DNA from: Roseivivax halodurans JCM 10272
GTDB lineage: Bacteria > Pseudomonadota > Alphaproteobacteria > Rhodobacterales > Rhodobacteraceae
DNA length: 64,000 nucleotides
Direction of reading: 5' to 3'
Assembly (NCBI RefSeq): GCF_000521785.1
Contig: NZ_JALZ01000001.1
Span: forward strand, 62,001-126,000
A program made the position numbers and the translations under genes. The number at the start of each line of letters is the position of its first letter. The first letter of the stretch is position 1. Below are positions 1 through 64,000 of this stretch, in pieces. The notes under the pieces were generated by a model, which worked only from the letters and a program-made list of their open reading frames with translations, searched no databases and had not been told where the DNA came from.

Positions 1-71
1 GCAATGTCATCGTTTGCTCTCCTGATGGTTGGCCGGCACGCCGACAGTTCGCCTTGTTAAGTATGATTAGT

Positions 72-99
72 TTGACAGATAGTCAAGAATAGGTATGGA
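72..99 (+). promoter_or_regulatory. Candidate sigma-70 promoter
   Basis: A perfect TTGACA (72-77) is followed after 16 bases by TATGGA (94-99). It lies just before the TTG start of the gene at 120, which would give a very short leader. The -10 match is only moderate, so this is a candidate. Confidence 0.4.
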
Positions 100-119
100 T
101 AGCTGGTGAAGTCATCGTC

Positions 120-1121
120 TTGCTGGAGCCACAAGTGGAGCGTTTTGCATATCTCGTCGACGAGGCCGAGCTCGGCGACGTTCGACCCGACTGGCCTGCT
201 GGTGTTTCGGTCGCGCTATGCCTCGATGCAGAGGGCGAGGCCGGTCTCGTGCTGTTCGAGAACGGTGCCCATGACGGTCTGGCCGAACGGATTTCCGAAG
301 CGACCGGCTGGGAAGGCGGAAGTTTTGCCGTCGCTCCGCAGATCGAGGGGTGTCCGACCCTGCGTCCGCTCTTCTCTCAGGCTCAGGACTTCCTGCACAT
401 CGTGGCCCGCTTTGACGGGCTCGACGACATGGCGCAACGGTTCCTCCACGGGGAGGAGGCGGCACCCCTTCCTGCCCGAATGTCGCCGGAGGCACAGGTC
501 AAGTCGCGCCTTACGCTCTCGCTGCCGCAGGGCAAGCCGGACTTCCCGGCAGGGTATCGCAGCGCCGACGAGCTTTCGGGCGGACCGATGGCCTTTGTCC
601 AGGCTCGGATCCGCACCGCGAAGGATCGGGTTCAGGTTGTTTTGGCCCCGGAGAAGGCCGGACGGCGGACCCCGACGCATCGGGTGAGCCATGTGGGGGT
701 CCGGGACGATCTTCGCTGCTTCGTGGTGCCGCCTGATGTTCTGGGCGACTGCAGGCCCGGTCGATCACTGATCCTGGACATCCCCGAAGAATGCTTTCCC
801 GCAGCTCTGGCTGCATGGCTGAAAGCCAGCGACGGAGCCGCCGACGTCACGGTCACGCGCGAGGGCGTATTCGTCACGCCGGTCGTCGCCGCCGGTCTGC
901 GCAGGCCGGCACGAAAGGGGCCGCGGGGCGCACTCCGCGCGACGCTTCTCGCCGGCGTCGCCATGGGGTTGCTGTCGGGAAGCGTCGTCTCCGCCCTCCA
1001 GGATGGAACGGAACCGCGGGACAATATCCTTGCCTACCGGTCCGCGGTCGGACATTCGGGGCTCAATGTACTTGAGAGCTTCGCTCGATCCAAGGACTCG
1101 TCAGAACAGGCCGGCAACTGA
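120..1121 (+). CDS. Hypothetical protein with C-terminal membrane anchor
   Basis: I do not recognise this 333-residue protein. The start is probably TTG at 120: an in-frame stop lies at 90-92 and no ATG or GTG occurs between. The first 260 residues look soluble, with many acidic residues and several hydrophobic beta-type stretches. A basic patch (about 261-273) is followed by one predicted membrane helix (about 273-293), and a polar tail of about 40 residues follows. The layout suggests a cytoplasmic domain held at the inner membrane by one C-terminal helix. The two genes downstream on the same strand encode a MucR-type regulator and a MotB-like protein, so a link to motility or surface functions is possible but is only inferred from position. 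That the gene is real is supported by length, codon use and the upstream promoter-like sequence. Confidence 0.6.
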   Translation: MLEPQVERFAYLVDEAELGDVRPDWPAGVSVALCLDAEGEAGLVLFENGAHDGLAERISEATGWEGGSFAVAPQIEGCPTLRPLFSQAQDFLHIVARFDGLDDMAQRFLHGEEAAPLPARMSPEAQVKSRLTLSLPQGKPDFPAGYRSADELSGGPMAFVQARIRTAKDRVQVVLAPEKAGRRTPTHRVSHVGVRDDLRCFVVPPDVLGDCRPGRSLILDIPEECFPAALAAWLKASDGAADVTVTREGVFVTPVVAAGLRRPARKGPRGALRATLLAGVAMGLLSGSVVSALQDGTEPRDNILAYRSAVGHSGLNVLESFARSKDSSEQAGN

Positions 1122-1428
1122 CAACCGTTCGATACTTTTGCGCTGAATTTTGCTCGATTATATACTTGAGGACATATACTGGAACTTTATGTGACCGGTT
1201 ACGTTAACGTCCTGTTTACCGGTTTGACCAATGTCTGTCTAAGGAGAGCCGTAAGAGACGCTGCGACACGCGGGTCCATGTGGTGATGTTCCGAAAGGAT
1301 CGTTGCGCATTTGTCCCGGGGCGCAAGGGGGTCGCAGAATGCGTCCGCCTGTCTTGCGAAGCATACGGCTCAGGGTGCGATGTGGTGAGAACCGCCTAAG
1401 ATCGTTCAACCCGACGGGAGAAAATCCA
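1122..1428 (+). promoter_or_regulatory. AT-rich intergenic region before the MucR-type regulator
   Basis: This 307-base gap contains an unusually AT-rich block for this genome (about 1141-1225). TATACT occurs twice (within 1160-1182), ACCGGT occurs at 1194-1199 and 1218-1223, and the palindrome CGTTAACG lies between them. MucR/Ros proteins are known to bind AT-rich, poorly conserved sites and often repress their own genes, so this block is the likely autoregulatory region. From 1231 to 1428 I see no further gene or clear signal apart from GGGAG at 1416-1420, the ribosome binding site for the start at 1429. Confidence 0.4.
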
Positions 1429-1872
1429 ATGAGCGTTAAGGACAGCAACGAAGGTTTGATTGCCGCTGTCGTGGCATCCTTTGCAGCCCGCCCCGACGTG
1501 ACGCCCGATGAGATCGTCGACTTGGTGCGCAAATTGCGCAGGGAGGTCGACGAGACTGCCCCGCAGGTCGATGCGCCGGCGCGGGACGTGGCGGAGCCGG
1601 CCCTGCCGATCTCCCAGGCCGTCACTCGGGACAAGGTGTACTGCCTGTGCTGCGGAAAGGGCTTCAAGATGCTCAAGCGGCACCTGGGAAGCGAGCACGG
1701 CCTGACCGAATTGCAGTACCGGCAGATGTTCGATTTGCCCGAGGACATGCCGTTGGTCGCTCCGAGCTATTCCGAGCGGAAGGCCGATTATGCGAAGCAG
1801 GCCGAGTTCGGCAAACACAAGCGTCACACATCGGGCAATCTTGCAGAAAAGACCGAAAAGATCTCCTCCTGA
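1429..1872 (+). CDS. MucR/Ros-family zinc-finger transcriptional regulator
   Basis: This is a DNA-binding regulator of the MucR/Ros family, which in alphaproteobacteria controls exopolysaccharide, motility and cell-cycle genes. The 147-residue protein has the usual family length. The prokaryotic Cys2His2 finger is complete: C72, C75, H85 and H90 give the CX2CX9HX4H spacing, followed by the conserved region with FDLP and MPLVAPSYSE (about 101-116). The ATG at 1429 has GGGAG upstream and gives the typical MSVKDSNEG-like N-terminus; longer in-frame starts from 1303 would add residues not seen in the family. It lies 26 bases before the motB-like gene, so the two may be cotranscribed. The AT-rich gap upstream is a plausible autoregulatory site. 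Confidence 0.9.
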   Translation: MSVKDSNEGLIAAVVASFAARPDVTPDEIVDLVRKLRREVDETAPQVDAPARDVAEPALPISQAVTRDKVYCLCCGKGFKMLKRHLGSEHGLTELQYRQMFDLPEDMPLVAPSYSERKADYAKQAEFGKHKRHTSGNLAEKTEKISS

Positions 1873-1898
1873 CCTGACCGCGGACTGACAACGACACC

Positions 1899-2822
1899 AT
1901 GGCTGACGAGCACATCATCGTCCGTCGCGAGGCGGAAGAGGAGCACAGCGCCCATCACGGCGGAGGCTGGAAGGTCGCATATGCCGACTTCATGACGGCC
2001 ATGATGGCGTTCTTTCTCCTGCTCTGGATCCTCTCCTCCGCCGAGGAGGATCAACTCGTCGGGCTGGCGAAGTATTTCTCGCCGGTCCTGCTGAACTCGA
2101 GTGGCAGCGGGCCGGGGGTTCTCGACGGGGAGACCGCCGAACACGACGCGACAGAGAAGCATGACCTGCAGCCGGAAGGGGCCGTCGAAACGGCCGTCCC
2201 CAGCTTCGGCCAGACCGAGCCCCTGGCCGTTTTCGACAGCCGCCTGCGCCATGAGGCGCAGCCCGATCAGGCTGTGGAAGACGCTGAAGCGTCCGGACCA
2301 TCTGCCGCGGAGCCGAAGGAGGCTCTGACCGAACCTGCCGAGGCACATGAAGGAAAGCATGCGCTCGAGCATGCGCGCGACAAGCTGGAATCCGGCCTTG
2401 CCGCCGCGGCCAACGGCAAGGCTCTGTCCGAACACATTCGGATCACGCGGACCGAAGAGGGCCTCGAGGTGCAGATCGTCGATCTCGAGTCCGAAGCGAT
2501 GTTCGAGCGCGGCAGCTCGCGCATCGAGGAAGAGACGCAAGCTTTGATCGAGATCATCGGTGATGCGATTGCGGGCGTTCCAAACAGGGTGATCATCGCA
2601 GGGCATACCGATGCGGTCCCGTTCTCGGAAAGCGGTCCCGTAGACAATTGGGAGCTTTCGACGGCGAGGGCGCATGCCACACGCCGGGCGCTGGTCGCAC
2701 ACGGAATCTCGGCCGACCGCATCGCGCGCGTCTCGGGCTTCGCCGAAACCCGCCCGCTTCTCCCCGAGGCGCCGACGGCACCGGAGAACCGCCGCATCAG
2801 CGTTCTGCTCGTCGCAGACTAG
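1899..2822 (+). CDS. motB: Flagellar motor stator protein MotB-like (OmpA/MotB domain)
   Basis: MotB forms the peptidoglycan-anchored half of the flagellar stator and couples ion flow to rotation together with MotA. The 307-residue protein has a short cytoplasmic N-terminus and a single membrane helix (about 27-46) that opens with YADFMTAMMAFF, in which D30 corresponds to the proton-carrying aspartate. A long acidic linker (about 60-170) follows, and an OmpA-like peptidoglycan-binding domain occupies the C-terminal third (about 190-305, with GHTD and NRRISVLL motifs). No motA lies next to it in this window; its partner must be upstream or elsewhere. The linker is longer and more acidic than in enterobacterial MotB. 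A ScrC/other OmpA-type role is unlikely given the intact plug and transmembrane motif. Confidence 0.85.
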   Translation: MADEHIIVRREAEEEHSAHHGGGWKVAYADFMTAMMAFFLLLWILSSAEEDQLVGLAKYFSPVLLNSSGSGPGVLDGETAEHDATEKHDLQPEGAVETAVPSFGQTEPLAVFDSRLRHEAQPDQAVEDAEASGPSAAEPKEALTEPAEAHEGKHALEHARDKLESGLAAAANGKALSEHIRITRTEEGLEVQIVDLESEAMFERGSSRIEEETQALIEIIGDAIAGVPNRVIIAGHTDAVPFSESGPVDNWELSTARAHATRRALVAHGISADRIARVSGFAETRPLLPEAPTAPENRRISVLLVAD

Positions 2823-2933
2823 TCGCAGGACGCCCCGGCGGTCCCGCGCCCTCTGAAGGTCCGATACCCCGCCTGATCGCCCATGGCCAAAGTCATGCTG
2901 GCGTCGCAGGCGGCGTTTCCCGAAGCGCCCCTG

Positions 2934-3662
2934 TCACGCCCTGTCGCGCGATATCCGGCTCCAGCCTTCTTTGATGACCGCCGACATCGTCTCTTCGGCG
3001 CCGCGCCGGTCGCCGGCGGCGATCCGGTCGGCGATCTCGCGGTGCTTCAGCGCGGAATTGGCCTTGCTCGCCGGTTCGGCCGCCGGAGAGCTGAGCCGGA
3101 GCGCAAGCAGCATCGCCGCCTCGATCAGCGTGATGACCGTATGGAAGAACGCATTCCCGGCCGCACCGTGCACGGCGCGGTGGAACTCGAGATCGGCGAG
3201 GGCGAAGGCGCGCTCGTCCGGGGCGTCCGCCATCGCGTCGCAATGCCTGTAGAGCGCCCCGATCGCCTCGTCGTCCGCGCGTTCGGCGGCGAGACCGGCC
3301 GCGAAGGGCTCGAACGAGAGGCGCATCTCGAAGAGCTGGGACAGGAAGTCCGGGCTGACCTCGCCTTCGAGATGCCAGGCCAGCACCTGCTGGTCGAAGA
3401 GGTTCCAGGCCCGGCGCGGCTTCACCCGCGTCCCGACGCGGCTGCGCGACACGACCATGCCCTTGGCCGCGAGGGTCTTCATCGCCTCGCGCAGCACGGT
3501 GCGCGACACTCCGAACAGGCGCGCCAGTTCGTCGTCGTTGGGCAGCAGGCTGCCTTCGGGATAGCGCCCGTCGACCATGCCCGACCCCAATCCGTGCACC
3601 ACCATCGCGTGCGAATTGCGGATCCGCGTGCCGTCGAGCGCCGTCTGCAGCAGGTCCGTCAT
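2934..3662 (-). CDS. GntR/FadR-family regulator of the ytf sugar-transport operon
   Basis: This 242-residue regulator has an N-terminal winged helix-turn-helix (about 15-80, with LPNDDELARLFGVSRTVLREA) and a C-terminal FCD ligand-binding domain (about 100-235). The FCD histidines are visible in LEFHRAVHG and KHREI. FCD proteins bind small carboxylates or sugars and release DNA when the ligand is present. The start at 3662 overlaps the stop of the preceding permease by ATGA, and a longer in-frame start at 3758 would run into that permease, so the shorter start is chosen. It is the last gene of the galactofuranose-type ABC operon and most likely regulates that operon; an inverted repeat before ytfQ (8277-8289) is the candidate target. 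The inducer is not known from the sequence. Confidence 0.85.
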   Translation of the reverse strand: MTDLLQTALDGTRIRNSHAMVVHGLGSGMVDGRYPEGSLLPNDDELARLFGVSRTVLREAMKTLAAKGMVVSRSRVGTRVKPRRAWNLFDQQVLAWHLEGEVSPDFLSQLFEMRLSFEPFAAGLAAERADDEAIGALYRHCDAMADAPDERAFALADLEFHRAVHGAAGNAFFHTVITLIEAAMLLALRLSSPAAEPASKANSALKHREIADRIAAGDRRGAEETMSAVIKEGWSRISRDRA

Positions 3663-4630
3663 GCTGCGCCGGCCCGGCGCCGGATGTCGAGGCGCAACAG
3701 GCCCTTCTGCAGCAGGATGAAGAGCAGGAGCAGCATGCCGATGACGATCTTCGTCCACCAGCTCGAGAGCGAGCCGTCGAACACGATGTAGGTCTGGATC
3801 AGTCCCATGGTCAGCACACCGATCAGCGTTCCGAAGACGTAGCCCGCGCCGCCCGTCAGGATCGTGCCGCCGATCACCACCGCGGCGATGGCGTTGAGCT
3901 CGGTCCCGACCATGGCGAGTGGATAGCTGGACGCGGTGTAGATCGAAAACACGATGCCCGAAAGCCCCGCCATGAATCCCGAAAAGGCGTAGATGAGCAC
4001 GGTCGTGCGGCCCACGTTCACCCCCATGAGCCGGGCGGTCTGCACACCGCCGCCAAGCGCGAAGACGCTCGTGCCGAACCGCGTGCGATGGGCGATCACC
4101 ATCCCCGCCGCCACCGACAGGAGCATGACGATCCCGATCAGCGTCAGGCGCCCCTTGCCGGGCATCAGGTAATAGGCGTCCTTCAGGAAATCGTAGAACG
4201 GCTCGTCGATGGGCACCGAGTCGACCGAAAGCATGTAGCCGGCGCCCCGGGCGAGGAACATGCCGGCCAGCGTCACGATGAAGGGCGGCATGGCGAGGAC
4301 GTGGATCAGCCCGCCCATCGCCGCGCCGAACGCGGTGGTGATGGCGAGGAGCGCGGCGAAGACGGCGACGGGGTGAAGCCCGGTATCGCGAAGCATGACC
4401 GCGATGAAGACGCCGGCGAAGGCGATCACCGATCCGACCGACAGGTCGATGCCGCCCGACAGGATGACGATGGTCATGCCGACCGCGACGATCCCGAGAT
4501 AGGCGTTGTCGGTCAGTAGGTTGCCGATCACGCGCGTCGACAGCATCGCGGGGAACTGCAGGTAGCAGACGAGGTAGGCCAGCAGGAAGATCACGATGGT
4601 CGCGATCAGCGGCAGCGTGCGGGCGCTCAT
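3659..4630 (-). CDS. yjfF: Sugar ABC transporter permease YjfF (galactofuranose type)
   Basis: This is the second inner-membrane permease of a ribose/galactofuranose-type (CUT2) importer. The 323-residue protein is almost entirely hydrophobic, with about ten membrane segments. The family signature SGGIDLSVGS lies near residues 58-67, and TLIGVLTMGLIQTYI and SSWWTKI occur near the C-terminus, closely resembling what I recall of E. coli YjfF. The ATG at 4630 overlaps the stop of ytfT (ATGA), and its own stop overlaps the start of the GntR regulator in the same way, so the operon is translationally coupled. Both permeases are probably needed to form a heterodimeric channel with the ATPase YtfR and the binding protein YtfQ. 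Confidence 0.9.
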   Translation of the reverse strand: MSARTLPLIATIVIFLLAYLVCYLQFPAMLSTRVIGNLLTDNAYLGIVAVGMTIVILSGGIDLSVGSVIAFAGVFIAVMLRDTGLHPVAVFAALLAITTAFGAAMGGLIHVLAMPPFIVTLAGMFLARGAGYMLSVDSVPIDEPFYDFLKDAYYLMPGKGRLTLIGIVMLLSVAAGMVIAHRTRFGTSVFALGGGVQTARLMGVNVGRTTVLIYAFSGFMAGLSGIVFSIYTASSYPLAMVGTELNAIAAVVIGGTILTGGAGYVFGTLIGVLTMGLIQTYIVFDGSLSSWWTKIVIGMLLLLFILLQKGLLRLDIRRRAGAA

Positions 4631-5655
4631 TCGCCGGCCTCCCGTGCTGCCGAGGACCCGACCAGCGGAGCCCCGCGGCTTATTCGAAGCGCCCGCGCGA
4701 GATGGGGGGCGAGGTTCGGCGATTGCAGGACGAGGATGACGATCACGAGCGTCGCCTTGATCACGAGGTTGAATTCCGACGGGAAGCCCGCGAGCAGGAT
4801 GCCGGTGTCGATGGTCTGGATGATCAGCGCCCCGAGGACCGAGGCCGCGATCGAGAACCGCCCGCCCATCAGCGAATTGCCTCCGATCACCACCGCGAGG
4901 ATCGCGTCGAGCTCGAGCCAGAGCCCGGAATTGTTGGCGTCCGCGCCGCGGATGTCGGCGGTGGCGATGATGCCGGCCCAGGCCGCGCAGAAGCCCGAGG
5001 CGACGTAGACCGCCACGAGGAGCACGCGGCTGTTGATCCCCGCAATGGTCGAGGCGCGCCGGTTGATGCCGATCGCCTCGATCAGCAGCCCCAGCGCGGT
5101 GCGCCGCACGAGGAGCGCGAAGAGCACCGCCGCAACGCACCAGATCAGTGCCGGCACCGGCAGGCCGAGAATGGTGCCCGATCCGAAGAACGCGAGCCCG
5201 TCGTGGCTGAAGGTGAGGATGCGCCCCTCGGTGATCAGCTGCGCGAGGCCGCGGCCCGCGGTCATCAGGATGAGCGTCGCGACAATGGGCTGGATGCCGA
5301 AGACGGCGACGAGCGTCCCGTTCCAGAGCCCCGAGAGGATGCCCGCGGCGATCGCCGCGGCAAGCGCCGGGATCAGCCCGTAGCCGCTCGAGATCGCCCA
5401 GGCCGCGCAGGCGCCCGAGATGGCCATGGTCGCCCCGACCGAGAGGTCGATCCCGCGCGTCGCGATCACCAGCGTCATGCCCACGGCAAGAAGCGCGACC
5501 GGCGCGCCGCGTTTCAGCACGTCGATGATCGGGCCCACGAGACGACCCCGTTCGAAATCGATCTGCACGAAGCCCGGAAACACGAGCGAGACGAGAAGGA
5601 TCACCGCCAGAAGGGTCAGAACCTGCGGCAGGATGCGCCGGAACACCTGGGGCAT
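4627..5655 (-). CDS. ytfT: Sugar ABC transporter permease YtfT (galactofuranose type)
   Basis: This is the first permease of the CUT2-type importer, with 342 residues and about ten membrane helices. Distinctive stretches shared with E. coli YtfT, from memory, include APVALLAVGMTLVIATRGID, GLWNGTLVAVFGIQP, and ADIRGADANNSGLWLELDA followed by AVVIGGNSLMGGRF. This makes the galactofuranose family assignment stronger than a generic ribose-permease call. The start at 5655 overlaps the ATPase stop (TGATG) and the stop overlaps yjfF (ATGA). With YjfF it should form the membrane channel. Actual substrate range may include other furanose or pentose sugars. Confidence 0.92.
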   Translation of the reverse strand: MPQVFRRILPQVLTLLAVILLVSLVFPGFVQIDFERGRLVGPIIDVLKRGAPVALLAVGMTLVIATRGIDLSVGATMAISGACAAWAISSGYGLIPALAAAIAAGILSGLWNGTLVAVFGIQPIVATLILMTAGRGLAQLITEGRILTFSHDGLAFFGSGTILGLPVPALIWCVAAVLFALLVRRTALGLLIEAIGINRRASTIAGINSRVLLVAVYVASGFCAAWAGIIATADIRGADANNSGLWLELDAILAVVIGGNSLMGGRFSIAASVLGALIIQTIDTGILLAGFPSEFNLVIKATLVIVILVLQSPNLAPHLARALRISRGAPLVGSSAAREAGE

Positions 5656-7181
5656 CACGCCGCCTCCTCGTCTGGAGCCGCGACGTCGGGCGCTGCGATG
5701 GCGCGCATGATCCGGTCCGGGGCGATGTCCGCGCCGGTGAACTCCGCCACATGGCTCCGGTCCCGCACCACGATCACGCGGTCGGCGACGGCGACGAGCT
5801 CCTCGAGCTCCGACGAGATCACCAGGACCGACATGCCATCGCGCCGCGTGACCTCCTCGATCAGGCGCAGGATCTCGGCATGGGCGCCCACGTCGATCCC
5901 CCGCGTCGGCTCGTCGAGGATCAGGAAGCGCGGGTTCATCGCCAGCCAGCGGGCCAGCACGACCTTCTGCTGGTTGCCGCCCGAGAGGTCTCCGACCGCC
6001 TTTTCGGCATCGGAGGTGCGGATGTCGAGGCGCCGGATATACTCGTCCGCAAGCCGGTTCTGCTCGGCGCGGGGCAGGGGGCGCGACCAGCCGCGCCGTG
6101 CCTGCAGCGCCAGCGCGATGTTTTCCCGCACCGACAGATCCGCGACGATCCCGTCGGTCTTGCGGTCCTCCGGCGCGAAGCCGAAGCCCGCGGCGATGGC
6201 CGCCCGCGGGCTGCTGAGATCCAGCGCGCCTTCGGGCGCGCGGGCCGTGCCGACCTGCGCGGGATGCACACCGAAGAGCACCTCGGCCGTCTCGGTGCGT
6301 CCCGATCCCAGGAGACCGGCCAGGCCGACCACCTCGCCCCGCCCGACCGAGAGGTCGAACGGCTCGATCTTGCCGCGCCGCCCGATCCCCTCGAAATGCA
6401 GCTCGCGCGCCGAGGGATCGGCGGGCTCCGCCGGCTGCTGCGCGCCCTCCGCGGTCTGCGCCTCGAGCTCGCGTCCGAGCATGTGCTCGATGAGGCGCAG
6501 CCGGTCGAGACCGGCCGTCTCCTCCGTCACGATCCGCTTGCCGTTCCGAAGCACGGTGACGCGATCCGCAATCTCGTAGACCTGGTCGAGGAAATGCGAG
6601 ATGAAGACGACCCCGAGCCCGCGATCCCGCAGCTTCCGCATCACGTCGAACAGCATCTCGGTCTCGCGCGCATCGAGGCTCGCGGTCGGCTCGTCGAGGA
6701 TCAGCACCTTGCCCGACAGCGCCACCGCGCGGGCGATCGCCACGATCTGCTGCACCGCGACCGAATAGCTCCCGAGATCGCGGCGCACGTCCACATCGAG
6801 GCCGTAGCCGCTCAGCAGCTCCTCGGCCTGCCGCCGCATCGCGCGCTGGCCGATCATCCCGAACCGGACGGGCTGGCGCCCGAAGGTCAGGTTCTCCGCC
6901 ACCGTGAGGTTCGGCAGCAGGTTCACCTCCTGATAGACGGTTCCGATCCCGAGCTCCTGCGCCTCGAGCGTGCTCGCCGGCGAAATGGGCGCGCCGTCGA
7001 GATGCAGATTGCCCGAATCCCGCGCATAGGCGCCGGTCAGACATTTGATCAGGGTGGACTTGCCCGCGCCGTTCTCGCCGAGGAGGGCATGGGCCTCGCC
7101 TGCCGCCAGGTCGAAATCCACGGCGTCGAGCGCAAGCGTGCCCGGAAAGGTCTTGGTCAGCGACCGGATGGTGAGAAGCAT
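5655..7181 (-). CDS. ytfR: Sugar ABC transporter ATP-binding protein YtfR (two ABC domains)
   Basis: This 508-residue protein powers the importer by ATP hydrolysis on the cytoplasmic side. It has the usual duplicated ABC architecture of CUT2 ATPases. Domain 1 (about 3-235) has Walker A GENGAGKST (35-43), a degenerate signature (YSVAVQQ) and Walker B LILDEPTASLD. Domain 2 (about 255-490) has the typical degenerate Walker A (GLLGSGRTE), an intact signature LSGGNQQKV and Walker B FLILDEPTRGID. The ATG at 7181 matches the family start (MLLTIRSLTK); the longer frame from 7268 would extend into the intergenic region. It follows ytfQ after about 108 bases and overlaps ytfT. Confidence 0.93.
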   Translation of the reverse strand: MLLTIRSLTKTFPGTLALDAVDFDLAAGEAHALLGENGAGKSTLIKCLTGAYARDSGNLHLDGAPISPASTLEAQELGIGTVYQEVNLLPNLTVAENLTFGRQPVRFGMIGQRAMRRQAEELLSGYGLDVDVRRDLGSYSVAVQQIVAIARAVALSGKVLILDEPTASLDARETEMLFDVMRKLRDRGLGVVFISHFLDQVYEIADRVTVLRNGKRIVTEETAGLDRLRLIEHMLGRELEAQTAEGAQQPAEPADPSARELHFEGIGRRGKIEPFDLSVGRGEVVGLAGLLGSGRTETAEVLFGVHPAQVGTARAPEGALDLSSPRAAIAAGFGFAPEDRKTDGIVADLSVRENIALALQARRGWSRPLPRAEQNRLADEYIRRLDIRTSDAEKAVGDLSGGNQQKVVLARWLAMNPRFLILDEPTRGIDVGAHAEILRLIEEVTRRDGMSVLVISSELEELVAVADRVIVVRDRSHVAEFTGADIAPDRIMRAIAAPDVAAPDEEAA

Positions 7182-7289
7182 GGGCCTCGCTCCGATGTCG
7201 GAAAGGCGGCCCGCGCCGCGGCTGCCGGCAGCGCAGGACCGAAAGCGACCGGGGCGGCGCGGCGCCACCCCGATCCGATCACTCTTGGA

Positions 7290-8237
7290 TCAGTAGCCGA
7301 GGTCCTTGCGGGCCTCGTATTCCGCTTCCGGATTGTCGTCCTGCGTGTAGAGCTTCGACTCGGTCTGGATGAACTTCTCGGGCTCGGTGCCGTCCGCCAT
7401 GTAGGCCTCGAGCGCGTCGAAGGCGGGCCCCGCCATGTTCGGCGTCAGCTCGACGGTCGCGTTGGCATCGCCGTTCGCCATCGCCTGGAAGATGTCCGGC
7501 ACGGCGTCGATCGACACCACCAGCACGTCCTCGCCCGGATTGACGCCCGCTTCCTTCATCGCCTGGATCGCGCCGATCGCCATGTCGTCGTTATGGGCAT
7601 AGAGCGCGCAGATGTTCTCGCCGCCGCCCTCGGCCTGCAGGAAGCTCTCCATCACCTCCTTGCCGCCGGTGCGGGTGAAGTCGCCGGTCTGGCTGCGCAC
7701 GATCTCGATATTGTCGTGCCCTTCGATGGCGTTCTCGAACCCGGTCTTGCGGTCGATCGCCGGGGACGAGCCGGTGGTGCCCTGAAGCTCGACCACGCGG
7801 CACTCGTCCTCGCCCACGGTGTCGACCAGCCATTGCCCGGCGACCTCGCCCTCGTGCACGAGGTCGGAGCCCACCGCGGTCAGGTAGAGGTCCTCGGAAC
7901 TGTCGACCTGACGGTCGAGAAGGACGACGGGAATCTCGGCTTCCTTCGCCTCTTCGAGCACGGAATCCCAGCCTGTCGCCACGACCGGCGCGAGCAGGAT
8001 CGCATCGACACCCTGGGCGATGAACGACCGGATCGCCGCGATCTGGTTCTCCTGGCGCTGCTGCGCATCGGAGAACTGCAGCGTGATGCCGCGCTCTTCG
8101 GCCTGCTGCCGCGTGAGCGTCGTCTCCGCCGCCCGCCAGCCGGATTCGGAGCCGATCTGCGAGAACCCGATGGTCTGCGCCTGCGCAGCCGTGCTCAGAG
8201 TGACCACCGCAGCGGTCGCCAACAACGTCTTGATCAT
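7290..8237 (-). CDS. ytfQ: Periplasmic galactofuranose-binding protein YtfQ
   Basis: This is the periplasmic binding protein that delivers sugar to the YtfRT-YjfF permease. The 315-residue protein starts with a Sec signal peptide (about 1-21, ending AQA). The mature part closely follows what I recall of E. coli YtfQ: GFSQIGSESGWRAAET, then SFIAQGVDAILLAPVVATGW, VVELQGTTGSSPAIDRKTGF, YAHNDDMAIGAIQAMKEAG and VELTPNMAGPAFDALEAY. The start at 8237 has GGGAGG seven to eight bases upstream. It is the first gene of the operon, with an inverted-repeat operator candidate at 8277-8289. No sugar catabolic genes accompany it here, so the imported sugar must be used by enzymes encoded elsewhere. Confidence 0.94.
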   Translation of the reverse strand: MIKTLLATAAVVTLSTAAQAQTIGFSQIGSESGWRAAETTLTRQQAEERGITLQFSDAQQRQENQIAAIRSFIAQGVDAILLAPVVATGWDSVLEEAKEAEIPVVLLDRQVDSSEDLYLTAVGSDLVHEGEVAGQWLVDTVGEDECRVVELQGTTGSSPAIDRKTGFENAIEGHDNIEIVRSQTGDFTRTGGKEVMESFLQAEGGGENICALYAHNDDMAIGAIQAMKEAGVNPGEDVLVVSIDAVPDIFQAMANGDANATVELTPNMAGPAFDALEAYMADGTEPEKFIQTESKLYTQDDNPEAEYEARKDLGY

Positions 8238-8276
8238 GATTTCCTCCCTAAGAGCCCGAGGGCTGACGCAGGGTAG

Positions 8277-8289
8277 TCATATTGTATGA
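8277..8289. promoter_or_regulatory. Candidate GntR operator upstream of ytfQ
   Basis: A perfect 5-bp inverted repeat, TCATA-TTG-TATGA, sits 40 bases upstream of the ytfQ start in an AT-rich patch within GC-rich DNA. On the minus strand TTGACA (8295-8300) lies just upstream of it and could be a -35 box. FCD-type GntR regulators bind short inverted repeats of this size, and such a regulator is encoded at the end of this operon. Confidence 0.45.
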
Positions 8290-8475
8290 TTTATTGTCAA
8301 CGACTTTGTAACGCGGGGTCAGCCCCACGTCAGCCCGCCACCCCGAATGCACGGCCGCACGGGTGAGGCGTGCGCCGCTTCTGGCGCAGCATGCGCGGCG
8401 GCCCGCGCCGGGCGCGATAGACGTCTCCGCCCGGATGCGGGACATTTGGGCGGACCAGGATCGCCGGGATGGGCC

Positions 8476-8949
8476 CTACCAGAACTCCGTGCCCGGCGCG
8501 CCTTTCGGTATGCCGCGCAGGTTCGGGGTCACCCATCCGCCGTAGAAATCGCCCGGCTGCGGGACGACCCGCTGCTCGCCGACGAAACAGGCGTCGAACT
8601 TGCCGGCGTAGAAGGCGACATGACCGGCGAGCGCGGCGAAGGGGGCCGACGGGTCAGGGTAGGTCCAGGCCGCGCGCCGTGCCGTCCGGCCGTTCACCGT
8701 CACGTCGAAATACCGCGCATGCCCTTTCCACTCGCAGAAACTCGTGCCGCCCACGGGCTCGAGCGCGGCCAGCACGTCTTCGGCCGGCAGGTAATATGTC
8801 GGCGCGTGGTGGGTCTCGAGGATACGGACCCCCCGGACCGTCTCGGCGACAAGCTCTCCCGCCAGATAGACGGCAAGGCGCTGCGCCACCGGCTCGAGCG
8901 CGGGCGGGCGGGGATAATCCTGGACATTCTCGACAGCAAGCTCGGTCAT
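8476..8949 (-). CDS. DUF427 domain-containing protein
   Basis: This 157-residue protein matches the DUF427 family of small bacterial beta-rich proteins with no established activity. The family pattern is visible: ETHHAPTYYLP (about 46-56), CEWKGHARYFDV (about 72-83), AAWTYPDP, GHVAFYAGK and a C-terminal GGWVTPNLRG with PGTEFW. The conserved His, Tyr, Cys, Trp and Asp residues hint at ligand or metal binding, but this is not established. The length is normal for the family and the ATG at 8949 is unambiguous. It stands alone between the ytf operon and an oppositely oriented MFS gene. No signal peptide or membrane segment is present, so it is probably cytoplasmic. Confidence 0.85.
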   Translation of the reverse strand: MTELAVENVQDYPRPPALEPVAQRLAVYLAGELVAETVRGVRILETHHAPTYYLPAEDVLAALEPVGGTSFCEWKGHARYFDVTVNGRTARRAAWTYPDPSAPFAALAGHVAFYAGKFDACFVGEQRVVPQPGDFYGGWVTPNLRGIPKGAPGTEFW

Positions 8950-9161
8950 GCCATCGAGATAAGCGCCGAAGCCGGGTCCACCACGTCCCGCAGCGGCCAG
9001 ATTGCCGCAGGGCTCAGCGATGCCGGACCCAAGCGGCAGCGCGCAGCGGCCGTCCGGTCCCGGACGGAATTATCCGCGACCCTCCGCCGCCCCTGCGGAC
9101 TTGACCTTATGCAAGGCGAAATCGCCCGGAACTTCCCGAAACGGGGGGCATTGCGGCTGTG

Positions 9162-10388
9162 ATGACTCGGACCCTCTTCACCCTCTCCGCCCTTCTTCTC
9201 GGCTATTTCATGCTCCAGATGAGCAATGGTCTGCAGGGCTCTCTCCTGGCCGTCCGCGCCGATCTCGAAGGCTTCGGCGCCACCGCGACGGGCCTCGTCA
9301 TGTCCGGCTTCTTCGTGGGCATGAGCGTCGGATCGCTGCTCAGCGGCCGCATGATCGAGCGGGTAGGGCACGTGCGGACCTTCTCGGCGCTGGCCTCGAC
9401 CGCATCGGCGGCGACGCTCGTCCATCTCATCGTCATCGATCCCTTCGTCTGGATCGCCGCGCGGAGCGTCACCGGCTTCTGCTTCGCCGGCCTGCTCATC
9501 GCCGTCGAATCCTGGCTCAACGCCTCGATCGGCAGCGCCGAACGCGGCCGCCTGCTGTCGATCTACGCCATGGTGGGCATGGGCGCCGGGGTCATCGGCC
9601 AGCTCCTTCTCGACGCCGCGGACCCGCAGGGCTTCATGCTCTTCGTGCTCGTCTCGATCGGCCTGTCGCTCGCGCTCGTCCCGACCGCGCTCAGCCAGGC
9701 GCTTGCGCCCGCGCCCGACGCGGCCTCGGAGCGGCCCTCGATCCGCCATCTCTGGTCCATCTCGCCCTTCGGGGTCGTCGCCATGGGCATGTGCGGCGCG
9801 ACGCTCGGCACGTTCTTCGGGCTGGCGCCAGTCTTCGCGCAGCGGATCGGCTTCGATCCCTCACAGATCGCCTACATCATGGCCGCCGCGACGCTCGGCG
9901 CGCTCGTCATGCAGTTTCCCGTCGGCAGCCTCTCGGACCGCGTGGACCGGCGCTGGGTCTGCATCGGCCTCGCGCTCGCGGCCACGCTGACCATGGGCAC
10001 GCTCTCGCAGGCCTCGGTGCAGGGATACGGCATCAGCCTCGCTCTCGCGACGCTCATGGGCGGCCTTCTCCTGCCGACGGTCTCCGTGGTGGTGGCGCAT
10101 ATCAACGACCGCGCGCCACCCGACGCGCTGCTCGCCGCCTCGGGCGGGATCGTCCTCATGCAGGGGATCGGCGCCGCGGCGGGCCCGTTCGTCGCCGGCG
10201 CCGCGATGGATGTCTTCGGCCCGAGGGGTTTTCTCATGACGCTGAGCCTCGCCCAGGGCGTCATCGTGATCTTCGCGGTCCTGCGCCTCGCGCTGAAGCA
10301 GGGCATCGAGCCCGAGGCGAAGGCGCCCTACACGCCGGTGAGCATGACGCCGGTCGAAAGCGAGCTGCGATTCCCGGACCAGACCTAG
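9162..10388 (+). CDS. Major facilitator superfamily transporter (YcaD-like)
   Basis: This 408-residue protein has twelve predicted membrane helices and the MFS layout of two six-helix halves. The loop between helices 2 and 3 carries the family motif (GSLLSGRMIERVGHVRTFS, about 55-73), and an analogous motif recurs in the second half (GSLSDRVDRRWVC). The N-terminus (SALLLGYFMLQMSNGLQGSL) and overall pattern resemble YcaD-type transporters of unknown substrate. An adjacent GTG at 9159 could also be the start. It is the only gene on this strand before the manganese catalase and no metabolic neighbour points to a substrate. Confidence 0.85.
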   Translation: MTRTLFTLSALLLGYFMLQMSNGLQGSLLAVRADLEGFGATATGLVMSGFFVGMSVGSLLSGRMIERVGHVRTFSALASTASAATLVHLIVIDPFVWIAARSVTGFCFAGLLIAVESWLNASIGSAERGRLLSIYAMVGMGAGVIGQLLLDAADPQGFMLFVLVSIGLSLALVPTALSQALAPAPDAASERPSIRHLWSISPFGVVAMGMCGATLGTFFGLAPVFAQRIGFDPSQIAYIMAAATLGALVMQFPVGSLSDRVDRRWVCIGLALAATLTMGTLSQASVQGYGISLALATLMGGLLLPTVSVVVAHINDRAPPDALLAASGGIVLMQGIGAAAGPFVAGAAMDVFGPRGFLMTLSLAQGVIVIFAVLRLALKQGIEPEAKAPYTPVSMTPVESELRFPDQT

Positions 10389-10556
10389 TCTTTCGCGCCC
10401 GGCGGAGCGGGGCGGCGTGAACGCCACGCGCCGGACCCGGTTCCGCCAGTTGCGGTAAGATCGGACCGGACACGCCCCGCGGATTGGGAGTTGAGGATCG
10501 AGAGCCAGCCCGGGACGGGCCAGCCATCTCCTCCCAACCAACGGACGGACCAAGTC

Positions 10557-11381
10557 ATGTTCCACCATTCCTCGAAGCTTCAATACGAGGTCCGCGTCGA
10601 CACGCCGGATCCCGTCTTCGCCAAGTATCTCCAGCAGGCCATCGGCGGTGTCGAGGGCGAGATCCGCGTCGCCATGCAGTACATGTTCCAGGCCATGGGC
10701 GCGCGCGGCGACGCCAAGTACCGCGACATGCTGATGATGACCGCCACCGAAGAGCTCAGCCATATCGAGTTCCTCGGTCACGCGGTCGCGCTCAATCTCG
10801 AGGGCGCACCGGTCAGCGTCCAGGAAGACGCCGCCAGGGACCCGGTCGTGAACGCGATCATGGGCGGGGCGAACCCGCGCCACATCCTCTCCTCGGGCCT
10901 CTCGGCCATGCCGGTGAACTCGAACGGCGTGCCCTTCGACATGAGCCACGTCTACGCGACCGGCAACCTCGCCGCCGACATGATGGCGAACGCGACGGCG
11001 GAATCGGGCGGCCGCGTGCTCGCCTCGCGGCTCTACAACATGACGGACGACAAGGGCATGAAGGACATGCTGTCGTTCCTCATCGCGCGCGACACCATGC
11101 ACCAGGAGCAATGGCTCGCGGTGATCGAGGAGCTCGGCGGCTGGAGCCAGCAGCTTCCGATCCCGAATTCGACGCCCGAAGACCACGAGGCGACAGAGCA
11201 CAGCTACTACTTCCTCAACACCTCCCTCGACGAGCCGACGCCGGAAGGCCGTTGGACCTCGGGCCCCTCGCTCGACGGCCGCTCGGAATTCTCCAAGCGC
11301 GAGAAGGTCGAGCCTCAGGGCCAGAAACCCGACCTCGGCACCGCGCGGCCGGGATCCGGCACCCAGACGGAACAGCAGTAA
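10557..11381 (+). CDS. Manganese catalase
   Basis: This enzyme splits hydrogen peroxide using a dimanganese centre, giving protection without haem. The 274-residue protein has the ferritin-like four-helix core. The five metal ligands expected from the structurally known Lactobacillus enzyme are in place: E35, E66 and H69 (TATEELSH), E149 (ATAES) and H182 (ARDTMHQEQW). The C-terminus (about 230-274) is polar and glycine/proline rich, a tail that wraps around neighbouring subunits in known structures. The ATG at 10557 gives the canonical MFHHSSKLQY; an upstream in-frame start at 10491 would add residues foreign to the family. A strong stem-loop follows the stop codon. Stress-type manganese catalases are common in soil and marine alphaproteobacteria. 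Confidence 0.95.
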   Translation: MFHHSSKLQYEVRVDTPDPVFAKYLQQAIGGVEGEIRVAMQYMFQAMGARGDAKYRDMLMMTATEELSHIEFLGHAVALNLEGAPVSVQEDAARDPVVNAIMGGANPRHILSSGLSAMPVNSNGVPFDMSHVYATGNLAADMMANATAESGGRVLASRLYNMTDDKGMKDMLSFLIARDTMHQEQWLAVIEELGGWSQQLPIPNSTPEDHEATEHSYYFLNTSLDEPTPEGRWTSGPSLDGRSEFSKREKVEPQGQKPDLGTARPGSGTQTEQQ

Positions 11382-11386
11382 GCTCT

Positions 11387-11420
11387 GCGGTCCACCCACG
11401 GCCAAGCCCGGGTGGACCGC
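11387..11420 (+). terminator. Stem-loop after the manganese catalase gene
   Basis: GCGGTCCACCC (11387-11397) pairs perfectly with GGGTGGACCGC (11410-11420) around a 12-base loop, five bases after the catalase stop codon. There is no T-run after it, so it may stabilise the mRNA 3' end or need Rho. Confidence 0.6.
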
Positions 11421-11562
11421 CCCCAAGTGCCACGGCAAAGCTGCGCCATGCCAACGACGGCGAAGGCGCAGCCCTTGCGGGCCTAGCCCCCAAGGCGCCG
11501 GTTTCACATCCGATTGCTTAATGACGCCTTGACCGCAGTCCACTTGCAGCACAGCATCCTGT

Positions 11563-11587
11563 CATCCATATAACATCCACTTGGATG
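11563..11587. promoter_or_regulatory. Candidate operator of the ribbon-helix-helix regulator
   Basis: CATCCA occurs at 11563-11568 and again 11 bases later at 11574-11579. The second copy forms a perfect palindrome with TGGATG (11582-11587) across two bases. Repeats one helical turn apart just before the gene of a ribbon-helix-helix protein are what such regulators bind, so autoregulation is likely. Confidence 0.55.
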
Positions 11588-11598
11588 GAGAAGACGAG

Positions 11599-12015
11599 AT
11601 GCCGAAGATCCACCGCCTGCCGGACCGTCACGCGGATACCGAAAAGATCACGCTCAATATCGGCCTCGTGGATCTCGGCCGGATCGACCTCCTCGTGCGC
11701 GAGGGGTTCTACACCAACCGGACCGACTTCATCCGCACGGCGATCCGCAGCCAGCTCACCACCGATGCCCGCGCGGTCGAGCAATCGGTCGAGCGGCACC
11801 AGTTCGAGATGGGGCTCTTCGACGTGACGCGCCCCGACCTCGAAGCGCTGCGCGACAGCGGCGAGGTCCTGCATCTTCGGGTGCTCGGCCTCGCGCGCAT
11901 CGCCGAAGACGTGCCGGTGGAGCTGGCACGGGACACGATCGGCTCGATCAGCGTGCTCGGCTCGCTGCAGGCCACCAAGGAACTCAAGGCGGCCCTCGCG
12001 GACCACATCACCTGA
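11599..12015 (+). CDS. CopG-type ribbon-helix-helix transcriptional regulator
   Basis: This 138-residue protein has an N-terminal ribbon-helix-helix domain (about 14-50): the beta strand EKITLNIGLVDLGRIDLLV, then a turn with GFYTNRTDFIRTAI. The C-terminal two thirds form a separate domain of unknown role (about 60-138, with LHLRVLGLARI and GSISVLGSLQATKELKAAL). The ATG at 11599 has GGAG eight to eleven bases upstream and is preferred over the upstream TTG at 11581. It heads an operon with a polyhydroxyalkanoate-depolymerase-type esterase 32 bases downstream, and the palindromic repeats at 11563-11587 probably mediate autoregulation. The effector and the way the C-terminal domain senses it are unknown. 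Confidence 0.82.
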   Translation: MPKIHRLPDRHADTEKITLNIGLVDLGRIDLLVREGFYTNRTDFIRTAIRSQLTTDARAVEQSVERHQFEMGLFDVTRPDLEALRDSGEVLHLRVLGLARIAEDVPVELARDTIGSISVLGSLQATKELKAALADHIT

Positions 12016-12047
12016 CAGGCCACGCGCCGTCCACGAGGATAACACCG

Positions 12048-13139
12048 ATGAACGACCAATTCGCGACGGCCATGCGCCGGGCGCTCGAGAAGACGCGTGC
12101 CGGCGATCCGCACGGCGCCACGACCATGCTGCAGGACGTCCTCGCGGGCCGCTCCGCGACCGAAGACGAGCCGTGCTGCGGTCCCTGCGCGGAAGCCGCC
12201 AAGCAGGAAGGCCCCGGCCGATCCAGAGCCGGACGGCTCATGGAGGGGCTCGGCCTCAAGGGCGGCGGCCTCGACCTCTCGGCCCTGTCGGGTCTCGGCG
12301 GCCAGGCCGGCGGCATGACCAAGGCCACCCGCGCCAAGGTTCCGGCGGGCGCCACCGTCGAGACGCGGCAGCATGGCGGCGCATCCGGGGCGCGGTCCTA
12401 CCGCCTCTTCGTACCATCGGACCGGTCCGAACCGCTCAAGGGCGTCGTTCTGATGCTGCACGGCTGCACGCAGACGCCGGAGGATTTCGCGGCCGGGACC
12501 CGCATGGATTTCGCGGCCGAGAAGGCCGGTTTCGTCGTCGCCTATCCCGAGCAGACCGGCCGCCACAACGCGCAATCCTGCTGGAACTGGTTCCGGCCCG
12601 AGGACCAGGCGCGAAACGGCGGCGAGGCGGCGCTGCTGGCCGGGCTCGGACAGGCCCTCGCGACGGAATTCGACTGCGAGGGCCGCGTCTATGCCGCGGG
12701 CCTCTCGGCGGGCGGCGCCATGGCGGCGATCCTCGCCGAGAGCCATCCCGACACCTTTGCGGCCATCGGCGTGCATTCCGGGCTGCCCGCGGGCGCCGCG
12801 CGCGACGTGCCCTCCGCCTTCGCCGCCATGCGGGGCGACACCCGGAGCGGCCTTGCCGCGAGCCGGCCCGCCATCGTCTTTCACGGCGATGCCGACCGCA
12901 CCGTCGCGGCCAGCAATGCCGGGACCATCGTCGCGGGCAGCGGCATCGAGCAGACCGAGAGCGGCAACGGCCGCACATGGACCCGCCTCGTCACCGCCGA
13001 GGGCTCCGAGCTCTGGCGTGTCGAGGGCGCGGGGCACGCGTGGTTCGGGGGCGATCCCTCGGGCTCCTATGCGGACCCGGCAGGCCCGGACGCCTCCACC
13101 GAAATGCTGCGCTTCTTCGCAGAACAGGAGCAGAAATGA
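12048..13139 (+). CDS. Polyhydroxyalkanoate/PHB depolymerase-family esterase
   Basis: This 363-residue alpha/beta hydrolase belongs to the PHB depolymerase (Esterase_phd) family, which hydrolyses short-chain polyesters or related esters. The catalytic domain spans about 110-360: the oxyanion region MLHGCTQTPEDF (137-148), nucleophile box GLSAGG with S220, an acidic residue in HGDADRTV (near 284) and the histidine in GAGHAWFGG (near 328). There is no signal peptide; the first 100 residues are a polar, glycine-rich N-terminus with a cysteine cluster (CCGPC, 43-47), so the protein is probably intracellular. It follows the ribbon-helix-helix regulator by 32 bases and overlaps the next gene by ATGA. 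A role in mobilising intracellular polyester granules is plausible but not shown; no phaC or phasin gene is nearby. Confidence 0.85.
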   Translation: MNDQFATAMRRALEKTRAGDPHGATTMLQDVLAGRSATEDEPCCGPCAEAAKQEGPGRSRAGRLMEGLGLKGGGLDLSALSGLGGQAGGMTKATRAKVPAGATVETRQHGGASGARSYRLFVPSDRSEPLKGVVLMLHGCTQTPEDFAAGTRMDFAAEKAGFVVAYPEQTGRHNAQSCWNWFRPEDQARNGGEAALLAGLGQALATEFDCEGRVYAAGLSAGGAMAAILAESHPDTFAAIGVHSGLPAGAARDVPSAFAAMRGDTRSGLAASRPAIVFHGDADRTVAASNAGTIVAGSGIEQTESGNGRTWTRLVTAEGSELWRVEGAGHAWFGGDPSGSYADPAGPDASTEMLRFFAEQEQK

Positions 13140-14272
13140 CCTATACCCTCACCTTCGACGCCGTATCCGAACCGCAACCCGGTCCCAAATGGCGCGCCCG
13201 CTGGGACCTCTCGTGGCCCGCCTATCGCAGCTGGTTCGAGGCAAGCGGCGGCCCGTCCGGGCCGAGCCGGGAGGAATGCGAGGAGGCGCTCGCCCGCCAT
13301 ATGCCGGAACTCGTGCCGGTGCATCGCCACCTGACCATGCTTGCAGGCGGCGACGATCTCGCCGCGCGGTTCCTCTCGACCTGGTGCCCGCCGCCCTATC
13401 TCGGCGGCTGCTCAGTTGCGGCGTTCTCGCGGGACGGCACGGCGCATCTCGTCCGCAACTACGACCTCTCGCCCGACCTCAACGAGGGCCTGCTGCTCCG
13501 CACCGAATGGACCGGAACGCCGGTGATGGGCATGACCGAATTCCTCTGGGGGCTCTCCGACGGGGTGAACGGCCACGGGCTCTCCATCGCGCTCGCCTTC
13601 GGCGGCACGACCCGAACGGGGCAGGGGTTCGGGATCTGCACGATCCTGCGCTACGTGCTCGAGACCTGCCGCACCGTGCCCGACGCGCGGAAGGTTCTGG
13701 CGCGTGTTCCGTCCCACATGGATTACAACATCGTCCTCGCCGATGCCGCGGGACAGACGGCTTCGGTCGAGATGCATGCGGGCGGGGGCTGCACCGCTCG
13801 GACGCCCGCGATCGCGACCAACCATCAGCTCGATATGCCTCTGCCGGACAAGGCCGCATTCACCCGCACGGTCGAGCGGCGCGCGCGGCTCTCGCATCTT
13901 CTGATGCGCTCCCGCCCCATCGAGGTCGCGATCCGCGACTTCCTCGCGCCGCCGCTCCACCAGACCGACTACGCCCGCGGCTTCGGAACGCTCTTCACCG
14001 CTGCCTATGCGCCGCGCGAGCGGTCGATGCGCCTGCTCTGGCCCGATTGCGAAATCGCCCAGAGCCTCGACGACTTCGCCGAGCTCAGCCACACCGCCCA
14101 GTTCGGCGCGGCGGAGAAGGTCGGGACTGCGGACGAGACGCCCGGCGCGTCCGCCGCCGACCTGATCGCGCACGTGCCCCCGAACCGGCGCAAGGCGGCG
14201 GAAGAGTGGCTTCGCAAGGCACAGGCGGGACAGGTGGACTGGACCGCGTTCGGGCGGCTTTTCGCCGCCTGA
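13136..14272 (+). CDS. C45-type autoproteolytic acyltransferase/hydrolase
   Basis: This 378-residue protein resembles the C45 peptidase family (acyl-CoA:6-aminopenicillanate acyltransferase-like Ntn hydrolases), which self-cleave before a catalytic cysteine and hydrolyse or transfer acyl-amide groups. The likely nucleophile is C92 in LGGCSVAAF, followed by the family-typical VRNYD (107-111). Further along, GVNGHGLSIALAFGG and CRTVPDARKVLARVP fit the Ntn fold. The N-terminal 91 residues would be the short chain after cleavage. No signal peptide is visible. The start overlaps the esterase stop (ATGA), so the two enzymes are made together. Coupling an esterase and an Ntn acyltransferase under one regulator suggests successive hydrolysis of an acylated compound; the substrate is unknown. 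Confidence 0.75.
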   Translation: MTYTLTFDAVSEPQPGPKWRARWDLSWPAYRSWFEASGGPSGPSREECEEALARHMPELVPVHRHLTMLAGGDDLAARFLSTWCPPPYLGGCSVAAFSRDGTAHLVRNYDLSPDLNEGLLLRTEWTGTPVMGMTEFLWGLSDGVNGHGLSIALAFGGTTRTGQGFGICTILRYVLETCRTVPDARKVLARVPSHMDYNIVLADAAGQTASVEMHAGGGCTARTPAIATNHQLDMPLPDKAAFTRTVERRARLSHLLMRSRPIEVAIRDFLAPPLHQTDYARGFGTLFTAAYAPRERSMRLLWPDCEIAQSLDDFAELSHTAQFGAAEKVGTADETPGASAADLIAHVPPNRRKAAEEWLRKAQAGQVDWTAFGRLFAA

Positions 14273-14306
14273 GCCGGTCGCGGCATACGCCCGCGGCTGG
14301 CGCGGA

Positions 14307-14918
14307 TCAGCCGGCCCGAGGCCGCGAGAGGCAGCGGTCGCTGCACGCGCCGTCCGGCAATTCGAAGACGTCCATGAGGTAGGCCGGGAAGCAATGCCGC
14401 GCCCGCGCCCAGCGGCCGAGATGGTGCGCAATAAGGTCGGCCGCCTCGCGCCCTCCCAGCGTCTCGTCCGTCGCTCCGAGCCAGTTGACCGACACCACGC
14501 GGCACCTCGGCGCGGCGCGGGCATCGATGGTCTCGGCCAGCGACGCGATCTCGTCCGGCTGCAGAAAATACAGCATCTCCGACAGGACGACGAGGTCGGG
14601 GGCGCCCGCGGGAAAGACCGAGGCGTCCCCCTCGATGACGGTCACATGACCGAACCGCGCCAGCCGCGCGCGCGCCATCGCGGCCGCCACGGGGATGCAT
14701 TCGACCACGGTCAGCCTCTCGCAGCGGGGCGCCAGCCGCTCCGCCAGGACACCGTTGCCGCAGCCGATCTCCACCGCATGTCGAAGCCGCCCGGGCCCCG
14801 CCGCCTTGATTGTCTCGGCGTGCTTCTCCCGTTCGTAGGCGCTGCTGGCATGATCCCAGGGATCGTCGCTCCGGGCGTAGATCCCGGCAAGGTGGCGCAG
14901 GGTTTCAGGGGCCGGCAT
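14307..14918 (-). CDS. NodS-like SAM-dependent methyltransferase
   Basis: This 203-residue class I methyltransferase has the SAM-binding motif VEIGCGNGVLAERLA (49-63), an acidic residue ending strand 2 (VVECIP, 71-76), the motif for strand 3 (VIEGDAS) and post-motif LVVLSEMLYFL. The N-terminal layout (YARSDDPWDHASSAYEREKH) is typical of the NodS family, whose best-known member methylates the amino group of chitooligosaccharides. It is the last gene of a four-gene operon and overlaps the preceding PIG-L deacetylase by 14 bases. Since that deacetylase would expose a free amine, N-methylation of the product is an attractive hypothesis. No other nodulation gene is present, so symbiosis is not implied. 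Confidence 0.8.
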   Translation of the reverse strand: MPAPETLRHLAGIYARSDDPWDHASSAYEREKHAETIKAAGPGRLRHAVEIGCGNGVLAERLAPRCERLTVVECIPVAAAMARARLARFGHVTVIEGDASVFPAGAPDLVVLSEMLYFLQPDEIASLAETIDARAAPRCRVVSVNWLGATDETLGGREAADLIAHHLGRWARARHCFPAYLMDVFELPDGACSDRCLSRPRAG

Positions 14919-15615
14919 GGAAGATTTCCGGATGGTCGAGGAAATGGGCCTGGTCCGCCTTGGTCATCACGAACCCGTCCGGATCGTCGCCGATGAGCGG
15001 GTACATCTGGCTGGCATGCTGGCCGAGCGCGCGGGACTTGGCCGCGCGCGCGTCCGGCGCGGGGTCGAGAACCTTCATGCCCGGCGGCGCCTCTCCCGGC
15101 GCGAAACGGCCCCAGATAGGATAGGCCAGCCGCGCCGTACGCGGCCTGTGCCGCAACGCGCGCGTGAGAAGCGCCGCACTGCGCTTGTGATCGATGTGGG
15201 GATCGCCGGACCAGGCCGCGAGCACGAGCGCACCGTCCGGGATGAGCGCGGCCAGCCGGCCCGCGCAGGCATCGTCCGCGCCCGGCTCCGGCAGATGGCA
15301 ATCGGGATAGCCCATCCAGAAGACCTCCGCATGCGACGCAAGAAGGGACAGCGCCGACTCAAGCTCCGCGCGGCGCAACCCGGCCAGCCGGGCCCTCGGC
15401 CAGACGCGCGAGCGCGGATGCGAGGCGGAGCCGTCGGTCATGCAGATCACGCGGCAGGGCATCCCGGCCGCATTCGCCTCGTAGAGAAGCGCGCCGCAGC
15501 CAAGCGTCTCGTCGTCGGGATGCGGCGCGACCACCACGAGCGCCGAATGCCCGGCAAGAAGATCCGCGGCGGAGGTCCGGTTGGCGGCGGAAGCGGCGAC
15601 GAGAAGCGGGGTCAC
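14905..15615 (-). CDS. PIG-L/LmbE family deacetylase
   Basis: This 236-residue protein belongs to the zinc-dependent PIG-L (LmbE) family, which removes acetyl groups from N-acetylglucosamine-type or related amide substrates. The metal and catalytic motif AxPHPDDETLG is at residues 30-39, and the second metal ligand is the histidine of GDPHIDHK (about 153-160). The start is GTG at 15615, overlapping the stop of the acyl-CoA-dehydrogenase-like gene by GTGA. The end overlaps the NodS-like gene by 14 bases. Within the operon it probably deacetylates a product made by the upstream glycosyltransferase. NCBI-type fusions of this deacetylase with a methyltransferase exist in other bacteria as far as I recall, which supports a sequential reaction. 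Confidence 0.85.
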   Translation of the reverse strand: MTPLLVAASAANRTSAADLLAGHSALVVVAPHPDDETLGCGALLYEANAAGMPCRVICMTDGSASHPRSRVWPRARLAGLRRAELESALSLLASHAEVFWMGYPDCHLPEPGADDACAGRLAALIPDGALVLAAWSGDPHIDHKRSAALLTRALRHRPRTARLAYPIWGRFAPGEAPPGMKVLDPAPDARAAKSRALGQHASQMYPLIGDDPDGFVMTKADQAHFLDHPEIFHAGP

Positions 15616-16688
15616 GCGAGATACCAGGCTCGTGCGGTGGCCTCGCTCTCGCGGAGCCGGCGGATCGCGGTCTCGCCGAGCCCGTCGGGATTCGCCTGGC
15701 GGAGGTAGAATTGCAGATCGCGCCGGTGCCGCTCCACCGGATGGTGCGTCGCGAACGACGCCGCGCCAAGCGCCGCGTCCATCTCCTGCATGAGCGTGAC
15801 CGCCTCGCGCTCGACCGTCAGCCGCGCGAGCATGGCTGGGCCGGCATCCTCCTGCTGCGCCTCCGTCCGCTCGACGAGCCCGGCAGCCCGATGAAGCCAG
15901 AGCCGTGCCGTCTCGCACGCCGTCACCATGCGGCGGAGCCGCGCCGCCTGAAGCGGCGCCTCTGCCTGCCCCCGCGCCTCGAGCTGCGCGGCCGTCGCCC
16001 GGGTCATCGCGCGCATCGCGCCCATCTGGACGGCCGCGTACCGCCAGACGCCGCCCTGGAAATGCGGCTCGCGCAGGTAGTCGCCCGGCGCGCCCAGAAG
16101 GTCTTCGGACCCGATCTCGATCCCGTCGAGATCGGCCCGGCCCGAGGCCGTCGCCTTCATGCCCGAGACCGACCATTCGTCCGGAAAGAGCCGCCCCTCG
16201 AGGCGGGCGCGATCGACCATGACCAGCTGCACCTCGCCCGCATCGTCCCGCGTGGTGACGATCGCGTGGTCGAGGATGTCGGCCCCCGAGGCGAAGAGCT
16301 TCTCTCCGCTCAGCCGTCCGTTCGACAGCCGCACCGGGGCCTTGCCCTCCGCGCCCCAGACGCCGAAGAGCGCGCCGCAGGCGGTCGCCTCGCGCCATTC
16401 GGCCGCCCCGCTGTGGCCGGCATAGAGCGCCAGGAGCTTCACCGCGTTGACGTGGCCCTCGAAGAGCCGTCCGGCCGACAGGTTCGCCGCCCCGACGGCC
16501 GCGAGCGTCTCGACGAGATGCCCGGGATCGCCCGGCTCGTGCGCGAGCCCGTCGCCTCCGGCCTCGCACGGCGCGCAGCCCGCCAGCACGCCGGCCTCGC
16601 GCAGATGCGCCACGAGCGGCGCGATCGGCGGCTCTCCGGGCCCCGGCGGCGACAGTTCGGTGAGGGCCCGCGTGAGATCGCGCATCAT
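15612..16688 (-). CDS. Acyl-CoA dehydrogenase-like protein
   Basis: This 358-residue protein resembles the acyl-CoA dehydrogenase flavoprotein family: an N-terminal helical region, a middle beta-domain (about 110-210, with GEKLFASGADILDHAIV and WSVSGMKATASG), and a C-terminal helical domain. It is shorter than typical members (about 380 residues), and I cannot place the usual catalytic glutamate with confidence, so it may act on an unusual substrate or have lost dehydrogenase activity. It overlaps both neighbours by 4 bases, so it is part of the same biosynthetic operon as the glycosyltransferase, the deacetylase and the methyltransferase. It is more likely to act in a biosynthetic route than in beta-oxidation. 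Confidence 0.75.
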   Translation of the reverse strand: MMRDLTRALTELSPPGPGEPPIAPLVAHLREAGVLAGCAPCEAGGDGLAHEPGDPGHLVETLAAVGAANLSAGRLFEGHVNAVKLLALYAGHSGAAEWREATACGALFGVWGAEGKAPVRLSNGRLSGEKLFASGADILDHAIVTTRDDAGEVQLVMVDRARLEGRLFPDEWSVSGMKATASGRADLDGIEIGSEDLLGAPGDYLREPHFQGGVWRYAAVQMGAMRAMTRATAAQLEARGQAEAPLQAARLRRMVTACETARLWLHRAAGLVERTEAQQEDAGPAMLARLTVEREAVTLMQEMDAALGAASFATHHPVERHRRDLQFYLRQANPDGLGETAIRRLRESEATARAWYLA

Positions 16689-17665
16689 GCGACGAGCGGC
16701 GCCGTCGCGGCGGTCCCGGTCACGAGGGGGCGCACCCTGGCGTCCATGAAGGCGCGAAGCCGGGGCAGCTCCCGCTCGAGATCGCTCAGCCGCATGGGCC
16801 GCTCCGCATCGGGCAGGCACGCGGTCCGATCCCCGGAACGGGCCGCCTGCCAGACGCGGCGCACGTCGGCCGCGCGCAGGAAAGCCGCATCGGTTAGCGG
16901 ATCGGGATCGCCGAGCCGCCGACGCAGCGTGTCCGCCATGCCCCCGGCCGCCCGGCCCACGAGGCGCGGAGAGACCACCGCATGCGCCCGGGAGCAGTAA
17001 TCGATCCGCGCGCCCCGTCGCCCGGCACATCGCGCGAGCGCGCGATCCTCGCCGCAGGCCGCGTCCGGAAAGCCGCCGATGGCCTCGTAGAGCGCGCGCG
17101 ACAGCGCCATGCAGGCGCCCGAGGCCACGTAATGCGGCAACGGCCCCGGAGCCCGCCTGCCGCAGAGAAGGTCGATCCCGAACCGCAGCTCCCGCATGAG
17201 CTCACCATAGGGCGTCGCGATCCGGTCGTGCCGGCGCATGCAAGGGGCGTTCCGCACCTCCGGGGCCAGCGAGAACGATATCGTCCCGCAGACGAGATCC
17301 GCCCCGGCCGAGACGCCGCTGCGGAACGCCTCGAGGCAATCCGGCGCCAGCTGGGAATCCGCATCGGTCGTGACGAGGATGTCCGTCTCGGGAGAAAGCG
17401 CCACGGCCATCCGCGCCGCCAGCCGGCGCGCGGTGCCCGCATTCGCCTCGCCCGGTGCGAGCGTTGCGCTCTCGACCCGGACGCGGCAATGGCGCGCCTT
17501 GAAGCCGGAGGCGAGGCGCGCCGTGTCGTCCGTGCAGCCATTGGCGAAGATCAGCACGTCGACCTGCGCCCTCGTCCGGGCTGCTGCACGGTCGAGCGCC
17601 GCGAGATGCGCCGGCAGGCCTTCGGCCTCGTTGCAGGCCGGAACGGCGACTGTGATATGCGTCAA
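16685..17665 (-). CDS. Family 2 glycosyltransferase
   Basis: This 326-residue protein has the GT-A fold of family 2 glycosyltransferases. The N-terminus ITVAVPACNEAEGLPAHLAA starts the nucleotide-sugar domain, the DxD-type motif is TTDADSQ (99-105), and GGFPDAACGEDRALARC (about 200) is the acceptor-side region. There are no membrane helices, so it acts in the cytoplasm. The start is TTG at 17665: an in-frame stop lies only six codons upstream (17681-17683) and no ATG or GTG fits. It is the first gene of the four-gene operon and sets its theme: transfer of a sugar to an acceptor, later deacetylated and methylated. The sugar donor and acceptor cannot be read from the sequence. Confidence 0.82.
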   Translation of the reverse strand: MTHITVAVPACNEAEGLPAHLAALDRAAARTRAQVDVLIFANGCTDDTARLASGFKARHCRVRVESATLAPGEANAGTARRLAARMAVALSPETDILVTTDADSQLAPDCLEAFRSGVSAGADLVCGTISFSLAPEVRNAPCMRRHDRIATPYGELMRELRFGIDLLCGRRAPGPLPHYVASGACMALSRALYEAIGGFPDAACGEDRALARCAGRRGARIDYCSRAHAVVSPRLVGRAAGGMADTLRRRLGDPDPLTDAAFLRAADVRRVWQAARSGDRTACLPDAERPMRLSDLERELPRLRAFMDARVRPLVTGTAATAPLVA

Positions 17666-17948
17666 GATCGAATGCCCCGCGTGTCAGGATGCGCTGCGGC
17701 CAACATTCCCCCGCGGCCCGGGTTCCGCCGGACGGCCCCCGATGCTCAAATCACGTCTGGACCTGCCGCTGCCGCCGACCCGATTTCGGAGCCCGCATCG
17801 GGTTCGGCCCGCGCGCCCGGAGGCGGCGTGTGACGCCTGTCACGATGGGGCACGGCACCACGAGCCCGCGAAGACCCGCGCGATATGGCGGATCGCGGCG
17901 CGCGGATGTCCCTTCAACCGTCAGGGCCCGGCGCCGGGCCGCCTTGCC
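17666..17948. other. Intergenic region between the rimK fusion and the glycosyltransferase operon
   Basis: This stretch of 283 bases lies between two minus-strand genes. It should contain the promoter of the glycosyltransferase operon and the 3' region for transcripts coming from rimK. I see no convincing -35/-10 pair, terminator or small gene. Confidence 0.5.
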
Positions 17949-19364
17949 TCAGCCCAGCAGCTTGCGCTTGCGCACCGGCACCGGGCGCACCCGCGCCTCG
18001 ATGTGATCGTAGAGCGTGCCGGCGATGTTCTTCTTCGACGCCGCCTCGATCCCCTCGAGCCCCGGCGAGGAGTTCACCTCGAGCACCTTTGGACCGCTCT
18101 CGGAGCGCAGAAGATCGACGCCCGCGAGGTTCAGCTTGAAGGCCCGCGCCGCGCGCAGCGCCGTGTCACGTTCCTCGCGGCTGATCCGCACCACCTGCGC
18201 CGAGCCGCCCCGATGCAGGTTCGAACGGAAATCGCCGTCCGCCCCGGTGCGCTTCATCGAGGCGACGACCTTGCCGCCGACGACGAGGCATCGGATGTCC
18301 TCGCCCGCCGCCTCCTTGACGAAATCCTGCACGAGGAAGTTCGCGCGAAGCCCCCGGAAGGCGTCGATCACCGATTGCGCCGCCTTCTTGGTCTCGGCGA
18401 GGACCACGCCCTTGCCTTGGGTCGATTCCAGCAGCTTGACGATCATCGGCGCGGTGCCGACGAGCCGCATCAGGCTGTCGGTGTCCTTGGGCGAGGAGGC
18501 AAACGCGGTGTTCGGCATGCCGATCTTGTGCCGCGCCATCAACTGGTGCGCGTAGAGCTTGTCGCGCGAGGCCGTGATGCCCTCGGAGCCGTTCACGACG
18601 AAGGTGCCGATCGTCTCGAACTGCCGGATCACCGCCGTCCCGTAGGAGGTCACGGACGCTCCGATCCGCGGGATCACCGCATCGTAGCGGGGCAGGCGGG
18701 CGCCGTCGTAATGCACCTCGGGCGCCATCGCGTTGATCGCCATGTAGCAGCGCGTCGTGTCGATCACCTCGACCGTGTGGCCGCGCTTCTCGCCCTCCTC
18801 GACGAGTCGCCGGGTGGAGTAATTGTTCTCGCGGCTCAGCACCGCGATCCGGAGCGCCCTGTTGGGGGCCTTCGCGCGCACCGCCTTCGAGGCGTAGACG
18901 TCGAAGGAGAGCTGCGGCTGCAGGAAGCGGTCGGTCGCAACGATGGTGATGTGGTCCTTCAGCGCCTCGCGTCCGAGCAGCATCCGGCTGTTCATCGCGC
19001 CGCGATTGGTCAGCGTCAGCTCGATCGGCCAGTGATCGCCGCCGACCTCGATGGTGCAGCCGATGACGTAGCGGCTCTCGCTCTCGCCGTTCGAGCTCGT
19101 CACCATGCGCCGGTCGATGATCTTGGCCGAGCAGGGGATGACGAGGTCGTCGCGCCCGGGCACCGGATGCACGGTGAAGCGCACCCGCGGCGCCGAGGAC
19201 GCGCCGAAGGTCTCGATGTCGTAGGCATGCAGCGCCGAGGTCCGCGCGCCGGTATCGACCTTGGCCTTGAGCGCGGGCAGACCGAGATCGGGCAGGGCGA
19301 CCCATTCCTCCCATCCGAAGCGGATCAGATCCTGCGCGGGATCGGGGGCCTGGTCGTCATTCAT
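17949..19364 (-). CDS. rimK: RimB-like retropepsin-fold domain fused to RimK-family ATP-grasp ligase
   Basis: This 471-residue protein joins two parts. Residues about 12-165 match the ATP-dependent zinc protease/DUF785 (RimB-like) domain with the aspartic-protease-like signature [15 protein letters not shown] (34-48) and later [10 protein letters not shown]. Residues about 175-465 form an RimK-type ATP-grasp ligase with [14 protein letters not shown], a glycine-rich loop ([10 protein letters not shown]), and metal-binding [13 protein letters not shown] near the C-terminus. RimK adds glutamates to the C-terminus of ribosomal protein S6, and in Pseudomonas RimB, a separate protein, trims or modulates this. 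Here both activities may reside in one chain. The ATG at 19364 starts the soluble N-terminal domain. It stands alone, with DUF2189 upstream on the same strand. Confidence 0.88.
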
Positions 19365-19476
19365 GTGCTGTTCCTCGCCGGGGTCGGGGCCACGGCTACC
19401 AAGGTGCATGGGTCCCGGCAAGGTTCCCCGGCTGGTCCAGGCGTTGCTGCGCTGGAGAGGATGCGGGACCGCCGGA

Positions 19477-19520
19477 CCGGGGCTCCGCCCCGGACCCCGG
19501 AGTATTTTTGCCAAGAAGAA
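19477..19520 (+). repeat. Rhodobacterales-type intergenic repeat/hairpin
   Basis: CCGGGGC-TCC-GCCCCGG (19477-19493) forms a 7-bp hairpin and is followed by a CCCCGGAG stretch and TATTTTTGCCAAGAAGAAG (19503-19521). I recall near-identical hairpins followed by a TATTTTTG and an AAGAAG tail as a widespread intergenic repeat in Rhodobacteraceae genomes. Only one copy occurs in this window. It could act as a terminator for plus-strand transcription. Confidence 0.55.
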
Positions 19521-19546
19521 GCGGGGGATGGCGCGGGGGCTGCGCC

Positions 19547-20332
19547 TCAGCCCAGGGCGCCGAGTTGGTCTGCGCGCCGGTAGAGGTGCCAGCTCGCATG
19601 ACCCAGCACCGGCAGCACGACGAAGAGGCCGAGGAAGGCCGGAAGCATCGCGAGGAATGTCGCGGCGGCGATGATCGCCGCCCAGACCAGCATCACCGCG
19701 GGATTGGCGCGCACGAGCCGGACGCTCCGGCGCATCGCGGTGACGAAATCCACCTCCCGGTCGAGCAGCATCGGCAGGCTCACCGCCGTCAGAGCGAAGA
19801 GGAGGAACGCCAGAACGGCGCCCACCGCAAGTTCGACCGCGATCATCCGCAGCCCGTCGCCCGAAAGGTATGTCGCAAGATCCCCGGGCGGGCCCATCAT
19901 CGCCGACGGTCCCATGAAGAGCGCGAAGAGCATGTGGGCGAGGAAGCTCCAGAAGAGCGTGTAGATCAGGATCACCGCGCCCGCCCAGGGGATCTGCCGC
20001 TCGCTCTGGCGCCAGACGACGCCGAGTACTGCCTCGAAGGTCGGTCGCTCGCCCGCCTCGCGCCGGCGGCTGACCTCGTAGAGCCCGACGGCGAGGAAGG
20101 GCGCCATCATCGGGAAGGCGAGCGTCGCGGTCAGCGTCCAGACGAAGAGCCCCGCACCAAGCTGCCAGAGTCCGAGCCCGAGCGCCACGTAGACCGCCGA
20201 GAAGAAGAGCCCGAATTGCGGCGCCGCGGCGAAATCGGAAAGGCCGGCCCGCAGGATCGCGGCGATGTCGGCGAGGGAGAGCCTGCGGGCCCCTTCGGAT
20301 GCTGCGGCGGGTGGTTCGTTCGTCAGGGTCAT
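19547..20332 (-). CDS. DUF2189 integral membrane protein
   Basis: This 261-residue protein has about six membrane helices and matches the DUF2189 family of inner-membrane proteins with unknown function. The first helical pair starts near residue 40 ([20 protein letters not shown]). The family feature [19 protein letters not shown] (about 72-90) is intact, and the last helices include [21 protein letters not shown]. The N-terminal 35 residues are cytoplasmic and rich in alanine. It is divergent from tgt and lies upstream of the RimB-RimK fusion on the same strand, separated by 182 bases that hold the repeat-like hairpin, so cotranscription is doubtful. Confidence 0.85.
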
Positions 20333-20624
20333 CGCGCACGCTCCTCTCCGGGTGACGCATGGGCAGAGTGTACATCTTCGAGCCGCGCCGGTCGCCGGTC
20401 ACGTGGGCCAGCGGCGACTCGGGAGGGGTGCTTCCAACGGATCGGCGGGGCCCCGAGGCGGTCGGAAGCGGCTTCGACGATACAGATGGGATCCGCCTCG
20501 GGTATCGACGGGCCCCCCGCCGCGAATATGCGGGAAATATCGTACGTTTCGGCCCGGATTTGTTACATATGTTACGAAACGCCGCGTCTTGTGGCGCCCC
20601 TCGGGATGGGGCAGAGGATGGCGC
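20333..20624. promoter_or_regulatory. Divergent promoter region between DUF2189 and tgt
   Basis: This 292-base region separates two divergent genes. Near 20560-20581 lies an AT-rich patch with TTGTTACATATGTTACG, containing the short inverted motif TACATATGTTA and a TATGTT that could serve as a -10 box for tgt about 50 bases before its start. No small gene is evident. Confidence 0.35.
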
Positions 20625-21749
20625 ATGACGTTCCGCTTCACCCTCTCCGGCACCGATGGCGCGGCCCGCACCGGGGCCATCGACACCCCCCGCGGCTCCA
20701 TCCGCACGCCCGCCTTCATGCCCGTCGGCACCGCCGCGACGGTCAAGGGCATGTTCCCCGAAAGCGTGGCCGAGACCGGGGCCGACATCCTCCTCGGCAA
20801 CACCTACCACCTGATGTTGCGGCCGGGGGCGGAGCGGATCGCACATCTTGGCGGCCTGCACGAGTTCATGAACTGGCAAAAGCCGATCCTCACGGATTCC
20901 GGCGGCTTCCAGGTCATGTCGCTATCCGGGCTGCGCAAGCTCACCGAGGAGGGCGTGACCTTCAAGAGCCATATCGACGGCTCGAAGCATTTCCTCAGCC
21001 CCGAAAGATCGATGGAAATTCAGCAGCTTCTGGGTTCAGACATCGTCATGGCCTTCGACGAATGTCCGGCGCTGCCGGCCGATCGGGACCGTATCGCCGA
21101 GAGCATGCGCCTCTCGATGCGCTGGGCGCAGCGCTCGCGCGAGGCCTTCGGCGACCGCCTGGGGCATGCTCTCTTCGGCATCCAGCAGGGTGGGCTCGAA
21201 CGCGATTTCCGTGAGGAAAGCGCCAATGCTCTCAGGGAGATAGGGTTCGAAGGCTATGCGGTCGGCGGCCTTGCCGTGGGCGAGGGCCAGGAGGCGATGT
21301 TCGGCTGCCTCGACTTCGCGACCGACATGCTGCCGCAGGACAAGCCGCGCTATCTCATGGGGGTCGGCAAGCCCGACGACATCGTCGGCGCGGTCAAGCG
21401 CGGTATCGACATGATGGATTGCGTGCTTCCCTCACGCTCCGGCCGCACCGGTCAGGGCTGGACCCGCCGCGGCATGGTCAACGTCAAGAACGCCCGTCAC
21501 GCCGACGATCCCCGCCCGCTCGACGAGGCCTGTACCTGTCCCTGCTGCCGCTCCTATTCGCGGGCCTACCTGCATCACGTCCAGCGCTCGCACGAGATGA
21601 TCTCGGGCATGCTGCTCACCTGGCACAACCTCCATTACTATCAGGAGCTTATGCAGGCGATGCGCGAGGCGATCGCGGCCGGGGCCTTCGCCGCCTTCGA
21701 GGCGGATTTCCACGCGCAGCGGGCCGAGGGGGACATCGAACCGCTCTGA
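20625..21749 (+). CDS. tgt: tRNA-guanine transglycosylase
   Basis: Tgt exchanges guanine 34 for preQ1 in tRNAs with GUN anticodons, a step of queuosine modification. The 374-residue protein has the full-length TIM-barrel. Key motifs are [14 protein letters not shown] (about 54-67), [15 protein letters not shown] with the general-base aspartate (near 89), [26 protein letters not shown], and [11 protein letters not shown] before [12 protein letters not shown] containing the nucleophilic aspartate. The C-terminal zinc site is [16 protein letters not shown]. The ATG at 20625 gives the canonical N-terminus; a nearby ATG at 20618 is in another frame. No queuosine-pathway partners (queA, yajC) are next to it. 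Confidence 0.97.
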
Positions 21750-21754
21750 TCGCT

Positions 21755-21782
21755 CCCGTCTTGCCTTCCACATGAAGACGGG
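21755..21782 (+). terminator. Stem-loop after tgt
   Basis: CCCGTCTT (21755-21762) pairs with AAGACGGG (21775-21782) across a 12-base loop, five bases after the tgt stop. It is not followed by a T-run, so it is only a possible Rho-independent signal or mRNA-stability hairpin. Confidence 0.4.
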
Positions 21783-21820
21783 GCCTTGTGGTCCCGAGGC
21801 CATGCTCGGGGAGGCGCCGG

Positions 21821-23431
21821 ATGACGACAAAGGGGAGGGCGGCGGACATTCTCGCGCGCCGTCTGGCGGACGAGGGCTGCCGTTTCGTGTTCGGAATGCC
21901 GGGCGGCGAGGTCCTGACGCTGATCGACGCGCTCGAAGCAGCGGGACTGCGCTTTGTCCTTGTACGGCACGAGAACGCGGGCGGGTTCATGGCCGAGGGA
22001 GCGCATCACCGCGACGGCGCGCCGGGCGTGCTGGTGGCGACCGTGGGGCCGGGTGCGCTCAACGCGGTCAACGTGGTCGAGAATGCACGTCAGGACCGGG
22101 TGCCGCTGATCGTTCTGACGGGCTGCGTCGATCCCGACACGGCCGCCCGCTACACGCACCAGGTTCTCGACCAGAGATCCGTCTTCTCAAGTGTTTGCAA
22201 GGCGAGCTTCACCCTGTCTGCGAATGCCGCGGAAGTCATCGCCGACAAGGCCGTGCGGATCGCCACGGAGGGTCGCCCGGGCCCCGTCCACATCGACGTG
22301 CCGATTTCGGTTGCGGATGCCGTGGCCGACGCGGCGCCGCAGCTTCGCCGCCGGCCCGCGCTGCCCATGGCGCCCGCCGCGGGCCCCGATCTCGATGCCG
22401 CCCGCAACGCCGTTCGGAATGCGCGCCGTCCGCTGATCGTCGCGGGCCTCGATGCCGTGACCGAGGGGCTGTCGCTCAGCGGGATCGCCGAGGCGCTCGG
22501 GGCGCCGGTCGTGACGACCTACAAGGCCAAGGGCATCCTGCCAGAGGATCACGCGCTTTCGCTCGGCGGCGCGGGGCTCTCCCCAAAGGCGGACGCGATC
22601 CTTCTCCCGCTCGTCGCCGAGGCCGATGTGGTGATCCTCGCCGGCTACGATCCTATCGAGATGCGCAGCGGCTGGCAGGACGCTTTCGATCCCGAAACCC
22701 AGGTGGTGATCGACATCACCCATGCGCCCAACATTCATTACATGCATCAGGGCAGCGTCAATGTCGTCGGTGGCATAGGCCGCTCTCTTCCTGCGATCAC
22801 AGAGGGTTGCATTCCGAAGCTCGAGTGGGGTGATCGCATCGCCGCGACGCGCGCCGCGCTGGAGGACGCCTTTGCCCCGGGGCCGGACTGGGGGCCCGGC
22901 GTCGTCGTCGACACCTGTCGCCGGCTCCTGCCGGAAGGCACGCTCGCCAGCGCCGACAGCGGCGCGCATCGGATCCTCCTCAGCCAGATGTGGAAGTGTG
23001 GCGAATTGCGGGGACTGGTCCAATCCTCGGGTCTCTGCACCATGGGCTGCGCGGTTCCGCTCGCGATGGGCATGGCGCTGGCGGAGCCGGAACGGACAAT
23101 CGTGTCGTTCTCGGGCGACGCGGGCTTCCTGATGGTGGCGGGAGAGCTCGCCACCGCCGCCGATCTCGGGCTGCGGGTCATCTTCGTCGTCTTCGTCGAC
23201 CGCTCGCTCGCGCTCATCGAGATGAAACAGCGCCAGCGCCAGTTGCGTAACACCGGCGTCGATTTCGGCCGCACGGACTTCGCCGCGCTCGGCCGGGCGA
23301 TGGGCGGAGAGGGTGCGACGGTGACATCGCGAGCCGAGCTCGAAGCGGCGCTCGAGGCGGCTCTGGCTGCCTCGACCTTTACCGTGATTGCGGCCGAGAT
23401 CGACCGGAGGGCCTATGACGGGCGCATCTGA
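21821..23431 (+). CDS. Thiamine-diphosphate-dependent enzyme (acetolactate synthase-like)
   Basis: This 536-residue protein has the three-domain layout of the acetolactate synthase/benzoylformate decarboxylase group: an N-terminal pyrimidine-binding domain (about 1-170) with the catalytic glutamate in RHENAGGFMAEG (near 49), a central domain (about 185-320), and a C-terminal diphosphate-binding domain (about 355-530). The diphosphate motif reads GDAGFLMVAGEL and its usual terminal NN is replaced by VD (FVDRSLAL), a clear deviation from true acetolactate synthases. The ATG at 21821 is preferred over an in-frame GTG at 21788. It overlaps a CaiB-type CoA-transferase remnant by 17 bases. Enzyme pairs of a TPP enzyme with a CaiB protein occur in oxalate degradation, but this sequence lacks the typical oxalyl-CoA decarboxylase features. 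The substrate is unknown. Confidence 0.8.
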   Translation: MTTKGRAADILARRLADEGCRFVFGMPGGEVLTLIDALEAAGLRFVLVRHENAGGFMAEGAHHRDGAPGVLVATVGPGALNAVNVVENARQDRVPLIVLTGCVDPDTAARYTHQVLDQRSVFSSVCKASFTLSANAAEVIADKAVRIATEGRPGPVHIDVPISVADAVADAAPQLRRRPALPMAPAAGPDLDAARNAVRNARRPLIVAGLDAVTEGLSLSGIAEALGAPVVTTYKAKGILPEDHALSLGGAGLSPKADAILLPLVAEADVVILAGYDPIEMRSGWQDAFDPETQVVIDITHAPNIHYMHQGSVNVVGGIGRSLPAITEGCIPKLEWGDRIAATRAALEDAFAPGPDWGPGVVVDTCRRLLPEGTLASADSGAHRILLSQMWKCGELRGLVQSSGLCTMGCAVPLAMGMALAEPERTIVSFSGDAGFLMVAGELATAADLGLRVIFVVFVDRSLALIEMKQRQRQLRNTGVDFGRTDFAALGRAMGGEGATVTSRAELEAALEAALAASTFTVIAAEIDRRAYDGRI

Positions 23432-23806
23432 CCGACGCGGTCCGCTCGACGGTCTCACCCTCTGCGGCTCGAGAACCGGGGAGCGCTCACGTCGATTGTT
23501 ACAGAACTGCTCGCATCCCTGACGCAGCGCACGATCCTGGAGCGTCTCGAGGCTGTCACCGTTCCCGCCGGACCGATCCACACGGTCGGGCAGGCGCTTG
23601 CCTCGGATCGGGCGCGTGCGCGCGGCGCCGTGATCGATGTCGCGCGGCCTGGGGCGGTAAATGGCGCCGTCCAACTCCTTGGAAATCCGCTCAAGTTTTC
23701 GCGCACGCCGGTGCGCACGGAGACACCGCCGCCGCGTGTGGGAGAGCATACGGATGAGGCTCTCCGACGCCTCCGCGACGAACTTGAGCGGCGGAGGCGC
23801 AGGTAG
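23415..23806 (+). pseudogene. Internally deleted CaiB/BaiF-type CoA-transferase
   Basis: An ATG at 23415 with a strong GGAGGG ribosome binding site opens a normal CaiB N-terminus (MTGASDRRGPLDGLTL), overlapping the TPP gene by 17 bases. Soon after, the frame ends at a stop. In another frame, from about 23460 to the TAG at 23804-23806, the typical C-terminal end of a CaiB protein is readable: LRLENRGALTSIVTELLASL, then LEAVTVPAGPIHTVGQAL and QLLGNPLKFSRTP with PPPRVGEHTDEAL. CaiB proteins are near 400 residues; only about 16 N-terminal and 115 C-terminal residues remain and they are out of frame. The middle, including the catalytic aspartate region, has been deleted. The intact gene would have formed an operon with the TPP enzyme. 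Confidence 0.85.
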
Positions 23807-23944
23807 CCGCATTCGGAGGTTGCCATCACAAATGCGAAGGTTTCGCGCGATGGGACGTATGCGGTCGGCGCAATCTTATAGGCTCGAAGACGTGCGCCGG
23901 AGCCCCGGTGCACGGAACGACAGGCTGCTCCGGGACCCGAACGC

Positions 23945-25306
23945 ATGCAATCCGACATCTGCCGCGCCGAAACAGGCCTCGACTCGCTCGAGGCCTTGTC
24001 GGCCTGGAATGCCATGATCGCCGCCTTCCTTGCTCACGGCAGCTCAACGCCCGAGCACCTCTCTCGTGTGCTCGATCTCTGTCCGGATGCGGCGTTGCCT
24101 CACGCGACGAAGGGCCTGATGTGCCTGCTGCTGGGTCGGCGCGAGATGACGGAAGCGGCCCGATCCGCATATGCTGCGGCACGGACGGCGGCGGCGCAGG
24201 GGCACGAGCCTGCCCGCGCCCGGGCGATGACCGATGCGCTCGGCGCATGGCTCGACCAGCAGCCCAGCGGGGCAATTTTCCATCTCGAGGGCATTCTCGC
24301 GCTCAATCCGGCGGATACGCTGGCGCTGAAGCTCTCCCATGCGATCCGCTTCGTTATGGGGGATGCCCCGGGCATGCGCCGCTCGGTGGAGCGGGCGCTC
24401 GCGGCCCACGATGCGGGTCATCCACTCGCCGGCTATGCGTTGGGGTGCCATGCCTTCGCCCTCGAAGAGACGGGCGATTACGAGGCGGCCGAATGCACCG
24501 GGCGCCTCGGCCTCGAACGGGCTGCGGACGACGCCTGGGGCCTGCATGCGGTGGCCCATGTCCATGACATGCTGCACCGGCCCGCGGACGGGATCGCGCT
24601 CCTCGAGGCCAACCGAGCGGCCTGGGATCATTGCAACAACTTCCGCTTCCACGTCTGGTGGCACAAGGCGCTGCTCCATCTCGACCGGAGTGAGCACGAT
24701 CTGGTTCTGGCGCTCTACGACCAGAAGATCAGGGTCGAGAAGACCGACGATTACCGTGACATCGCCAACGCCTCGTCGCTGCTGATGCGTCTCGAACTCG
24801 AGGGCGTGCGGTGCGGCGGACGGTGGAGCGAGCTGGCGGATCTCGCGGAGGCGCGCCTGTCCGATGGCTGTCTCGTCTTCGCCGATCTGCATTACATGCT
24901 GGCGCTCGCGGGCGATGGGCGGCCTGACGCCGCGTCGGAACTCGTGCGCCGCATGGCCACGCGCGCAGACGGCAAGACCGATGCGGGACGCGTCATCGCG
25001 CATCCCGGTGTCGCGGCCGCCTCGGGGCTCGCCGCCTTCGGGGAAGGTCGCTATGCGGTGGCGTTCGACCAGATGAGCCGCGCTCGGGCGCATATGCGCA
25101 CGATCGGCGGCAGCCACGCTCAGCGTGACGTCTTCGAGCGCATGACCGTCGATGCCGGGATCCGGGCGGGGCGGTTCGATGAGGTGGCGGCCATCCTCGC
25201 CGAGCGCACGGCGCAGCGTGCCGGACGGGTCGATGCCTTCGCCGCAAGCCGGATGCGGGCGGTGGCGGCAGCCGGCGGCACGTCGCCCCTTTACGCGGCG
25301 CAGTGA
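23945..25306 (+). CDS. Tetratricopeptide-repeat protein (TTC38-like)
   Basis: This 453-residue protein is almost all alpha-helical and resembles the TTC38-like TPR family found in bacteria and animals. Repeats are visible, for example GHPLAGYALGCHAFALEETG with DYEAAECTGRLGLERAADDA (about 158-198), followed by the family hallmark HAVAHVHDMLHRPADGIALL and FHVWWHKALLHLD (about 235-247). There is no signal peptide or membrane segment, so it is cytoplasmic. The molecular role of this family is not known. It lies 138 bases after the decayed CoA-transferase and overlaps the region of the opgC start (a GTG overlaps its stop), so it is likely cotranscribed with the glucan genes. Confidence 0.75.
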   Translation: MQSDICRAETGLDSLEALSAWNAMIAAFLAHGSSTPEHLSRVLDLCPDAALPHATKGLMCLLLGRREMTEAARSAYAAARTAAAQGHEPARARAMTDALGAWLDQQPSGAIFHLEGILALNPADTLALKLSHAIRFVMGDAPGMRRSVERALAAHDAGHPLAGYALGCHAFALEETGDYEAAECTGRLGLERAADDAWGLHAVAHVHDMLHRPADGIALLEANRAAWDHCNNFRFHVWWHKALLHLDRSEHDLVLALYDQKIRVEKTDDYRDIANASSLLMRLELEGVRCGGRWSELADLAEARLSDGCLVFADLHYMLALAGDGRPDAASELVRRMATRADGKTDAGRVIAHPGVAAASGLAAFGEGRYAVAFDQMSRARAHMRTIGGSHAQRDVFERMTVDAGIRAGRFDEVAAILAERTAQRAGRVDAFAASRMRAVAAAGGTSPLYAAQ

Positions 25307-25341
25307 TCGGGGCTTTCTCCAAGCCGGAGAGGAACCGAGAC

Positions 25342-26574
25342 ATGACGACTGCAGAGACCGAGATCCGTCCCACACCGCGCCACGCGACCTCCGCCGTTGC
25401 GAGGGCAGCGGTCCGCGATCCGCGGCTCGATTTCTTTCGCGGGCTGGCGATGTTCATCATCCTCATCGCGCATATTCCGGGAAACTGGCTGACGCTCTGG
25501 ATCCCCGCGCGTTGGGGGTTTTCCGATGCCACGGAGATCTTCGTCTTTTGCTCGGGCATGGCCTCGGCCATCGCGTTCGGAAAGGTCTTCCGGGACCAGA
25601 GCTGGGCGATGGGTGCGGCGCGAACGGCGTTCCGCTGCTGGCAGGTCTACTGGGCGCATATCGGTCTCTTCTTCGCGATCGCCGTGACGGTGTCCGCGCT
25701 CGATGCGACCGGCGCGTTCGAGCGCGACTATACCGGACAGCTGAATCTCCTTCCGTTCTTCGAGGAGACGCAGGCCAACCTCATCGGATTAATGACGCTG
25801 ACCTACGTGCCGAATTACTTCGACATCCTGCCGATGTACCTCGTGATCCTCGCGATGATGCCCTTCGTGATCGCGCTGGCTCGGGTGCACTTAGGCGTCG
25901 CGGCTGCGGCGGTGGTGGCGGTCTGGCTCCTCGCGCAATCCGGCATCGCGCGGCTTCCCGCAGAGCCCTGGTCCGACCGCGAATGGTTCTTCAATCCGTT
26001 CGGATGGCAGCTGATCTTCTTCACCGGTTTTGCCTTCATGTCCCGCTGGCTTCCGGCTCCGCCGAAATTGGGCGCGCTGTTGTGGCTCGCGATCGGCTTT
26101 CTCGTGCTGACCTCGCCACTCTCGTCGCCGCGGGTGGTGGACATCCTCCAGGTGATCTGGCCCGCAGCCGCGGATTGGGCGATGGGGATCTATCCGGATA
26201 TTGGGCTCCTCCGGGACAAGACCGATTTCGGGGTGCTTCGTTACCTGCACTTCCTCGCGCTCGCCTATGTGGCCTGGTGGGCGGTGGGTCCCGCGGGTGA
26301 CAGGCTGAAGGCTCCGGCGGGCGATGGTGCTCTGGCGCGGACATGGTCGACCGGTCTTGCCGCGACCTTGAAGGTGGGGCAGCAATCGCTCGCGATCTTC
26401 ATCACCTCCATGTATCTTGCCCGTCTTCTCGGCCTCTGCCTTGACGTCATGGGGCGGAACTACGTGACAATGGCGTTAGTTAACTTTGGTGGTGCGGCGA
26501 TTCTCGTCGCCGTCGCCTATGGCGTCGGCTGGATCAAGACGCACCCCTGGCGGCAGGTTAAAAAGGGAAGCTAG
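25342..26574 (+). CDS. opgC: OpgC-type acyltransferase membrane protein
   Basis: OpgC proteins transfer succinyl or similar groups to osmoregulated periplasmic glucans. The 410-residue protein has about ten membrane helices and the OpgC domain pattern: DPRLDFFRGLAMFIILIAHI (about 27-46), SDATEIFVFCSGMASAIAFG (about 61-80), and later GRNYVTMALVNFGGAA near the C-terminus. The ATG at 25342 has GGAGAGGAA upstream and is preferred to the GTG at 25303 that overlaps the TPR stop. It directly precedes the glucan biosynthesis gene. The histidine and arginine conserved in membrane acyltransferases (RG...AHI) are present. Confidence 0.88.
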   Translation: MTTAETEIRPTPRHATSAVARAAVRDPRLDFFRGLAMFIILIAHIPGNWLTLWIPARWGFSDATEIFVFCSGMASAIAFGKVFRDQSWAMGAARTAFRCWQVYWAHIGLFFAIAVTVSALDATGAFERDYTGQLNLLPFFEETQANLIGLMTLTYVPNYFDILPMYLVILAMMPFVIALARVHLGVAAAAVVAVWLLAQSGIARLPAEPWSDREWFFNPFGWQLIFFTGFAFMSRWLPAPPKLGALLWLAIGFLVLTSPLSSPRVVDILQVIWPAAADWAMGIYPDIGLLRDKTDFGVLRYLHFLALAYVAWWAVGPAGDRLKAPAGDGALARTWSTGLAATLKVGQQSLAIFITSMYLARLLGLCLDVMGRNYVTMALVNFGGAAILVAVAYGVGWIKTHPWRQVKKGS

Positions 26575-28131
26575 ATGCTGCGGAGAGAGGTGCTGACCGG
26601 CCTTCTGGCGGCCTTGGCGATGTCCGGTCGCGCGCGTGCCCAAGGGCAAGGTGGCGCGGATGCGAAGTCGTCGGACTATGTTCCCGGGCTGCGGCTTTCG
26701 GACCCGCGCCCGTTCTCGCGCGAAGACGTGCGAGCGTTGGCCCAGAGGATGGCGGGTGAGGCCTACGAGCCGCCGCAGCGCATCCCCGAGGAATGGACAA
26801 AGGTCAGCTACGACCAGTACCGCTCGATCTGGTTCGATCCGCGCAATGCGCTCTGGAACAAGAGCGCGGAGGAGCCATTCCGCCTCGATGTGTTCGCCCC
26901 GGGGCTCTACTTTCCGACCCCGGTCGAGATCGCGATCGTCGACGGTGGTGAGGCGCGGCCGATCGTCTTCGACCTCGAGGTTTTCGATCGGTCGGACCAA
27001 TTCCCGGACCTGCCTGTCGACGAACGGCTCGGCTATTCCGGTTTCCGGCTCAGGGCCGAACTCGAACACGAGGGCATCTTCACCGAGTTCGCGGTGTTCC
27101 AGGGTGCAAGCTATTTCCGCGGGATAGGCACCGGCGAGATCTACGGCCTCTCCGCACGGGGCCTCGCCCTCGACACAGCCGAGCCCGATGGAGAGGAGTT
27201 CCCCGAGTTCCGCCGCTTCTGGATCGAGCATCCGGACCCTGAAGACGACAGCATCGTCATCCACGCCCTTCTGGACAGCCCTAGCTGCACCGGCGCCTAC
27301 CGGTTCGAGATGACGCCGGGGCGGGCGCTCACGATCGGCGTCGAGGCCGAGGTCTTCGCGCGGACCGAGCTCGGTCATCTCGGTATCGCGCCCCTCACCT
27401 CCATGTTCCAGTTCGACGAGACGAACCGCGACCAATTCTCGGACTTCCGGTCCGCGATCCACGACAGCGACGGCTTGCTCATGGTCAACGGGTCGGGCGA
27501 GACGCTCTGGCGGCAGCTTGCCAACCCTCCGAGCCACCTTCAGGTGAGCGCCTTCGTGGACCGGGACCCGCAAGGCTTCGGGCTGATGCAACGTGACCGA
27601 GAATTCGAGGATTTCGGCGACCTGCAGGCGCTCTATCATCGCCGCCCGGGTCTCTGGATCGCGCCGCGAGAGGCGTGGGGGCCGGGGGTCGTCACGCTGG
27701 TCGAGATCCCCACCGATGACGAGGTCTACGACAACATCGTGGCCTACTGGCGACCGGCAGAGCCGCTGGCGCCGGGCCAGTCGAAGGCATTCTCCTACGA
27801 CATGACCTGGTCGGAAAAGAGCGACTGGGGCTCAGGCCTGCGCGTTCTCAACACCCGGGCCGGAGCGGCGCGCGATGGCGGCATTCGCTTCGCGATCGAC
27901 TTCTCGGACGGACGCGCGCTGCCCGAGAACCTCGACGATGTCCAAAAGCTGGTCCGCACCACGGGTGGCGAGGTCAGCGCCGCAATCGTGCAGCGCAATC
28001 CCTCCACGGGCGGCGCGCGGCTTGCGTTCACATTGAGGCCGGGGGATGCTCCGGCCGCCGACCTGCGCGCGCAACTGCGTCTGAACGACGCGCCACTCTC
28101 CGAGGTCTGGCTATATCGCTGGACTGTTTGA
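26575..28131 (+). CDS. opgG: Periplasmic glucan biosynthesis protein OpgG/OpgD
   Basis: OpgG and OpgD act in the periplasm on the backbone of osmoregulated glucans. This 518-residue protein has the complete family length and motifs: YRSIWFDPRNALWNKS (about 83-98), LDVFAPGLYFPTPV, YSGFRLRAEL, GASYFRGIGTGEIYGLSARG (about 178-197), TSMFQFDETNRDQFSDFRSA (about 276-295) and a C-terminal beta-sandwich ending in WLYRWTV. The N-terminus has a twin arginine (LRREVLTGLLAAL), followed by a hydrophobic stretch and ARAQ, which suggests Tat export as known for OpgD. It starts directly after the opgC stop. The glucan synthase gene opgH is not in the window, so the backbone must be made elsewhere or be cyclic beta-glucan of another synthase. 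Confidence 0.9.
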   Translation: MLRREVLTGLLAALAMSGRARAQGQGGADAKSSDYVPGLRLSDPRPFSREDVRALAQRMAGEAYEPPQRIPEEWTKVSYDQYRSIWFDPRNALWNKSAEEPFRLDVFAPGLYFPTPVEIAIVDGGEARPIVFDLEVFDRSDQFPDLPVDERLGYSGFRLRAELEHEGIFTEFAVFQGASYFRGIGTGEIYGLSARGLALDTAEPDGEEFPEFRRFWIEHPDPEDDSIVIHALLDSPSCTGAYRFEMTPGRALTIGVEAEVFARTELGHLGIAPLTSMFQFDETNRDQFSDFRSAIHDSDGLLMVNGSGETLWRQLANPPSHLQVSAFVDRDPQGFGLMQRDREFEDFGDLQALYHRRPGLWIAPREAWGPGVVTLVEIPTDDEVYDNIVAYWRPAEPLAPGQSKAFSYDMTWSEKSDWGSGLRVLNTRAGAARDGGIRFAIDFSDGRALPENLDDVQKLVRTTGGEVSAAIVQRNPSTGGARLAFTLRPGDAPAADLRAQLRLNDAPLSEVWLYRWTV

Positions 28132-28288
28132 TCGGCGACGGTCTCTCCTTGGCGTGACCGGCAGGTGTGGTCACGTGCCCGGGTCGGCATATCTCCCGTC
28201 AGTAACGGCTTCGGCCCATCAGTCGGATTGCGCGCCGGGCCCGTGCTTCGGCGTGCCGCTCGTCGCTCACAACGCCGGAGACAAGATC

Positions 28289-29137
28289 ATGTGGCGCAAA
28301 CGTCTCTCAATCCTGACGACGGCAATAGGGCTCGCTTCGGTGGGGACGGATGTCCGGGCAGCTTGCGGCGCTGAAGAGGGCGCCTGCGAGATCCCGGGTG
28401 GCACCTATCACGTGGAGCTGCCCGATGAGGGCGACGACGGCGCACCCGCACTCATGTTCCTGCACGGCTGGGGCTCGAGCGGGGAGGGAACGTTGACCAT
28501 GCGAGGCGTTGTAGGCGCGGCGCTCGCGCGGGGCTACGCAATCATCGCTCCCGACGGCATCCCGCGGCAAGGACGCAGCGGACGGACGTGGGCCTTCCAC
28601 CCTGAGCGCCCTCAACCCCGCGACGAGATCGCTTTCCTTCAGGCCGTACGTGACGACGCGGCAGAGCGGTTCGGCCTCGATCCGGAGCGGATGCTGCTCG
28701 CGGGCTTTTCCATCGGGGGATCCATGACGAGCTATCTTGCCTGCGCGGAACCGGACGCCTTCGCAGCGTACGCTCCGGTCTCGGGCAGCTTCTGGCGCCC
28801 GCATCCCGAGGCTTGTGCCGGTCCCGTTCGGCTCTTCCACACGCATGGCTGGCGTGACCCGGTGGTCCCGCTCGAAGGGCGCCTTCTGCGAGGGGGCAGC
28901 CTCGATGCGCCGAATGCCGTGGCGCAAGGCGACGTCTGGCACGCGATGGATCTCTTGCGCCAGGCCAGCGGGTGCCGCCTGCAGGCGGACGAGTTCGCCT
29001 CCGACGGCACCTACTGGCGCAAGGACTGGACGAGCTGTTCCGACGGAGCGGCGCTCGGTTTCGCTCTCTTCGACGGCGGCCACGGCGTGCCGGAGGGCTG
29101 GGCCAAGATGGCGCTCGACTGGTTCGAAGGGCGCTGA
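28289..29137 (+). CDS. Secreted PHB-depolymerase/LpqC-type esterase
   Basis: This 282-residue protein carries a signal peptide (about 1-24, ending VRA) and an alpha/beta hydrolase domain of the LpqC/feruloyl-esterase-like type. The oxyanion region is MFLHGWGSSG (56-65), the nucleophile box is AGFSIGGSM with S141, and the aspartate and histidine are probably in GWRDPVVPLEG and DGGHGVPEG. Cysteines at both ends of the mature chain may form disulfides, in line with periplasmic location. The ATG at 28289 with GGAGACAAG upstream is chosen over the longer frame from 28154. It follows opgG after 157 bases and converges with oppF. It could remove ester substituents such as those added by OpgC-type enzymes, but that is speculation. 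Confidence 0.78.
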   Translation: MWRKRLSILTTAIGLASVGTDVRAACGAEEGACEIPGGTYHVELPDEGDDGAPALMFLHGWGSSGEGTLTMRGVVGAALARGYAIIAPDGIPRQGRSGRTWAFHPERPQPRDEIAFLQAVRDDAAERFGLDPERMLLAGFSIGGSMTSYLACAEPDAFAAYAPVSGSFWRPHPEACAGPVRLFHTHGWRDPVVPLEGRLLRGGSLDAPNAVAQGDVWHAMDLLRQASGCRLQADEFASDGTYWRKDWTSCSDGAALGFALFDGGHGVPEGWAKMALDWFEGR

Positions 29138-29162
29138 CCCGTCCCGCGATCGCCTGGAGGGG

Positions 29163-30164
29163 TCAGGCCACCTCGTCGGCGGTCAGCGGGCCCGGGAAGA
29201 GACAGGCGCATTGATGCCGCCCGCGTCCGGGATGCGGCACCTCCTCCGCGCAAGCTTCAACAGCGCGCGGGCACCTTGTGCGGAACACGCAACCGGACGG
29301 GGGCGCCATGGGCGAGGGCAGATCGCCATGGAGGGGGATCGTCTGCTTGTTCCGCTCGATCTGCGGATCCGGCACCGGCACAGCTGACATGAGCGCCTGC
29401 GTGTAGGGATGCTGGGGGTCGGCGTAGAGCAGGTCCGCCGGAGCCTTCTCCATCATGCGGCCGAGATAGAGCACCATCACCTCGTCCGAGATGTGCTTCA
29501 CCACCGACAGATCGTGCGCGATGAAGAGGATCGCGAGCCCGAGCTCGCGCTGAAGCTCCTGCAGAAGCTCGATCACCTGCGCCTGGATCGACACGTCGAG
29601 CGCAGAGACCGGCTCGTCGCAGATCAGCAGCTTCGGCTCCACGATCAGCGCCCGGGCGATGCCGATGCGCTGGCACTGGCCGCCCGAGAACTCGTGGGGA
29701 TAGCGGTTGATCATCTGCGGCAGCAGGCCGACCCGGTCCATCATGCGGGCGACACGCGACTTCACCTCCTCGCGCCCGAGCTCCGGGCGGTGGGTGCGCA
29801 GCGGCTCGGCGATGATCTGGCCGAGCGTCATCCGCGGGTTCAGCGAGGCGAGTGGATCCTGGAAGATCATCTGGATCTCGGAGCGGTACTTCTGCATCCG
29901 CTGGGACGACAGCGACAGAAGGTCCGTCTCGCCCTGCCAGACGACCTCGCCGGATGCAGGCACCATCTGGATGAGCGCGCGGGCAAGCGTGGACTTGCCG
30001 CACCCGCTCTCGCCGACGACGCCGAGCGTCTGTCCCGGCATCAAATCGAAGCTCACCCCGTTGACCGCATGCAACTGGCGCGGCTTGGTCCACGGCATGT
30101 CGCCGGGACGGGTGATGTCGAAGGCGACGCGAAGGTCGCGTGCGGAAATCAGGGGCGTGCTCAT
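29163..30164 (-). CDS. oppF: Oligopeptide ABC transporter ATP-binding protein OppF
   Basis: This is the second ATPase of a dipeptide/oligopeptide importer, 333 residues long. Walker A GESGCGKSTLA is near residues 54-64, the signature EFSGGQCQRIGIARAL near 163, Walker B LLICDEPVSALDVSIQAQ follows, and the switch histidine is in FIAHDLSVV. The C-terminal oligopeptide-transporter extension with a cysteine-rich motif (CVFRTRCPRAVEAC) is present, as usual for OppD/OppF. It overlaps oppD by ATGA and ends the operon, 25 bases from the convergent esterase gene. Confidence 0.93.
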   Translation of the reverse strand: MSTPLISARDLRVAFDITRPGDMPWTKPRQLHAVNGVSFDLMPGQTLGVVGESGCGKSTLARALIQMVPASGEVVWQGETDLLSLSSQRMQKYRSEIQMIFQDPLASLNPRMTLGQIIAEPLRTHRPELGREEVKSRVARMMDRVGLLPQMINRYPHEFSGGQCQRIGIARALIVEPKLLICDEPVSALDVSIQAQVIELLQELQRELGLAILFIAHDLSVVKHISDEVMVLYLGRMMEKAPADLLYADPQHPYTQALMSAVPVPDPQIERNKQTIPLHGDLPSPMAPPSGCVFRTRCPRAVEACAEEVPHPGRGRHQCACLFPGPLTADEVA

Positions 30165-31129
30165 GCGGCGACCTCCTCGACCGGGCGGTGGCAGGCGCGG
30201 ACGCGCCCGTCGCCCGCGGGTTCGAGCGGCGGCATGACGGCGCAATCCTTACCGGCAAAGGCGCAGCGGGGGCGGAACGGGCAGCCCTTCGGCGGCCGCG
30301 CCATGTTCGGCGGGTTGCCGGGGATCGCCTGCATCGTCTCCTGCCCCTGATCGACGCGCGGGACCGCGTGCAAAAGACCGCGGGTGTAGGGGTGGGTCGG
30401 CTTGCCGAAGAGCGGATCGGTCGGCGCCCGCTCCATAATCCGGCCGCCATACATCACCGTCACCCGCTCGCAGAAACCCGCGACGACGCCGAGGTCGTGG
30501 GTGATCAGCATCGTGGCCATGCCGAACTCGGCCTGCAGCTCCTGCAAGAGGCGCATGATCTGGCTCTGCACCGTCACGTCGAGCGCGGTCGTCGGCTCAT
30601 CGGCGATCAAGAGGTCGGGCTGGCAGAGCAGCGACATCGCGATCATCACGCGCTGTCGCATGCCGCCCGAGAACTCGTGCGGGTAGAGCCGGATGCGATC
30701 CTTCGCGCCCGGGATCCGCACGGCGTCGAGCATCCGGACGGCCTCGGCCAGCGCATTCTTCTTGCTCATTCCCCGGTGCAGCATGAGAACCTCGGCCATC
30801 TGGTCCGAGATCTTCATGTAGGGGTTCAGCGACGTCATAGGGTCTTGGAAGATAATCGCGATCCGCTCCGCGCGGATGCGGTTCATCACCTTCGGGGGCG
30901 CGTTCAGGATCTCCTCGCCGTCGAATTTGATCGAGCCGGAGGTGCGGCCGTTGCGCGCGAGCAGACCTAGGATAGCAAAGGCGGTCTGGGACTTGCCCGA
31001 GCCGCTCTCGCCCACGATGCCGAGGGTCTCGCCCCGGTCGAGGGAGAGGGAAAGGCCGTTCACCGCGTGAACCGTGCCGTCGGGCGTGTCGAAGGCCACG
31101 TCGAGATTGTCGATGTCGAGAAGCGCCAT
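30161..31129 (-). CDS. oppD: Oligopeptide ABC transporter ATP-binding protein OppD
   Basis: This 322-residue ATPase pairs with OppF. Walker [12 protein letters not shown] (about 39-49), signature [17 protein letters not shown], Walker [19 protein letters not shown] and the switch histidine in [12 protein letters not shown] are complete. The C-terminal extension contains [15 protein letters not shown], the cluster typical of peptide-transporter ATPases. The ATG at 31129 gives the family-like start [13 protein letters not shown]; longer in-frame starts would run into oppC. One base separates it from the oppC stop. Confidence 0.93.
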
Positions 31130-31130
31130 G

Positions 31131-32057
31131 TCAGCGGTCCTTGGGGTCGAGCGCGTCACGCAGGCCGTCTCCGACGAAGAAGAAGCCGAAAAGCGTGAGG
31201 CAGAAGAAAAGAAGCGGGAAGCCGAGCTGCCAGATCGTGCCGTAGGCGATCGTGCCGGCGCCTTCGGAGATCAGCGCGCCTAGCGAGGTCAGCGGCTCCT
31301 GCACGCCGAGGCCGAGAAAGGAGATGAAGCTCTCGGTCAGGATCATCAGCGGCACGAGGAGCGTCGCATAGACGGCGATGACGCCGAGGAGGTTCGGCAC
31401 GATGTGGCGGCGGATGATCGTGACGCCCGAGACGCCGGTGGCGCGCGCGGCCTCGATGAACTCGCGGTTCTTGAGGGACAGCGTCTGACCACGGACGATG
31501 CGGGACATCTCGAGCCACGAGATGAGGCCGAGCCCCACGAAGAGGGCGATCATCGAGCGGCCGTACATGACGAGGATGAGGATCAGCACGAACATGTACG
31601 GGATGGCCATGAGGATATCGACCATGCGCATCATGATCTGGTCGACCCGGCCGCCGACATATCCTGCCGTCGCGCCGTAGATCGTGCCGACGACCACGGC
31701 GACGAGCGCGCCGACGAAACCGACGGCAAGGCTGACCTGCGTGCCCTGCACCGTTCGCGCGAAGAGGTCGCGGCCAAGCTCGTCGACCCCGAAGTAGTGG
31801 CCGTTCGCCATCGACGGGCCGCCTTCCTGTGCGACGACGCCCATGACGTTGTAGTCGAGCTCCTCGTTCGACCATTGCGCCAGATGCGAGCCGAAGAGGG
31901 CGAAGAGCACCACGAAGATCAAGAGGAACAGGCCGAACATCGCGGCCTTGTTCTTGACGAAGCGCGACCGGGCGTCGGCCCAGAGCGAGCGGCCGGCGAC
32001 TTCGTCCTCGGCCATGCGCTCGGCGATCGCGTCCATGCGTTGCGTGTCGTGGACCAT
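31131..32057 (-). CDS. oppC: Oligopeptide ABC transporter permease OppC
   Basis: This inner-membrane permease of 308 residues has six predicted helices. It begins with a cytoplasmic N-terminal stretch (about 1-37) typical of OppC, a first helix (AAMFGLFLLIFVVLFALFG), a periplasmic segment with HYFGVDELGRDLFARTVQG, and the EAA-type loop that contacts the ATPases (EAARATGVSGVTIIRRHIVP). It lies 4 bases after oppB and 1 base before oppD in a continuous minus-strand operon. Confidence 0.93.
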   Translation of the reverse strand: MVHDTQRMDAIAERMAEDEVAGRSLWADARSRFVKNKAAMFGLFLLIFVVLFALFGSHLAQWSNEELDYNVMGVVAQEGGPSMANGHYFGVDELGRDLFARTVQGTQVSLAVGFVGALVAVVVGTIYGATAGYVGGRVDQIMMRMVDILMAIPYMFVLILILVMYGRSMIALFVGLGLISWLEMSRIVRGQTLSLKNREFIEAARATGVSGVTIIRRHIVPNLLGVIAVYATLLVPLMILTESFISFLGLGVQEPLTSLGALISEGAGTIAYGTIWQLGFPLLFFCLTLFGFFFVGDGLRDALDPKDR

Positions 32058-32061
32058 GGGC

Positions 32062-32985
32062 TCAGTACCGGATTTTCGGGTCGATCCACCCGTAGAGGAT
32101 GTCGACCACGAGATTGAAGAAGATGGTGAGCGCGCCCATGAGGATCGTGACCCCCATCATCACCGCGTAGTCGCGGTTGAGCGCGCTGTCGACGAAGGCC
32201 TTCCCGATGCCGCCGGTGGAGAAGTAGACGTCCACCACGACCGAGCCGGTGATCATGCCCACGAAGGCGGGCCCGAGATACGAGATGACCGGCAGCATCG
32301 CGGGTTTCAGCGCGTGGCGCAGGATCACCCGGCGCTCGGGCAGGCCCTTGGCCCGCGCGGTGCGGATGTGGTTCATGTTCAGCGTCTCGAGCATCGATGA
32401 CCGGGTGATCCGCGCGATCGACGCCATGAACGAGGTCGAGAGCGCGATCACCGGCATGATCAGGTACTCCCACTGGCCGCCCTGCCAGCCGCCGCCCGGC
32501 AGCCAGCCGAGCCAGAGGGTGAAGGTCAGCACGAGGATGGGCGCCATCACGAAGTTCGGCAGCACCTGAGCGCCGATCGAGATGCCGACGGCGAAATAGT
32601 CGAGGACCGAGTTCTGCCGGATCGCGGCGACGACGCCGAGCGTCACGCCCACGACCACCGCGACGACGAAGGACAGAAGGCCGTAGGTCAGCGTCACAGG
32701 AAAGCCCTGGGCGATGATCTCGTTCACAGTGCGGTCCTTGTAGATGAAGGACGGGCCGAAATCGAACTCGGTGACGATTCCCCAGATATAGGTCAGGATC
32801 TGCCGCCAGAGCGGCTGGTCGAGCCCGTACTTGGCGTTGAGGTTCGCCAGCACTTCCGGCGGCAATTCGCGCTCGGACGTGAAGGGGCCGCCGGGCGCGG
32901 CGTACATCAGCACGAACGAGACGACGATGAGGATCAGCAGCGTCGGGATCGCGAGGGCCAGACGCTTGATGGAATAGGACAGCAT
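32062..32985 (-). CDS. oppB: Oligopeptide ABC transporter permease OppB
   Basis: This permease of 307 residues starts with the typical OppB N-terminus (SIKRLALAIPTLLILIVVSF), has the periplasmic domain with LNAKYGLDQPLWRQILTYIW and GPSFIYKDRTVNEII, and the EAA-like loop TARAKGLPERRVILRHALKP. The C-terminal DxPP-like segment is missing but the last helix ends with the usual NLVVDILYGWIDPKIRY. The ATG at 32985 fits the family; the longer frame to 33099 does not. A stem-loop between oppA and this gene probably sets their relative expression. Confidence 0.93.
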   Translation of the reverse strand: MLSYSIKRLALAIPTLLILIVVSFVLMYAAPGGPFTSERELPPEVLANLNAKYGLDQPLWRQILTYIWGIVTEFDFGPSFIYKDRTVNEIIAQGFPVTLTYGLLSFVVAVVVGVTLGVVAAIRQNSVLDYFAVGISIGAQVLPNFVMAPILVLTFTLWLGWLPGGGWQGGQWEYLIMPVIALSTSFMASIARITRSSMLETLNMNHIRTARAKGLPERRVILRHALKPAMLPVISYLGPAFVGMITGSVVVDVYFSTGGIGKAFVDSALNRDYAVMMGVTILMGALTIFFNLVVDILYGWIDPKIRY

Positions 32986-33077
32986 GGGCGGCTCCCGAGG
33001 GAAGAGCGGCGCGGGTCGAGTGCAGCCAGTGGTAAGGGTAGCGCGGACCTGCGCGAAGGGCACGGCCGCGGGAGGAA

Positions 33078-33103
33078 GAGGGTGCCCGGAAGCGGGCACC
33101 CTC
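33078..33103 (-). terminator. Attenuating stem-loop between oppA and oppB
   Basis: GAGGGTGCCCG and CGGGCACCCTC form a perfect 11-bp stem with a 4-base loop, 13 bases downstream of the oppA stop on the minus strand. There is no T-run. Such hairpins between the binding-protein gene and the permease genes commonly give higher levels of the binding protein by attenuation or 3'-end protection. Confidence 0.7.
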
Positions 33104-33116
33104 GAATGGTGCGGTC

Positions 33117-34739
33117 TTACTCGGCCACGCGGTAGAGATCCTTGGCGTACCAGGTCTGGTTCACGTTCTCGAGCGGCCAGCCTTTGATGTCCTCGTTAAG
33201 CATGAAGACCTTGGCGTAGTGGTAGATCGGGATGATCGGCATCTCTTCGGCCAGGATCGTCTCAGCCTGCTGGTACATCGGCAGCGGGTCCTCGGCGGTC
33301 TTCGACTCCTTCATGACCTGGTCGTATTCGTCGTTGAAGAATTCGCCGTTGTTGTGACCCGAGTAGGAGGCCAGAAGGTCGAGGTAGGTCGACGCCTCGT
33401 TGTAGTCCCCGCACCACGCGTACCGCGCCATGTCGAACTCCTGGTTCTGCATGCGGTCAGTGTGTACCTTCCACTCGTAGTTCGCGAGCGTGATGTTCAC
33501 GCCGATCTGGCGCAGCATCTGTTGGGCGGCCACGGCGATCTTCTTGTGATCCTCCGAGGTGTTGTACTGCAGCGTCAGCTCGAGCGGGTTGTCGGGGCCG
33601 TAGCCGGCCTCGGCAAGAAGCTCCTTGGCCTTCTCGATGCGCTCTTCCTGCGTCCAGTTGGCGTACTCGATCTCGGGGCGCTCGAAACCGGCGACCGCGG
33701 TATGCGTCCAGTTGTAGGACGGCGGCTGTCCGCCCTGCAGGATCCGCTCGACGATGATGTCGCGGTCGATGGCGTAGGACAGCGCCTTGCGCACGTTGAC
33801 GTCCTTGAGTTCCTCGGGGCCGCTTTCGCCGACGTTCAGCATGTAGATGTAGGAGCAGTTGTAGGGCACCGAGTTCGCCTGCTCGGGGTATTCCTCTTCG
33901 AGACGCGGATACTGACCGGCCGGGATGTCCACGCGGTCGAGCTCGCCGGCGAGGTAGCGGGTCAGGCCCTGGTTCACGTCGTTGATGGTCAGCGCCGTGA
34001 GATCGGTGAAGATCACATTCTCCGCGTCCCAGTAGGTGTCGGATTTCGACATCTCGACGCGCTCGCCGAGGATGTGCTCGTCGAGCACGTAGGCGCCGTT
34101 ACCGACGAGGTTCTCGGCGCGGGTCCAGTTGTCGCCGTGCTCCTCGATCGTCGCCTGATGGACCGGGAAGGTCGAGGCGTGCACCAGCATCTGCGGGAAG
34201 TAGGGCAGGGGCGTGGTGATCCGGACTTCAAGGGTCCGGTCGTCGACCGCAGTCACGCCGAGTTCGTCGACGGACATGTCACCGGCGATGATCTCGGCGG
34301 CGTTCTCGATCTGCATCAGCTCGAGGTACCAGGCATACTCGGAGGCGGTCGCGGGATCGGCGAGACGCTTCCAGGAATAGACGAAGTCCTGCGCGGTCAC
34401 CGGATCGCCATTCGACCACTGGGCGTCGTCGCGCAGGGTGAAGGTGTAGGTCTTCTGATCGTCGGAAACCGTATGCTCGAGCGCGACGCCGGGCACGAGC
34501 TCGCCCGTGCCGTTCTCGTTGTAGAGACCTTCGAAGAGGGACCGCAGGACGTCCGAACCCTCGACGTCGGTGTTGATCTGCGGGTCCATCGACTTGATCG
34601 CGTCGAGGAGCCAATAGGTGTAGCTCTGGTCCTCGGCAAGTTCGGTGCCCTCGGGAACGGGATTGTCCGCGAATGCGGGGCTTGCGGCGATAAGTGCGAA
34701 TAGCGATGCGGCGAGGCTGTTTTTCAGCACGGGTGTCAT
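33117..34739 (-). CDS. oppA: Periplasmic oligopeptide-binding protein OppA
   Basis: This 540-residue substrate-binding protein of the SBP_bac_5 family delivers oligopeptides to OppBCDF. A Sec signal peptide (about 1-24, ending in AFA) precedes a mature protein with TYWLLDAIKSMDPQINTDVE, LFEGLYNENGTGELVPG, and the peptide-binding region RKALSYAIDRDIIVERIL (about 315-332) followed by FDMARYAWCGDYNEASTYLD. The start is ambiguous: the ATG at 34739 directly abuts GGAGGT, leaving almost no spacing, whereas a GTG three codons later (34730) sits nine bases behind it and would give an equally good signal peptide. The gene is first in the operon, so its promoter lies in 34740-35202. Confidence 0.93.
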   Translation of the reverse strand: MTPVLKNSLAASLFALIAASPAFADNPVPEGTELAEDQSYTYWLLDAIKSMDPQINTDVEGSDVLRSLFEGLYNENGTGELVPGVALEHTVSDDQKTYTFTLRDDAQWSNGDPVTAQDFVYSWKRLADPATASEYAWYLELMQIENAAEIIAGDMSVDELGVTAVDDRTLEVRITTPLPYFPQMLVHASTFPVHQATIEEHGDNWTRAENLVGNGAYVLDEHILGERVEMSKSDTYWDAENVIFTDLTALTINDVNQGLTRYLAGELDRVDIPAGQYPRLEEEYPEQANSVPYNCSYIYMLNVGESGPEELKDVNVRKALSYAIDRDIIVERILQGGQPPSYNWTHTAVAGFERPEIEYANWTQEERIEKAKELLAEAGYGPDNPLELTLQYNTSEDHKKIAVAAQQMLRQIGVNITLANYEWKVHTDRMQNQEFDMARYAWCGDYNEASTYLDLLASYSGHNNGEFFNDEYDQVMKESKTAEDPLPMYQQAETILAEEMPIIPIYHYAKVFMLNEDIKGWPLENVNQTWYAKDLYRVAE

Positions 34740-35202
34740 ACCTCCGATAAGACTTATGGTCCGGTCGCGGGGAGTCCCCCGGCCCGGAATGCGCGAAAGT
34801 GAGAAGCGAGCGCGGGGCGGCATCAACCCTGCCGTCGCGGCACACCGGGTTTCGGCGTCATGTCGGCTGAAATTTGCCGACGATCCTAGCCCAATGAAAC
34901 CCCGCGGGACCTGCTTGGCCAGCCACGGTTCTGTGACCTTTGCGGAACGTGCGCGTCGGCAGGTTCAATCTTGGCGAAAGTTGCGGGAGATGATTCGCCT
35001 CGACGTCGAACGGAGGTGAGGGGCCGCTCCCCGCTATCCCTGAGCAACAGGCCGTAACGCAACCGGCTGCAGCGGGTATCAGCGCAGCGTCGACGCGGAA
35101 TATCTTAGGTGTCTGATATAAAATGAAAAAAGGGTTCGTTGACTTGCTCATGCCCCTCCGATACGAGACCACCGGACAGCGGACATGACAGGAGGCGGGC
35201 CC
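34740..35202. promoter_or_regulatory. Divergent intergenic region between oppA and pyrH-like gene
   Basis: These 463 bases hold the promoters of oppA (leftward) and the pyrH-like gene (rightward). GTCGGC-N8-GCCGAC (34862-34881) is a perfect inverted repeat about 120 bases upstream of oppA and a possible operator. Near 35111-35150 the sequence is AT-rich with TATAAA (35117-35122) and TTGACT (35140-35145), possible promoter elements for the kinase gene. A 21-codon frame (35123-35188, MKKGFVDLLM...) ends within the kinase leader; I see no ribosome binding site for it. No larger gene is supported. Confidence 0.4.
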
Positions 35203-35928
35203 TTGCGAGTGATGGTCAAGATCAGCGGAGAGGCGCTGGCGAGCGGGTCTTCGGGGGTCTTCTCGGATGCCGCGATTTCCTCCGTGGTGAAGGAGATCCT
35301 CAAGCTGCAGGAAACCGGGGCCGAGATCGCCTGCGTGGTCGGCGGCGGTAACATCTTCCGCGGCTCGGTCTCCTCGGACTGGAACATCGAGCGGGTCGAG
35401 GCCGACAATGTCGGCATGCTCGGCACCATCGCCAACGGCATCCTGCTCCGCGCGAAGATCGAGGCGACCTCGGACATCGAAGTGCGCCTCATGTCGGCGC
35501 TGACCATCCCGCAGATCGGCGAGCCATATATCCGCCGCCGGGCCACCCGGCATCTCGAGAAGAACCGGATCGTCCTGCTCTGCGGTGGCATCGGCGAGCC
35601 GTACCTGACCACCGACTACCCGTCGGTGCAGCGGGCGATCGAGCTCGACTGCGACTGCGTGCTGGCCATGAAGAACGGCATCGACGGCGTGTACGACAGC
35701 GATCCGCGCAAGAACGACGATGCGCGGCTCTACAAGTCGCTGACCTTCGAGAAGGCGATCAAGGACCGGCTGACCTTCATGGACCAGGCGGCGCTGGTGC
35801 TCGCGCAGCAACATTCGATGCGCGTGCACGTCGTCGGCTTCGACCAGTCCGGCGCGGCGGGACGCGTCCTCAACGGCGAGCAGATCGGCACCACGATCAG
35901 CGACGAAGCCGGCGTCACCTACTACTGA
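35203..35928 (+). CDS. UMP kinase-like protein (PyrH family), stand-alone copy
   Basis: This amino-acid-kinase-fold protein resembles bacterial UMP kinase, which phosphorylates UMP to UDP. Visible motifs are VMVKISGEAL (about 3-12), VVGGGNIFRG (about 50-59), GMLGTIANGILLRA, and GVYDSDPRKNDDARLY (about 170-185). Compared with usual PyrH the segment EPYLTTDYPSVQRAIELDCD replaces the more common FTTDTAA pattern. It is not in the rpsB-tsf-pyrH-frr cluster, so it is probably a paralogue. The start is most likely TTG at 35203, seven bases after AGGAGG (35190-35195), giving 241 residues; the ATG at 35185 lies upstream of that ribosome binding site. Confidence 0.78.
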   Translation: MRVMVKISGEALASGSSGVFSDAAISSVVKEILKLQETGAEIACVVGGGNIFRGSVSSDWNIERVEADNVGMLGTIANGILLRAKIEATSDIEVRLMSALTIPQIGEPYIRRRATRHLEKNRIVLLCGGIGEPYLTTDYPSVQRAIELDCDCVLAMKNGIDGVYDSDPRKNDDARLYKSLTFEKAIKDRLTFMDQAALVLAQQHSMRVHVVGFDQSGAAGRVLNGEQIGTTISDEAGVTYY

Positions 35929-35993
35929 GCGGCGTGGCGCTGCAGCTCGCGGTCCTGTAGGGTTCAGCGCCGGAACGCCTGCCGAGGAACGCC

Positions 35994-36875
35994 ATGCCAG
36001 ACGGACGGGGCCGCGCGGCCCTTTCTCCTCCGATCCGGGACTGCCTCTCCGGGCCCGCGCCGCGGGCGACCGGCTTCATCGTCACCATCTACGGCGACGT
36101 GGCCGAGCCGCGCGGCGGCACGCTCTGGATGGGAACCCTGATCGAGACCTGCGCGGACCACGGCATCTCGGAGAGCCTTGCGCGCACGGCCGTCTCGCGC
36201 CTCGTGGCGTCCGGGCGTCTGATCGGCGAGAAGGTCGGGCGCCGGTCCTATTATCGCCTCACCGATCCCGCAGGGGCCGAATTCCGGCAGGCGGCGCGAC
36301 TCTTCTACGAGCCACCCGAGCCCGCGCAGGGCTGGCTCTTCGCGCTCGGGGAGGTCGCTTTGCCCGAGGATCTGAGTTCCGTCGCCTGGGCCCGGATCGC
36401 ACCCGACGTGGCGCTGGCACCCGACAGGGCCGACGTGACCCGGCCCGCCGGCGCCCTGATCGAAGGCACGCCCTCGGGCGATCTGCGCGCCTTCGCTGCC
36501 GCGCATTGGAACCTCGATCCGGTCGCGGATGCCTATCGCACCTTCCTGCGCCGGTTCGTGCGCGTCGCCTCGGCTCTCCATCCACACGACCTGCCGGAGG
36601 GGGCGGCCTGTCTCGCCTTGCGTCTGAAGCTTGTTCACGCGTATCGGCACTGCGTGCTCGCAGATCCGCGTTTGCCCGCGGACGCACTGCCCCGGGACTG
36701 GCCGGGCGAGGCGGCGCGGCGCCTTTTCGCCGAGACATATCTCGCGCTTGCGCCCGCGGCCGATGCTCATGTCGGCGTCGCCTTTCACGACGCCGATGGA
36801 ACACTTCCCGCAGAAACCCCCGACACCCGAGCTCGCCTCGAGAGTCTGAACGCCGGCCTCGACCGCGCGGAGTGA
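35994..36875 (+). CDS. paaX: PaaX-family repressor of phenylacetate catabolism
   Basis: PaaX represses paa genes until phenylacetyl-CoA binds it. The 293-residue protein has the family N-terminal winged-helix region (about 24-100: ATGFIVTIYGDVAEPRGGTL, ESLARTAVSRLVASGRLIGE and GRRSYYRLTDPAGAEF), a central domain with GWLFALGE, and the C-terminal domain with DAYRTFLRRFVRVASALHP and ALRLKLVHAYRHCVLADPRLP. It is the first gene of the phenylacetate island, on the same strand as paaABCDE. A second regulator of another family (TetR-type PaaR) is encoded at 43917, so control is probably dual. Confidence 0.9.
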   Translation: MPDGRGRAALSPPIRDCLSGPAPRATGFIVTIYGDVAEPRGGTLWMGTLIETCADHGISESLARTAVSRLVASGRLIGEKVGRRSYYRLTDPAGAEFRQAARLFYEPPEPAQGWLFALGEVALPEDLSSVAWARIAPDVALAPDRADVTRPAGALIEGTPSGDLRAFAAAHWNLDPVADAYRTFLRRFVRVASALHPHDLPEGAACLALRLKLVHAYRHCVLADPRLPADALPRDWPGEAARRLFAETYLALAPAADAHVGVAFHDADGTLPAETPDTRARLESLNAGLDRAE

Positions 36876-37010
36876 GCGCCGGCTGCGCGCATCGATCCGC
36901 GACGCACTCGAAAGCATCACGGATACCCTGAAAATTTCCCTTTGGCTGTAATGTATTTTGTGGTACGTCAATCGGTGAGGCGTCGAGAGCGCGCCACGAC
37001 GGGGGGAGAC

Positions 37011-37199
37011 ATGCCGGACGTTTACCTTTGCGATGCGATCCGTACGCCGATCGGCTGGCATGGTGGCGCGCTTTCCGCCGTTCGCGCGGAACATATTGCC
37101 GCGATCCTGACCGCCGCGCCGATGGCGCACGATCCCGGCCACGTCGGGCTGGCGGTAAGCGTAGGTCGGGGACTCGCGGTGTTACCCGAGCGCGTGTGA
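37011..37199 (+). pseudogene. Internally deleted beta-ketoadipyl-CoA thiolase (paaJ/pcaF-like)
   Basis: The ATG at 37011 follows GGGGGGAG and opens a normal thiolase N-terminus: [20 protein letters not shown] with VRAEHIAAI, matching PaaJ/PcaF. After about 42 residues the frame moves directly into [13 protein letters not shown] and a stop, which matches the extreme C-terminus of the same family (pattern VGxGxAxxxERV). Intact enzymes have about 400 residues; here 62 remain in frame. The catalytic cysteine, GHP histidine and final CxG-region cysteine are gone, so it cannot be active. It sits between paaX and paaA, where a paaJ gene would make sense. The remnant may persist as a translated leader for paaA, 26 bases downstream. 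Confidence 0.85.
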
Positions 37200-37225
37200 G
37201 CGCTGCTGCCAAGGAGGACAGACCC

Positions 37226-38218
37226 ATGTATGCACAGATGGTCAAATCCGAAGGATCTTCGGGCGAGGAAACCCCCGAGGAGCGGGAATTCCAGGACCGC
37301 ATCGACCGGGGCGAGAAGATCGAGCCCAAGGAATGGATGCCCGCGGGCTACCGAAAGACCCTGATCCGCCAGATCAGCCAGCACGCCCATTCCGAGATCG
37401 TCGGCCAGCTGCCCGAAGGCAACTGGATCACTCGCGCGCCGACGCTCGAGCGCAAGCAGATCCTGCTCGCGAAGGTGCAGGACGAGGCGGGCCACGGGCT
37501 TTACCTCTATTCTGCCGCCGAGACGCTGGGGATCAGCCGCGACGAGATGTACGAGCAGCTGCATTCCGGCAAGGCCAAGTATTCCTCGATCTTCAACTAT
37601 CCGACGCTGACTTGGGCCGACATGGGCGCGGTCGGCTGGCTCGTCGACGGCGCCGCCATTATGAACCAGGTGCCGCTGCAGCGGACCTCCTACGGTCCCT
37701 ACAGCCGCGCGATGATCCGCATCTGCAAGGAGGAGAGCTTCCACCAGCGGCAGGGCTACCACATCATGATGAAGATGGCCCGCGGCACCGAGGCGCAGCG
37801 CGAGATGGCGCAGGATGCGCTCAACCGCTTCTGGTATCCGGCGCTGATGATGTTCGGGCCGTCCGACGCAAACTCGGTCCATTCCGAGCAGTCGATGGCG
37901 TGGAAGATCAAGATCAACACCAACGACGAGCTGCGCCAGCGCTTCGTCAACGAGACCGTGCCGCAGGCCGAGTTCCTCGGGCTCGAGGTGCCGGATCCGG
38001 ACCTCGCCTGGAACGAGGAGAAGGGCGGCTACGATTTCAGCCAGCCCGACTGGGACGAGTTCTTCGAGGTGCTGAAGGGCAACGGTCCCTGCAACAAGGA
38101 GCGGCTCGGCGCCCGCGTGAAGGCGTGGGAGGATGGTGCATGGTTCCGCGACGGCCTGACCGCCTATGCCGAGAAGGCTTCGGCGCGCCGCGCGGCGAGT
38201 GCCACGGCGGCGGAATAG
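37226..38218 (+). CDS. paaA: Phenylacetyl-CoA epoxidase catalytic subunit PaaA
   Basis: PaaA is the di-iron subunit that inserts oxygen to form ring-1,2-epoxyphenylacetyl-CoA. The 330-residue protein shows the ferritin-like ligand helices: [15 protein letters not shown] (about 53-67), [13 protein letters not shown] with EX2H (about 86-98), and [18 protein letters not shown] with the second EX2H (about 170-187). The substrate-proximal [20 protein letters not shown] is conserved. The ATG at 37226 has AAGGAGG upstream. It begins the paaABCDE block. Confidence 0.97.
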
Positions 38219-38243
38219 GGCTCACATCGAGGGAGGACGCGCA

Positions 38244-38528
38244 ATGTCCAAGGAATGGCCGCTGTGGGAGATCTTCATCCGCAGCCAGAACGGCCTGAAC
38301 CATCGCCATGTGGGCAGCCTGCACGCGCCGGACGCCGAGACCGCGATTCTGAACGCCCGTGACGTTTACACACGCCGCAAGGAGGGTGTGTCGATCTGGG
38401 TGGTGAAGGCGGTGGACATCACCGCGTCCCAGCCCTCGCTCAAGGGTCCGATCTTCGATCCGGCCGAGGACAAGGTCTACCGGCACCCGACCTTCTACGA
38501 CATTCCCGACGACGTGGAGCACATGTGA
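38244..38528 (+). CDS. paaB: Phenylacetyl-CoA epoxidase subunit PaaB
   Basis: This small subunit (94 residues) bridges two PaaAC heterodimers in the epoxidase complex and has no metal site. The family pattern is complete: EWPLWEIFIRSQNGLNHRHVGSL, then DAETAILNARDVYTRRKEGVSIWVV (shown in parts) and a C-terminal KVYRHPTFYDIPDDVEHM. GGGAGGA lies nine to ten bases before the ATG at 38244. It overlaps paaC by TGATG. Confidence 0.97.
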   Translation: MSKEWPLWEIFIRSQNGLNHRHVGSLHAPDAETAILNARDVYTRRKEGVSIWVVKAVDITASQPSLKGPIFDPAEDKVYRHPTFYDIPDDVEHM

Positions 38529-39379
38529 TGCCCTCGCTGCCCGACATGACGACGCCGAACGTCGCCGAGCTCGCGCGCGATCAGGGCGGGCAGGGGCCTC
38601 GCGACGTTCTGGCCGAAACGCCCGAGCTCAAGCCCGCGCTCTTCGAGTGGCTGTGCCGGATGGGGGATTCGACGCTGGTTCTGGGGCACCGGCTCTCGGA
38701 ATGGTGCGGCAGGGGTCCTGCGCTCGAGGAGGACATCGCCGTCGCGAACGTCGCGCTCGATCTCATCGGACATACGCAGATGTGGCTGGGCCTCGCGGCC
38801 GAGGTCGAGGAGGGCGGACGCTCCGTCGACGATCTCGCCTACCTGCGCGACGTGATGCGCTTCCGGAACATCAAGCTGGCCGAACTGCCAAACGGCGATA
38901 TCGGTCGGACATTGATGCGCCAGTTCCTCTTCGACGCCTGGCACCACCTGATGCTGGAGCGGCTGGTGCAATCTTCCGTGACGGAGGTGGCCGAGATCGC
39001 CGCGAAGGCCCTGAAGGAAGTGACCTATCATCTCGGGCGGTCCAGCGATCTCGTCATCCGGCTCGGAGATGGCACCGCCGAGAGCCATGCCCGGATGCAG
39101 GAGGCGCTCGACCTGCTCTGGCCCTATACCGGCGAGATGTTCACCGGCGATGCGGTCGACGAGACGGTTGCGGAAGCCGGCGTCGCGCCGCGGCCCGAGG
39201 ACCTGCGCGCGGCTTGGACGGCGCTGGTGACCGAGGTGCTCTTCGAGGCGACGCTGAGTGTTCCCGAGAACGGCGACGTGCATCGCGGCGGAAAGCAGGG
39301 ACGGCATACCGAACATCTCGGTTACCTTCTTGCGGAGATGCAGTTCCTCCAGCGTGCATATCCGGGGGCGGAATGGTGA
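38528..39379 (+). CDS. paaC: Phenylacetyl-CoA epoxidase structural subunit PaaC
   Basis: PaaC is the structural partner of PaaA, with the same ferritin-like fold but normally without a working di-iron centre. The 283-residue protein shows LCRMGDSTLVLGHRLSEWCG (about 38-57), DIAVANVALDLIGHTQMWLG, KLAELPNGDIGRTLMRQFLF, and KEVTYHLGRSSDLVIRLGDG (about 160-179). It starts at ATG 38528 (TGATG overlap with paaB) or at the adjacent GTG 38525. It overlaps paaD by seven bases. Confidence 0.96.
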   Translation: MPSLPDMTTPNVAELARDQGGQGPRDVLAETPELKPALFEWLCRMGDSTLVLGHRLSEWCGRGPALEEDIAVANVALDLIGHTQMWLGLAAEVEEGGRSVDDLAYLRDVMRFRNIKLAELPNGDIGRTLMRQFLFDAWHHLMLERLVQSSVTEVAEIAAKALKEVTYHLGRSSDLVIRLGDGTAESHARMQEALDLLWPYTGEMFTGDAVDETVAEAGVAPRPEDLRAAWTALVTEVLFEATLSVPENGDVHRGGKQGRHTEHLGYLLAEMQFLQRAYPGAEW

Positions 39380-39894
39380 CCAAGACACTGCCCGATACCG
39401 CAACGGTCTGGGACTGGCTGGCCGAGGTGCCCGACCCCGAGATCCCGGTGATCTCTGTCACCGACCTCGGTATCGTGCGCGACGTGCGCTGGGAGGGGGA
39501 CGCGCTCGTGGTCGCCGTCACTCCAACCTACTCCGGCTGCCCTGCGACTGCGGTGATCAACCTCGACATCGAGACGCATCTGAGGTCGAGGGGAATTGAC
39601 AACGTGCGTCTCGAACGCCGCCTGTCGCCGCCCTGGACGACCGAATGGCTGAGCGAGGCGGGCCGCGAGAAGTTGCGCGCCTACGGCATCGCGCCACCGG
39701 TGGAGGGCACGGGATCCGACATGGCCTCCGCCCGTGCCGCGCGCCTCGCGGGGGCATCAAACCTCGTCGTGACCTGTCCGCGCTGCGGGTCGGAGAGGAC
39801 CGAGAAGGTCAGCCAGCACGGCTCGACCCCCTGCAAGGCGGCCTATCGCTGCGCTGCCTGCCTCGAGCCCTTCGACTACTTCAAATGCATCTGA
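39373..39894 (+). CDS. paaD: Phenylacetate degradation protein PaaD (Fe-S maturation type)
   Basis: PaaD is thought to help mature or insert the iron centre of the epoxidase. The 173-residue protein has the MIP18/SufT-type domain (about 12-90: EVPDPEIPVISVTDLGIVRD and TPTYSGCPATAVI, with the family cysteine) and a C-terminal zinc-ribbon-like segment with two CxxC pairs (VTCPRCGSERTEK and YRCAACLEPF). It starts within the end of paaC. Downstream is a 106-base spacer holding a small open frame coupled to paaE. Confidence 0.95.
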   Translation: MVTKTLPDTATVWDWLAEVPDPEIPVISVTDLGIVRDVRWEGDALVVAVTPTYSGCPATAVINLDIETHLRSRGIDNVRLERRLSPPWTTEWLSEAGREKLRAYGIAPPVEGTGSDMASARAARLAGASNLVVTCPRCGSERTEKVSQHGSTPCKAAYRCAACLEPFDYFKCI

Positions 39895-39917
39895 TGCCCC
39901 GGCCGGGAGGACAGGCG

Positions 39918-40001
39918 ATGCGGGCGCATCCGCCGATCGAACGGGCCAACCGCTCCGAGCCCCAAACGCACAGAACGCCAGAACCGCAGGACCGCGCCTG
40001 A
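39918..40001 (+). CDS. Possible 27-residue ORF coupling paaD and paaE
   Basis: In the only sizeable gap inside the paaABCDE block, an ATG at 39918 lies seven bases after GGGAGG and opens 27 codons ending in TGATG, whose ATG is the paaE start. The peptide is polar and rich in Pro, Arg, Gln and Glu (MRAHPPIERANRSEPQ...). It resembles no known protein; it may merely couple translation of paaE. Confidence 0.35.
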   Translation: MRAHPPIERANRSEPQTHRTPEPQDRA

Positions 40002-41077
40002 TGCCCCGCTTTCATCCTCTCACCGTAACCGACGTGCAGAAGACCACCCGCGATGCCGTGGTGGTCACGCTGAAACCGTCCGAGGACGCCGTCGGGGACT
40101 TCGCCTTCACCCAAGGCCAGTACCTCACCTTCCGCCGCGACTTTGACGGCGAGGAGCTGCGCCGGTCCTACTCGATCTGCGCCGGTCTCGACGACGGCGT
40201 GCTACGGGTCGGGATCAAGCAGGTTGACGGTGGCGCGTTCTCAACCTGGGCCAACGAGGAGCTGAAGCCCGGCGTGATGCTCGAGGCGATGCCGCCGATG
40301 GGCAAGTTCCACATCCCGCTCGATCCCGGGACCGAGCGGCATTATCTCGGCTTCGCCGGCGGCTCCGGCATCACGCCGGTCCTGTCGATCGTCAAGACGG
40401 TGCTGGCCCGCGAGCCGAAGGCGCGGTTCACACTGGTCTATGCCAACCGCCAGGTCGGATCGATCATGTTCCGGGAGGAGATAGAGGACCTCAAGAACAC
40501 CCATCTCGGCCGCTTTTCGGTGATCCATGTGCTCGAGAGTGAGGCGCAGGAGATCGACCTCTTCTCGGGACGCATCGACGCCGAGAAGATAGAGGCGCTC
40601 TTCCGTCACTGGGTCGATGCGTCCTCGGTCGACGCCGCCTTCATCTGCGGGCCCGAGCCGATGATGCTCACGATCGCCCAAAGCCTGCGTGATCACGGGC
40701 TCAGCGACGAGCAGATCAAGTTCGAGCTTTTCGCCTCCTCCCAGCCGGGGCGCGCCAAGAAGAAAGCCGTGTCGAAACAGGCGGCGCAATCCGGCAACAC
40801 CTGTGAGGCACAGGTGACGCTCGACGGCGCGACGCGGACGTTCCGGATGCCCAAGGACGGCACCGCGCTCCTCGATGCGGCGCTCGAGAACGCCATGGAC
40901 GCGCCCTATTCGTGCAAGGCGGGCGTCTGCTCGACCTGCCGCGCCAAGGTGATCGAAGGCGAGGTCGAGATGGAGACCAATCACGCGCTCGAGGATTACG
41001 AGATCCGCGCGGGTTATGTGCTGACCTGCCAATGCGTGCCGCTCTCGGACAGGCTTGTGGTGACCTACGATGAATGA
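40001..41077 (+). CDS. paaE: Phenylacetyl-CoA epoxidase reductase PaaE
   Basis: PaaE passes electrons from NADPH to the PaaA di-iron centre. The 358-residue protein has the order of class IA-like oxidoreductases with a C-terminal ferredoxin: an FAD domain (about 1-105, RRSYSICAGLDDG), an NAD(P)H domain (about 110-235, FAGGSGITPVLSIVKTVLAR and FICGPEPMM), and a plant-type 2Fe-2S domain (about 265-358) with cysteines in PYSCKAGVCSTCRAKV and LTCQC. Its stop overlaps the next gene by eight bases. Confidence 0.97.
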   Translation: MPRFHPLTVTDVQKTTRDAVVVTLKPSEDAVGDFAFTQGQYLTFRRDFDGEELRRSYSICAGLDDGVLRVGIKQVDGGAFSTWANEELKPGVMLEAMPPMGKFHIPLDPGTERHYLGFAGGSGITPVLSIVKTVLAREPKARFTLVYANRQVGSIMFREEIEDLKNTHLGRFSVIHVLESEAQEIDLFSGRIDAEKIEALFRHWVDASSVDAAFICGPEPMMLTIAQSLRDHGLSDEQIKFELFASSQPGRAKKKAVSKQAAQSGNTCEAQVTLDGATRTFRMPKDGTALLDAALENAMDAPYSCKAGVCSTCRAKVIEGEVEMETNHALEDYEIRAGYVLTCQCVPLSDRLVVTYDE

Positions 41078-41840
41078 CGCGGCCGATCCGGACGCCATGC
41101 CCGTGGCGGAGTACCTGAGGCAGGGCGGCAGGCTGACCTCGCCGCAGGGCATTCCGCCGCGCTACAGGGCGGAGCTTATGCGGCTCATGTCGTCCTTCGT
41201 CGACAGCGAGCTTGCCGGATCGGCCGGGTTCGCCGCGGCGATCAACTGGGCGCCCGGGATCAAGGAGCGTATCGCGGCGAGCCGGATCACGCTCGAGAAG
41301 GCCGACCACGCCGAGCGCGTCCTGAAGCTCATGGCTGAGTTCGGCACCGACATGGCCCGCTACGAGCAGGCGCACGACTGGTCCGCGCGGGTCTCCCGGA
41401 GCGCCGAGATCGCGGCGTCCCGCCGGGGCGGGGACATGCGGCTGTCGGTCTTCCACTACCCGCTCGCCGGCTGGACCGACGCGGTGGCGATGAATGTCGT
41501 CATGGGGCTCGCGACCGGCGTGCAACTCGCCGAGATGGCGCGCGCGTCCTACCAGCCGCTGGCGGAGGAGCTGCGCGCCATCGCCTCGCGCGAGCGGCGA
41601 CACGTGGAACTTGGCCTCGAGGGGCTGGAGCGGATCGCGGGCTCGGAAACCGGACGCGTCGAGGCGCGGAAGGCGCTGACCTATTGGTGGCCGCGCGTCG
41701 CAGAGACCTTCGGCCCCGCGGGATCGGAGAGGTTCGAGCGGCTCCGCGAGATGGGCTTGCGCCACGAAACGAACGAGGCGCTCCGCGCGCGATGGGAGGA
41801 CGAGGCCAAGGCGGCTCTGACGCCGCTCGGCCTCGGCTGA
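41070..41840 (+). CDS. Extra PaaA/PaaC-family ferritin-like protein
   Basis: This 256-residue protein belongs to the phenylacetate-catabolism (PaaA/PaaC) ferritin-like family but is neither PaaA nor PaaC, which are both encoded just upstream. Helix 1 retains a glutamate (VDSELAGSAGF, E47). The expected first EX2H motif is altered to EKADH (E76, K77, H80), while the second is intact (RERRHVEL, E175, H178). A complete di-iron site is therefore doubtful. It overlaps paaE and precedes paaZ by 21 bases, so it is clearly part of the pathway operon. It may be an accessory or chaperone-like component; its function is not established. Confidence 0.75.
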   Translation: MNDAADPDAMPVAEYLRQGGRLTSPQGIPPRYRAELMRLMSSFVDSELAGSAGFAAAINWAPGIKERIAASRITLEKADHAERVLKLMAEFGTDMARYEQAHDWSARVSRSAEIAASRRGGDMRLSVFHYPLAGWTDAVAMNVVMGLATGVQLAEMARASYQPLAEELRAIASRERRHVELGLEGLERIAGSETGRVEARKALTYWWPRVAETFGPAGSERFERLREMGLRHETNEALRARWEDEAKAALTPLGLG

Positions 41841-41861
41841 CGACGAAGGAAGGATTCCGAC

Positions 41862-43910
41862 ATGCTCAAGACGGCGCCCCGCCGCCTTCACAGTCACGTC
41901 TGCGGCGCCTGGCGCGCGGGCGACGGAGAGGGCAAGCCGCTGCTCGACGCCGCGACCGGTGCAATCGTCGCGCATATCGGCGCGGACGGGATCGACCGTG
42001 CAGCGGCGCTCGGCTTCGCCCGCGAGGTCGGTGGACCTGCCCTGCGCCGCCTGACGCTCCATGAACGCGCACTGATGCTCAAGGAGATCGGCCTGCGCCT
42101 GATGGAGATGAAGGAGGAATTCTACCTCGAGAACTTCCGCACCGGCGCGACGCGCAAGGACGGCTGGATCGACATCGACGGCGGCATCGGCACGATGCTG
42201 ACCTTCGCCAGCCGCGCGCGCCGCGAGTTCCCGAACGCTAAGATCATCCCCGAAGGCCCGGTCGAGCCCTTGTCGAAGGACGACACGTTCTCCGCGCAGC
42301 ACGTGCTGAGCCCGCGCCTCGGAGTCGCGGTGCACATCAACGCGTTCAACTTTCCCGTCTGGGGAATGCTCGAAAAGATCGCGCCGTCGCTTATCGCAGG
42401 TATGCCGTGCCTGGTGAAGCCCGCCTCGCAGACTGCCTACCTGACCGAGCTCGTGGTGCGCCGGATGCTCGAGATGGAGGTGCTGCCGGAGGGCGCACTC
42501 CAGTTCCTCTGCGGCTCCGCGGGCGATCTGCTCGACCATGTCGAGGAGCAGGACGTGGTGACCTTCACCGGCTCCGCCGCGACCGGACGCAAGCTCAAGG
42601 TGCATCCGCAGATCGTCGAGAATGCGGTACCATTCACGATGGAGGCGGATTCGCTCAACTGCTCGATCCTCGGACCCGATGCGGGCCCGGATACGCCGGA
42701 ATTCGATCTCTTCGTCAGGGAAGCCGTGCGCGAGATGACCGTGAAGGCGGGTCAGAAATGCACCGCGATCCGGCGCCTGATCGTGCCCGAGGCCCATGCC
42801 GACGCCGCCTCCGAAGCGATCTCGGACCGGCTCGCGAGGACGACCGTCGGGCTCCCCGAGGACGAGGCCGTCCGGATGGGCGCGCTCGTCAGCCGCGGCG
42901 ACCGCGACGGCGTGCGCGAGAGGATCGCCGAGCTTCGCCGCGAGGCCGAGATCGTCGCAGGCGATCCGGAGGGCGTGTCCCTCGTCTCGGGCGATCCCGA
43001 GCAGGGGGCTTTCATGTCGCCTGTCCTTCTCCGCTGCGCTTCCCCGCTGATTGCGAAAGCCGTGCACGACGTCGAGGCGTTCGGACCCGTCGCGACCCTC
43101 ATGGCCTATTCCGAGGCCGAGGAGGCGGTGACGCTCGCCCGGATGGGACGCGGCTCGCTCTGCTCCTCGCTCTTCACCAACGAGGCGAGCGTCGCGCAGG
43201 AGATCGTGACCGGTATGGCGCCCTTCCACGGCCGGGTGCTGATCGGCAGCCGGACGTCGGCAAAATCCTCGACTGGGCACGGCTCGCCGCTCGCGCCGCT
43301 CGTCCATGGCGGCCCTGGCCGCGCCGGCGGCGGCGAAGAGATGGGCGGCATGCGCGGGGTCAAGCATTTCATGATGCGCACCGCCGTGCAGGGGGCGCCG
43401 CATCTTCTGACCGCGGTCACCGGGCAATGGTCGGACGGGGCGGAAACGCGGGACGACGTGCATCCCTTCCGAAAATCGCTCGCGGAACTGAGGCTCGGCG
43501 ACCAGATCGTGACCGAGGCGCGGACGATCACCGAAGAGGATGTCGAGCATTTCGCCCATTTCACCGGTGACACCTTCTACGCCCATATGGATGAGGAGGC
43601 GGCGAAGGCGAACCCGTTCTTCGAGGGTCGGGTCGCGCACGGCTACCTCATCGCGTCCTTCGCGGCGGGCCTCTTCGTCTCGCCCGAACCGGGGCCGGTG
43701 CTCGCGAATTACGGCGTCGACAACCTGCGTTTCCTGACGCCGGTCTATTTCGGCGACACGCTGCAGGTGCGCCTGACCTGCAAGGAGATCAATCCGCGCG
43801 AGGGCGCCGATCACGGCGAGGTGCGCTGGGATTGCCGGGTGACGAACCAGCACGGCGAGGTGGTCGCGCAATACGACGTGCTGACGATGGTGGCGAAGAC
43901 CTGGCCTTGA
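41862..43910 (+). CDS. paaZ: Bifunctional oxepin-CoA hydrolase / semialdehyde dehydrogenase PaaZ
   Basis: PaaZ opens the oxepin-CoA ring and oxidises the resulting aldehyde. The 682-residue protein has both domains at full length. The N-terminal aldehyde dehydrogenase (about 1-525) shows NAFNFPVWGMLEKIAPSL, TFTGSAATGRKL, the catalytic glutamate in FTMEADSLN (near 262) and the cysteine in VKAGQKCTAIRR (near 299). The C-terminal MaoC-type (R)-hydratase domain (about 540-680) carries TGDTFYAHMDEEAAKANPFF and VAHGYLIASF. It closes the plus-strand operon and converges with paaR, leaving six bases between the stops. Confidence 0.97.
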   Translation: MLKTAPRRLHSHVCGAWRAGDGEGKPLLDAATGAIVAHIGADGIDRAAALGFAREVGGPALRRLTLHERALMLKEIGLRLMEMKEEFYLENFRTGATRKDGWIDIDGGIGTMLTFASRARREFPNAKIIPEGPVEPLSKDDTFSAQHVLSPRLGVAVHINAFNFPVWGMLEKIAPSLIAGMPCLVKPASQTAYLTELVVRRMLEMEVLPEGALQFLCGSAGDLLDHVEEQDVVTFTGSAATGRKLKVHPQIVENAVPFTMEADSLNCSILGPDAGPDTPEFDLFVREAVREMTVKAGQKCTAIRRLIVPEAHADAASEAISDRLARTTVGLPEDEAVRMGALVSRGDRDGVRERIAELRREAEIVAGDPEGVSLVSGDPEQGAFMSPVLLRCASPLIAKAVHDVEAFGPVATLMAYSEAEEAVTLARMGRGSLCSSLFTNEASVAQEIVTGMAPFHGRVLIGSRTSAKSSTGHGSPLAPLVHGGPGRAGGGEEMGGMRGVKHFMMRTAVQGAPHLLTAVTGQWSDGAETRDDVHPFRKSLAELRLGDQIVTEARTITEEDVEHFAHFTGDTFYAHMDEEAAKANPFFEGRVAHGYLIASFAAGLFVSPEPGPVLANYGVDNLRFLTPVYFGDTLQVRLTCKEINPREGADHGEVRWDCRVTNQHGEVVAQYDVLTMVAKTWP

Positions 43911-43916
43911 GAGGCG

Positions 43917-44516
43917 TCAGCGCACCGCGCCGACGCCTCCGATAAGCAGGGAGGTCGCGAGGTCCGCATAATCCTCGCGGCTGAGCGCGCCGCCCTCGCG
44001 GAACCACATGTAAACCCAGTTCAACATGCCGAAAAGCGACATCGTGACCGGCATCAGCCGGGGCGGAGCGCCTTGGGTGAGGTCAGGGTTGAGCTCGGCA
44101 AGCACGTCAGAGAAGCGCCGCACGATCCGCCGCTCGATTGCGCGGATCTCGGCCTGCGCGTGCTCGGGCAGGTTTGGAGCGGCGCCGAGCTGGACTTTAT
44201 GGAAATCGTCGGCGCCCCGGTAGGCCTCGAGAACTATGCCGATCAGGACCCGCAGCCTGACCTCGGGCGGTTCGCCGGGATCGTCGGCCAAAGCGAGGTT
44301 CTCCTCTAGCGCTTCGAGATGGGTTGCAATGATCGCGAAGATCAGCGCGTCCTTGGAGGGATAATAGTGGTAGAGCAGGGATTTCGACACGCCCGCCGCC
44401 GCCGCGATCTGCGCCATGGAAGCGCGCTCCATCCCCAAAGACGCAAAGACCCTCGCGGCCTCCACCAGAAGGCCGTGCCGCTTTTCGTCAAAATCGCGCG
44501 CGCGGGGCCGGGCCAC
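43917..44516 (-). CDS. paaR: TetR-family regulator PaaR
   Basis: This 199-residue repressor has an N-terminal TetR helix-turn-helix (about 14-60: LLVEAARVFASLGMERASMA, then GVSKSLLYHYYPSKDALIFA) and a helical ligand domain. PaaR proteins of this type control paa genes and respond to phenylacetyl-CoA. The start is GTG at 44516, two bases after the paaK stop, so it is translated with the paaK-paaI-paaG operon. A palindrome over the paaG promoter (47148-47159) is the likely operator. Confidence 0.88.
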   Translation of the reverse strand: MARPRARDFDEKRHGLLVEAARVFASLGMERASMAQIAAAAGVSKSLLYHYYPSKDALIFAIIATHLEALEENLALADDPGEPPEVRLRVLIGIVLEAYRGADDFHKVQLGAAPNLPEHAQAEIRAIERRIVRRFSDVLAELNPDLTQGAPPRLMPVTMSLFGMLNWVYMWFREGGALSREDYADLATSLLIGGVGAVR

Positions 44517-44518
44517 GC

Positions 44519-45826
44519 TCAGGCCCCGCGGTTGTCGATCACGCGCTTGGCCTTACCCTCGGACCGCGCGACGCCGCCGGGATCGTGCACCTCAATACTG
44601 GCGGAGACTCCCACGACCGACTTGATGTGGTGCGCGAGCTCTCTTGCCTGCGCATCGCGTGCATCCTGCGCGGCGTGGCTCTCGAGCGCCTCACCATGCA
44701 CGATCATCGCATCCATGCGGTCCTTGCGGGTGAGCTCGATCTGGAAATGCGGCGCGAGGCCCCGGCATTTGAGGATCTGCTCTTCGATCTGGGTCGGAAA
44801 GACGTTCACGCCGCGCAGGATGATCATGTCGTCCGAGCGGCCCGTCACCTTCTCCATCCGCCGCATCGACCGGGCGGTGCCGGGATGCAGGCGGGTAAGG
44901 TCCCGCGTCCGGTAACGGACCATCGGCAGGCCTTCCTTGGTGAGCGTGGTGAACACGAGCTCGCCCAGTTCGCCATCGGGCAGAACCTCACCGGTCTCGG
45001 GGTCGATCACTTCGGGATAGAAGTGATCTTCCCAGATGTGCAGCCCGTCCTTGGTCTCCACGCATTCGTTGGCGACACCGGGACCCATCACCTCCGACAG
45101 GCCGTAGATGTCGACCGCGTGCATGTCGAAGGCTTCCTCGATCTCGGAGCGCATGGAGTTGGTCCAGGGCTCGGCGCCGAAGATGCCAACCTCGAGGGAG
45201 CTTTGTTTCGGATCGAGGCCCTGCCGGCGGAACTCGTCGAGAATCGACAGCATGTAGGACGGTGTCACCATGATGATGCGGGGCTTGAAGTCGGTGATCA
45301 GCGTGACCTGCCGCTCGGTCATCCCGCCCGAGACGGGCACGACCGTGCAGCCGAGCCGCTCGGCCCCGTAATGCGCGCCGAGCCCCCCGGTGAAGAGACC
45401 GTAGCCGTAGGCGATATGGGCGATGTCGCCGCTGCGTCCGCCCGAGGCCCGGATCGAGCGCGCGACGAGATCCGCCCAGGTGTCGATATCCTTCTGCGTA
45501 TAGCCCACGACGGTCGGCTTTCCGGTCGTGCCGGACGAGGCATGCACCCGGGCGACGCGGTCCCGGGGCACGGCGAACATGCCGAAGGGATATGTGTCGC
45601 GTAGGTCCTGCTTGGTGGTGAACGGGAACTTCGCGAGGTCGGCGAGTGACGTCAGATCGCCCGGATGCACGCCCGCCGCGTCGAACCTCTCGCGGTAGAA
45701 CGGCGAATTGTCGTAGGCGTGGCGCAACGACCATCTCAGGCGGTCGAGCTGGAGCGCCTCGATCTCGTCGCGGCTCGCCACCTCGATCGGATCGAGAATG
45801 TCCTTCGGCGGGGTCAGGTCCTTCAT
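44519..45826 (-). CDS. paaK: Phenylacetate-CoA ligase PaaK
   Basis: PaaK activates phenylacetate to phenylacetyl-CoA with ATP. The 435-residue protein has the normal length and motifs: VHASSGTTGKPTVVGYT (about 92-108, phosphate loop), YGYGLFTGGLGAHYGAERLG, FGAEPWTNSMR, DIYGLSEVMGPGVANEC (about 238-254), and the hinge YRTRDLTRL with a C-terminal catalytic lysine in SEGKAKRVI. The ATG at 45826 is preceded by GGAGGAG. It is the third gene of the minus-strand operon that starts at paaG. Confidence 0.97.
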   Translation of the reverse strand: MKDLTPPKDILDPIEVASRDEIEALQLDRLRWSLRHAYDNSPFYRERFDAAGVHPGDLTSLADLAKFPFTTKQDLRDTYPFGMFAVPRDRVARVHASSGTTGKPTVVGYTQKDIDTWADLVARSIRASGGRSGDIAHIAYGYGLFTGGLGAHYGAERLGCTVVPVSGGMTERQVTLITDFKPRIIMVTPSYMLSILDEFRRQGLDPKQSSLEVGIFGAEPWTNSMRSEIEEAFDMHAVDIYGLSEVMGPGVANECVETKDGLHIWEDHFYPEVIDPETGEVLPDGELGELVFTTLTKEGLPMVRYRTRDLTRLHPGTARSMRRMEKVTGRSDDMIILRGVNVFPTQIEEQILKCRGLAPHFQIELTRKDRMDAMIVHGEALESHAAQDARDAQARELAHHIKSVVGVSASIEVHDPGGVARSEGKAKRVIDNRGA

Positions 45827-45858
45827 GGATGGTCTCCTCCCTGTCTCTTCGGCTCTCC

Positions 45859-46287
45859 TCAGCCGAGAATGTCGCGGCCCGTCGCGCGCGATTGCCCGCG
45901 GAATTCCGCGACAACGGTGCCGTCCTCGCCGGTCACGCGCACGTCGTAGAGGCCCGATCGTCCCGAAAGGGCGACTTCGCGCGCTTCCGCGCTGAGCGTC
46001 TCGCCGACCTCGCCGGGGCGCAGATAGGTGATCGCATTGGACTGCGCGACGGTCACCTTCCCGTAGGTGTTGCAGGCGAAGGCGAAGGCCGAGTCGGCGA
46101 GCGTGAAGATGTATCCGCCGTGGCAGATGCCGTGCCCGTTCGCCATCTCTGGCGTCACCGTCATCGTCAACTTGGCCGCGCCGGGGCCGACGCTCTCGAT
46201 TTTCATGCCGAGCGCGCGGCTCGCACGGTCGCTCTCCCACATCGCGTCGGCGCAGGCGCGGGCGAGATTCTCGGGACTCATGCTCAT
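45859..46287 (-). CDS. paaI: Hydroxyphenylacetyl-CoA thioesterase PaaI
   Basis: PaaI is a hotdog-fold thioesterase that removes CoA from dead-end ring-hydroxylated intermediates. The 142-residue protein shows the family stretch MANGHGICHGGYIFTLADSA (about 48-67) with the catalytic region HGG, then FAFACNTYG and TYLRPGEVGETLSAEA. The ATG at 46287 overlaps the paaG stop (ATGA); a second ATG at 46281 is possible. Confidence 0.95.
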   Translation of the reverse strand: MSMSPENLARACADAMWESDRASRALGMKIESVGPGAAKLTMTVTPEMANGHGICHGGYIFTLADSAFAFACNTYGKVTVAQSNAITYLRPGEVGETLSAEAREVALSGRSGLYDVRVTGEDGTVVAEFRGQSRATGRDILG

Positions 46288-47090
46288 TTCCCCCGGAAGA
46301 CCGATTTGCGTTTCTCGAGGAAGGCCGTGACGCCCTCGGCGTAGTCGGCCGAGCGTCCCGCCTTGGCCTGCGCGTCGCGCTCGGCATCGAGCTGGGCGTC
46401 GAGGGTCCGGGCCGCTGCGCCCTGGACGAGCCGCTTGGTCAGGCCGAGGCCCAGCGTCGGCCCGCCCGCCATCTTTCTGGTCAGGGCACGGGCCTCGTCC
46501 ATCAGCGCGTCGTCCGCGACGACCTTCCAGATCATGCCCCAGGCCTCGGCCTGGTCCGCGCCGACCGGCTCTCCGGTCAGCGCAAGCGCCTTGGCACGCG
46601 CCTCGCCAACGAGATGGGGCAGAAGCCACGTGCCGCCAGTGTCCGGAACGAGCCCGATTTTTGCGAAGGCCTCGATGAACCTGGCCGAGCGCGCCGCGAG
46701 AACGATGTCGCAGGCGAGCGCGAGATTCGCGCCGGCGCCGGCGGCGACGCCGTTCACCGCGCAGATGACCGGTTTGTCGAGCCCGCGGATGCGCCGAATG
46801 AGCGGATTGTAATAGGTGTCGAGCGTCCGCCCCAGGTTCGGCGGTGCATCCCATGTCCGCGGATCCCGGTCACCAAGATCCTGCCCCGAACAGAAGCCGC
46901 GACCCGCGCCGGTCAGCAGCACCGCGTGCACGTCCTTGTCAGTATTGGCCCGATCGAAGGCGGCCCGGAGCCCGACATGCATCGCCTCGTCGAAGGCGTT
47001 GAGCTTTTCGGGGCGGTTCAGCGTGATCTCGAGCACGCCGTCTGACAGCTCCGAGAGCACGGGCTCGGCCGCCCTGGGGGTTGCGTCCAT
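46284..47090 (-). CDS. paaG: 1,2-epoxyphenylacetyl-CoA isomerase PaaG
   Basis: PaaG, of the crotonase fold, converts the ring epoxide to oxepin-CoA. The 268-residue protein has the CoA-binding and oxyanion motifs: ITLNRPEKLNAFDEAMH (about 22-38), LTGAGRGFCSGQDLGDRDP, VNGVAAGAGANLALACDIVL (about 113-132), and EAFAKIGLVPDTGGTWLLP with the catalytic aspartate. It starts at ATG 47090 with GGAGGATC upstream and heads the minus-strand operon paaG-paaI-paaK-paaR. A promoter overlapped by a palindrome lies 43-71 bases upstream. Confidence 0.93.
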   Translation of the reverse strand: MDATPRAAEPVLSELSDGVLEITLNRPEKLNAFDEAMHVGLRAAFDRANTDKDVHAVLLTGAGRGFCSGQDLGDRDPRTWDAPPNLGRTLDTYYNPLIRRIRGLDKPVICAVNGVAAGAGANLALACDIVLAARSARFIEAFAKIGLVPDTGGTWLLPHLVGEARAKALALTGEPVGADQAEAWGMIWKVVADDALMDEARALTRKMAGGPTLGLGLTKRLVQGAAARTLDAQLDAERDAQAKAGRSADYAEGVTAFLEKRKSVFRGK

Positions 47091-47132
47091 CTGATCCTCC
47101 TCCGGACCGGTCCTCCTCCGGTCGCAGCACAG

Positions 47133-47161
47133 AGTTAAGAATAAACCGACCGGGCGGTCAA
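47133..47161 (-). promoter_or_regulatory. paaG promoter with overlapping TetR-type operator
   Basis: Read on the minus strand, TTGACC (47161-47156) and TTAACT (47138-47133) are separated by exactly 17 bases, a plausible -35/-10 pair. The inverted repeat GACCG-N2-CGGTC (47148-47159) lies over the -35 box and spacer. The PaaR gene belongs to the operon driven from here, so repressor blocking of this promoter is the simplest reading. Confidence 0.6.
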
Positions 47162-47241
47162 CGAATTCGCACGAGACCCGGCGCGAGACCGCTCTTGCGC
47201 CGCCGGCGCGCCTCGCGTTTGCTGCGTCTCGGGAGGACGAG

Positions 47242-48555
47242 ATGACACGATTTGCCTTGGCTGCCTGCCTTGCCGCGACGCCCGCCTTCGGCGCCGATCT
47301 GCCGAACCCTCTGACGGATGCCGACTTCCTGCCGGTCACGCGGGATGAGGCGGAACTCGGGCAACTTCTCTTCTGGGACCCGATTCTCTCGGGCAACCGC
47401 AACATCTCCTGCGGGACGTGCCACCATCCTAAATTCGCGACCGGAGACGGCCTCTCGCTTGGTCTCGGAGAAGGCGGCAGGGGCCTTGGTCCGGAGCGCA
47501 GGGCCGATCCGGACAATCCGCCCGAGGAGCTCATTCCGCGCAACGCGCCACCGCTCTTCAATATGGGGGCCAAGGCTGTGACCGCGATGTTCGCCGACGG
47601 CCGGATCGAGGTCGACCCGGCGCGTCCCTCTGGCCTGCGCACGCCGATCGAGGAGGAAATGGTCGCTGGGTTCGATAACCTCCTCTCGGCGCAGACCATG
47701 TTCCCGGTCCTGAGCCAGGACGAGATGGCGGGGCATTACTCCGAGAACGAGGTGAGCCAGGCCGCACGGCAGGGGTTCATTACCGGCGAAGGCGGCGCCT
47801 GGCAGCTTCTCTCCGAGCGCATCGCCGCCATCCCCGAGTACCGGCAGCGCTTCGAGGCGGTTTACCCTGCGATTGCAGCGGGTCGCGGCATTGCATTCAC
47901 CGACATATCGAACGCGATCGCCGCATTCGTGGCCTTGGAATGGCGCTCGGACAGTGCTCCGTTCGATGCGGTTTTGCGCGGCGAGGCTTCTCTCGAGGGC
48001 GCGGCGGCCCGGGGGGCCGAGCTCTTCTATGGCGATGCCGGCTGCGCGTCGTGCCATTCCGGCCCGCTCCTATCGGATTTCGGCTTCCACGCGACCGGTC
48101 AGCCGCAGCTCGGGCCAGGCAAGAAGGCGCGGTTCGAGAAGCATTCGCGCGACGTCGGACGCATGCGGGTCACGGGCCGGCCGGAGGACGCCTACGCCTT
48201 CCGCACTCCGCCTCTGCGCAACGTCGCCGAAACCGGTCCATGGGGGCATGCGGGCGCCTATGTCGATCTCGCGACCTTCGTCGCCGCTCATGCCGATCCG
48301 AGCACCGCACTCGACAGCTACGAGCGGAGCGTGACATTGCCGGGAACGCCACTCGCCGAGGAGGTCTGGCAGGTCATGGACGATCCGGTCGAAGTGGATG
48401 AGATCGCCGCAACCGCGCGCGCCGGAGGGGTGCTCACCGAGACGCAGGTCGCCGAGATCGTCGCGTTCATCGGCACTCTCACCGATCCCGCGGCGCTCGA
48501 TGGCAGGCTCGGTATCCCCGACCGCGTTCCGAGCGGATTGCCCGTCGACCGCTGA
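47242..48555 (+). CDS. Di-haem cytochrome c peroxidase/MauG-family protein
   Basis: This 437-residue protein carries a signal peptide (about 1-18, ending FGA) and two haem c attachment motifs, CGTCH (57-61) and CASCH (268-272), the layout of bacterial di-haem cytochrome c peroxidases and MauG-like enzymes. TPPLRNVAETGPWGHAGAY (about 314-332) is typical of the family. It is longer than classical peroxidases (about 330 residues) because of insertions before the second haem. It acts in the periplasm, either removing peroxide or oxidising a protein partner. It converges with a CRTAC1-type gene, 9 bases between stops; this pairing suggests shared function. Confidence 0.88.
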   Translation: MTRFALAACLAATPAFGADLPNPLTDADFLPVTRDEAELGQLLFWDPILSGNRNISCGTCHHPKFATGDGLSLGLGEGGRGLGPERRADPDNPPEELIPRNAPPLFNMGAKAVTAMFADGRIEVDPARPSGLRTPIEEEMVAGFDNLLSAQTMFPVLSQDEMAGHYSENEVSQAARQGFITGEGGAWQLLSERIAAIPEYRQRFEAVYPAIAAGRGIAFTDISNAIAAFVALEWRSDSAPFDAVLRGEASLEGAAARGAELFYGDAGCASCHSGPLLSDFGFHATGQPQLGPGKKARFEKHSRDVGRMRVTGRPEDAYAFRTPPLRNVAETGPWGHAGAYVDLATFVAAHADPSTALDSYERSVTLPGTPLAEEVWQVMDDPVEVDEIAATARAGGVLTETQVAEIVAFIGTLTDPAALDGRLGIPDRVPSGLPVDR

Positions 48556-48564
48556 GATTGACGC

Positions 48565-50082
48565 TCAGAAGCGAGACGCGTCGTCGCGCTCGATCGTCAC
48601 CCGCCGGTCCACCTCGGTCGCCCGCCAGTCGGTCCAATCGCCGCCCGGCCAGCGCACACGGACCTCAGCCGTTTCTGTTTCACCAAGCCCCACCTGGACC
48701 GGTCCGGAGCTTCCTCCGGCATGTCCGCCGCCGATGGTGACCTCGCGCGCCTGCACCCGGCCGCCGGCCCTGACCTCGATCCACGCGCCGACGGCCCGGG
48801 TGTTAGGGGCCCGCTGCCGCAGCTCGACGGCGAGCCAATGCCCGGTCGCCTCGGTCGCGTTCTGCCAGAGCTCCATCGGGGCGCGGCGGTTCATCACCAC
48901 GAGGTCGAGCCGTCCGTCGCCGTCGAAATCGCTGAGCGCCGCGCCGCGGGAGCGGTCCATCGTGGCGATACCCGCCGCGACCGAGGCTTCCTCGAACGTT
49001 CCATCAGGTGTCTGCATCAGCAGCGAATTGGGGTCGTGCATCGCGTTCGACGGCATCTGGTCCACATTGCCCTTCGCGATGAAGAGGTCGAGCCGCCCAT
49101 CATTGTCCACATCGCCGAATTCCGCGTGCCAGCCGGTCGAGGGACGACCGTCGTCTCCGGCATGTGGCCGCTGTGCGTAGCTGCCGACCGAGTAGGGCGC
49201 ATTCTCGAACCCCGCGCCATCGTTGAACTGCAGGAGCTGGTCGCCCATCGAGGTCAGCATCACGTCGGGGTACCCATTGCCGTCGACATCCCCGCTCGCA
49301 ATGCCCATGCCCCAGAGCGACACCTCCTCCCATCCGTCCTTCGTCCCGCGCGGAGCCAGCGGATCGAGCCGCCACATCTCCTCGTAGCCGCCGCGAACGT
49401 AGTAATGGCGGTCGTTCGAGATGCGCAGCTCCGGCGTGCCGGTTCTCTGCCAGTCCGAGATCAGCATCGAGAGTGCGCACCAGCCGGGCGAGAGGGTCAC
49501 GGGCACATCGTAGCGGTCACCCTCGGCTCGCAGGAGGATGTTGTCGTCGCAGGCCTCGAAGGGGCCGTCAGGGTCGTCGCGGTCGACGTAATTGCCGAAG
49601 ACGAGCGTCGGAAGCGCGTGCCCAGCCTCCCATGTCGCGCTGAAAGCCGTGGTCCAGGCCTCGCGTGGGGGGACGCCCAAGGCCTCGGTTGCGTCGGTGA
49701 AGCCGCAGGCTCCGTTGCCCTTCAGAACGAGATTGGGACCGACCCGTAGGACCACGAGGTCGAGAAAGCCGTCGCTGTCGATGTCGAGAGGGTAGGCACC
49801 GGTGACCCCGGTGAGGCCAGGCGCGTCGCCGAGTTCGAAGCGGATCGGTGCTCCCGGGCTGTCGGTGACGTTGACGAAGAGGCGGGCCGGGGAGGTGCCG
49901 CCAGCGGCGAAGAGATCCGGCCTCGCGTCTCCGTTGCAATCGAGCACCGCGACGCCGCCTCCGACAAAATGTTCCCAGCCGCCTGAATAGACGTGCTCGA
50001 CCGGCAGTCCGTCGGACCGGTCCAGGAAGGCCGGATCCGCCGCGACGGGTCCGGCGGCAAGGCAGAGGGCAAGCCATCTCAT
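48565..50082 (-). CDS. CRTAC1/ASPIC-UnbV repeat protein
   Basis: This 505-residue exported protein has a signal peptide (about 1-15, ending VAA) and several FG-GAP/VCBS-type repeats that form a beta-propeller. Calcium-binding loops of the DxDxDGxxD type are visible, e.g. DCNGDARPDLF, DIDSDGFLDLVV, DVDGNGYPDVML, DVDNDGRLDLFI and DFDGDGRLDLVV. The C-terminus (about 425-500) is an ASPIC/UnbV domain with GAWIEVRAGGRVQAREV and VRVRWPGGDWTDW. The role of these proteins is unknown. It overlaps the stop of the ROK regulator by ATGA, so the two are cotranscribed, although it has no obvious link with xylose. Confidence 0.85.
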   Translation of the reverse strand: MRWLALCLAAGPVAADPAFLDRSDGLPVEHVYSGGWEHFVGGGVAVLDCNGDARPDLFAAGGTSPARLFVNVTDSPGAPIRFELGDAPGLTGVTGAYPLDIDSDGFLDLVVLRVGPNLVLKGNGACGFTDATEALGVPPREAWTTAFSATWEAGHALPTLVFGNYVDRDDPDGPFEACDDNILLRAEGDRYDVPVTLSPGWCALSMLISDWQRTGTPELRISNDRHYYVRGGYEEMWRLDPLAPRGTKDGWEEVSLWGMGIASGDVDGNGYPDVMLTSMGDQLLQFNDGAGFENAPYSVGSYAQRPHAGDDGRPSTGWHAEFGDVDNDGRLDLFIAKGNVDQMPSNAMHDPNSLLMQTPDGTFEEASVAAGIATMDRSRGAALSDFDGDGRLDLVVMNRRAPMELWQNATEATGHWLAVELRQRAPNTRAVGAWIEVRAGGRVQAREVTIGGGHAGGSSGPVQVGLGETETAEVRVRWPGGDWTDWRATEVDRRVTIERDDASRF

Positions 50083-51350
50083 GCCATCTCCTCCCGGCTG
50101 GTGCCAATCTGTCTCTCGGTCACCGCCGACAGCGCGAGCGCCGCCGCACCATAGCCCCACAGGAGGTCGCCCCAGGCATGCACCTCGATCCGCGGCGCCG
50201 GACGGCGTGTGTCCAGTACGAGCCGCCGCATCTCGGACAGCGTGTCCTCGGCGTAGAGGTAGTCGTATCGCATCCGCTCCCCCGACAGGATGATGAGCGC
50301 GGGATCGAAGAGGTTCACGACGTTGGCGAGACCCACGGCGAGGTAGCGGCCTGCGCGATGAAAGATCGTCCGGGCTGCGGTGTCGCCACCCTTGGCGCGG
50401 GCGTGCAGCGTCTCGAGAAGCTGGGATACCGGCAGCACCGGCTGACCGAGCCGCCCCAGAGCGACGGCGGCCTCGCGGGCGAGCGCGTAATCCGCCACAT
50501 AGGCCTCGAGACAGCCGCGCTGGCCGCAGCGGCAGAGCGCGCCGTCGAGTTGCACCTTGATGTGGCCGAGTTCCATCCCAAGACCCTGCGCGCCACGGTA
50601 GAGGCGGTGATTCAGGACGAGGCCCATGCCGACGCCGTGCTCGATCGTGACCACGGCGAAATCCGACATCTGTCGCCCGCGTCCGAACCAGAGCTCGGCG
50701 AGCGCGACGAGGTTGGCGTCGTTGTCGAGGGTCACAGGCAGGCCGAGCCGGGCTTCGGCGGTGGCCGCGAACGGCAGGTCCCGGATGGAGAGCACGGGCG
50801 ACCAATGCACATGCCCAGTGGCGTGGTCGACGAAGCCTGGCACTCCGATCCCAACCGCGCAGAGGCCGGACCGGTCCATCCCGGCCCGCTTCGCAACCTC
50901 GTCGACCAGCCCGGCCAAGGTCTCGATCATCGCGTCGGGCGCCTCGATCCCGCGCGCCGGGGCGCTGACCGAAGCAAGCTCGTGCCCGGCGAAATCGAGA
51001 ACCACAGCCGTATGCTCCCGGTCGGACAGCTTGACGCCGCAGACCGCGAAGGCACCGCCGCGCACGCCAAGCGCAACCGGCGGCCGCCCCCGGCTGCCAT
51101 CGAGCGGATCGCGCGGCACGGTAACCTCTTGCAGAAGGCCCGACTCCATGAGTTCGGAGGTCAGCGTGGTGACGGAGGCAGGGCTGATTCCGAGATCCTT
51201 GGCGACCTGCGCGCGGCTGATCGCACCGGCCGCGCGGACGCGCTCGAAGATCTGCTGGCGTAGCGGTCGCATGCTTTCGGACATGGGCGCGATGAGCGGC
51301 CCATAGCCTTGCGGCGCCCTTACATCCTGTGGCTCGGCTACATCGTCCAT
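50079..51350 (-). CDS. xylR: ROK-family transcriptional regulator (xylose regulator type)
   Basis: This 423-residue protein joins a winged helix-turn-helix (about 28-88: IFERVRAAGAISRAQVAKDL, GISPASVTTLTSELMESGLL) to a ROK sugar-kinase-like domain. The latter contains VGIGVPGFVDHATG, GVGMGLVLNHRLYRGAQGLG and the zinc motif CRCGQRGCLEAYV. It is divergent from xylFHG, the standard position of the XylR-type ROK regulator in alphaproteobacteria, and AT-rich repeats in the shared region are its likely site. The ATG at 51350 gives the best start, although an in-frame GTG or ATG further upstream to 51389 cannot be excluded. Xylose sensing is inferred. Confidence 0.85.
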   Translation of the reverse strand: MDDVAEPQDVRAPQGYGPLIAPMSESMRPLRQQIFERVRAAGAISRAQVAKDLGISPASVTTLTSELMESGLLQEVTVPRDPLDGSRGRPPVALGVRGGAFAVCGVKLSDREHTAVVLDFAGHELASVSAPARGIEAPDAMIETLAGLVDEVAKRAGMDRSGLCAVGIGVPGFVDHATGHVHWSPVLSIRDLPFAATAEARLGLPVTLDNDANLVALAELWFGRGRQMSDFAVVTIEHGVGMGLVLNHRLYRGAQGLGMELGHIKVQLDGALCRCGQRGCLEAYVADYALAREAAVALGRLGQPVLPVSQLLETLHARAKGGDTAARTIFHRAGRYLAVGLANVVNLFDPALIILSGERMRYDYLYAEDTLSEMRRLVLDTRRPAPRIEVHAWGDLLWGYGAAALALSAVTERQIGTSREEMA

Positions 51351-51462
51351 TTGTTTGCGCTCCGAACAAATCCCGACGCTTTGCGGCAAGGGATCTCGTC
51401 CGCTCCTCCAGATTGAGCACGTCTCGGGCCTCTCCGCCCGCTTTCTGGACTATCAATCGCGA

Positions 51463-51488
51463 AATTTATTTTGACAACCGAATTTATT
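51463..51488. promoter_or_regulatory. Candidate XylR operator and xylF promoter
   Basis: The octamer AATTTATT occurs at 51463-51470 and again at 51481-51488, flanking a perfect TTGACA (51471-51476). The block is very AT-rich within GC-rich DNA and lies 76-101 bases before xylF. A ROK protein bound here would cover the -35 box. The -10 box is not obvious. Confidence 0.6.
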
Positions 51489-51563
51489 GTGGCAGGGTCT
51501 TGGGCGTCACGGCGATTCCGCCGCATGGCCCTACGGGACGGGCCGGACAAGGGAGGATATTAC

Positions 51564-52595
51564 ATGCACAGAAGAACGCTGTTCGCGGCGCTTGCCGCGG
51601 CGACCTGCCTGACCGCACCTGCCTTCGCGCAGGAAAGCATGACGGTGGGCGTGAGCTGGTCGAACTTCCAGGAAGAGCGCTGGAAAACCGACGAGGCCGC
51701 GATCCAGGGGGCACTTGACGAGGCGGGCGCGGAATACGTGTCGACCGACGCGCAATCGTCGTCGGCCAAGCAGCTGTCGGACGTCGAGAGCCTGATCGCG
51801 CAGGGTGTCGACGCTCTCATCATCCTCGCCCAGGACGCGTCCGCGATCGGGCCCGCAGTGCAGGCCGCGGCGGACGAGGGCATCCCGGTCGTCGCCTACG
51901 ACCGTCTCATCGAGGACGAGCGCGCATTCTACCTGACCTTCGACAACGTCGAGGTCGGCCGCATGCAGGCCCGCGAGATCCTGAAGGCGCAGCCCGAGGG
52001 CAATTACGTCATGATCAAGGGCTCTCCCACCGACCCCAACGCGGACTTCCTGCGCGGCGGTCAGCAGGAGATCCTGCAGGAGGCGATTGACGCGGGCGAT
52101 ATCGAGATCGTCGGCGAAGCTTACACCGATGGCTGGCTGCCGGCGAACGCGCAGCGCAACATGGAACAGATCCTGACCCAGACGGGCAACGACGTCGATG
52201 CGGTCGTGGCCTCGAACGACGGCACCGCGGGCGGTGCCGTGGCGGCGCTCACCGCGCAGGGCATGGACGGGATCCCGGTCTCGGGACAGGACGCGGACCA
52301 CGCGGCCCTGAACCGGATCGCCAAGGGCACCCAGACCGTCAGCGTCTGGAAGGACAGCCGCGAGCTCGGCAAGCGGGCGGGCGAAATTGCGCTCGAACTG
52401 GCCTCCGGTTCCAACATGAGCGACATCGAAGGCGCCGAGGAGTGGACCTCGCCCGCAGGCACAACGCTCTGGGCCGAATTCCTGAACCCGGTTCCGATCA
52501 CGCAGGAGAACCTCTCCGAAGTGGTTGATGCCGGCTGGATCGAGCAGGACGCGCTCTGCCAGGGCGTCGAGAACGGCCCCGCACCCTGCAATTGA
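51564..52595 (+). CDS. xylF: D-xylose-binding periplasmic protein XylF
   Basis: XylF binds xylose in the periplasm and passes it to XylH. The 343-residue protein has a signal peptide (about 1-22, ending FAQ) and the family pattern: TVGVSWSNFQEERWKTDEAA (about 27-46), DVESLIAQGVDALIILAQDA, PVVAYDRLI, GNYVMIKGSPTDPNADFLRG (about 150-169), and VVASNDGTAGGAVAALTAQG. The ATG at 51564 has GGGAGGA upstream. It is the first and probably most expressed gene of xylFHG. Confidence 0.95.
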   Translation: MHRRTLFAALAAATCLTAPAFAQESMTVGVSWSNFQEERWKTDEAAIQGALDEAGAEYVSTDAQSSSAKQLSDVESLIAQGVDALIILAQDASAIGPAVQAAADEGIPVVAYDRLIEDERAFYLTFDNVEVGRMQAREILKAQPEGNYVMIKGSPTDPNADFLRGGQQEILQEAIDAGDIEIVGEAYTDGWLPANAQRNMEQILTQTGNDVDAVVASNDGTAGGAVAALTAQGMDGIPVSGQDADHAALNRIAKGTQTVSVWKDSRELGKRAGEIALELASGSNMSDIEGAEEWTSPAGTTLWAEFLNPVPITQENLSEVVDAGWIEQDALCQGVENGPAPCN

Positions 52596-52694
52596 TCATC
52601 GCGTGATGGGCGCCGCTGGCGCCCGTCCAACGGGGCCCGGCGACGATGATGCGCCGGGCCTTCATCCTTCCAGGCACCGACAGGGGGAGGGGAG

Positions 52695-53993
52695 ATGGCC
52701 GACACCGCCGGCACTTCCAAAGAAACACGCAGCCGCAAGAGCTTTCTCGACACGCTCGAGGTCGACACGCGCCTGCTGGGCATGATCGGCGCGTTCGTCG
52801 TCCTCTGCCTCGTCTTCAACGTTTTCACAGACGGGCGTTTCCTGACGCCGCGCAACGTCTTCAACCTGTCGATCCAGACCGTCAGCGTAGCGCTGATGGC
52901 GACCGGCATGGTCTTCATCATCGTCACCCGGCACATCGACCTGTCGGTCGGCTCGCTGCTGGCCACCTGCTCCGCCGTGATGGCGATGACGCAGACGGTG
53001 GTGACACCCGACTGGCTGGGGCTCGGCCTCAACAACCCGCTGACGGCACCCATCGCTCTGATCGTCGGGCTCATCTGCGGCGCGGCGATCGGCGCGTTCA
53101 ATGGCTGGCTCGTGGGGTATCTCACGATCCCGGCCTTCATCGTCACGCTCGGCGGCCTCCTCGTCTGGCGCAACGTCGCCTGGTATCTCACCAACGGCCA
53201 GACGATCGGACCGCTCGACGCCAACTTCCGGCTTCTGGGCGGCATCAACGGCACGATGGGCGAGACCGGATCGTGGATCGTCGGCGTCGTCGCCCTGGTG
53301 GCAGCGCTGCTTGCGCTCGTCTCTGCGCGCCGGTCTAAGAAAGCGCACAATTTCCCTGTCAAGCCGCTCTGGGCGGAGGTGGTCCTCGGTCTCCTGATCG
53401 CCGTCGTCATCCTCGGTTTCGTCGCGCTCCTGAACGCCTATCAGATCCCCGAGAACCGGCTCGAGCGGATGTTCGAAGCCCGTGGGGAGACGATGCCCGA
53501 GGGCTACAGCGAGGGCTACGGCATCCCCTATTCGGTTCTGCTGCTGATCTTCGTCGCGGTGGTCATGACGATTGTGGCGCGCAAGACGCGCCTCGGCCGC
53601 TACATCTTTGCGACGGGCGGCAATCCGGACGCGGCTGAGCTTTCGGGGGTCAACACCCGGCTCCTCACGGTCAAGGTCTTCGCGCTGATGGGCTTTCTCT
53701 GCGCCCTGGCGGCGGCGGTGGCCTCGGCGCGCCTGACGTTCCACTCGAACGACATCGGCACGCTCGACGAGCTGCGGGTGATCGCCGCGGCGGTGATCGG
53801 CGGCACCGCGCTCGCCGGCGGTATCGGCACCATCTACGGGGCGATCCTCGGCGCGCTCATCATGCAGTCGTTGCAATCGGGGATGGCCATGGTCGGCGTC
53901 GACGCACCGTTCCAGAATATCGTCGTAGGCGCGGTATTGGTACTCGCCGTCCTGATCGACATCCTCTACCGCAAGCGCACGGGAGCGAAATGA
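52695..53993 (+). CDS. xylH: D-xylose ABC transporter permease XylH
   Basis: This 432-residue permease forms the xylose channel. It has a soluble N-terminus (about 1-25), then hydrophobic helices with the family signature FIIVTRHIDLSVGSLLATCS (about 75-94) and the conserved IPAFIVTLGGLLVWRN. A cytoplasmic loop (about 210-225) and a polar insertion (about 250-280) make it longer than CUT2 sugar permeases of about 330 residues, as is usual for XylH. The end overlaps xylG by four bases (ATGA). Confidence 0.95.
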   Translation: MADTAGTSKETRSRKSFLDTLEVDTRLLGMIGAFVVLCLVFNVFTDGRFLTPRNVFNLSIQTVSVALMATGMVFIIVTRHIDLSVGSLLATCSAVMAMTQTVVTPDWLGLGLNNPLTAPIALIVGLICGAAIGAFNGWLVGYLTIPAFIVTLGGLLVWRNVAWYLTNGQTIGPLDANFRLLGGINGTMGETGSWIVGVVALVAALLALVSARRSKKAHNFPVKPLWAEVVLGLLIAVVILGFVALLNAYQIPENRLERMFEARGETMPEGYSEGYGIPYSVLLLIFVAVVMTIVARKTRLGRYIFATGGNPDAAELSGVNTRLLTVKVFALMGFLCALAAAVASARLTFHSNDIGTLDELRVIAAAVIGGTALAGGIGTIYGAILGALIMQSLQSGMAMVGVDAPFQNIVVGAVLVLAVLIDILYRKRTGAK

Positions 53994-54757
53994 TGGTCGA
54001 CCGCAGCGGAACCCCTCTCGTCGAACTTCGCGACATCTCCATCGCCTTCGGTGGCATCAAGGCGGTCGACCACGTCTCGGTCGACCTCTATCCCGGCGAG
54101 GTCGTTGGCCTTCTGGGGCACAACGGCGCGGGTAAATCCACGCTGATCAAGTGTCTCTCGGGCGCCTACAAGCAGGACACCGGCGACGTCTTCATCAACG
54201 GTGAGCGGGCGACGATCAACAATCCCCGCGACGCCCGCGGCTACAACATCGAGACGATCTACCAGACACTCGCGCTGGCGGACAATCTCGACGCGGCCTC
54301 GAACCTCTTTCTCGGCCGCGAGATCACGACTCCGCTCGGGCTCGTCGACGAGTCGCGGATGGAGGCCGAGACCCGCAAGGTGATGGGCCGCCTCAACCCG
54401 AACTTCCGCAAGTTCAACGCTCCGGTTTCGGCGCTGTCGGGTGGGCAAAGGCAATCGGTTGCGATCGCGCGGGCGGTCTATTTCAATGCCCGCATCCTGA
54501 TCATGGACGAGCCGACCGCGGCGCTCGGACCGCAGGAGACCGAGATGGTCGCCGAACTCATCGCCGAGCTGAAGAAACAGGGCCTCGGCATCTTCCTCAT
54601 CGACCACGACGTGCACCAGGTGAAGCGCCTCTGCGACCGGGCGGCGGTGATGAAGAACGGGGAGCTGGTCGGCACGGTCGAGGTCGACAAGGTCTCCACC
54701 GACGACATCCTTGCGATGATCATCGCCGGAAAGAAACCCGACCATCTGGCTGCCTAG
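53990..54757 (+). CDS. xylG: Xylose ABC transporter ATP-binding protein XylG (single domain)
   Basis: This 255-residue protein has only one ABC domain, unlike the duplicated XylG of E. coli, so it must work as a homodimer. Walker A is GHNGAGKSTLIK (near 43-54), the signature is LSGGQRQSVAIARAV, Walker B is RILIMDEPTAALGPQ and the switch histidine is in LIDHDVHQVKR. The start is ATG 53990 (or the adjacent 53993). A strong terminator follows the gene. Short alphaproteobacterial XylG versions of this type are common. Confidence 0.95.
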   Translation: MMVDRSGTPLVELRDISIAFGGIKAVDHVSVDLYPGEVVGLLGHNGAGKSTLIKCLSGAYKQDTGDVFINGERATINNPRDARGYNIETIYQTLALADNLDAASNLFLGREITTPLGLVDESRMEAETRKVMGRLNPNFRKFNAPVSALSGGQRQSVAIARAVYFNARILIMDEPTAALGPQETEMVAELIAELKKQGLGIFLIDHDVHQVKRLCDRAAVMKNGELVGTVEVDKVSTDDILAMIIAGKKPDHLAA

Positions 54758-54774
54758 GCGGCTCGGACATTCTG

Positions 54775-54803
54775 GCGCCGCCCGGCCTCCGGGCGGCGCT
54801 TTT
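54775..54803 (+). terminator. Rho-independent terminator of xylFHG
   Basis: GCGCCGCCCGG (54775-54785) pairs perfectly with CCGGGCGGCGC (54789-54799) around a 3-base loop and is followed by TTTT (54800-54803). It begins 18 bases after the xylG stop. Confidence 0.9.
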
Positions 54804-54839
54804 CGGGCTCGAAAGCACAGCCGAGCGAGCCTGCGCCGT

Positions 54840-55019
54840 TCAGAAAAAGATCACACGGATAAGTAGCGCCCAGAGGCCCGCTCCGGAAAACACGACGGGC
54901 AGGATCCACCAAGACGTGCGGTGAAGGGGCGCTTCTTCGCACACGCGTTCCGCCGGGCACGCGCCGTCACGGGGCTCGCCACTGGTCTCGCTGGCAGGAC
55001 GTGAGCGTAAGGTATGCAT
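54840..55019 (-). CDS. Possible small membrane protein (59 aa)
   Basis: In the 517-base gap between xylG and typA an ATG frame on the minus strand encodes 59 residues: a polar N-terminal half (MHTLRSRPAS..., two cysteines) and a C-terminal hydrophobic helix, WWILPVVFSGAGLWALLIR followed by VIFF and the stop. The helix is well formed with aromatic residues at the membrane face. No good ribosome binding site precedes it, so the start or the gene itself is uncertain. I do not recognise a family. The remaining 55020-55274 appears to hold the typA promoter region and no further gene. Confidence 0.4.
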   Translation of the reverse strand: MHTLRSRPASETSGEPRDGACPAERVCEEAPLHRTSWWILPVVFSGAGLWALLIRVIFF

Positions 55020-55274
55020 CCCGAATGTGCTAACGTCCCTCGGCGACCGGTATACCGCAACGTAAATTCACGGCTCCCCATCTTCCCGGTCTCCGTTCCG
55101 TCCCCGCTTTTCCCATTATTTCGGCCGACCCGGCCCTATCTGTAAAGTTTTTTGCGCGAGCTGTTCGCGACGCCTCCGAGGAGGTCGATGGCGGTACGGT
55201 CGATCTCCTCTGGCCTTTTGTGGTTTCCGAAGGTAGGTGCGCGTCCAACTCTCAGGCTTTAGGACCGATCCGAC

Positions 55275-57092
55275 ATGGACCTGCGCAACGTCGCAATCAT
55301 CGCTCACGTGGACCACGGCAAGACGACGCTGGTGGACGAACTGCTCAAGCAGTCCGGCGCCTTCCGCGAGAACCAGGCCGTCGCCGAGCGCGCGATGGAC
55401 AGCAACGACCTCGAGCGAGAGCGCGGCATCACGATCCTTGCCAAAGCGACCTCGGTCGAATGGAAGGACACGCGGATCAACATTGTCGACACGCCCGGTC
55501 ACGCCGATTTCGGTGGTGAGGTCGAGCGCATCCTGTCGATGGTGGACGGCGTGGTGCTGCTCGTGGATGCCGCCGAAGGCCCGATGCCGCAGACCAAGTT
55601 CGTGACGTCGAAGGCGCTGGCGCTCGGCCTGCGTCCCATCGTTGTGCTCAACAAGGTCGACAAGCCCGACGCCGAGCCCGACCGCGCGCTCGACGAATGC
55701 TTCGACCTCTTCGCGGCGCTCGGCGCGAACGACGACCAGCTCGACTTCCCGCATATGTATGCCTCGGGCCGCTCGGGCTGGGCCGATCACGAGCTGAGCG
55801 GACCGCGCAAGAACCTCGACGCGCTCTTCAGCCTGATCGTCGATCACGTGCCGGCGCCGAAGCAAGTCAGGAAGGCGGACGACGACTTCCGCATGCTGGC
55901 GACGACGCTGTCCTCGGATCCGTTCCTCGGCCGCATCCTCACCGGCCGTGTCGAGAGCGGCAAGCTGAAGGTGGGCGCAACGCTGCAGGCGCTCAGCCGC
56001 ATGGGCCAGAAGATCGAGCAGTTCCGTGTCAGCCGGATCCAGGCCTTCCGGGGTCTCGCCTATCAGGACATCGAGGAGGCGCGCGCAGGCGACATCGTCA
56101 CCATCGCGGGCATGCAGAAGGCGACGGTGTCGGACACGCTCTGCGCGCTCGCCGTGGACGAGCCGCTCGAAGCGCTTCCGATCGACCCGCCGACGATCAC
56201 CGTGACCTTCGGCATCAACGACAGCCCGCTCGCGGGCCGCGACGGCAAGAAGGTCCAGTCCCGCGTCATCCGCGACCGCCTGATGAAGGAAGCCGAGAGC
56301 AACATCGCCATCAAGATCGCCGAGACGCCGGGCGGCGAGGCCTTCGAGGTCTCGGGCCGGGGCGAGTTGCAGATGGGCGTGCTCATCGAGAACATGCGTC
56401 GCGAAGGGTTCGAGCTGTCGATCTCGCGGCCTCAGGTCATCATGCGCGACGGCGAGAACGGCCGCGAAGAGCCGATCGAGGAAGTTACGATCGACGTCGA
56501 CGACGATTATTCCGGCGCGGTCATCGAGAAGCTCACCGGCCAGCGCAAGGGCGAGCTGGTCGAGATGAAGCCTGCGGGCACCGGCAAGACGCGTATCGTG
56601 GCGCATGTCCCCGCGCGCGGCCTGATCGGCTACCAGGGCGAGTTCCTGACCGACACCCGCGGCACGGGCGTGATGAACCGCGTCTTCCACGGCTGGGCGC
56701 CCTATGCCGGTAAAATCGAGGGACGCCGCGCCGGCGTGCTCATCTCGATGGAATCGGGAGAGTCGGTGGCGTTCGCCCTGTGGAACCTCGAGGATCGCGG
56801 CAAGATGTTCATCGGGGCGCAGGAAAAGGTCTACGGTGGCATGATCATCGGCGAGCATAGCCGCGAGAACGATCTCGAGGTGAACCCGCTGAAAGGCAAG
56901 AAACTGACCAACGTCCGCGCGAGCGGGACGGACGACGCGGTGCGCCTCACGACGCCGACGACGCTCAGCCTCGAGGAGGCGATCGCCTACATCAACGACG
57001 ACGAGCTCGTCGAGGTGACCCCGAACGCCATCCGGCTGCGGAAGCGCTATCTCGATCCGACGGACCGCAAGCGCATGGCCAAGGCCTCTTGA
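55275..57092 (+). CDS. typA: Translational GTPase TypA/BipA
   Basis: TypA is a ribosome-binding GTPase needed for growth under stress and cold. The 605-residue protein has the full EF-G-like order. The GTPase domain (about 1-200) shows [17 protein letters not shown] (G1, 8-24), [12 protein letters not shown] (G2), [17 protein letters not shown] (G3) and [13 protein letters not shown] (G4). Domain II, domain III ([20 protein letters not shown]) and the TypA-specific C-terminal domain ([20 protein letters not shown]) follow. The stop overlaps a TTG start of the cupin gene. Confidence 0.97.
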
Positions 57093-57412
57093 GCACGCTC
57101 AAAGCCAGTCCCGGTCTTGGTGGCCATTTGGAGGGCCGTGATCTCGGATGCGAGATCACGGTCCTTTTCGTCACGATCTCCGAGGTGGGGAAGGGGCCGA
57201 AGCTGCACTGGCACCCCTATGACGAGCTCTTCGTCATCCGCCGCGGCCGCGCGCGGTTCACGGTCGGGGACGAGGTGATCGAGGGCGGACCCGGTGACGT
57301 GATCCGCGGTCCGGCGCGGGTGCCACATCGGTTCGAGGTCATCGAGGTGCCCTATGAGGCGCAGGACATCCATCTCGCGCCGAAATGGATCCAGACCGAC
57401 ATCGAGGACTGA
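57089..57412 (+). CDS. Small cupin-domain protein
   Basis: This 107-residue single-domain cupin has the two conserved motifs: motif 1 GPKLHWHPYDELFVIRRGRA (about 36-55, with HWH and the glutamate) and motif 2 GPGDVIRGPARVPHRFEV (about 68-85, final histidine). It can bind a metal and may be an enzyme or sensor for a small molecule; the substrate is unknown. The start is TTG at 57089, overlapping the typA stop as TTGA, which implies coupling to typA translation. Confidence 0.8.
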   Translation: MSTLKASPGLGGHLEGRDLGCEITVLFVTISEVGKGPKLHWHPYDELFVIRRGRARFTVGDEVIEGGPGDVIRGPARVPHRFEVIEVPYEAQDIHLAPKWIQTDIED

Positions 57413-57425
57413 CCGCGTCGCCGGA

Positions 57426-57773
57426 TCAGAACGGTCCTTTGAAGATGAACCAGGCGCCGAGGGCTATGAAGCCGAAGCCGACCGCGTGGTTCAGCGTGAT
57501 CGGCTCTTTCAGGTAGAGCGCCGAGAAGCCGCAGAAGACCGCTAGGGTGATCACTTCCTGCATCGTCTTCAGCTGCGCCGCCGAATAGACCCCGTGCCCG
57601 AGCCGGTTGGCGGGCACCGCGAGGCAGTATTCGAAAAGCGCGATCCCCCAGCTGACGAGGATCACGAGCCAGAGCGCCCGGTGCGGAAACTTCAGATGCC
57701 CGTACCACGCGAGCGTCATGAAGACGTTCGACGCGACGAGCAGAAGAGGCGGCGCGATATGCGCCGGGCTCAT
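57426..57773 (-). CDS. DUF486 (DMT-fold) small membrane protein
   Basis: This 115-residue protein has four predicted membrane helices and matches the DUF486 family of small DMT-like inner-membrane proteins, with PLLLVASNVFMTLAWYGHLK (about 9-28), WGIALFEYCLAVPANRLGHG (about 42-61) and YSAAQLKTMQEVITLAVFCG (about 63-82) conserved. Its transport or other role is unknown. It overlaps the DUF1330 gene by ATGA, and ends 13 bases from the convergent cupin gene. Confidence 0.88.
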   Translation of the reverse strand: MSPAHIAPPLLLVASNVFMTLAWYGHLKFPHRALWLVILVSWGIALFEYCLAVPANRLGHGVYSAAQLKTMQEVITLAVFCGFSALYLKEPITLNHAVGFGFIALGAWFIFKGPF

Positions 57774-58057
57774 TCCGAGGTTTCGACGATCAGAAGCTCG
57801 CGTTCCGAGGCGTCGCGGGCATGGCTGAGCGCTTCCTGGTACTCGGGCGAGTGATAGCAGGTCTCGGCAGCCTCGACGGACGGGAACTTCGCCACGACGT
57901 TTCGCGGACGTTCCTTGCCTTCGAGCTGCACGTAGCGGCCGCCTCGGGCGATGAAAGTGCCGCCGTGCTCGGCGATGGCGGGGCCGGCGAGGGCGGCGTA
58001 GCGCCCGTAGGCCTCCTCGTCGGTGACGGTCACGTGCGCGATCCAGAGTGCGGGCAT
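57770..58057 (-). CDS. DUF1330 domain protein
   Basis: This 95-residue protein has the ferredoxin-like alpha-beta fold of DUF1330, related to the dimeric alpha-beta barrel group: MPALWIAHVTVTDEEAYGRY (1-20), HGGTFIARGGRYVQLEGKE (about 31-49), VVAKFPSVEAAETCYHSPEY (about 54-73). No enzymatic role is established. The ATG at 58057 is chosen over the longer frame because that would overlap alaS entirely. It follows alaS by four bases and is probably cotranscribed with it. Confidence 0.88.
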   Translation of the reverse strand: MPALWIAHVTVTDEEAYGRYAALAGPAIAEHGGTFIARGGRYVQLEGKERPRNVVAKFPSVEAAETCYHSPEYQEALSHARDASERELLIVETSE

Positions 58058-58061
58058 GGGT

Positions 58062-60719
58062 TCAGCCTCCGATGACGGCTTCAGCCGCCTTGATTGCATT
58101 CTCGGCGTTGTCGGCGGAGGGGCCTCCGCCCTGCGCCATGTCGGGGCGGCCACCGCCGCCCTTGCCGCCAAGCTCGGTGACCGCGGCCTTCACGAGGTCC
58201 ACCGCGGAGACCTTGTCCGTCAGATCCGCGGTCACGCCCGCCGCGACGGCGGCCTTGCCGCCCGCGTCCGCGATCAGCAGAACCGCGCCGGAGCCGAGCC
58301 GCGCCTTGTGCTCGTCGATGAGCGGGGGCAGGTCCTTGCCGGTGACGCCCGAGACGATCTGCGCGAGGAACGGCACGCCGCCAATGTCCCTGGCCTCGGC
58401 AGCGCCGCCGGTGCCGCCCGACATCGCCAGCTCGCGGCGAAGCTGTGCGACCTCGTTCTGAAGCGCGCGACGTTCCTCCATCAGCGCCTTGACCCGGGCA
58501 CCGACATCGCTCCGCGAGGTCTTCAGTTCCGACGCGAGATCGCCGACCGTGCGATCCTGCGCGGCGAGGTAGTCCCATGCCTCGGAACCCGTCAGCGCCT
58601 CGATCCGGCGCACGCCGGCCGAGGACGCGCTGTCGGCGGTGACGACGAAGACGCCGATATCGCCGGTCTGGGTGACATGCGTGCCGCCGCAAAGCTCGAT
58701 CGAGTAGGTCGCGCCGTACGCGCCCTTGCCCGAGCCGTCCTGCGTGCCCATCGACACGACCCGCACCTCGTCGCCGTATTTCTCGCCGAAGAGCGCCTGC
58801 GCACCGATCGCGCAGGCATCGTCTGGCGACATGATCCGCGTGGAGACGGGGGTGTTCTGGCGAATGTAGCTGTTCACCTCCGCTTCGACGCTCTTCAGCT
58901 CGGCATCGGTCAGCGCCTTGGCGTGGCTGAAATCGAAGCGCAGCCGGTCGGGCGCGTTGAGAGAGCCGCGCTGCGCCACGTGATCGCCGAGTGCGCGCCG
59001 CAGCGCTTCGTGAAGCAGGTGTGTGGCCGAGTGGTTCGCCCGGATCGACGTGCGCCGCGCATGGTCGACCTCGAGCTTCGCGTAGGCGCCGGGGGCGATC
59101 TCGCCCTCGGTGACCTGGGCGAAATGGATGAAGACACCGGCGACCTTTTTCGTGTCGGTCACGCGCGCTTTGCCTGCGTCAGTGATGATCTCCCCGGTAT
59201 CCCCGACCTGACCGCCCGCCTCGGCGTAGAAGGGCGTCTGGTTGAGCACAATCTGGATCTCGTCGCCCTTCGCGGCGGTCTTCACGCTCTCGCCGCCCTT
59301 CACCACGGCCTTGACCTGACCTTCGGCGGTCTCGGTGTCATAGCCGAGGAAGTCGGTTGCGCCGTGCTCGTCGGCAATGTCGTACCAGATCGCTGCATCC
59401 GCCGCCTCGCCGGAGCCCGACCACGCGGCACGGGCCTTGGCCTTCTGCTCGGCCATGGCGGTGTCGAAACCCTCGGTGTCGACGGTGCGCTCACGCTCGC
59501 GGAGGGCGTCCTGCGTCAGATCGAGTGGGAAGCCGTAGGTGTCGTAGAGCTTGAACGCCGAGGCGCCGGGCAGGGGGGCGCCCTCGGGCAGGCCGCCCAG
59601 CTCCTCGTCGAGCAGCTTAAGGCCCCGGTCGAGCGTCGTCTTGAACTTGGTCTCCTCGAGCTTCAGCGTCTCCTCGATCAGCGCCTGCGCGCGTCCGAGC
59701 TCGGGATAGGCCGCACCCATCTTCTGCACGAGCGCCGGCACGAGCCGGTGCATAATCGGCTCCTTGGTGCCAAGGAGATGCGCGTGCCGCATGGCGCGGC
59801 GCATGATCCGGCGCAGCACGTAACCGCGCCCGTCGTTCGAGGGCATCACTCCGTCGGCGATCAAGAAGGAGGTTGAGCGCAGATGGTCGGCTATGACCCG
59901 GTGATGGGTCTCGCCCGGTCCGTCGGGATCGCTGCCGGTGACATCCGCCGAGGCCTCGATCAGCGCGCGCATGAGGTCGGTCGCGTAATTGTCGTTGGTG
60001 CCCTGCAACAGCGCCGCGACGCGCTCGATCCCCATGCCGGTGTCGATCGACTGGGCGTCGAGCTCGCGCATCGAGCCGTCCTCGAAAAGCTCGTTCTGCA
60101 TGAAGACGATGTTCCAGATCTCCACGAACCGGTCGCCGTCCTCCTCGGGCGATCCCGGAGGGCCGCCCCAGTACTTGTCGCCATGGTCGAAGAAGATCTC
60201 CGAGCAGGGGCCGCAGGGCCCCGTGGAGCCCATCTGCCAGAAATTGTCGGAGGTCGGGATGCGCAGGATGCGGTCGTCGGGCAGGCCCGCGACCTTTTTC
60301 CATAGATCCGCCGCCTCGTCGTCGGTGTGGTAGACCGTCACCAGGAGACGCGACGGGTCAATGTCGAACTCCTTGGTCACCAGCTCCCAGGCAAACGGAA
60401 TCGCGTCCGACTTGAAGTAGTCGCCGAACGAGAAGTTTCCGAGCATCTCGAAGAAGGTGTGGTGCCGGCGGGTGTACCCGACATTGTCGAGATCGTTGTG
60501 CTTGCCGCCCGCCCGCACGCATTTCTGCGCGGTGGTGGCGCGGGTGTAGTCGCGGTGCTCGACCCCGGTGAAGAGGTTCTTGAACTGGACCATGCCGGAA
60601 TTCGCGAACATCAGCGTCGGGTCGTTGCGCGGCACGAGCGGCGAGGAGGGGACCACCGTGTGGCCCTGCTTCTCGAAGTAGCCCAGAAAGGTCGAGCGGA
60701 TGTCGTTGAGGCTCGGCAT
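58062..60719 (-). CDS. alaS: Alanyl-tRNA synthetase
   Basis: AlaS charges tRNA-Ala and edits misacylated Ser and Gly. The 885-residue protein has the full order: class II catalytic core (about 1-260; [40 protein letters not shown]), tRNA-recognition domain, the editing domain with [19 protein letters not shown] (about 560-578) and the second zinc-like motif [17 protein letters not shown] (about 660-676), and the C-Ala domain rich in glycine ([18 protein letters not shown]). The ATG at 60719 gives the canonical [15 protein letters not shown]. It is divergent from the SLC13 gene; recA follows beyond it. Confidence 0.98.
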
Positions 60720-60925
60720 GGCTGTCCTTGCGGTCGGATCTTTGCGGTTGTTTCCCGCGGTGTATCGCCGGGCGGTGGGGCTGTCCACAAGGGCGTGCGC
60801 AAGGGCGCGCATTGCGCCGCGGTGTAAGGCGTGGTTCTTCCGACGCGGAACGCGGCCCTCAGTACCGGGTTGCACATGAAATTTGCAATCGGCGCGCGCG
60901 GTGCGCGCCGGACAGGGAGGGCGCG

Positions 60926-62506
60926 ATGACGGAACCATCTCAAAACGGATCGGACGCCGGAGGCGAAGGGCATCGCGACCCGCGGTGGATCTGGGGGCTG
61001 AGGGCCTTCGGCATCGCGATCGCGCTCGTAGTCTATGCGGCCCTTGGCGGGGCCGAGGGCCTTTCGGAGGAAGCGCGGCGTGTCGCGGCGATCGGCGCAC
61101 TGATGGCGGTCTGGTGGATGACCGAGGCGCTGCCGCTCTCGGCGACGGCGCTTCTGCCCATCGTGCTGCTGCCCGCGCTCGCAGGGATCGCGGTCGGCGA
61201 CGCGACGGCTCCTTACGCCAGTTCGATCGTCTTCCTGTTCCTGGGCGGTTTCCTCATCGCCATCGCGATGGAGAAGTGGAACCTGCACACGCGCATCGCA
61301 TTGATGACGCTGTCCCGTGTCGGGGTATCGCCGTCGCGGATCGTGCTCGGTCTCATGCTGGCCACCGGGTTCCTCTCGATGTGGGTGTCGAACACCGCCA
61401 CCACGTTGATGATGCTGCCCATCGGCATCTCCATCCTGTCGCTGGTGGTCGACAGGGCCTCGGATCAGGACGGCGGCGAGGTCGAGGAGGTCGGCGCGGG
61501 CAAGACGGTCAGTGAGGCGGTGTCGGATCCGGAGATCCGGCGCTTCGGCATCTGCCTCGTGCTCGCCATCGCCTGGTCGGCGTCGATGGGCGGTCTCGGC
61601 ACACTTCTGGGATCGCCGCCGAACGCCATCGTCGCGGGGTATGCCGCGGACGAACTCGGACGCGACATCGGCTTTTTGAACTGGATGATCGTCGGTTTCC
61701 CGCTTGCGCTCGTCTTCATCCTCATCGGCTGGCTGCTGATGACGCAGGTGCTCTACCGCTTCTCGCTCGACGAGATCCCGGGCGGGCAGGCGATGATCGA
61801 AGAGCGGTTGCGCGGTCTCGGGGTCCTCAGCCAGGGCGAGAAGATGGTGCTGGGCGTGTTCTGCTCCGCGGCCTTCCTCTGGATCGTGCCCGGCCTCCTG
61901 TTCGAGATCCCGGGGGTCGGCAGCGCCGCCCCCTGGCTCGACAGTCTCGACGATACCGCAATCGCGATTGCCGCCGGCATCGCCCTGTTCCTCCTTCCGG
62001 GCGAGGGAGGCGGCCGGATGGTCCTCGAATGGCGCGACGCGGAGGATGGCCTTCCCTGGGGCGTGCTCTTGCTCTTCGGGGGCGGCCTCAGCCTCGCGGG
62101 CGCCGTCGCAGGGACCGGCCTCGACAGCTGGCTTGGCGATCAGGTCGAAGGGCTCGGTGGCTTGCCGATGCTGGCGCTTGTCGCCGCGGTGGTGACGATT
62201 GTGCTTTTCCTGACCGAGATCACGTCGAACACTGCGACGGCGGCGACCTTCATCCCGATCCTCGGCGGGGTGGCGATCGGTCTCGACGTCGATGCGCTGA
62301 CTCTGCTCATCCCGGCCGCCTTCGCGGCGACCTGCGCCTTCATGCTGCCGGTGGGCACGCCGCCCAACGCGATCGTCTTCGGCACTGGAGCGGTGACGAT
62401 CGGACAGATGGCACGGGGTGGCGCCGTCCTGAACGTCGTGGGTATCGTGCTCGTCACGGCCTTCTGCTACCTTCTGGGCGGCATCGCGCTCGGACTCGAA
62501 TTCTGA
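60926..62506 (+). CDS. SLC13/DASS-family sodium:carboxylate symporter
   Basis: This 526-residue transporter of the divalent anion:sodium symporter family probably imports di- or tricarboxylates. Both inverted-repeat substrate/sodium motifs are intact: [11 protein letters not shown] (about 155-165) with [10 protein letters not shown] (about 231-240), and [12 protein letters not shown] (about 434-445) with [10 protein letters not shown] (about 481-490). About twelve membrane segments flank a polar loop (about 178-202). The ATG at 60926 has GGGAGG upstream. It stands alone between alaS and recA and shares a bidirectional terminator with recA. Confidence 0.88.
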
Positions 62507-62525
62507 CCGGCCGGAAACTGACATG

Positions 62526-62562
62526 AAAAGGGCGCGTCCGGATGCCGGGCGCGCCCTTTTTT
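62526..62562. terminator. Bidirectional terminator between SLC13 gene and recA
   Basis: AAAAGGGCGCG (62526-62536) pairs with CGCGCCCTTTT (62550-62560) with an inner CCGG/CCGG extension and a 3-base loop. T-runs occur on both strands (TTTTTT at 62557-62562; the A-run at 62526 on the minus strand). It serves the converging SLC13 gene and recA. Confidence 0.92.
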
Positions 62563-62581
62563 GTCTCACAGTGCGGGGGGC

Positions 62582-63664
62582 TCAGCCCTCGACAACCTCG
62601 TCGCCGCTTCCCGCGTCGTCGTCCTCGGACATGTGGAAGTCGAGGCCATGCGCCGCGCGGATCTTGTCCTCGATCTCGTAGGCGGTGGCGGAGTTCTCCT
62701 TGAGGAACTTCTTGGCGTTCTCGCGGCCCTGGCCGATGCGCTCGTCGCCGTAGGAATACCAAGCGCCCGATTTCTCCACCACGCCCGCCTTCACGCCGAG
62801 GTCGAGAAGCTCGCCGGTCTTGGAGATCCCCTCGCCGTACATAATGTCGAACTCGACCTGCTTGAACGGCGGGGCGACCTTGTTCTTGACGACCTTCACG
62901 CGGGTCGCGTTGCCGACGACCTCGTCGCGGTCCTTGATCGAGCCGATGCGGCGGATGTCGAGGCGCACCGACGAGTAGAACTTGAGCGCGTTTCCGCCCG
63001 TCGTCGTCTCGGGCGAGCCGAACATGACGCCGATCTTCATCCGGATCTGGTTGATGAAGATGACCATGCAGTTCGAGCGGCTGATCGAGGAGGTGAGCTT
63101 GCGCATCGCCTGGCTCATCAGACGCGCCTGGACGCCCACGCTCGAGTCGCCCATGTCGCCCTCGAGCTCGGATTTCGGCGTGAGCGCCGCAACCGAGTCG
63201 ACAACGACCATGCTGACGGCGCCAGACCGCACCAGCGTGTCCGTGATCTCGAGCGCCTGCTCGCCCGTATCGGGCTGGGAGATCAGGAGCTCGTCGAGAT
63301 CGACGCCCAGCTTCTTGGCGTATTGCGGGTCGAGCGCGTGTTCGGCGTCGACAAAGGCGCAGACGCCGCCCTTCTTCTGCTCCTCGGCGACGCAGTGAAG
63401 CGTCAGCGTGGTCTTGCCCGAGGATTCAGGGCCGTAGATCTCGACCACGCGGCCCTTTGGCAGGCCGCCGATCCCGAGCGCGATGTCGAGCCCAAGCGAG
63501 CCAGTCGACGTGGCCTCGATGTCCTTGATCGGGTTGTCCCCGCCAAGCTTCATGATCGAGCCCTTGCCGAATTGCCGTTCGATCTGAGCCAGCGCCGAGT
63601 CGAGCGCCTTCTGCTTGTTCGCGTCTCGCTTCGAGTCCATGTCGAGAAGGTCTTCCGCTGCCAT
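62582..63664 (-). CDS. recA: Recombinase RecA
   Basis: RecA drives homologous recombination and activates LexA cleavage. The 360-residue protein is complete: Walker [16 protein letters not shown] (about 79-93), the DNA-binding and ATP-sensing regions with [20 protein letters not shown] (about 155-174), the L2-type segment [20 protein letters not shown] and an acidic C-terminal tail ([15 protein letters not shown]). An alphaproteobacterial LexA box lies 51-65 bases upstream, so it is SOS-regulated. Confidence 0.99.
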
Positions 63665-63714
63665 GAGTTTGCGCCCTTATTTCACACGTGCCGTGACACG
63701 GCAATCGCTGCTTC

Positions 63715-63729
63715 GTTCGCCTCTTGTTC
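63715..63729 (-). promoter_or_regulatory. LexA (SOS) box of recA
   Basis: GTTC-N7-GTTC is the established LexA-binding pattern of alphaproteobacteria. Here GTTC lies at 63715-63718 and 63726-63729, exactly seven bases apart, and 51-65 bases upstream of the recA start. Confidence 0.92.
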
Positions 63730-63894
63730 TCATCTTTATGAGATCGAAAGGAGAACATTTCAAGTCCGTTCTTCCTCTCTGACTTTTAAGCAACAACGTT
63801 AAGGAGCGGTTATCGGCGGCCTCGAAAAGGGACGACCGGGGTGCCGCACGGCACGTGCCCCACCCGGCGCCGCGGCTGGAGCGTTCTTCGTGCG

Positions 63895-64000
63895 TCAGGT
63901 CTTCGCGATGTGCTGTATCGGGGTGAACCCCTCGAACCGCGGAGGCCCGTCGTAGAGCGGCTTGGTCTCGCCGGCATTCTTGTGAGCCGCGCGGAAGGCA
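63895..64000 (-). CDS. 3' end of an unrecognised gene
   Basis: A minus-strand frame enters from beyond the window end and stops at 63895-63897. The last 34 residues read AFRAAHKNAGETKPLYDGPP, RFEGFTPIQHIAKT. The codon use fits the window. I cannot name the family from this tail. It runs in the same direction as recA, 230 bases upstream of it. Confidence 0.6.
   Translation of the reverse strand, partial: AFRAAHKNAGETKPLYDGPPRFEGFTPIQHIAKT

Follow-up and report, generated by a model that had tools for sequence, protein, structure and literature searches.

In the amino-sugar steps of mycothiol, bacillithiol and aminoglycoside biosynthesis, a glycosyltransferase is followed by a PIG-L deacetylase. 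Class D flavin monooxygenases, which are built on the acyl-CoA dehydrogenase (ACAD) fold, need no catalytic glutamate. The tolerance of some bacteria to desiccation and radiation is generally credited to a few protectants, e.g., trehalose, and to our knowledge none of the four enzymes described here is needed for known trehalose synthesis.

The window, a stretch of 64,000 nucleotides from Roseivivax halodurans, carries on its minus strand a cassette with the order glycosyltransferase, ACAD-like protein, PIG-L deacetylase and methyltransferase (Table 1). We know of no product of this cassette, and among the matches listed for the open-licence literature, no title mentions it.

Table 1. Features of the cassette and of the region upstream of it, in window positions.
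Feature	Position	Strand	Details
EcfG general-stress promoter, near-consensus candidate	17702..17726	−	GGAAC-N16-TGTT, ~37 bases upstream of the glycosyltransferase start
GT2-type soluble glycosyltransferase	16685..17665	−	326 aa, TTG start, DxD motif TTDADS
ACAD-fold protein without catalytic Glu	15612..16688	−	358 aa; RDLxxYLRQ family motif replaces catalytic EGT segment
PIG-L/LmbE metal-dependent deacetylase	14905..15615	−	236 aa, GTG start; PHPDDE and HxDH motifs intact
NodS-superfamily SAM-dependent methyltransferase	14307..14918	−	203 aa

The first gene overlaps the second by 4 bases (ATGA), the second overlaps the third by 4 (GTGA) and the third overlaps the fourth by 14, and both the coordinates and the junction sequences bear out the overlaps given in the earlier note. 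Two of the four genes have longer open frames, so that their start codons are a choice; the chosen starts are supported by the annotated genes of Roseivivax marinus, which have identical 4, 4 and 14-base overlaps. The claim that the four genes must be translated together was too strong, and what stands of it is that such overlaps point to co-transcribed, translationally coupled genes.

Pfam scores confirmed the proposed families, GT2, ACAD-like, PIG-L and NodS. The glycosyltransferase matched Glyco_tranf_2_3 with 44.6 bits and, as a GT2 member, PF00535 with 38.4 bits (cut-off 23.3); residues D101 and D103 of the DxD motif are invariant in 40 sequences, and the predicted model (pLDDT 94.2) has a GT-A fold. 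By hydropathy (highest 19-residue value 1.19) it has no membrane-spanning helix of the kind expected in a NodC-type synthase. The fold comparison did not identify the donor, with mannosylglycerate synthase at Z 18.1 and many other structures higher.

The deacetylase belongs to the PIG-L family (82.1 bits, cut-off 28.2), and its residues H32, D34, D35, E36, H140, D142 and H143 are invariant in 12 sequences; the top solved relatives are two proteins labelled uncharacterized (42.6 and 42.5 bits), followed by diacetylchitobiose deacetylases (39.7). The methyltransferase falls into the NodS superfamily (PF05401, 69.7 bits, cut-off 24) and has NodS as its best solved relative (70.3 bits), with a score against the NodS equivalog model NF041650 of 84.7 bits, below the cut-off of 300.

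The earlier note considered a common pathway unlikely if the four genes were rarely found together. We fetched 90 loci that carry this ACAD family, and in 69 of them all three partner families occur within 4 kb of the ACAD gene. This proportion describes near relatives best, because 80 genome loci among the 90 were those closest to the window's protein. Since the four families recur jointly in so many other loci, their co-occurrence at the window is not due to chance. The set is complete in 54 of the 71 loci having at least 4 kb on each side, and it spans three phyla, with partial sets in two more. No PIG-L gene was found within 4 kb in 13 Methylobacterium or Methylorubrum loci, 7 of them without any partner. 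In Rubrobacter, where PIG-L was not found by profile, a PF01522 polysaccharide deacetylase gene stands immediately before the ACAD gene, as if one sugar deacetylase had been swapped for another.

In 7 loci, among them one of Pedobacter sp. BMA (L077), the deacetylase and the methyltransferase are fused into one gene, with the PIG-L part first, which supports the earlier suggestion of a deacetylate-then-methylate pair within one pathway.

We favour, tentatively and at a little less than an even chance, the reading that the four genes form one stress-linked cassette for a small soluble amino-sugar compound that is de-N-acetylated, N-methylated and oxidised in an unusual flavin-dependent step. 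From this we infer substrates, an order of steps, an oxidation, a product and a protective role for it as follows. The soluble GT2 enzyme would glycosylate a small acceptor, which may be trehalose or a sugar akin to it, with an N-acetylated sugar that is probably GlcNAc; PIG-L would then strip the acetyl group, and the NodS-like enzyme would methylate the freed amine. The ACAD-fold protein may oxidise the product as a flavin monooxygenase would, and not as a dehydrogenase would, and the finished compound might help cells to withstand osmotic or oxidative stress or drying.

Outside the window's class, trehalose, alpha-glucan or sucrose genes lie near the cassette in 10 of 22 genome loci and 5 of 8 plasmid loci (with no such gene in the stretch in 12 and 3, respectively), compared with 1 of 20 control stretches (Fisher 0.003 for 10/22); the controls were searched with the same queries and are slightly longer (16 kb vs. 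6.7–16 kb), and the test is partly post hoc, because the queries were picked after viewing these neighbourhoods and were partly drawn from them. In the alpha-rich set, a sugar gene is present in 7 of 89 loci with no matched control, and the link is therefore weak for the window's own lineage; a catalase gene is in the stretch in 14 of these 89 loci. The neighbourhoods thus point to genes for trehalose/alpha-glucan and for stress; the link is clear in other classes and weak within the window's own, and it could reflect shared regulation instead of a shared pathway.

Examples are Comamonas endophytica, with the order otsA-ACAD-PIG-L-methyltransferase-glycosyltransferase-otsB, and two loci, L119 and L121, with a GlgX-type gene and two more alpha-glucan genes upstream on the same strand. 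Pseudomonas syringae presumably also carries the cassette, behind glgX. It should be noted that the names GlgX, TreY, TreZ, MalQ and sucrose-phosphate synthase in the genome loci were assigned from domain hits (CBM48/alpha-amylase, or GT4 plus sucrose-phosphatase, in Pfam), similarity and gene order.

The window's genome itself has a PIG-L paralogue with an altered HxDH motif directly behind otsA on contig C11; there, otsB precedes otsA by ~1 kb, and a frame on the opposite strand separates the two. A further PIG-L match, at C12:59080-59397, lies ~1.5 kb behind a TreY-type gene; we did not count it as a trehalose-linked PIG-L because, with a PrpF-like gene next to it, it seems to resemble a catabolic hydratase.

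The same neighbourhoods can be read as a sign that the cassette decorates a larger sugar, be it trehalose, an alpha-glucan or a glycan of the envelope, with no separate small molecule. The flanking otsA and otsB in Comamonas, the alpha-glucan genes in L119 and L121 and the additional GT4, GT28-like and second GT2 genes in some loci all agree with this alternative. However, hydropathy gave no membrane helix in any of the four window proteins, and the unit contains no exporter or polymerase, which leaves glycan decoration unlikely, although it survives better than the other alternatives.

The stress link of the favoured small-molecule reading also draws on the candidate promoter in Table 1, which is close to what we take to be the EcfG consensus, GGAAC-N16/17-CGTT; the genome has five PhyR_sigma2 matches, four of them above the cut-off. 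A first scan found the motif in 13 of 90 loci against about 1.8 expected. A second scan, with a looser pattern and a region set by the HMM-projected start, found it in 12 of 42 loci in which the glycosyltransferase gene comes first (window included; 0.62 expected) and in 3 of 49 ACAD-first loci, leaving 30 and 46 without it; as the excess comes from two tries and many related species, its Poisson significance is overstated. Genome-wide in R. halodurans, the strict form of the motif occurs 68 times against 43 in the reversed control, a mild enrichment. We rejected a general-stress promoter common to all lineages, the motif being confined to part of the loci.

The ACAD-fold protein matched Acyl-CoA_dh_1 (26.9 bits, cut-off 22.4), and its model (pLDDT 94.9) has the ACAD fold over its whole length. 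Dehydrogenases and monooxygenases tied in the fold comparison, with Z 37.2 for both 2dvl_A (2.2 Å over 337 residues) and DszC 3x0y_A (2.3 Å over 344 residues). In 12 reference ACADs from the window's genome and relatives, the catalytic glutamate stands at the first (MCAD-type) position in 2 and at the second (IVD-type) in 10. In 49 members of the present family, the first is P in 28, A in 20 and T in 1 and the second is Gly in 49/49, so that 0/49 have a catalytic Glu at either known position; the loop bearing the GSD signature is also shortened. By sequence, the family profile scored higher against the monooxygenases DszC (99.2 bits) and MsuC (98.4) than against the best entries labelled acyl-CoA dehydrogenase (5gj7, 'putative', 87.9; 4u83, 86.7), with other monooxygenases lower (DnmZ 73.4), and the protein appears closer to class D flavin monooxygenases by a modest margin. 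A subfamily of the ACAD fold without the dehydrogenase residue is thereby marked out; residues specific to it are R74, R216 and R330. In Deinococcus radiodurans the ACAD protein carries an additional N-terminal domain, which had no Pfam or PDB sequence match; by eye, it resembles a glycosidase barrel.

The empty Glu positions favour the earlier note's suggestion of a non-canonical flavoenzyme. Its other suggestions, acyl desaturation or a surface lipid, found no support, as none of the four genes encodes an enzyme that activates or transfers acyl groups and the ACAD-like protein lacks its catalytic residue. A true acyl-CoA or acyl-ACP dehydrogenase with a glycolipid as product would suit the Pfam match and the tied fold comparison, but with both Glu positions empty we rejected a true acyl-CoA dehydrogenase and consider the glycolipid improbable.

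A mycothiol- or bacillithiol-like amino-sugar cofactor is slightly less probable still: the pairing of glycosyltransferase and PIG-L deacetylase fits, and the deacetylase scored 38.4 bits against BshB2 (cut-off 195), but the four-gene unit has no cysteine-ligating enzyme. We give marginally less credence again to unrelated stress genes co-travelling on plasmids or islands, as the patchy spread and the nearby catalase might suggest, since the same families form tight, overlapping runs across classes and two of them are fused. Least probable is a Nod-factor-like lipo-chitooligosaccharide signal, for which the joint presence of a GT2 enzyme, a deacetylase and a NodS-superfamily methyltransferase would speak; we rejected it because the glycosyltransferase is soluble by hydropathy, the deacetylase is of PIG-L and not NodB type, the hosts include Deinococcus and Nostoc, and no NodA is annotated in nine annotated plasmid neighbourhoods (the Nostoc record carries no annotation).

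Taken together with the preferred reading, these data would allow a broader claim, which we offer with considerable reserve: the cassette may make a widespread, unrecognised stress metabolite in several phyla, an amino-sugar glycoside that is N-methylated and flavin-oxidised, perhaps N-oxygenated, and that arises from trehalose or in parallel with it, with the ACAD-fold protein as an amino-sugar oxygenase. A conserved four-enzyme unit beside or inside trehalose operons in several lineages points to a missing protectant, and the presence of the cassette on plasmids of cultivable strains, such as pPAN2 of Paracoccus pantotrophus DSM 11072, makes its product directly findable.

Compared with NodC-NodB-NodS, the cassette shares glycosyl transfer, de-N-acetylation and N-methylation, with a methyltransferase of the NodS Pfam family, whereas its glycosyltransferase is soluble, PIG-L replaces the NodB fold, the unit has no NodA and a flavoprotein-fold protein is added. 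With the mycothiol, bacillithiol and aminoglycoside steps it has the glycosyltransferase-then-PIG-L order in common, but the transferase is GT2 and not GT4, a methyltransferase and an ACAD-fold protein are added, and the deacetylase scores far below the cut-offs of the BshB and MshB models. Class D flavin monooxygenases (DszC, MsuC and the nitrososynthases KijD3/DnmZ) share the fold of the ACAD-like protein at ~17–21% identity, its flavin use and oxygenation being putative, and the four-gene unit contains no flavin reductase. The trehalose operons otsAB and treYZ-glgX contain or adjoin the cassette in several loci from classes other than the window's.

The cassette is real and conserved. Profile searches identified its four minus-strand genes as encoding a soluble GT2-type glycosyltransferase (GT), an ACAD-like protein (acyl-CoA dehydrogenase fold), a PIG-L deacetylase, and a NodS-superfamily methyltransferase, and both these families and the overlaps of 4, 4, and 14 bases claimed in an earlier note were confirmed in the window sequence. 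The four annotated genes of Roseivivax marinus are the same, with identical overlaps and with a GT start residue equal to that of the window's TTG start. An annotated manganese catalase gene adjoins the cassette there on the opposite strand. In the window, the domain matches in the long upstream frame suggest a RimB-RimK fusion.

Features of the window and of two further loci (positions within each)
Feature	Position	Strand	Remarks
Manganese catalase	10491-11381	+	PF05067, 280.8 bits; about 3 kb downstream of cassette, other strand
C45-family autoproteolytic acyltransferase/hydrolase	12173-14272	+	151.3 bits; convergent with cassette
Four-gene cassette	17665 down to 14307	-	
GGAAC-N16-TGTT	17726-17702		Upstream of GT
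RimB-like retropepsin domain (521-655) and full RimK ligase (676-960) in one long open frame	17949-20879	-	Domain matches; upstream of cassette
otsA-PIG-L paralogue locus, window's genome (L158, G000:C11)	3654-7563		Paralogue immediately after otsA; otsB about 1 kb upstream of otsA
Deinococcus radiodurans ACAD gene (L031)	7537-8730		

The scan for relatives used one genome per species (84,980 species) and gave at least 558 confirmed relatives, the best 80 of which were kept. The four families, whose wider co-occurrence the earlier note had left to be checked, do recur together across bacteria: relatives of the PIG-L, methyltransferase, and GT genes all lie no more than 4 kb from the ACAD gene in 69 of the 90 loci formed by these 80 and ten plasmid neighbourhoods, and in 54 of the 71 loci flanked on each side by 4 kb or more. 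Thirteen of the 17 exceptions among the 71 are Methylobacterium or Methylorubrum, all lacking a nearby PIG-L and seven lacking every partner within 4 kb (L035, L062, L064, L066, L067, L072, L101); the rest are Deinococcus, Rubrobacter, a Loktanella, and a Sphingomonas. Complete sets come from Pseudomonadota, Cyanobacteriota (L033, L112, L113), and Bacteroidota (L077, L084), and incomplete ones from Deinococcota (L031) and Actinomycetota (L034, L150).

The ACAD family is patchy in the window's genus, where 2 of 9 genomes have matches below 1e-30; one match is a fragment of 42% identity on the edge of a contig. Surveys found it in 23/299 genomes of the phylum, in 7/274 of the class of genome G325, and, with a broader profile, in 10/300 of the order of genome G235 and 9/244 of the order of G325, all four counts including genomes known beforehand to carry it. 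On plasmids, tblastn with the ACAD protein matched 89 records, the weakest of which may be ordinary ACADs, and 37 matched over at least 80% of the protein; ten plasmid neighbourhoods were inspected, one of them without annotation.

Beyond the window's class but still within its phylum, all four families are present in the fetched stretch (E 1e-5 or better) at 15 of 22 loci, or 16 if the weak PIG-L match of L126 (32 bits) is accepted; L138 borders a contig end, and the contigs of L139 and L164 are short. Fourteen of the 15 complete loci run ACAD, PIG-L, methyltransferase, GT; L127 has the GT first, like the window. Judged by common invariant residues, the protein family at these loci is recognisably the same. 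A larger cassette version has extra GT4, GT28-like, and second GT2 genes (L029, L068, L069, L102, L103, L115, L123, L135; no GT4 in L123), to which L069 and L123 add a sucrose-phosphate synthase/phosphatase-type gene.

The AlphaFold model of the ACAD-like protein (pLDDT 94.9) has the complete ACAD fold, and in the fold comparison solved dehydrogenases and monooxygenases tie. We aligned 49 sequences of the family with 12 ACADs drawn from the window's genome and its relatives. In the family the MCAD-type position is never Glu (P 28, A 20, T 1), the IVD-type position is Gly in all 49, and the GSD-signature loop is shortened. The family profile scores best with DszC (99.2 bits) and MsuC (98.4), against 87.9 and 86.7 for the best entries labelled acyl-CoA dehydrogenase. 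These features suggest that an oxygenase-like role is more likely than dehydrogenation; of the two alternatives in the earlier note, the non-canonical flavoenzyme gains and acyl-chain desaturation becomes the less likely. Residues invariant in 49/49 and not common to the 12 ACADs include R74, E77, W111, R216, R289, R330, Q331, and D335, and because this family-specific set is polar, a sugar-like substrate would fit better than an acyl chain.

The PIG-L and methyltransferase form a single protein, PIG-L first, in seven loci (L059, L069, L075, L077, L084, L111, L113). In Rubrobacter indicoceani, where the PIG-L profile search found no PIG-L at the locus, a PF01522 polysaccharide deacetylase lies just upstream of the ACAD gene. 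Both observations argue that a sugar is the substrate of PIG-L deacetylation and that the methyltransferase step would follow. The D. radiodurans ACAD gene carries a fused N-terminal domain of about 400 residues with no Pfam or PDB sequence match, and a separate homologue (51%) is found in the Paracoccus subflavus locus L041.

OtsA/OtsB, GlgX, TreY, MalQ, or sucrose-phosphate synthase is encoded at 10 of the 22 loci outside the window's class (9 without sucrose-phosphate synthase; none of these genes in 12), compared with 1 of 20 stretches picked arbitrarily from those genomes or from their survey neighbours (Fisher, 0.003). Fifteen of these genomes hold in total just 13 GlgX and 15 GT20 matches, so chance neighbours should be rare. 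Such genes also accompany 5 of 8 plasmid loci, three of them Acinetobacter. The clearest case is the Comamonas endophytica plasmid NZ_CP106882.1, with otsA, ACAD, PIG-L, methyltransferase, GT, and otsB on one strand, their ends overlapping or almost touching. In L119 and L121 a GlgX-type gene immediately precedes the ACAD gene in the same orientation; in L138 the GlgX-type gene is divergent. In the alpha-rich set, sugar genes occur in just 7/89 loci and a KatE-type catalase in 14/89 stretches, both figures without a matched control. The window's genome has, in a separate place, four alpha-glucan/trehalose genes in a row; its PIG-L paralogue behind otsA is 28% identical to the window's PIG-L, with an altered HxDH motif.

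The motif upstream of the window's GT is close to the EcfG general-stress consensus. The pattern GGAA[CT]-N15-18-[CT]GTT precedes 12 of 42 GT-first loci and 3 of 49 ACAD-first loci, where the same DNA would be expected to give 0.62 and 0.72, respectively; the window's genome has five PhyR_sigma2 matches, four above the cut-off. This lends moderate support to predicted stress control, limited to a subset of the GT-first loci.

No description of the cassette was found among the listed matches in the searchable literature. Its flavin step, acceptor, and biological role are predictions; the likeliest product would be a small amino-sugar compound, de-N-acetylated and N-methylated and formed during stress, with a tie to trehalose metabolism in other classes.
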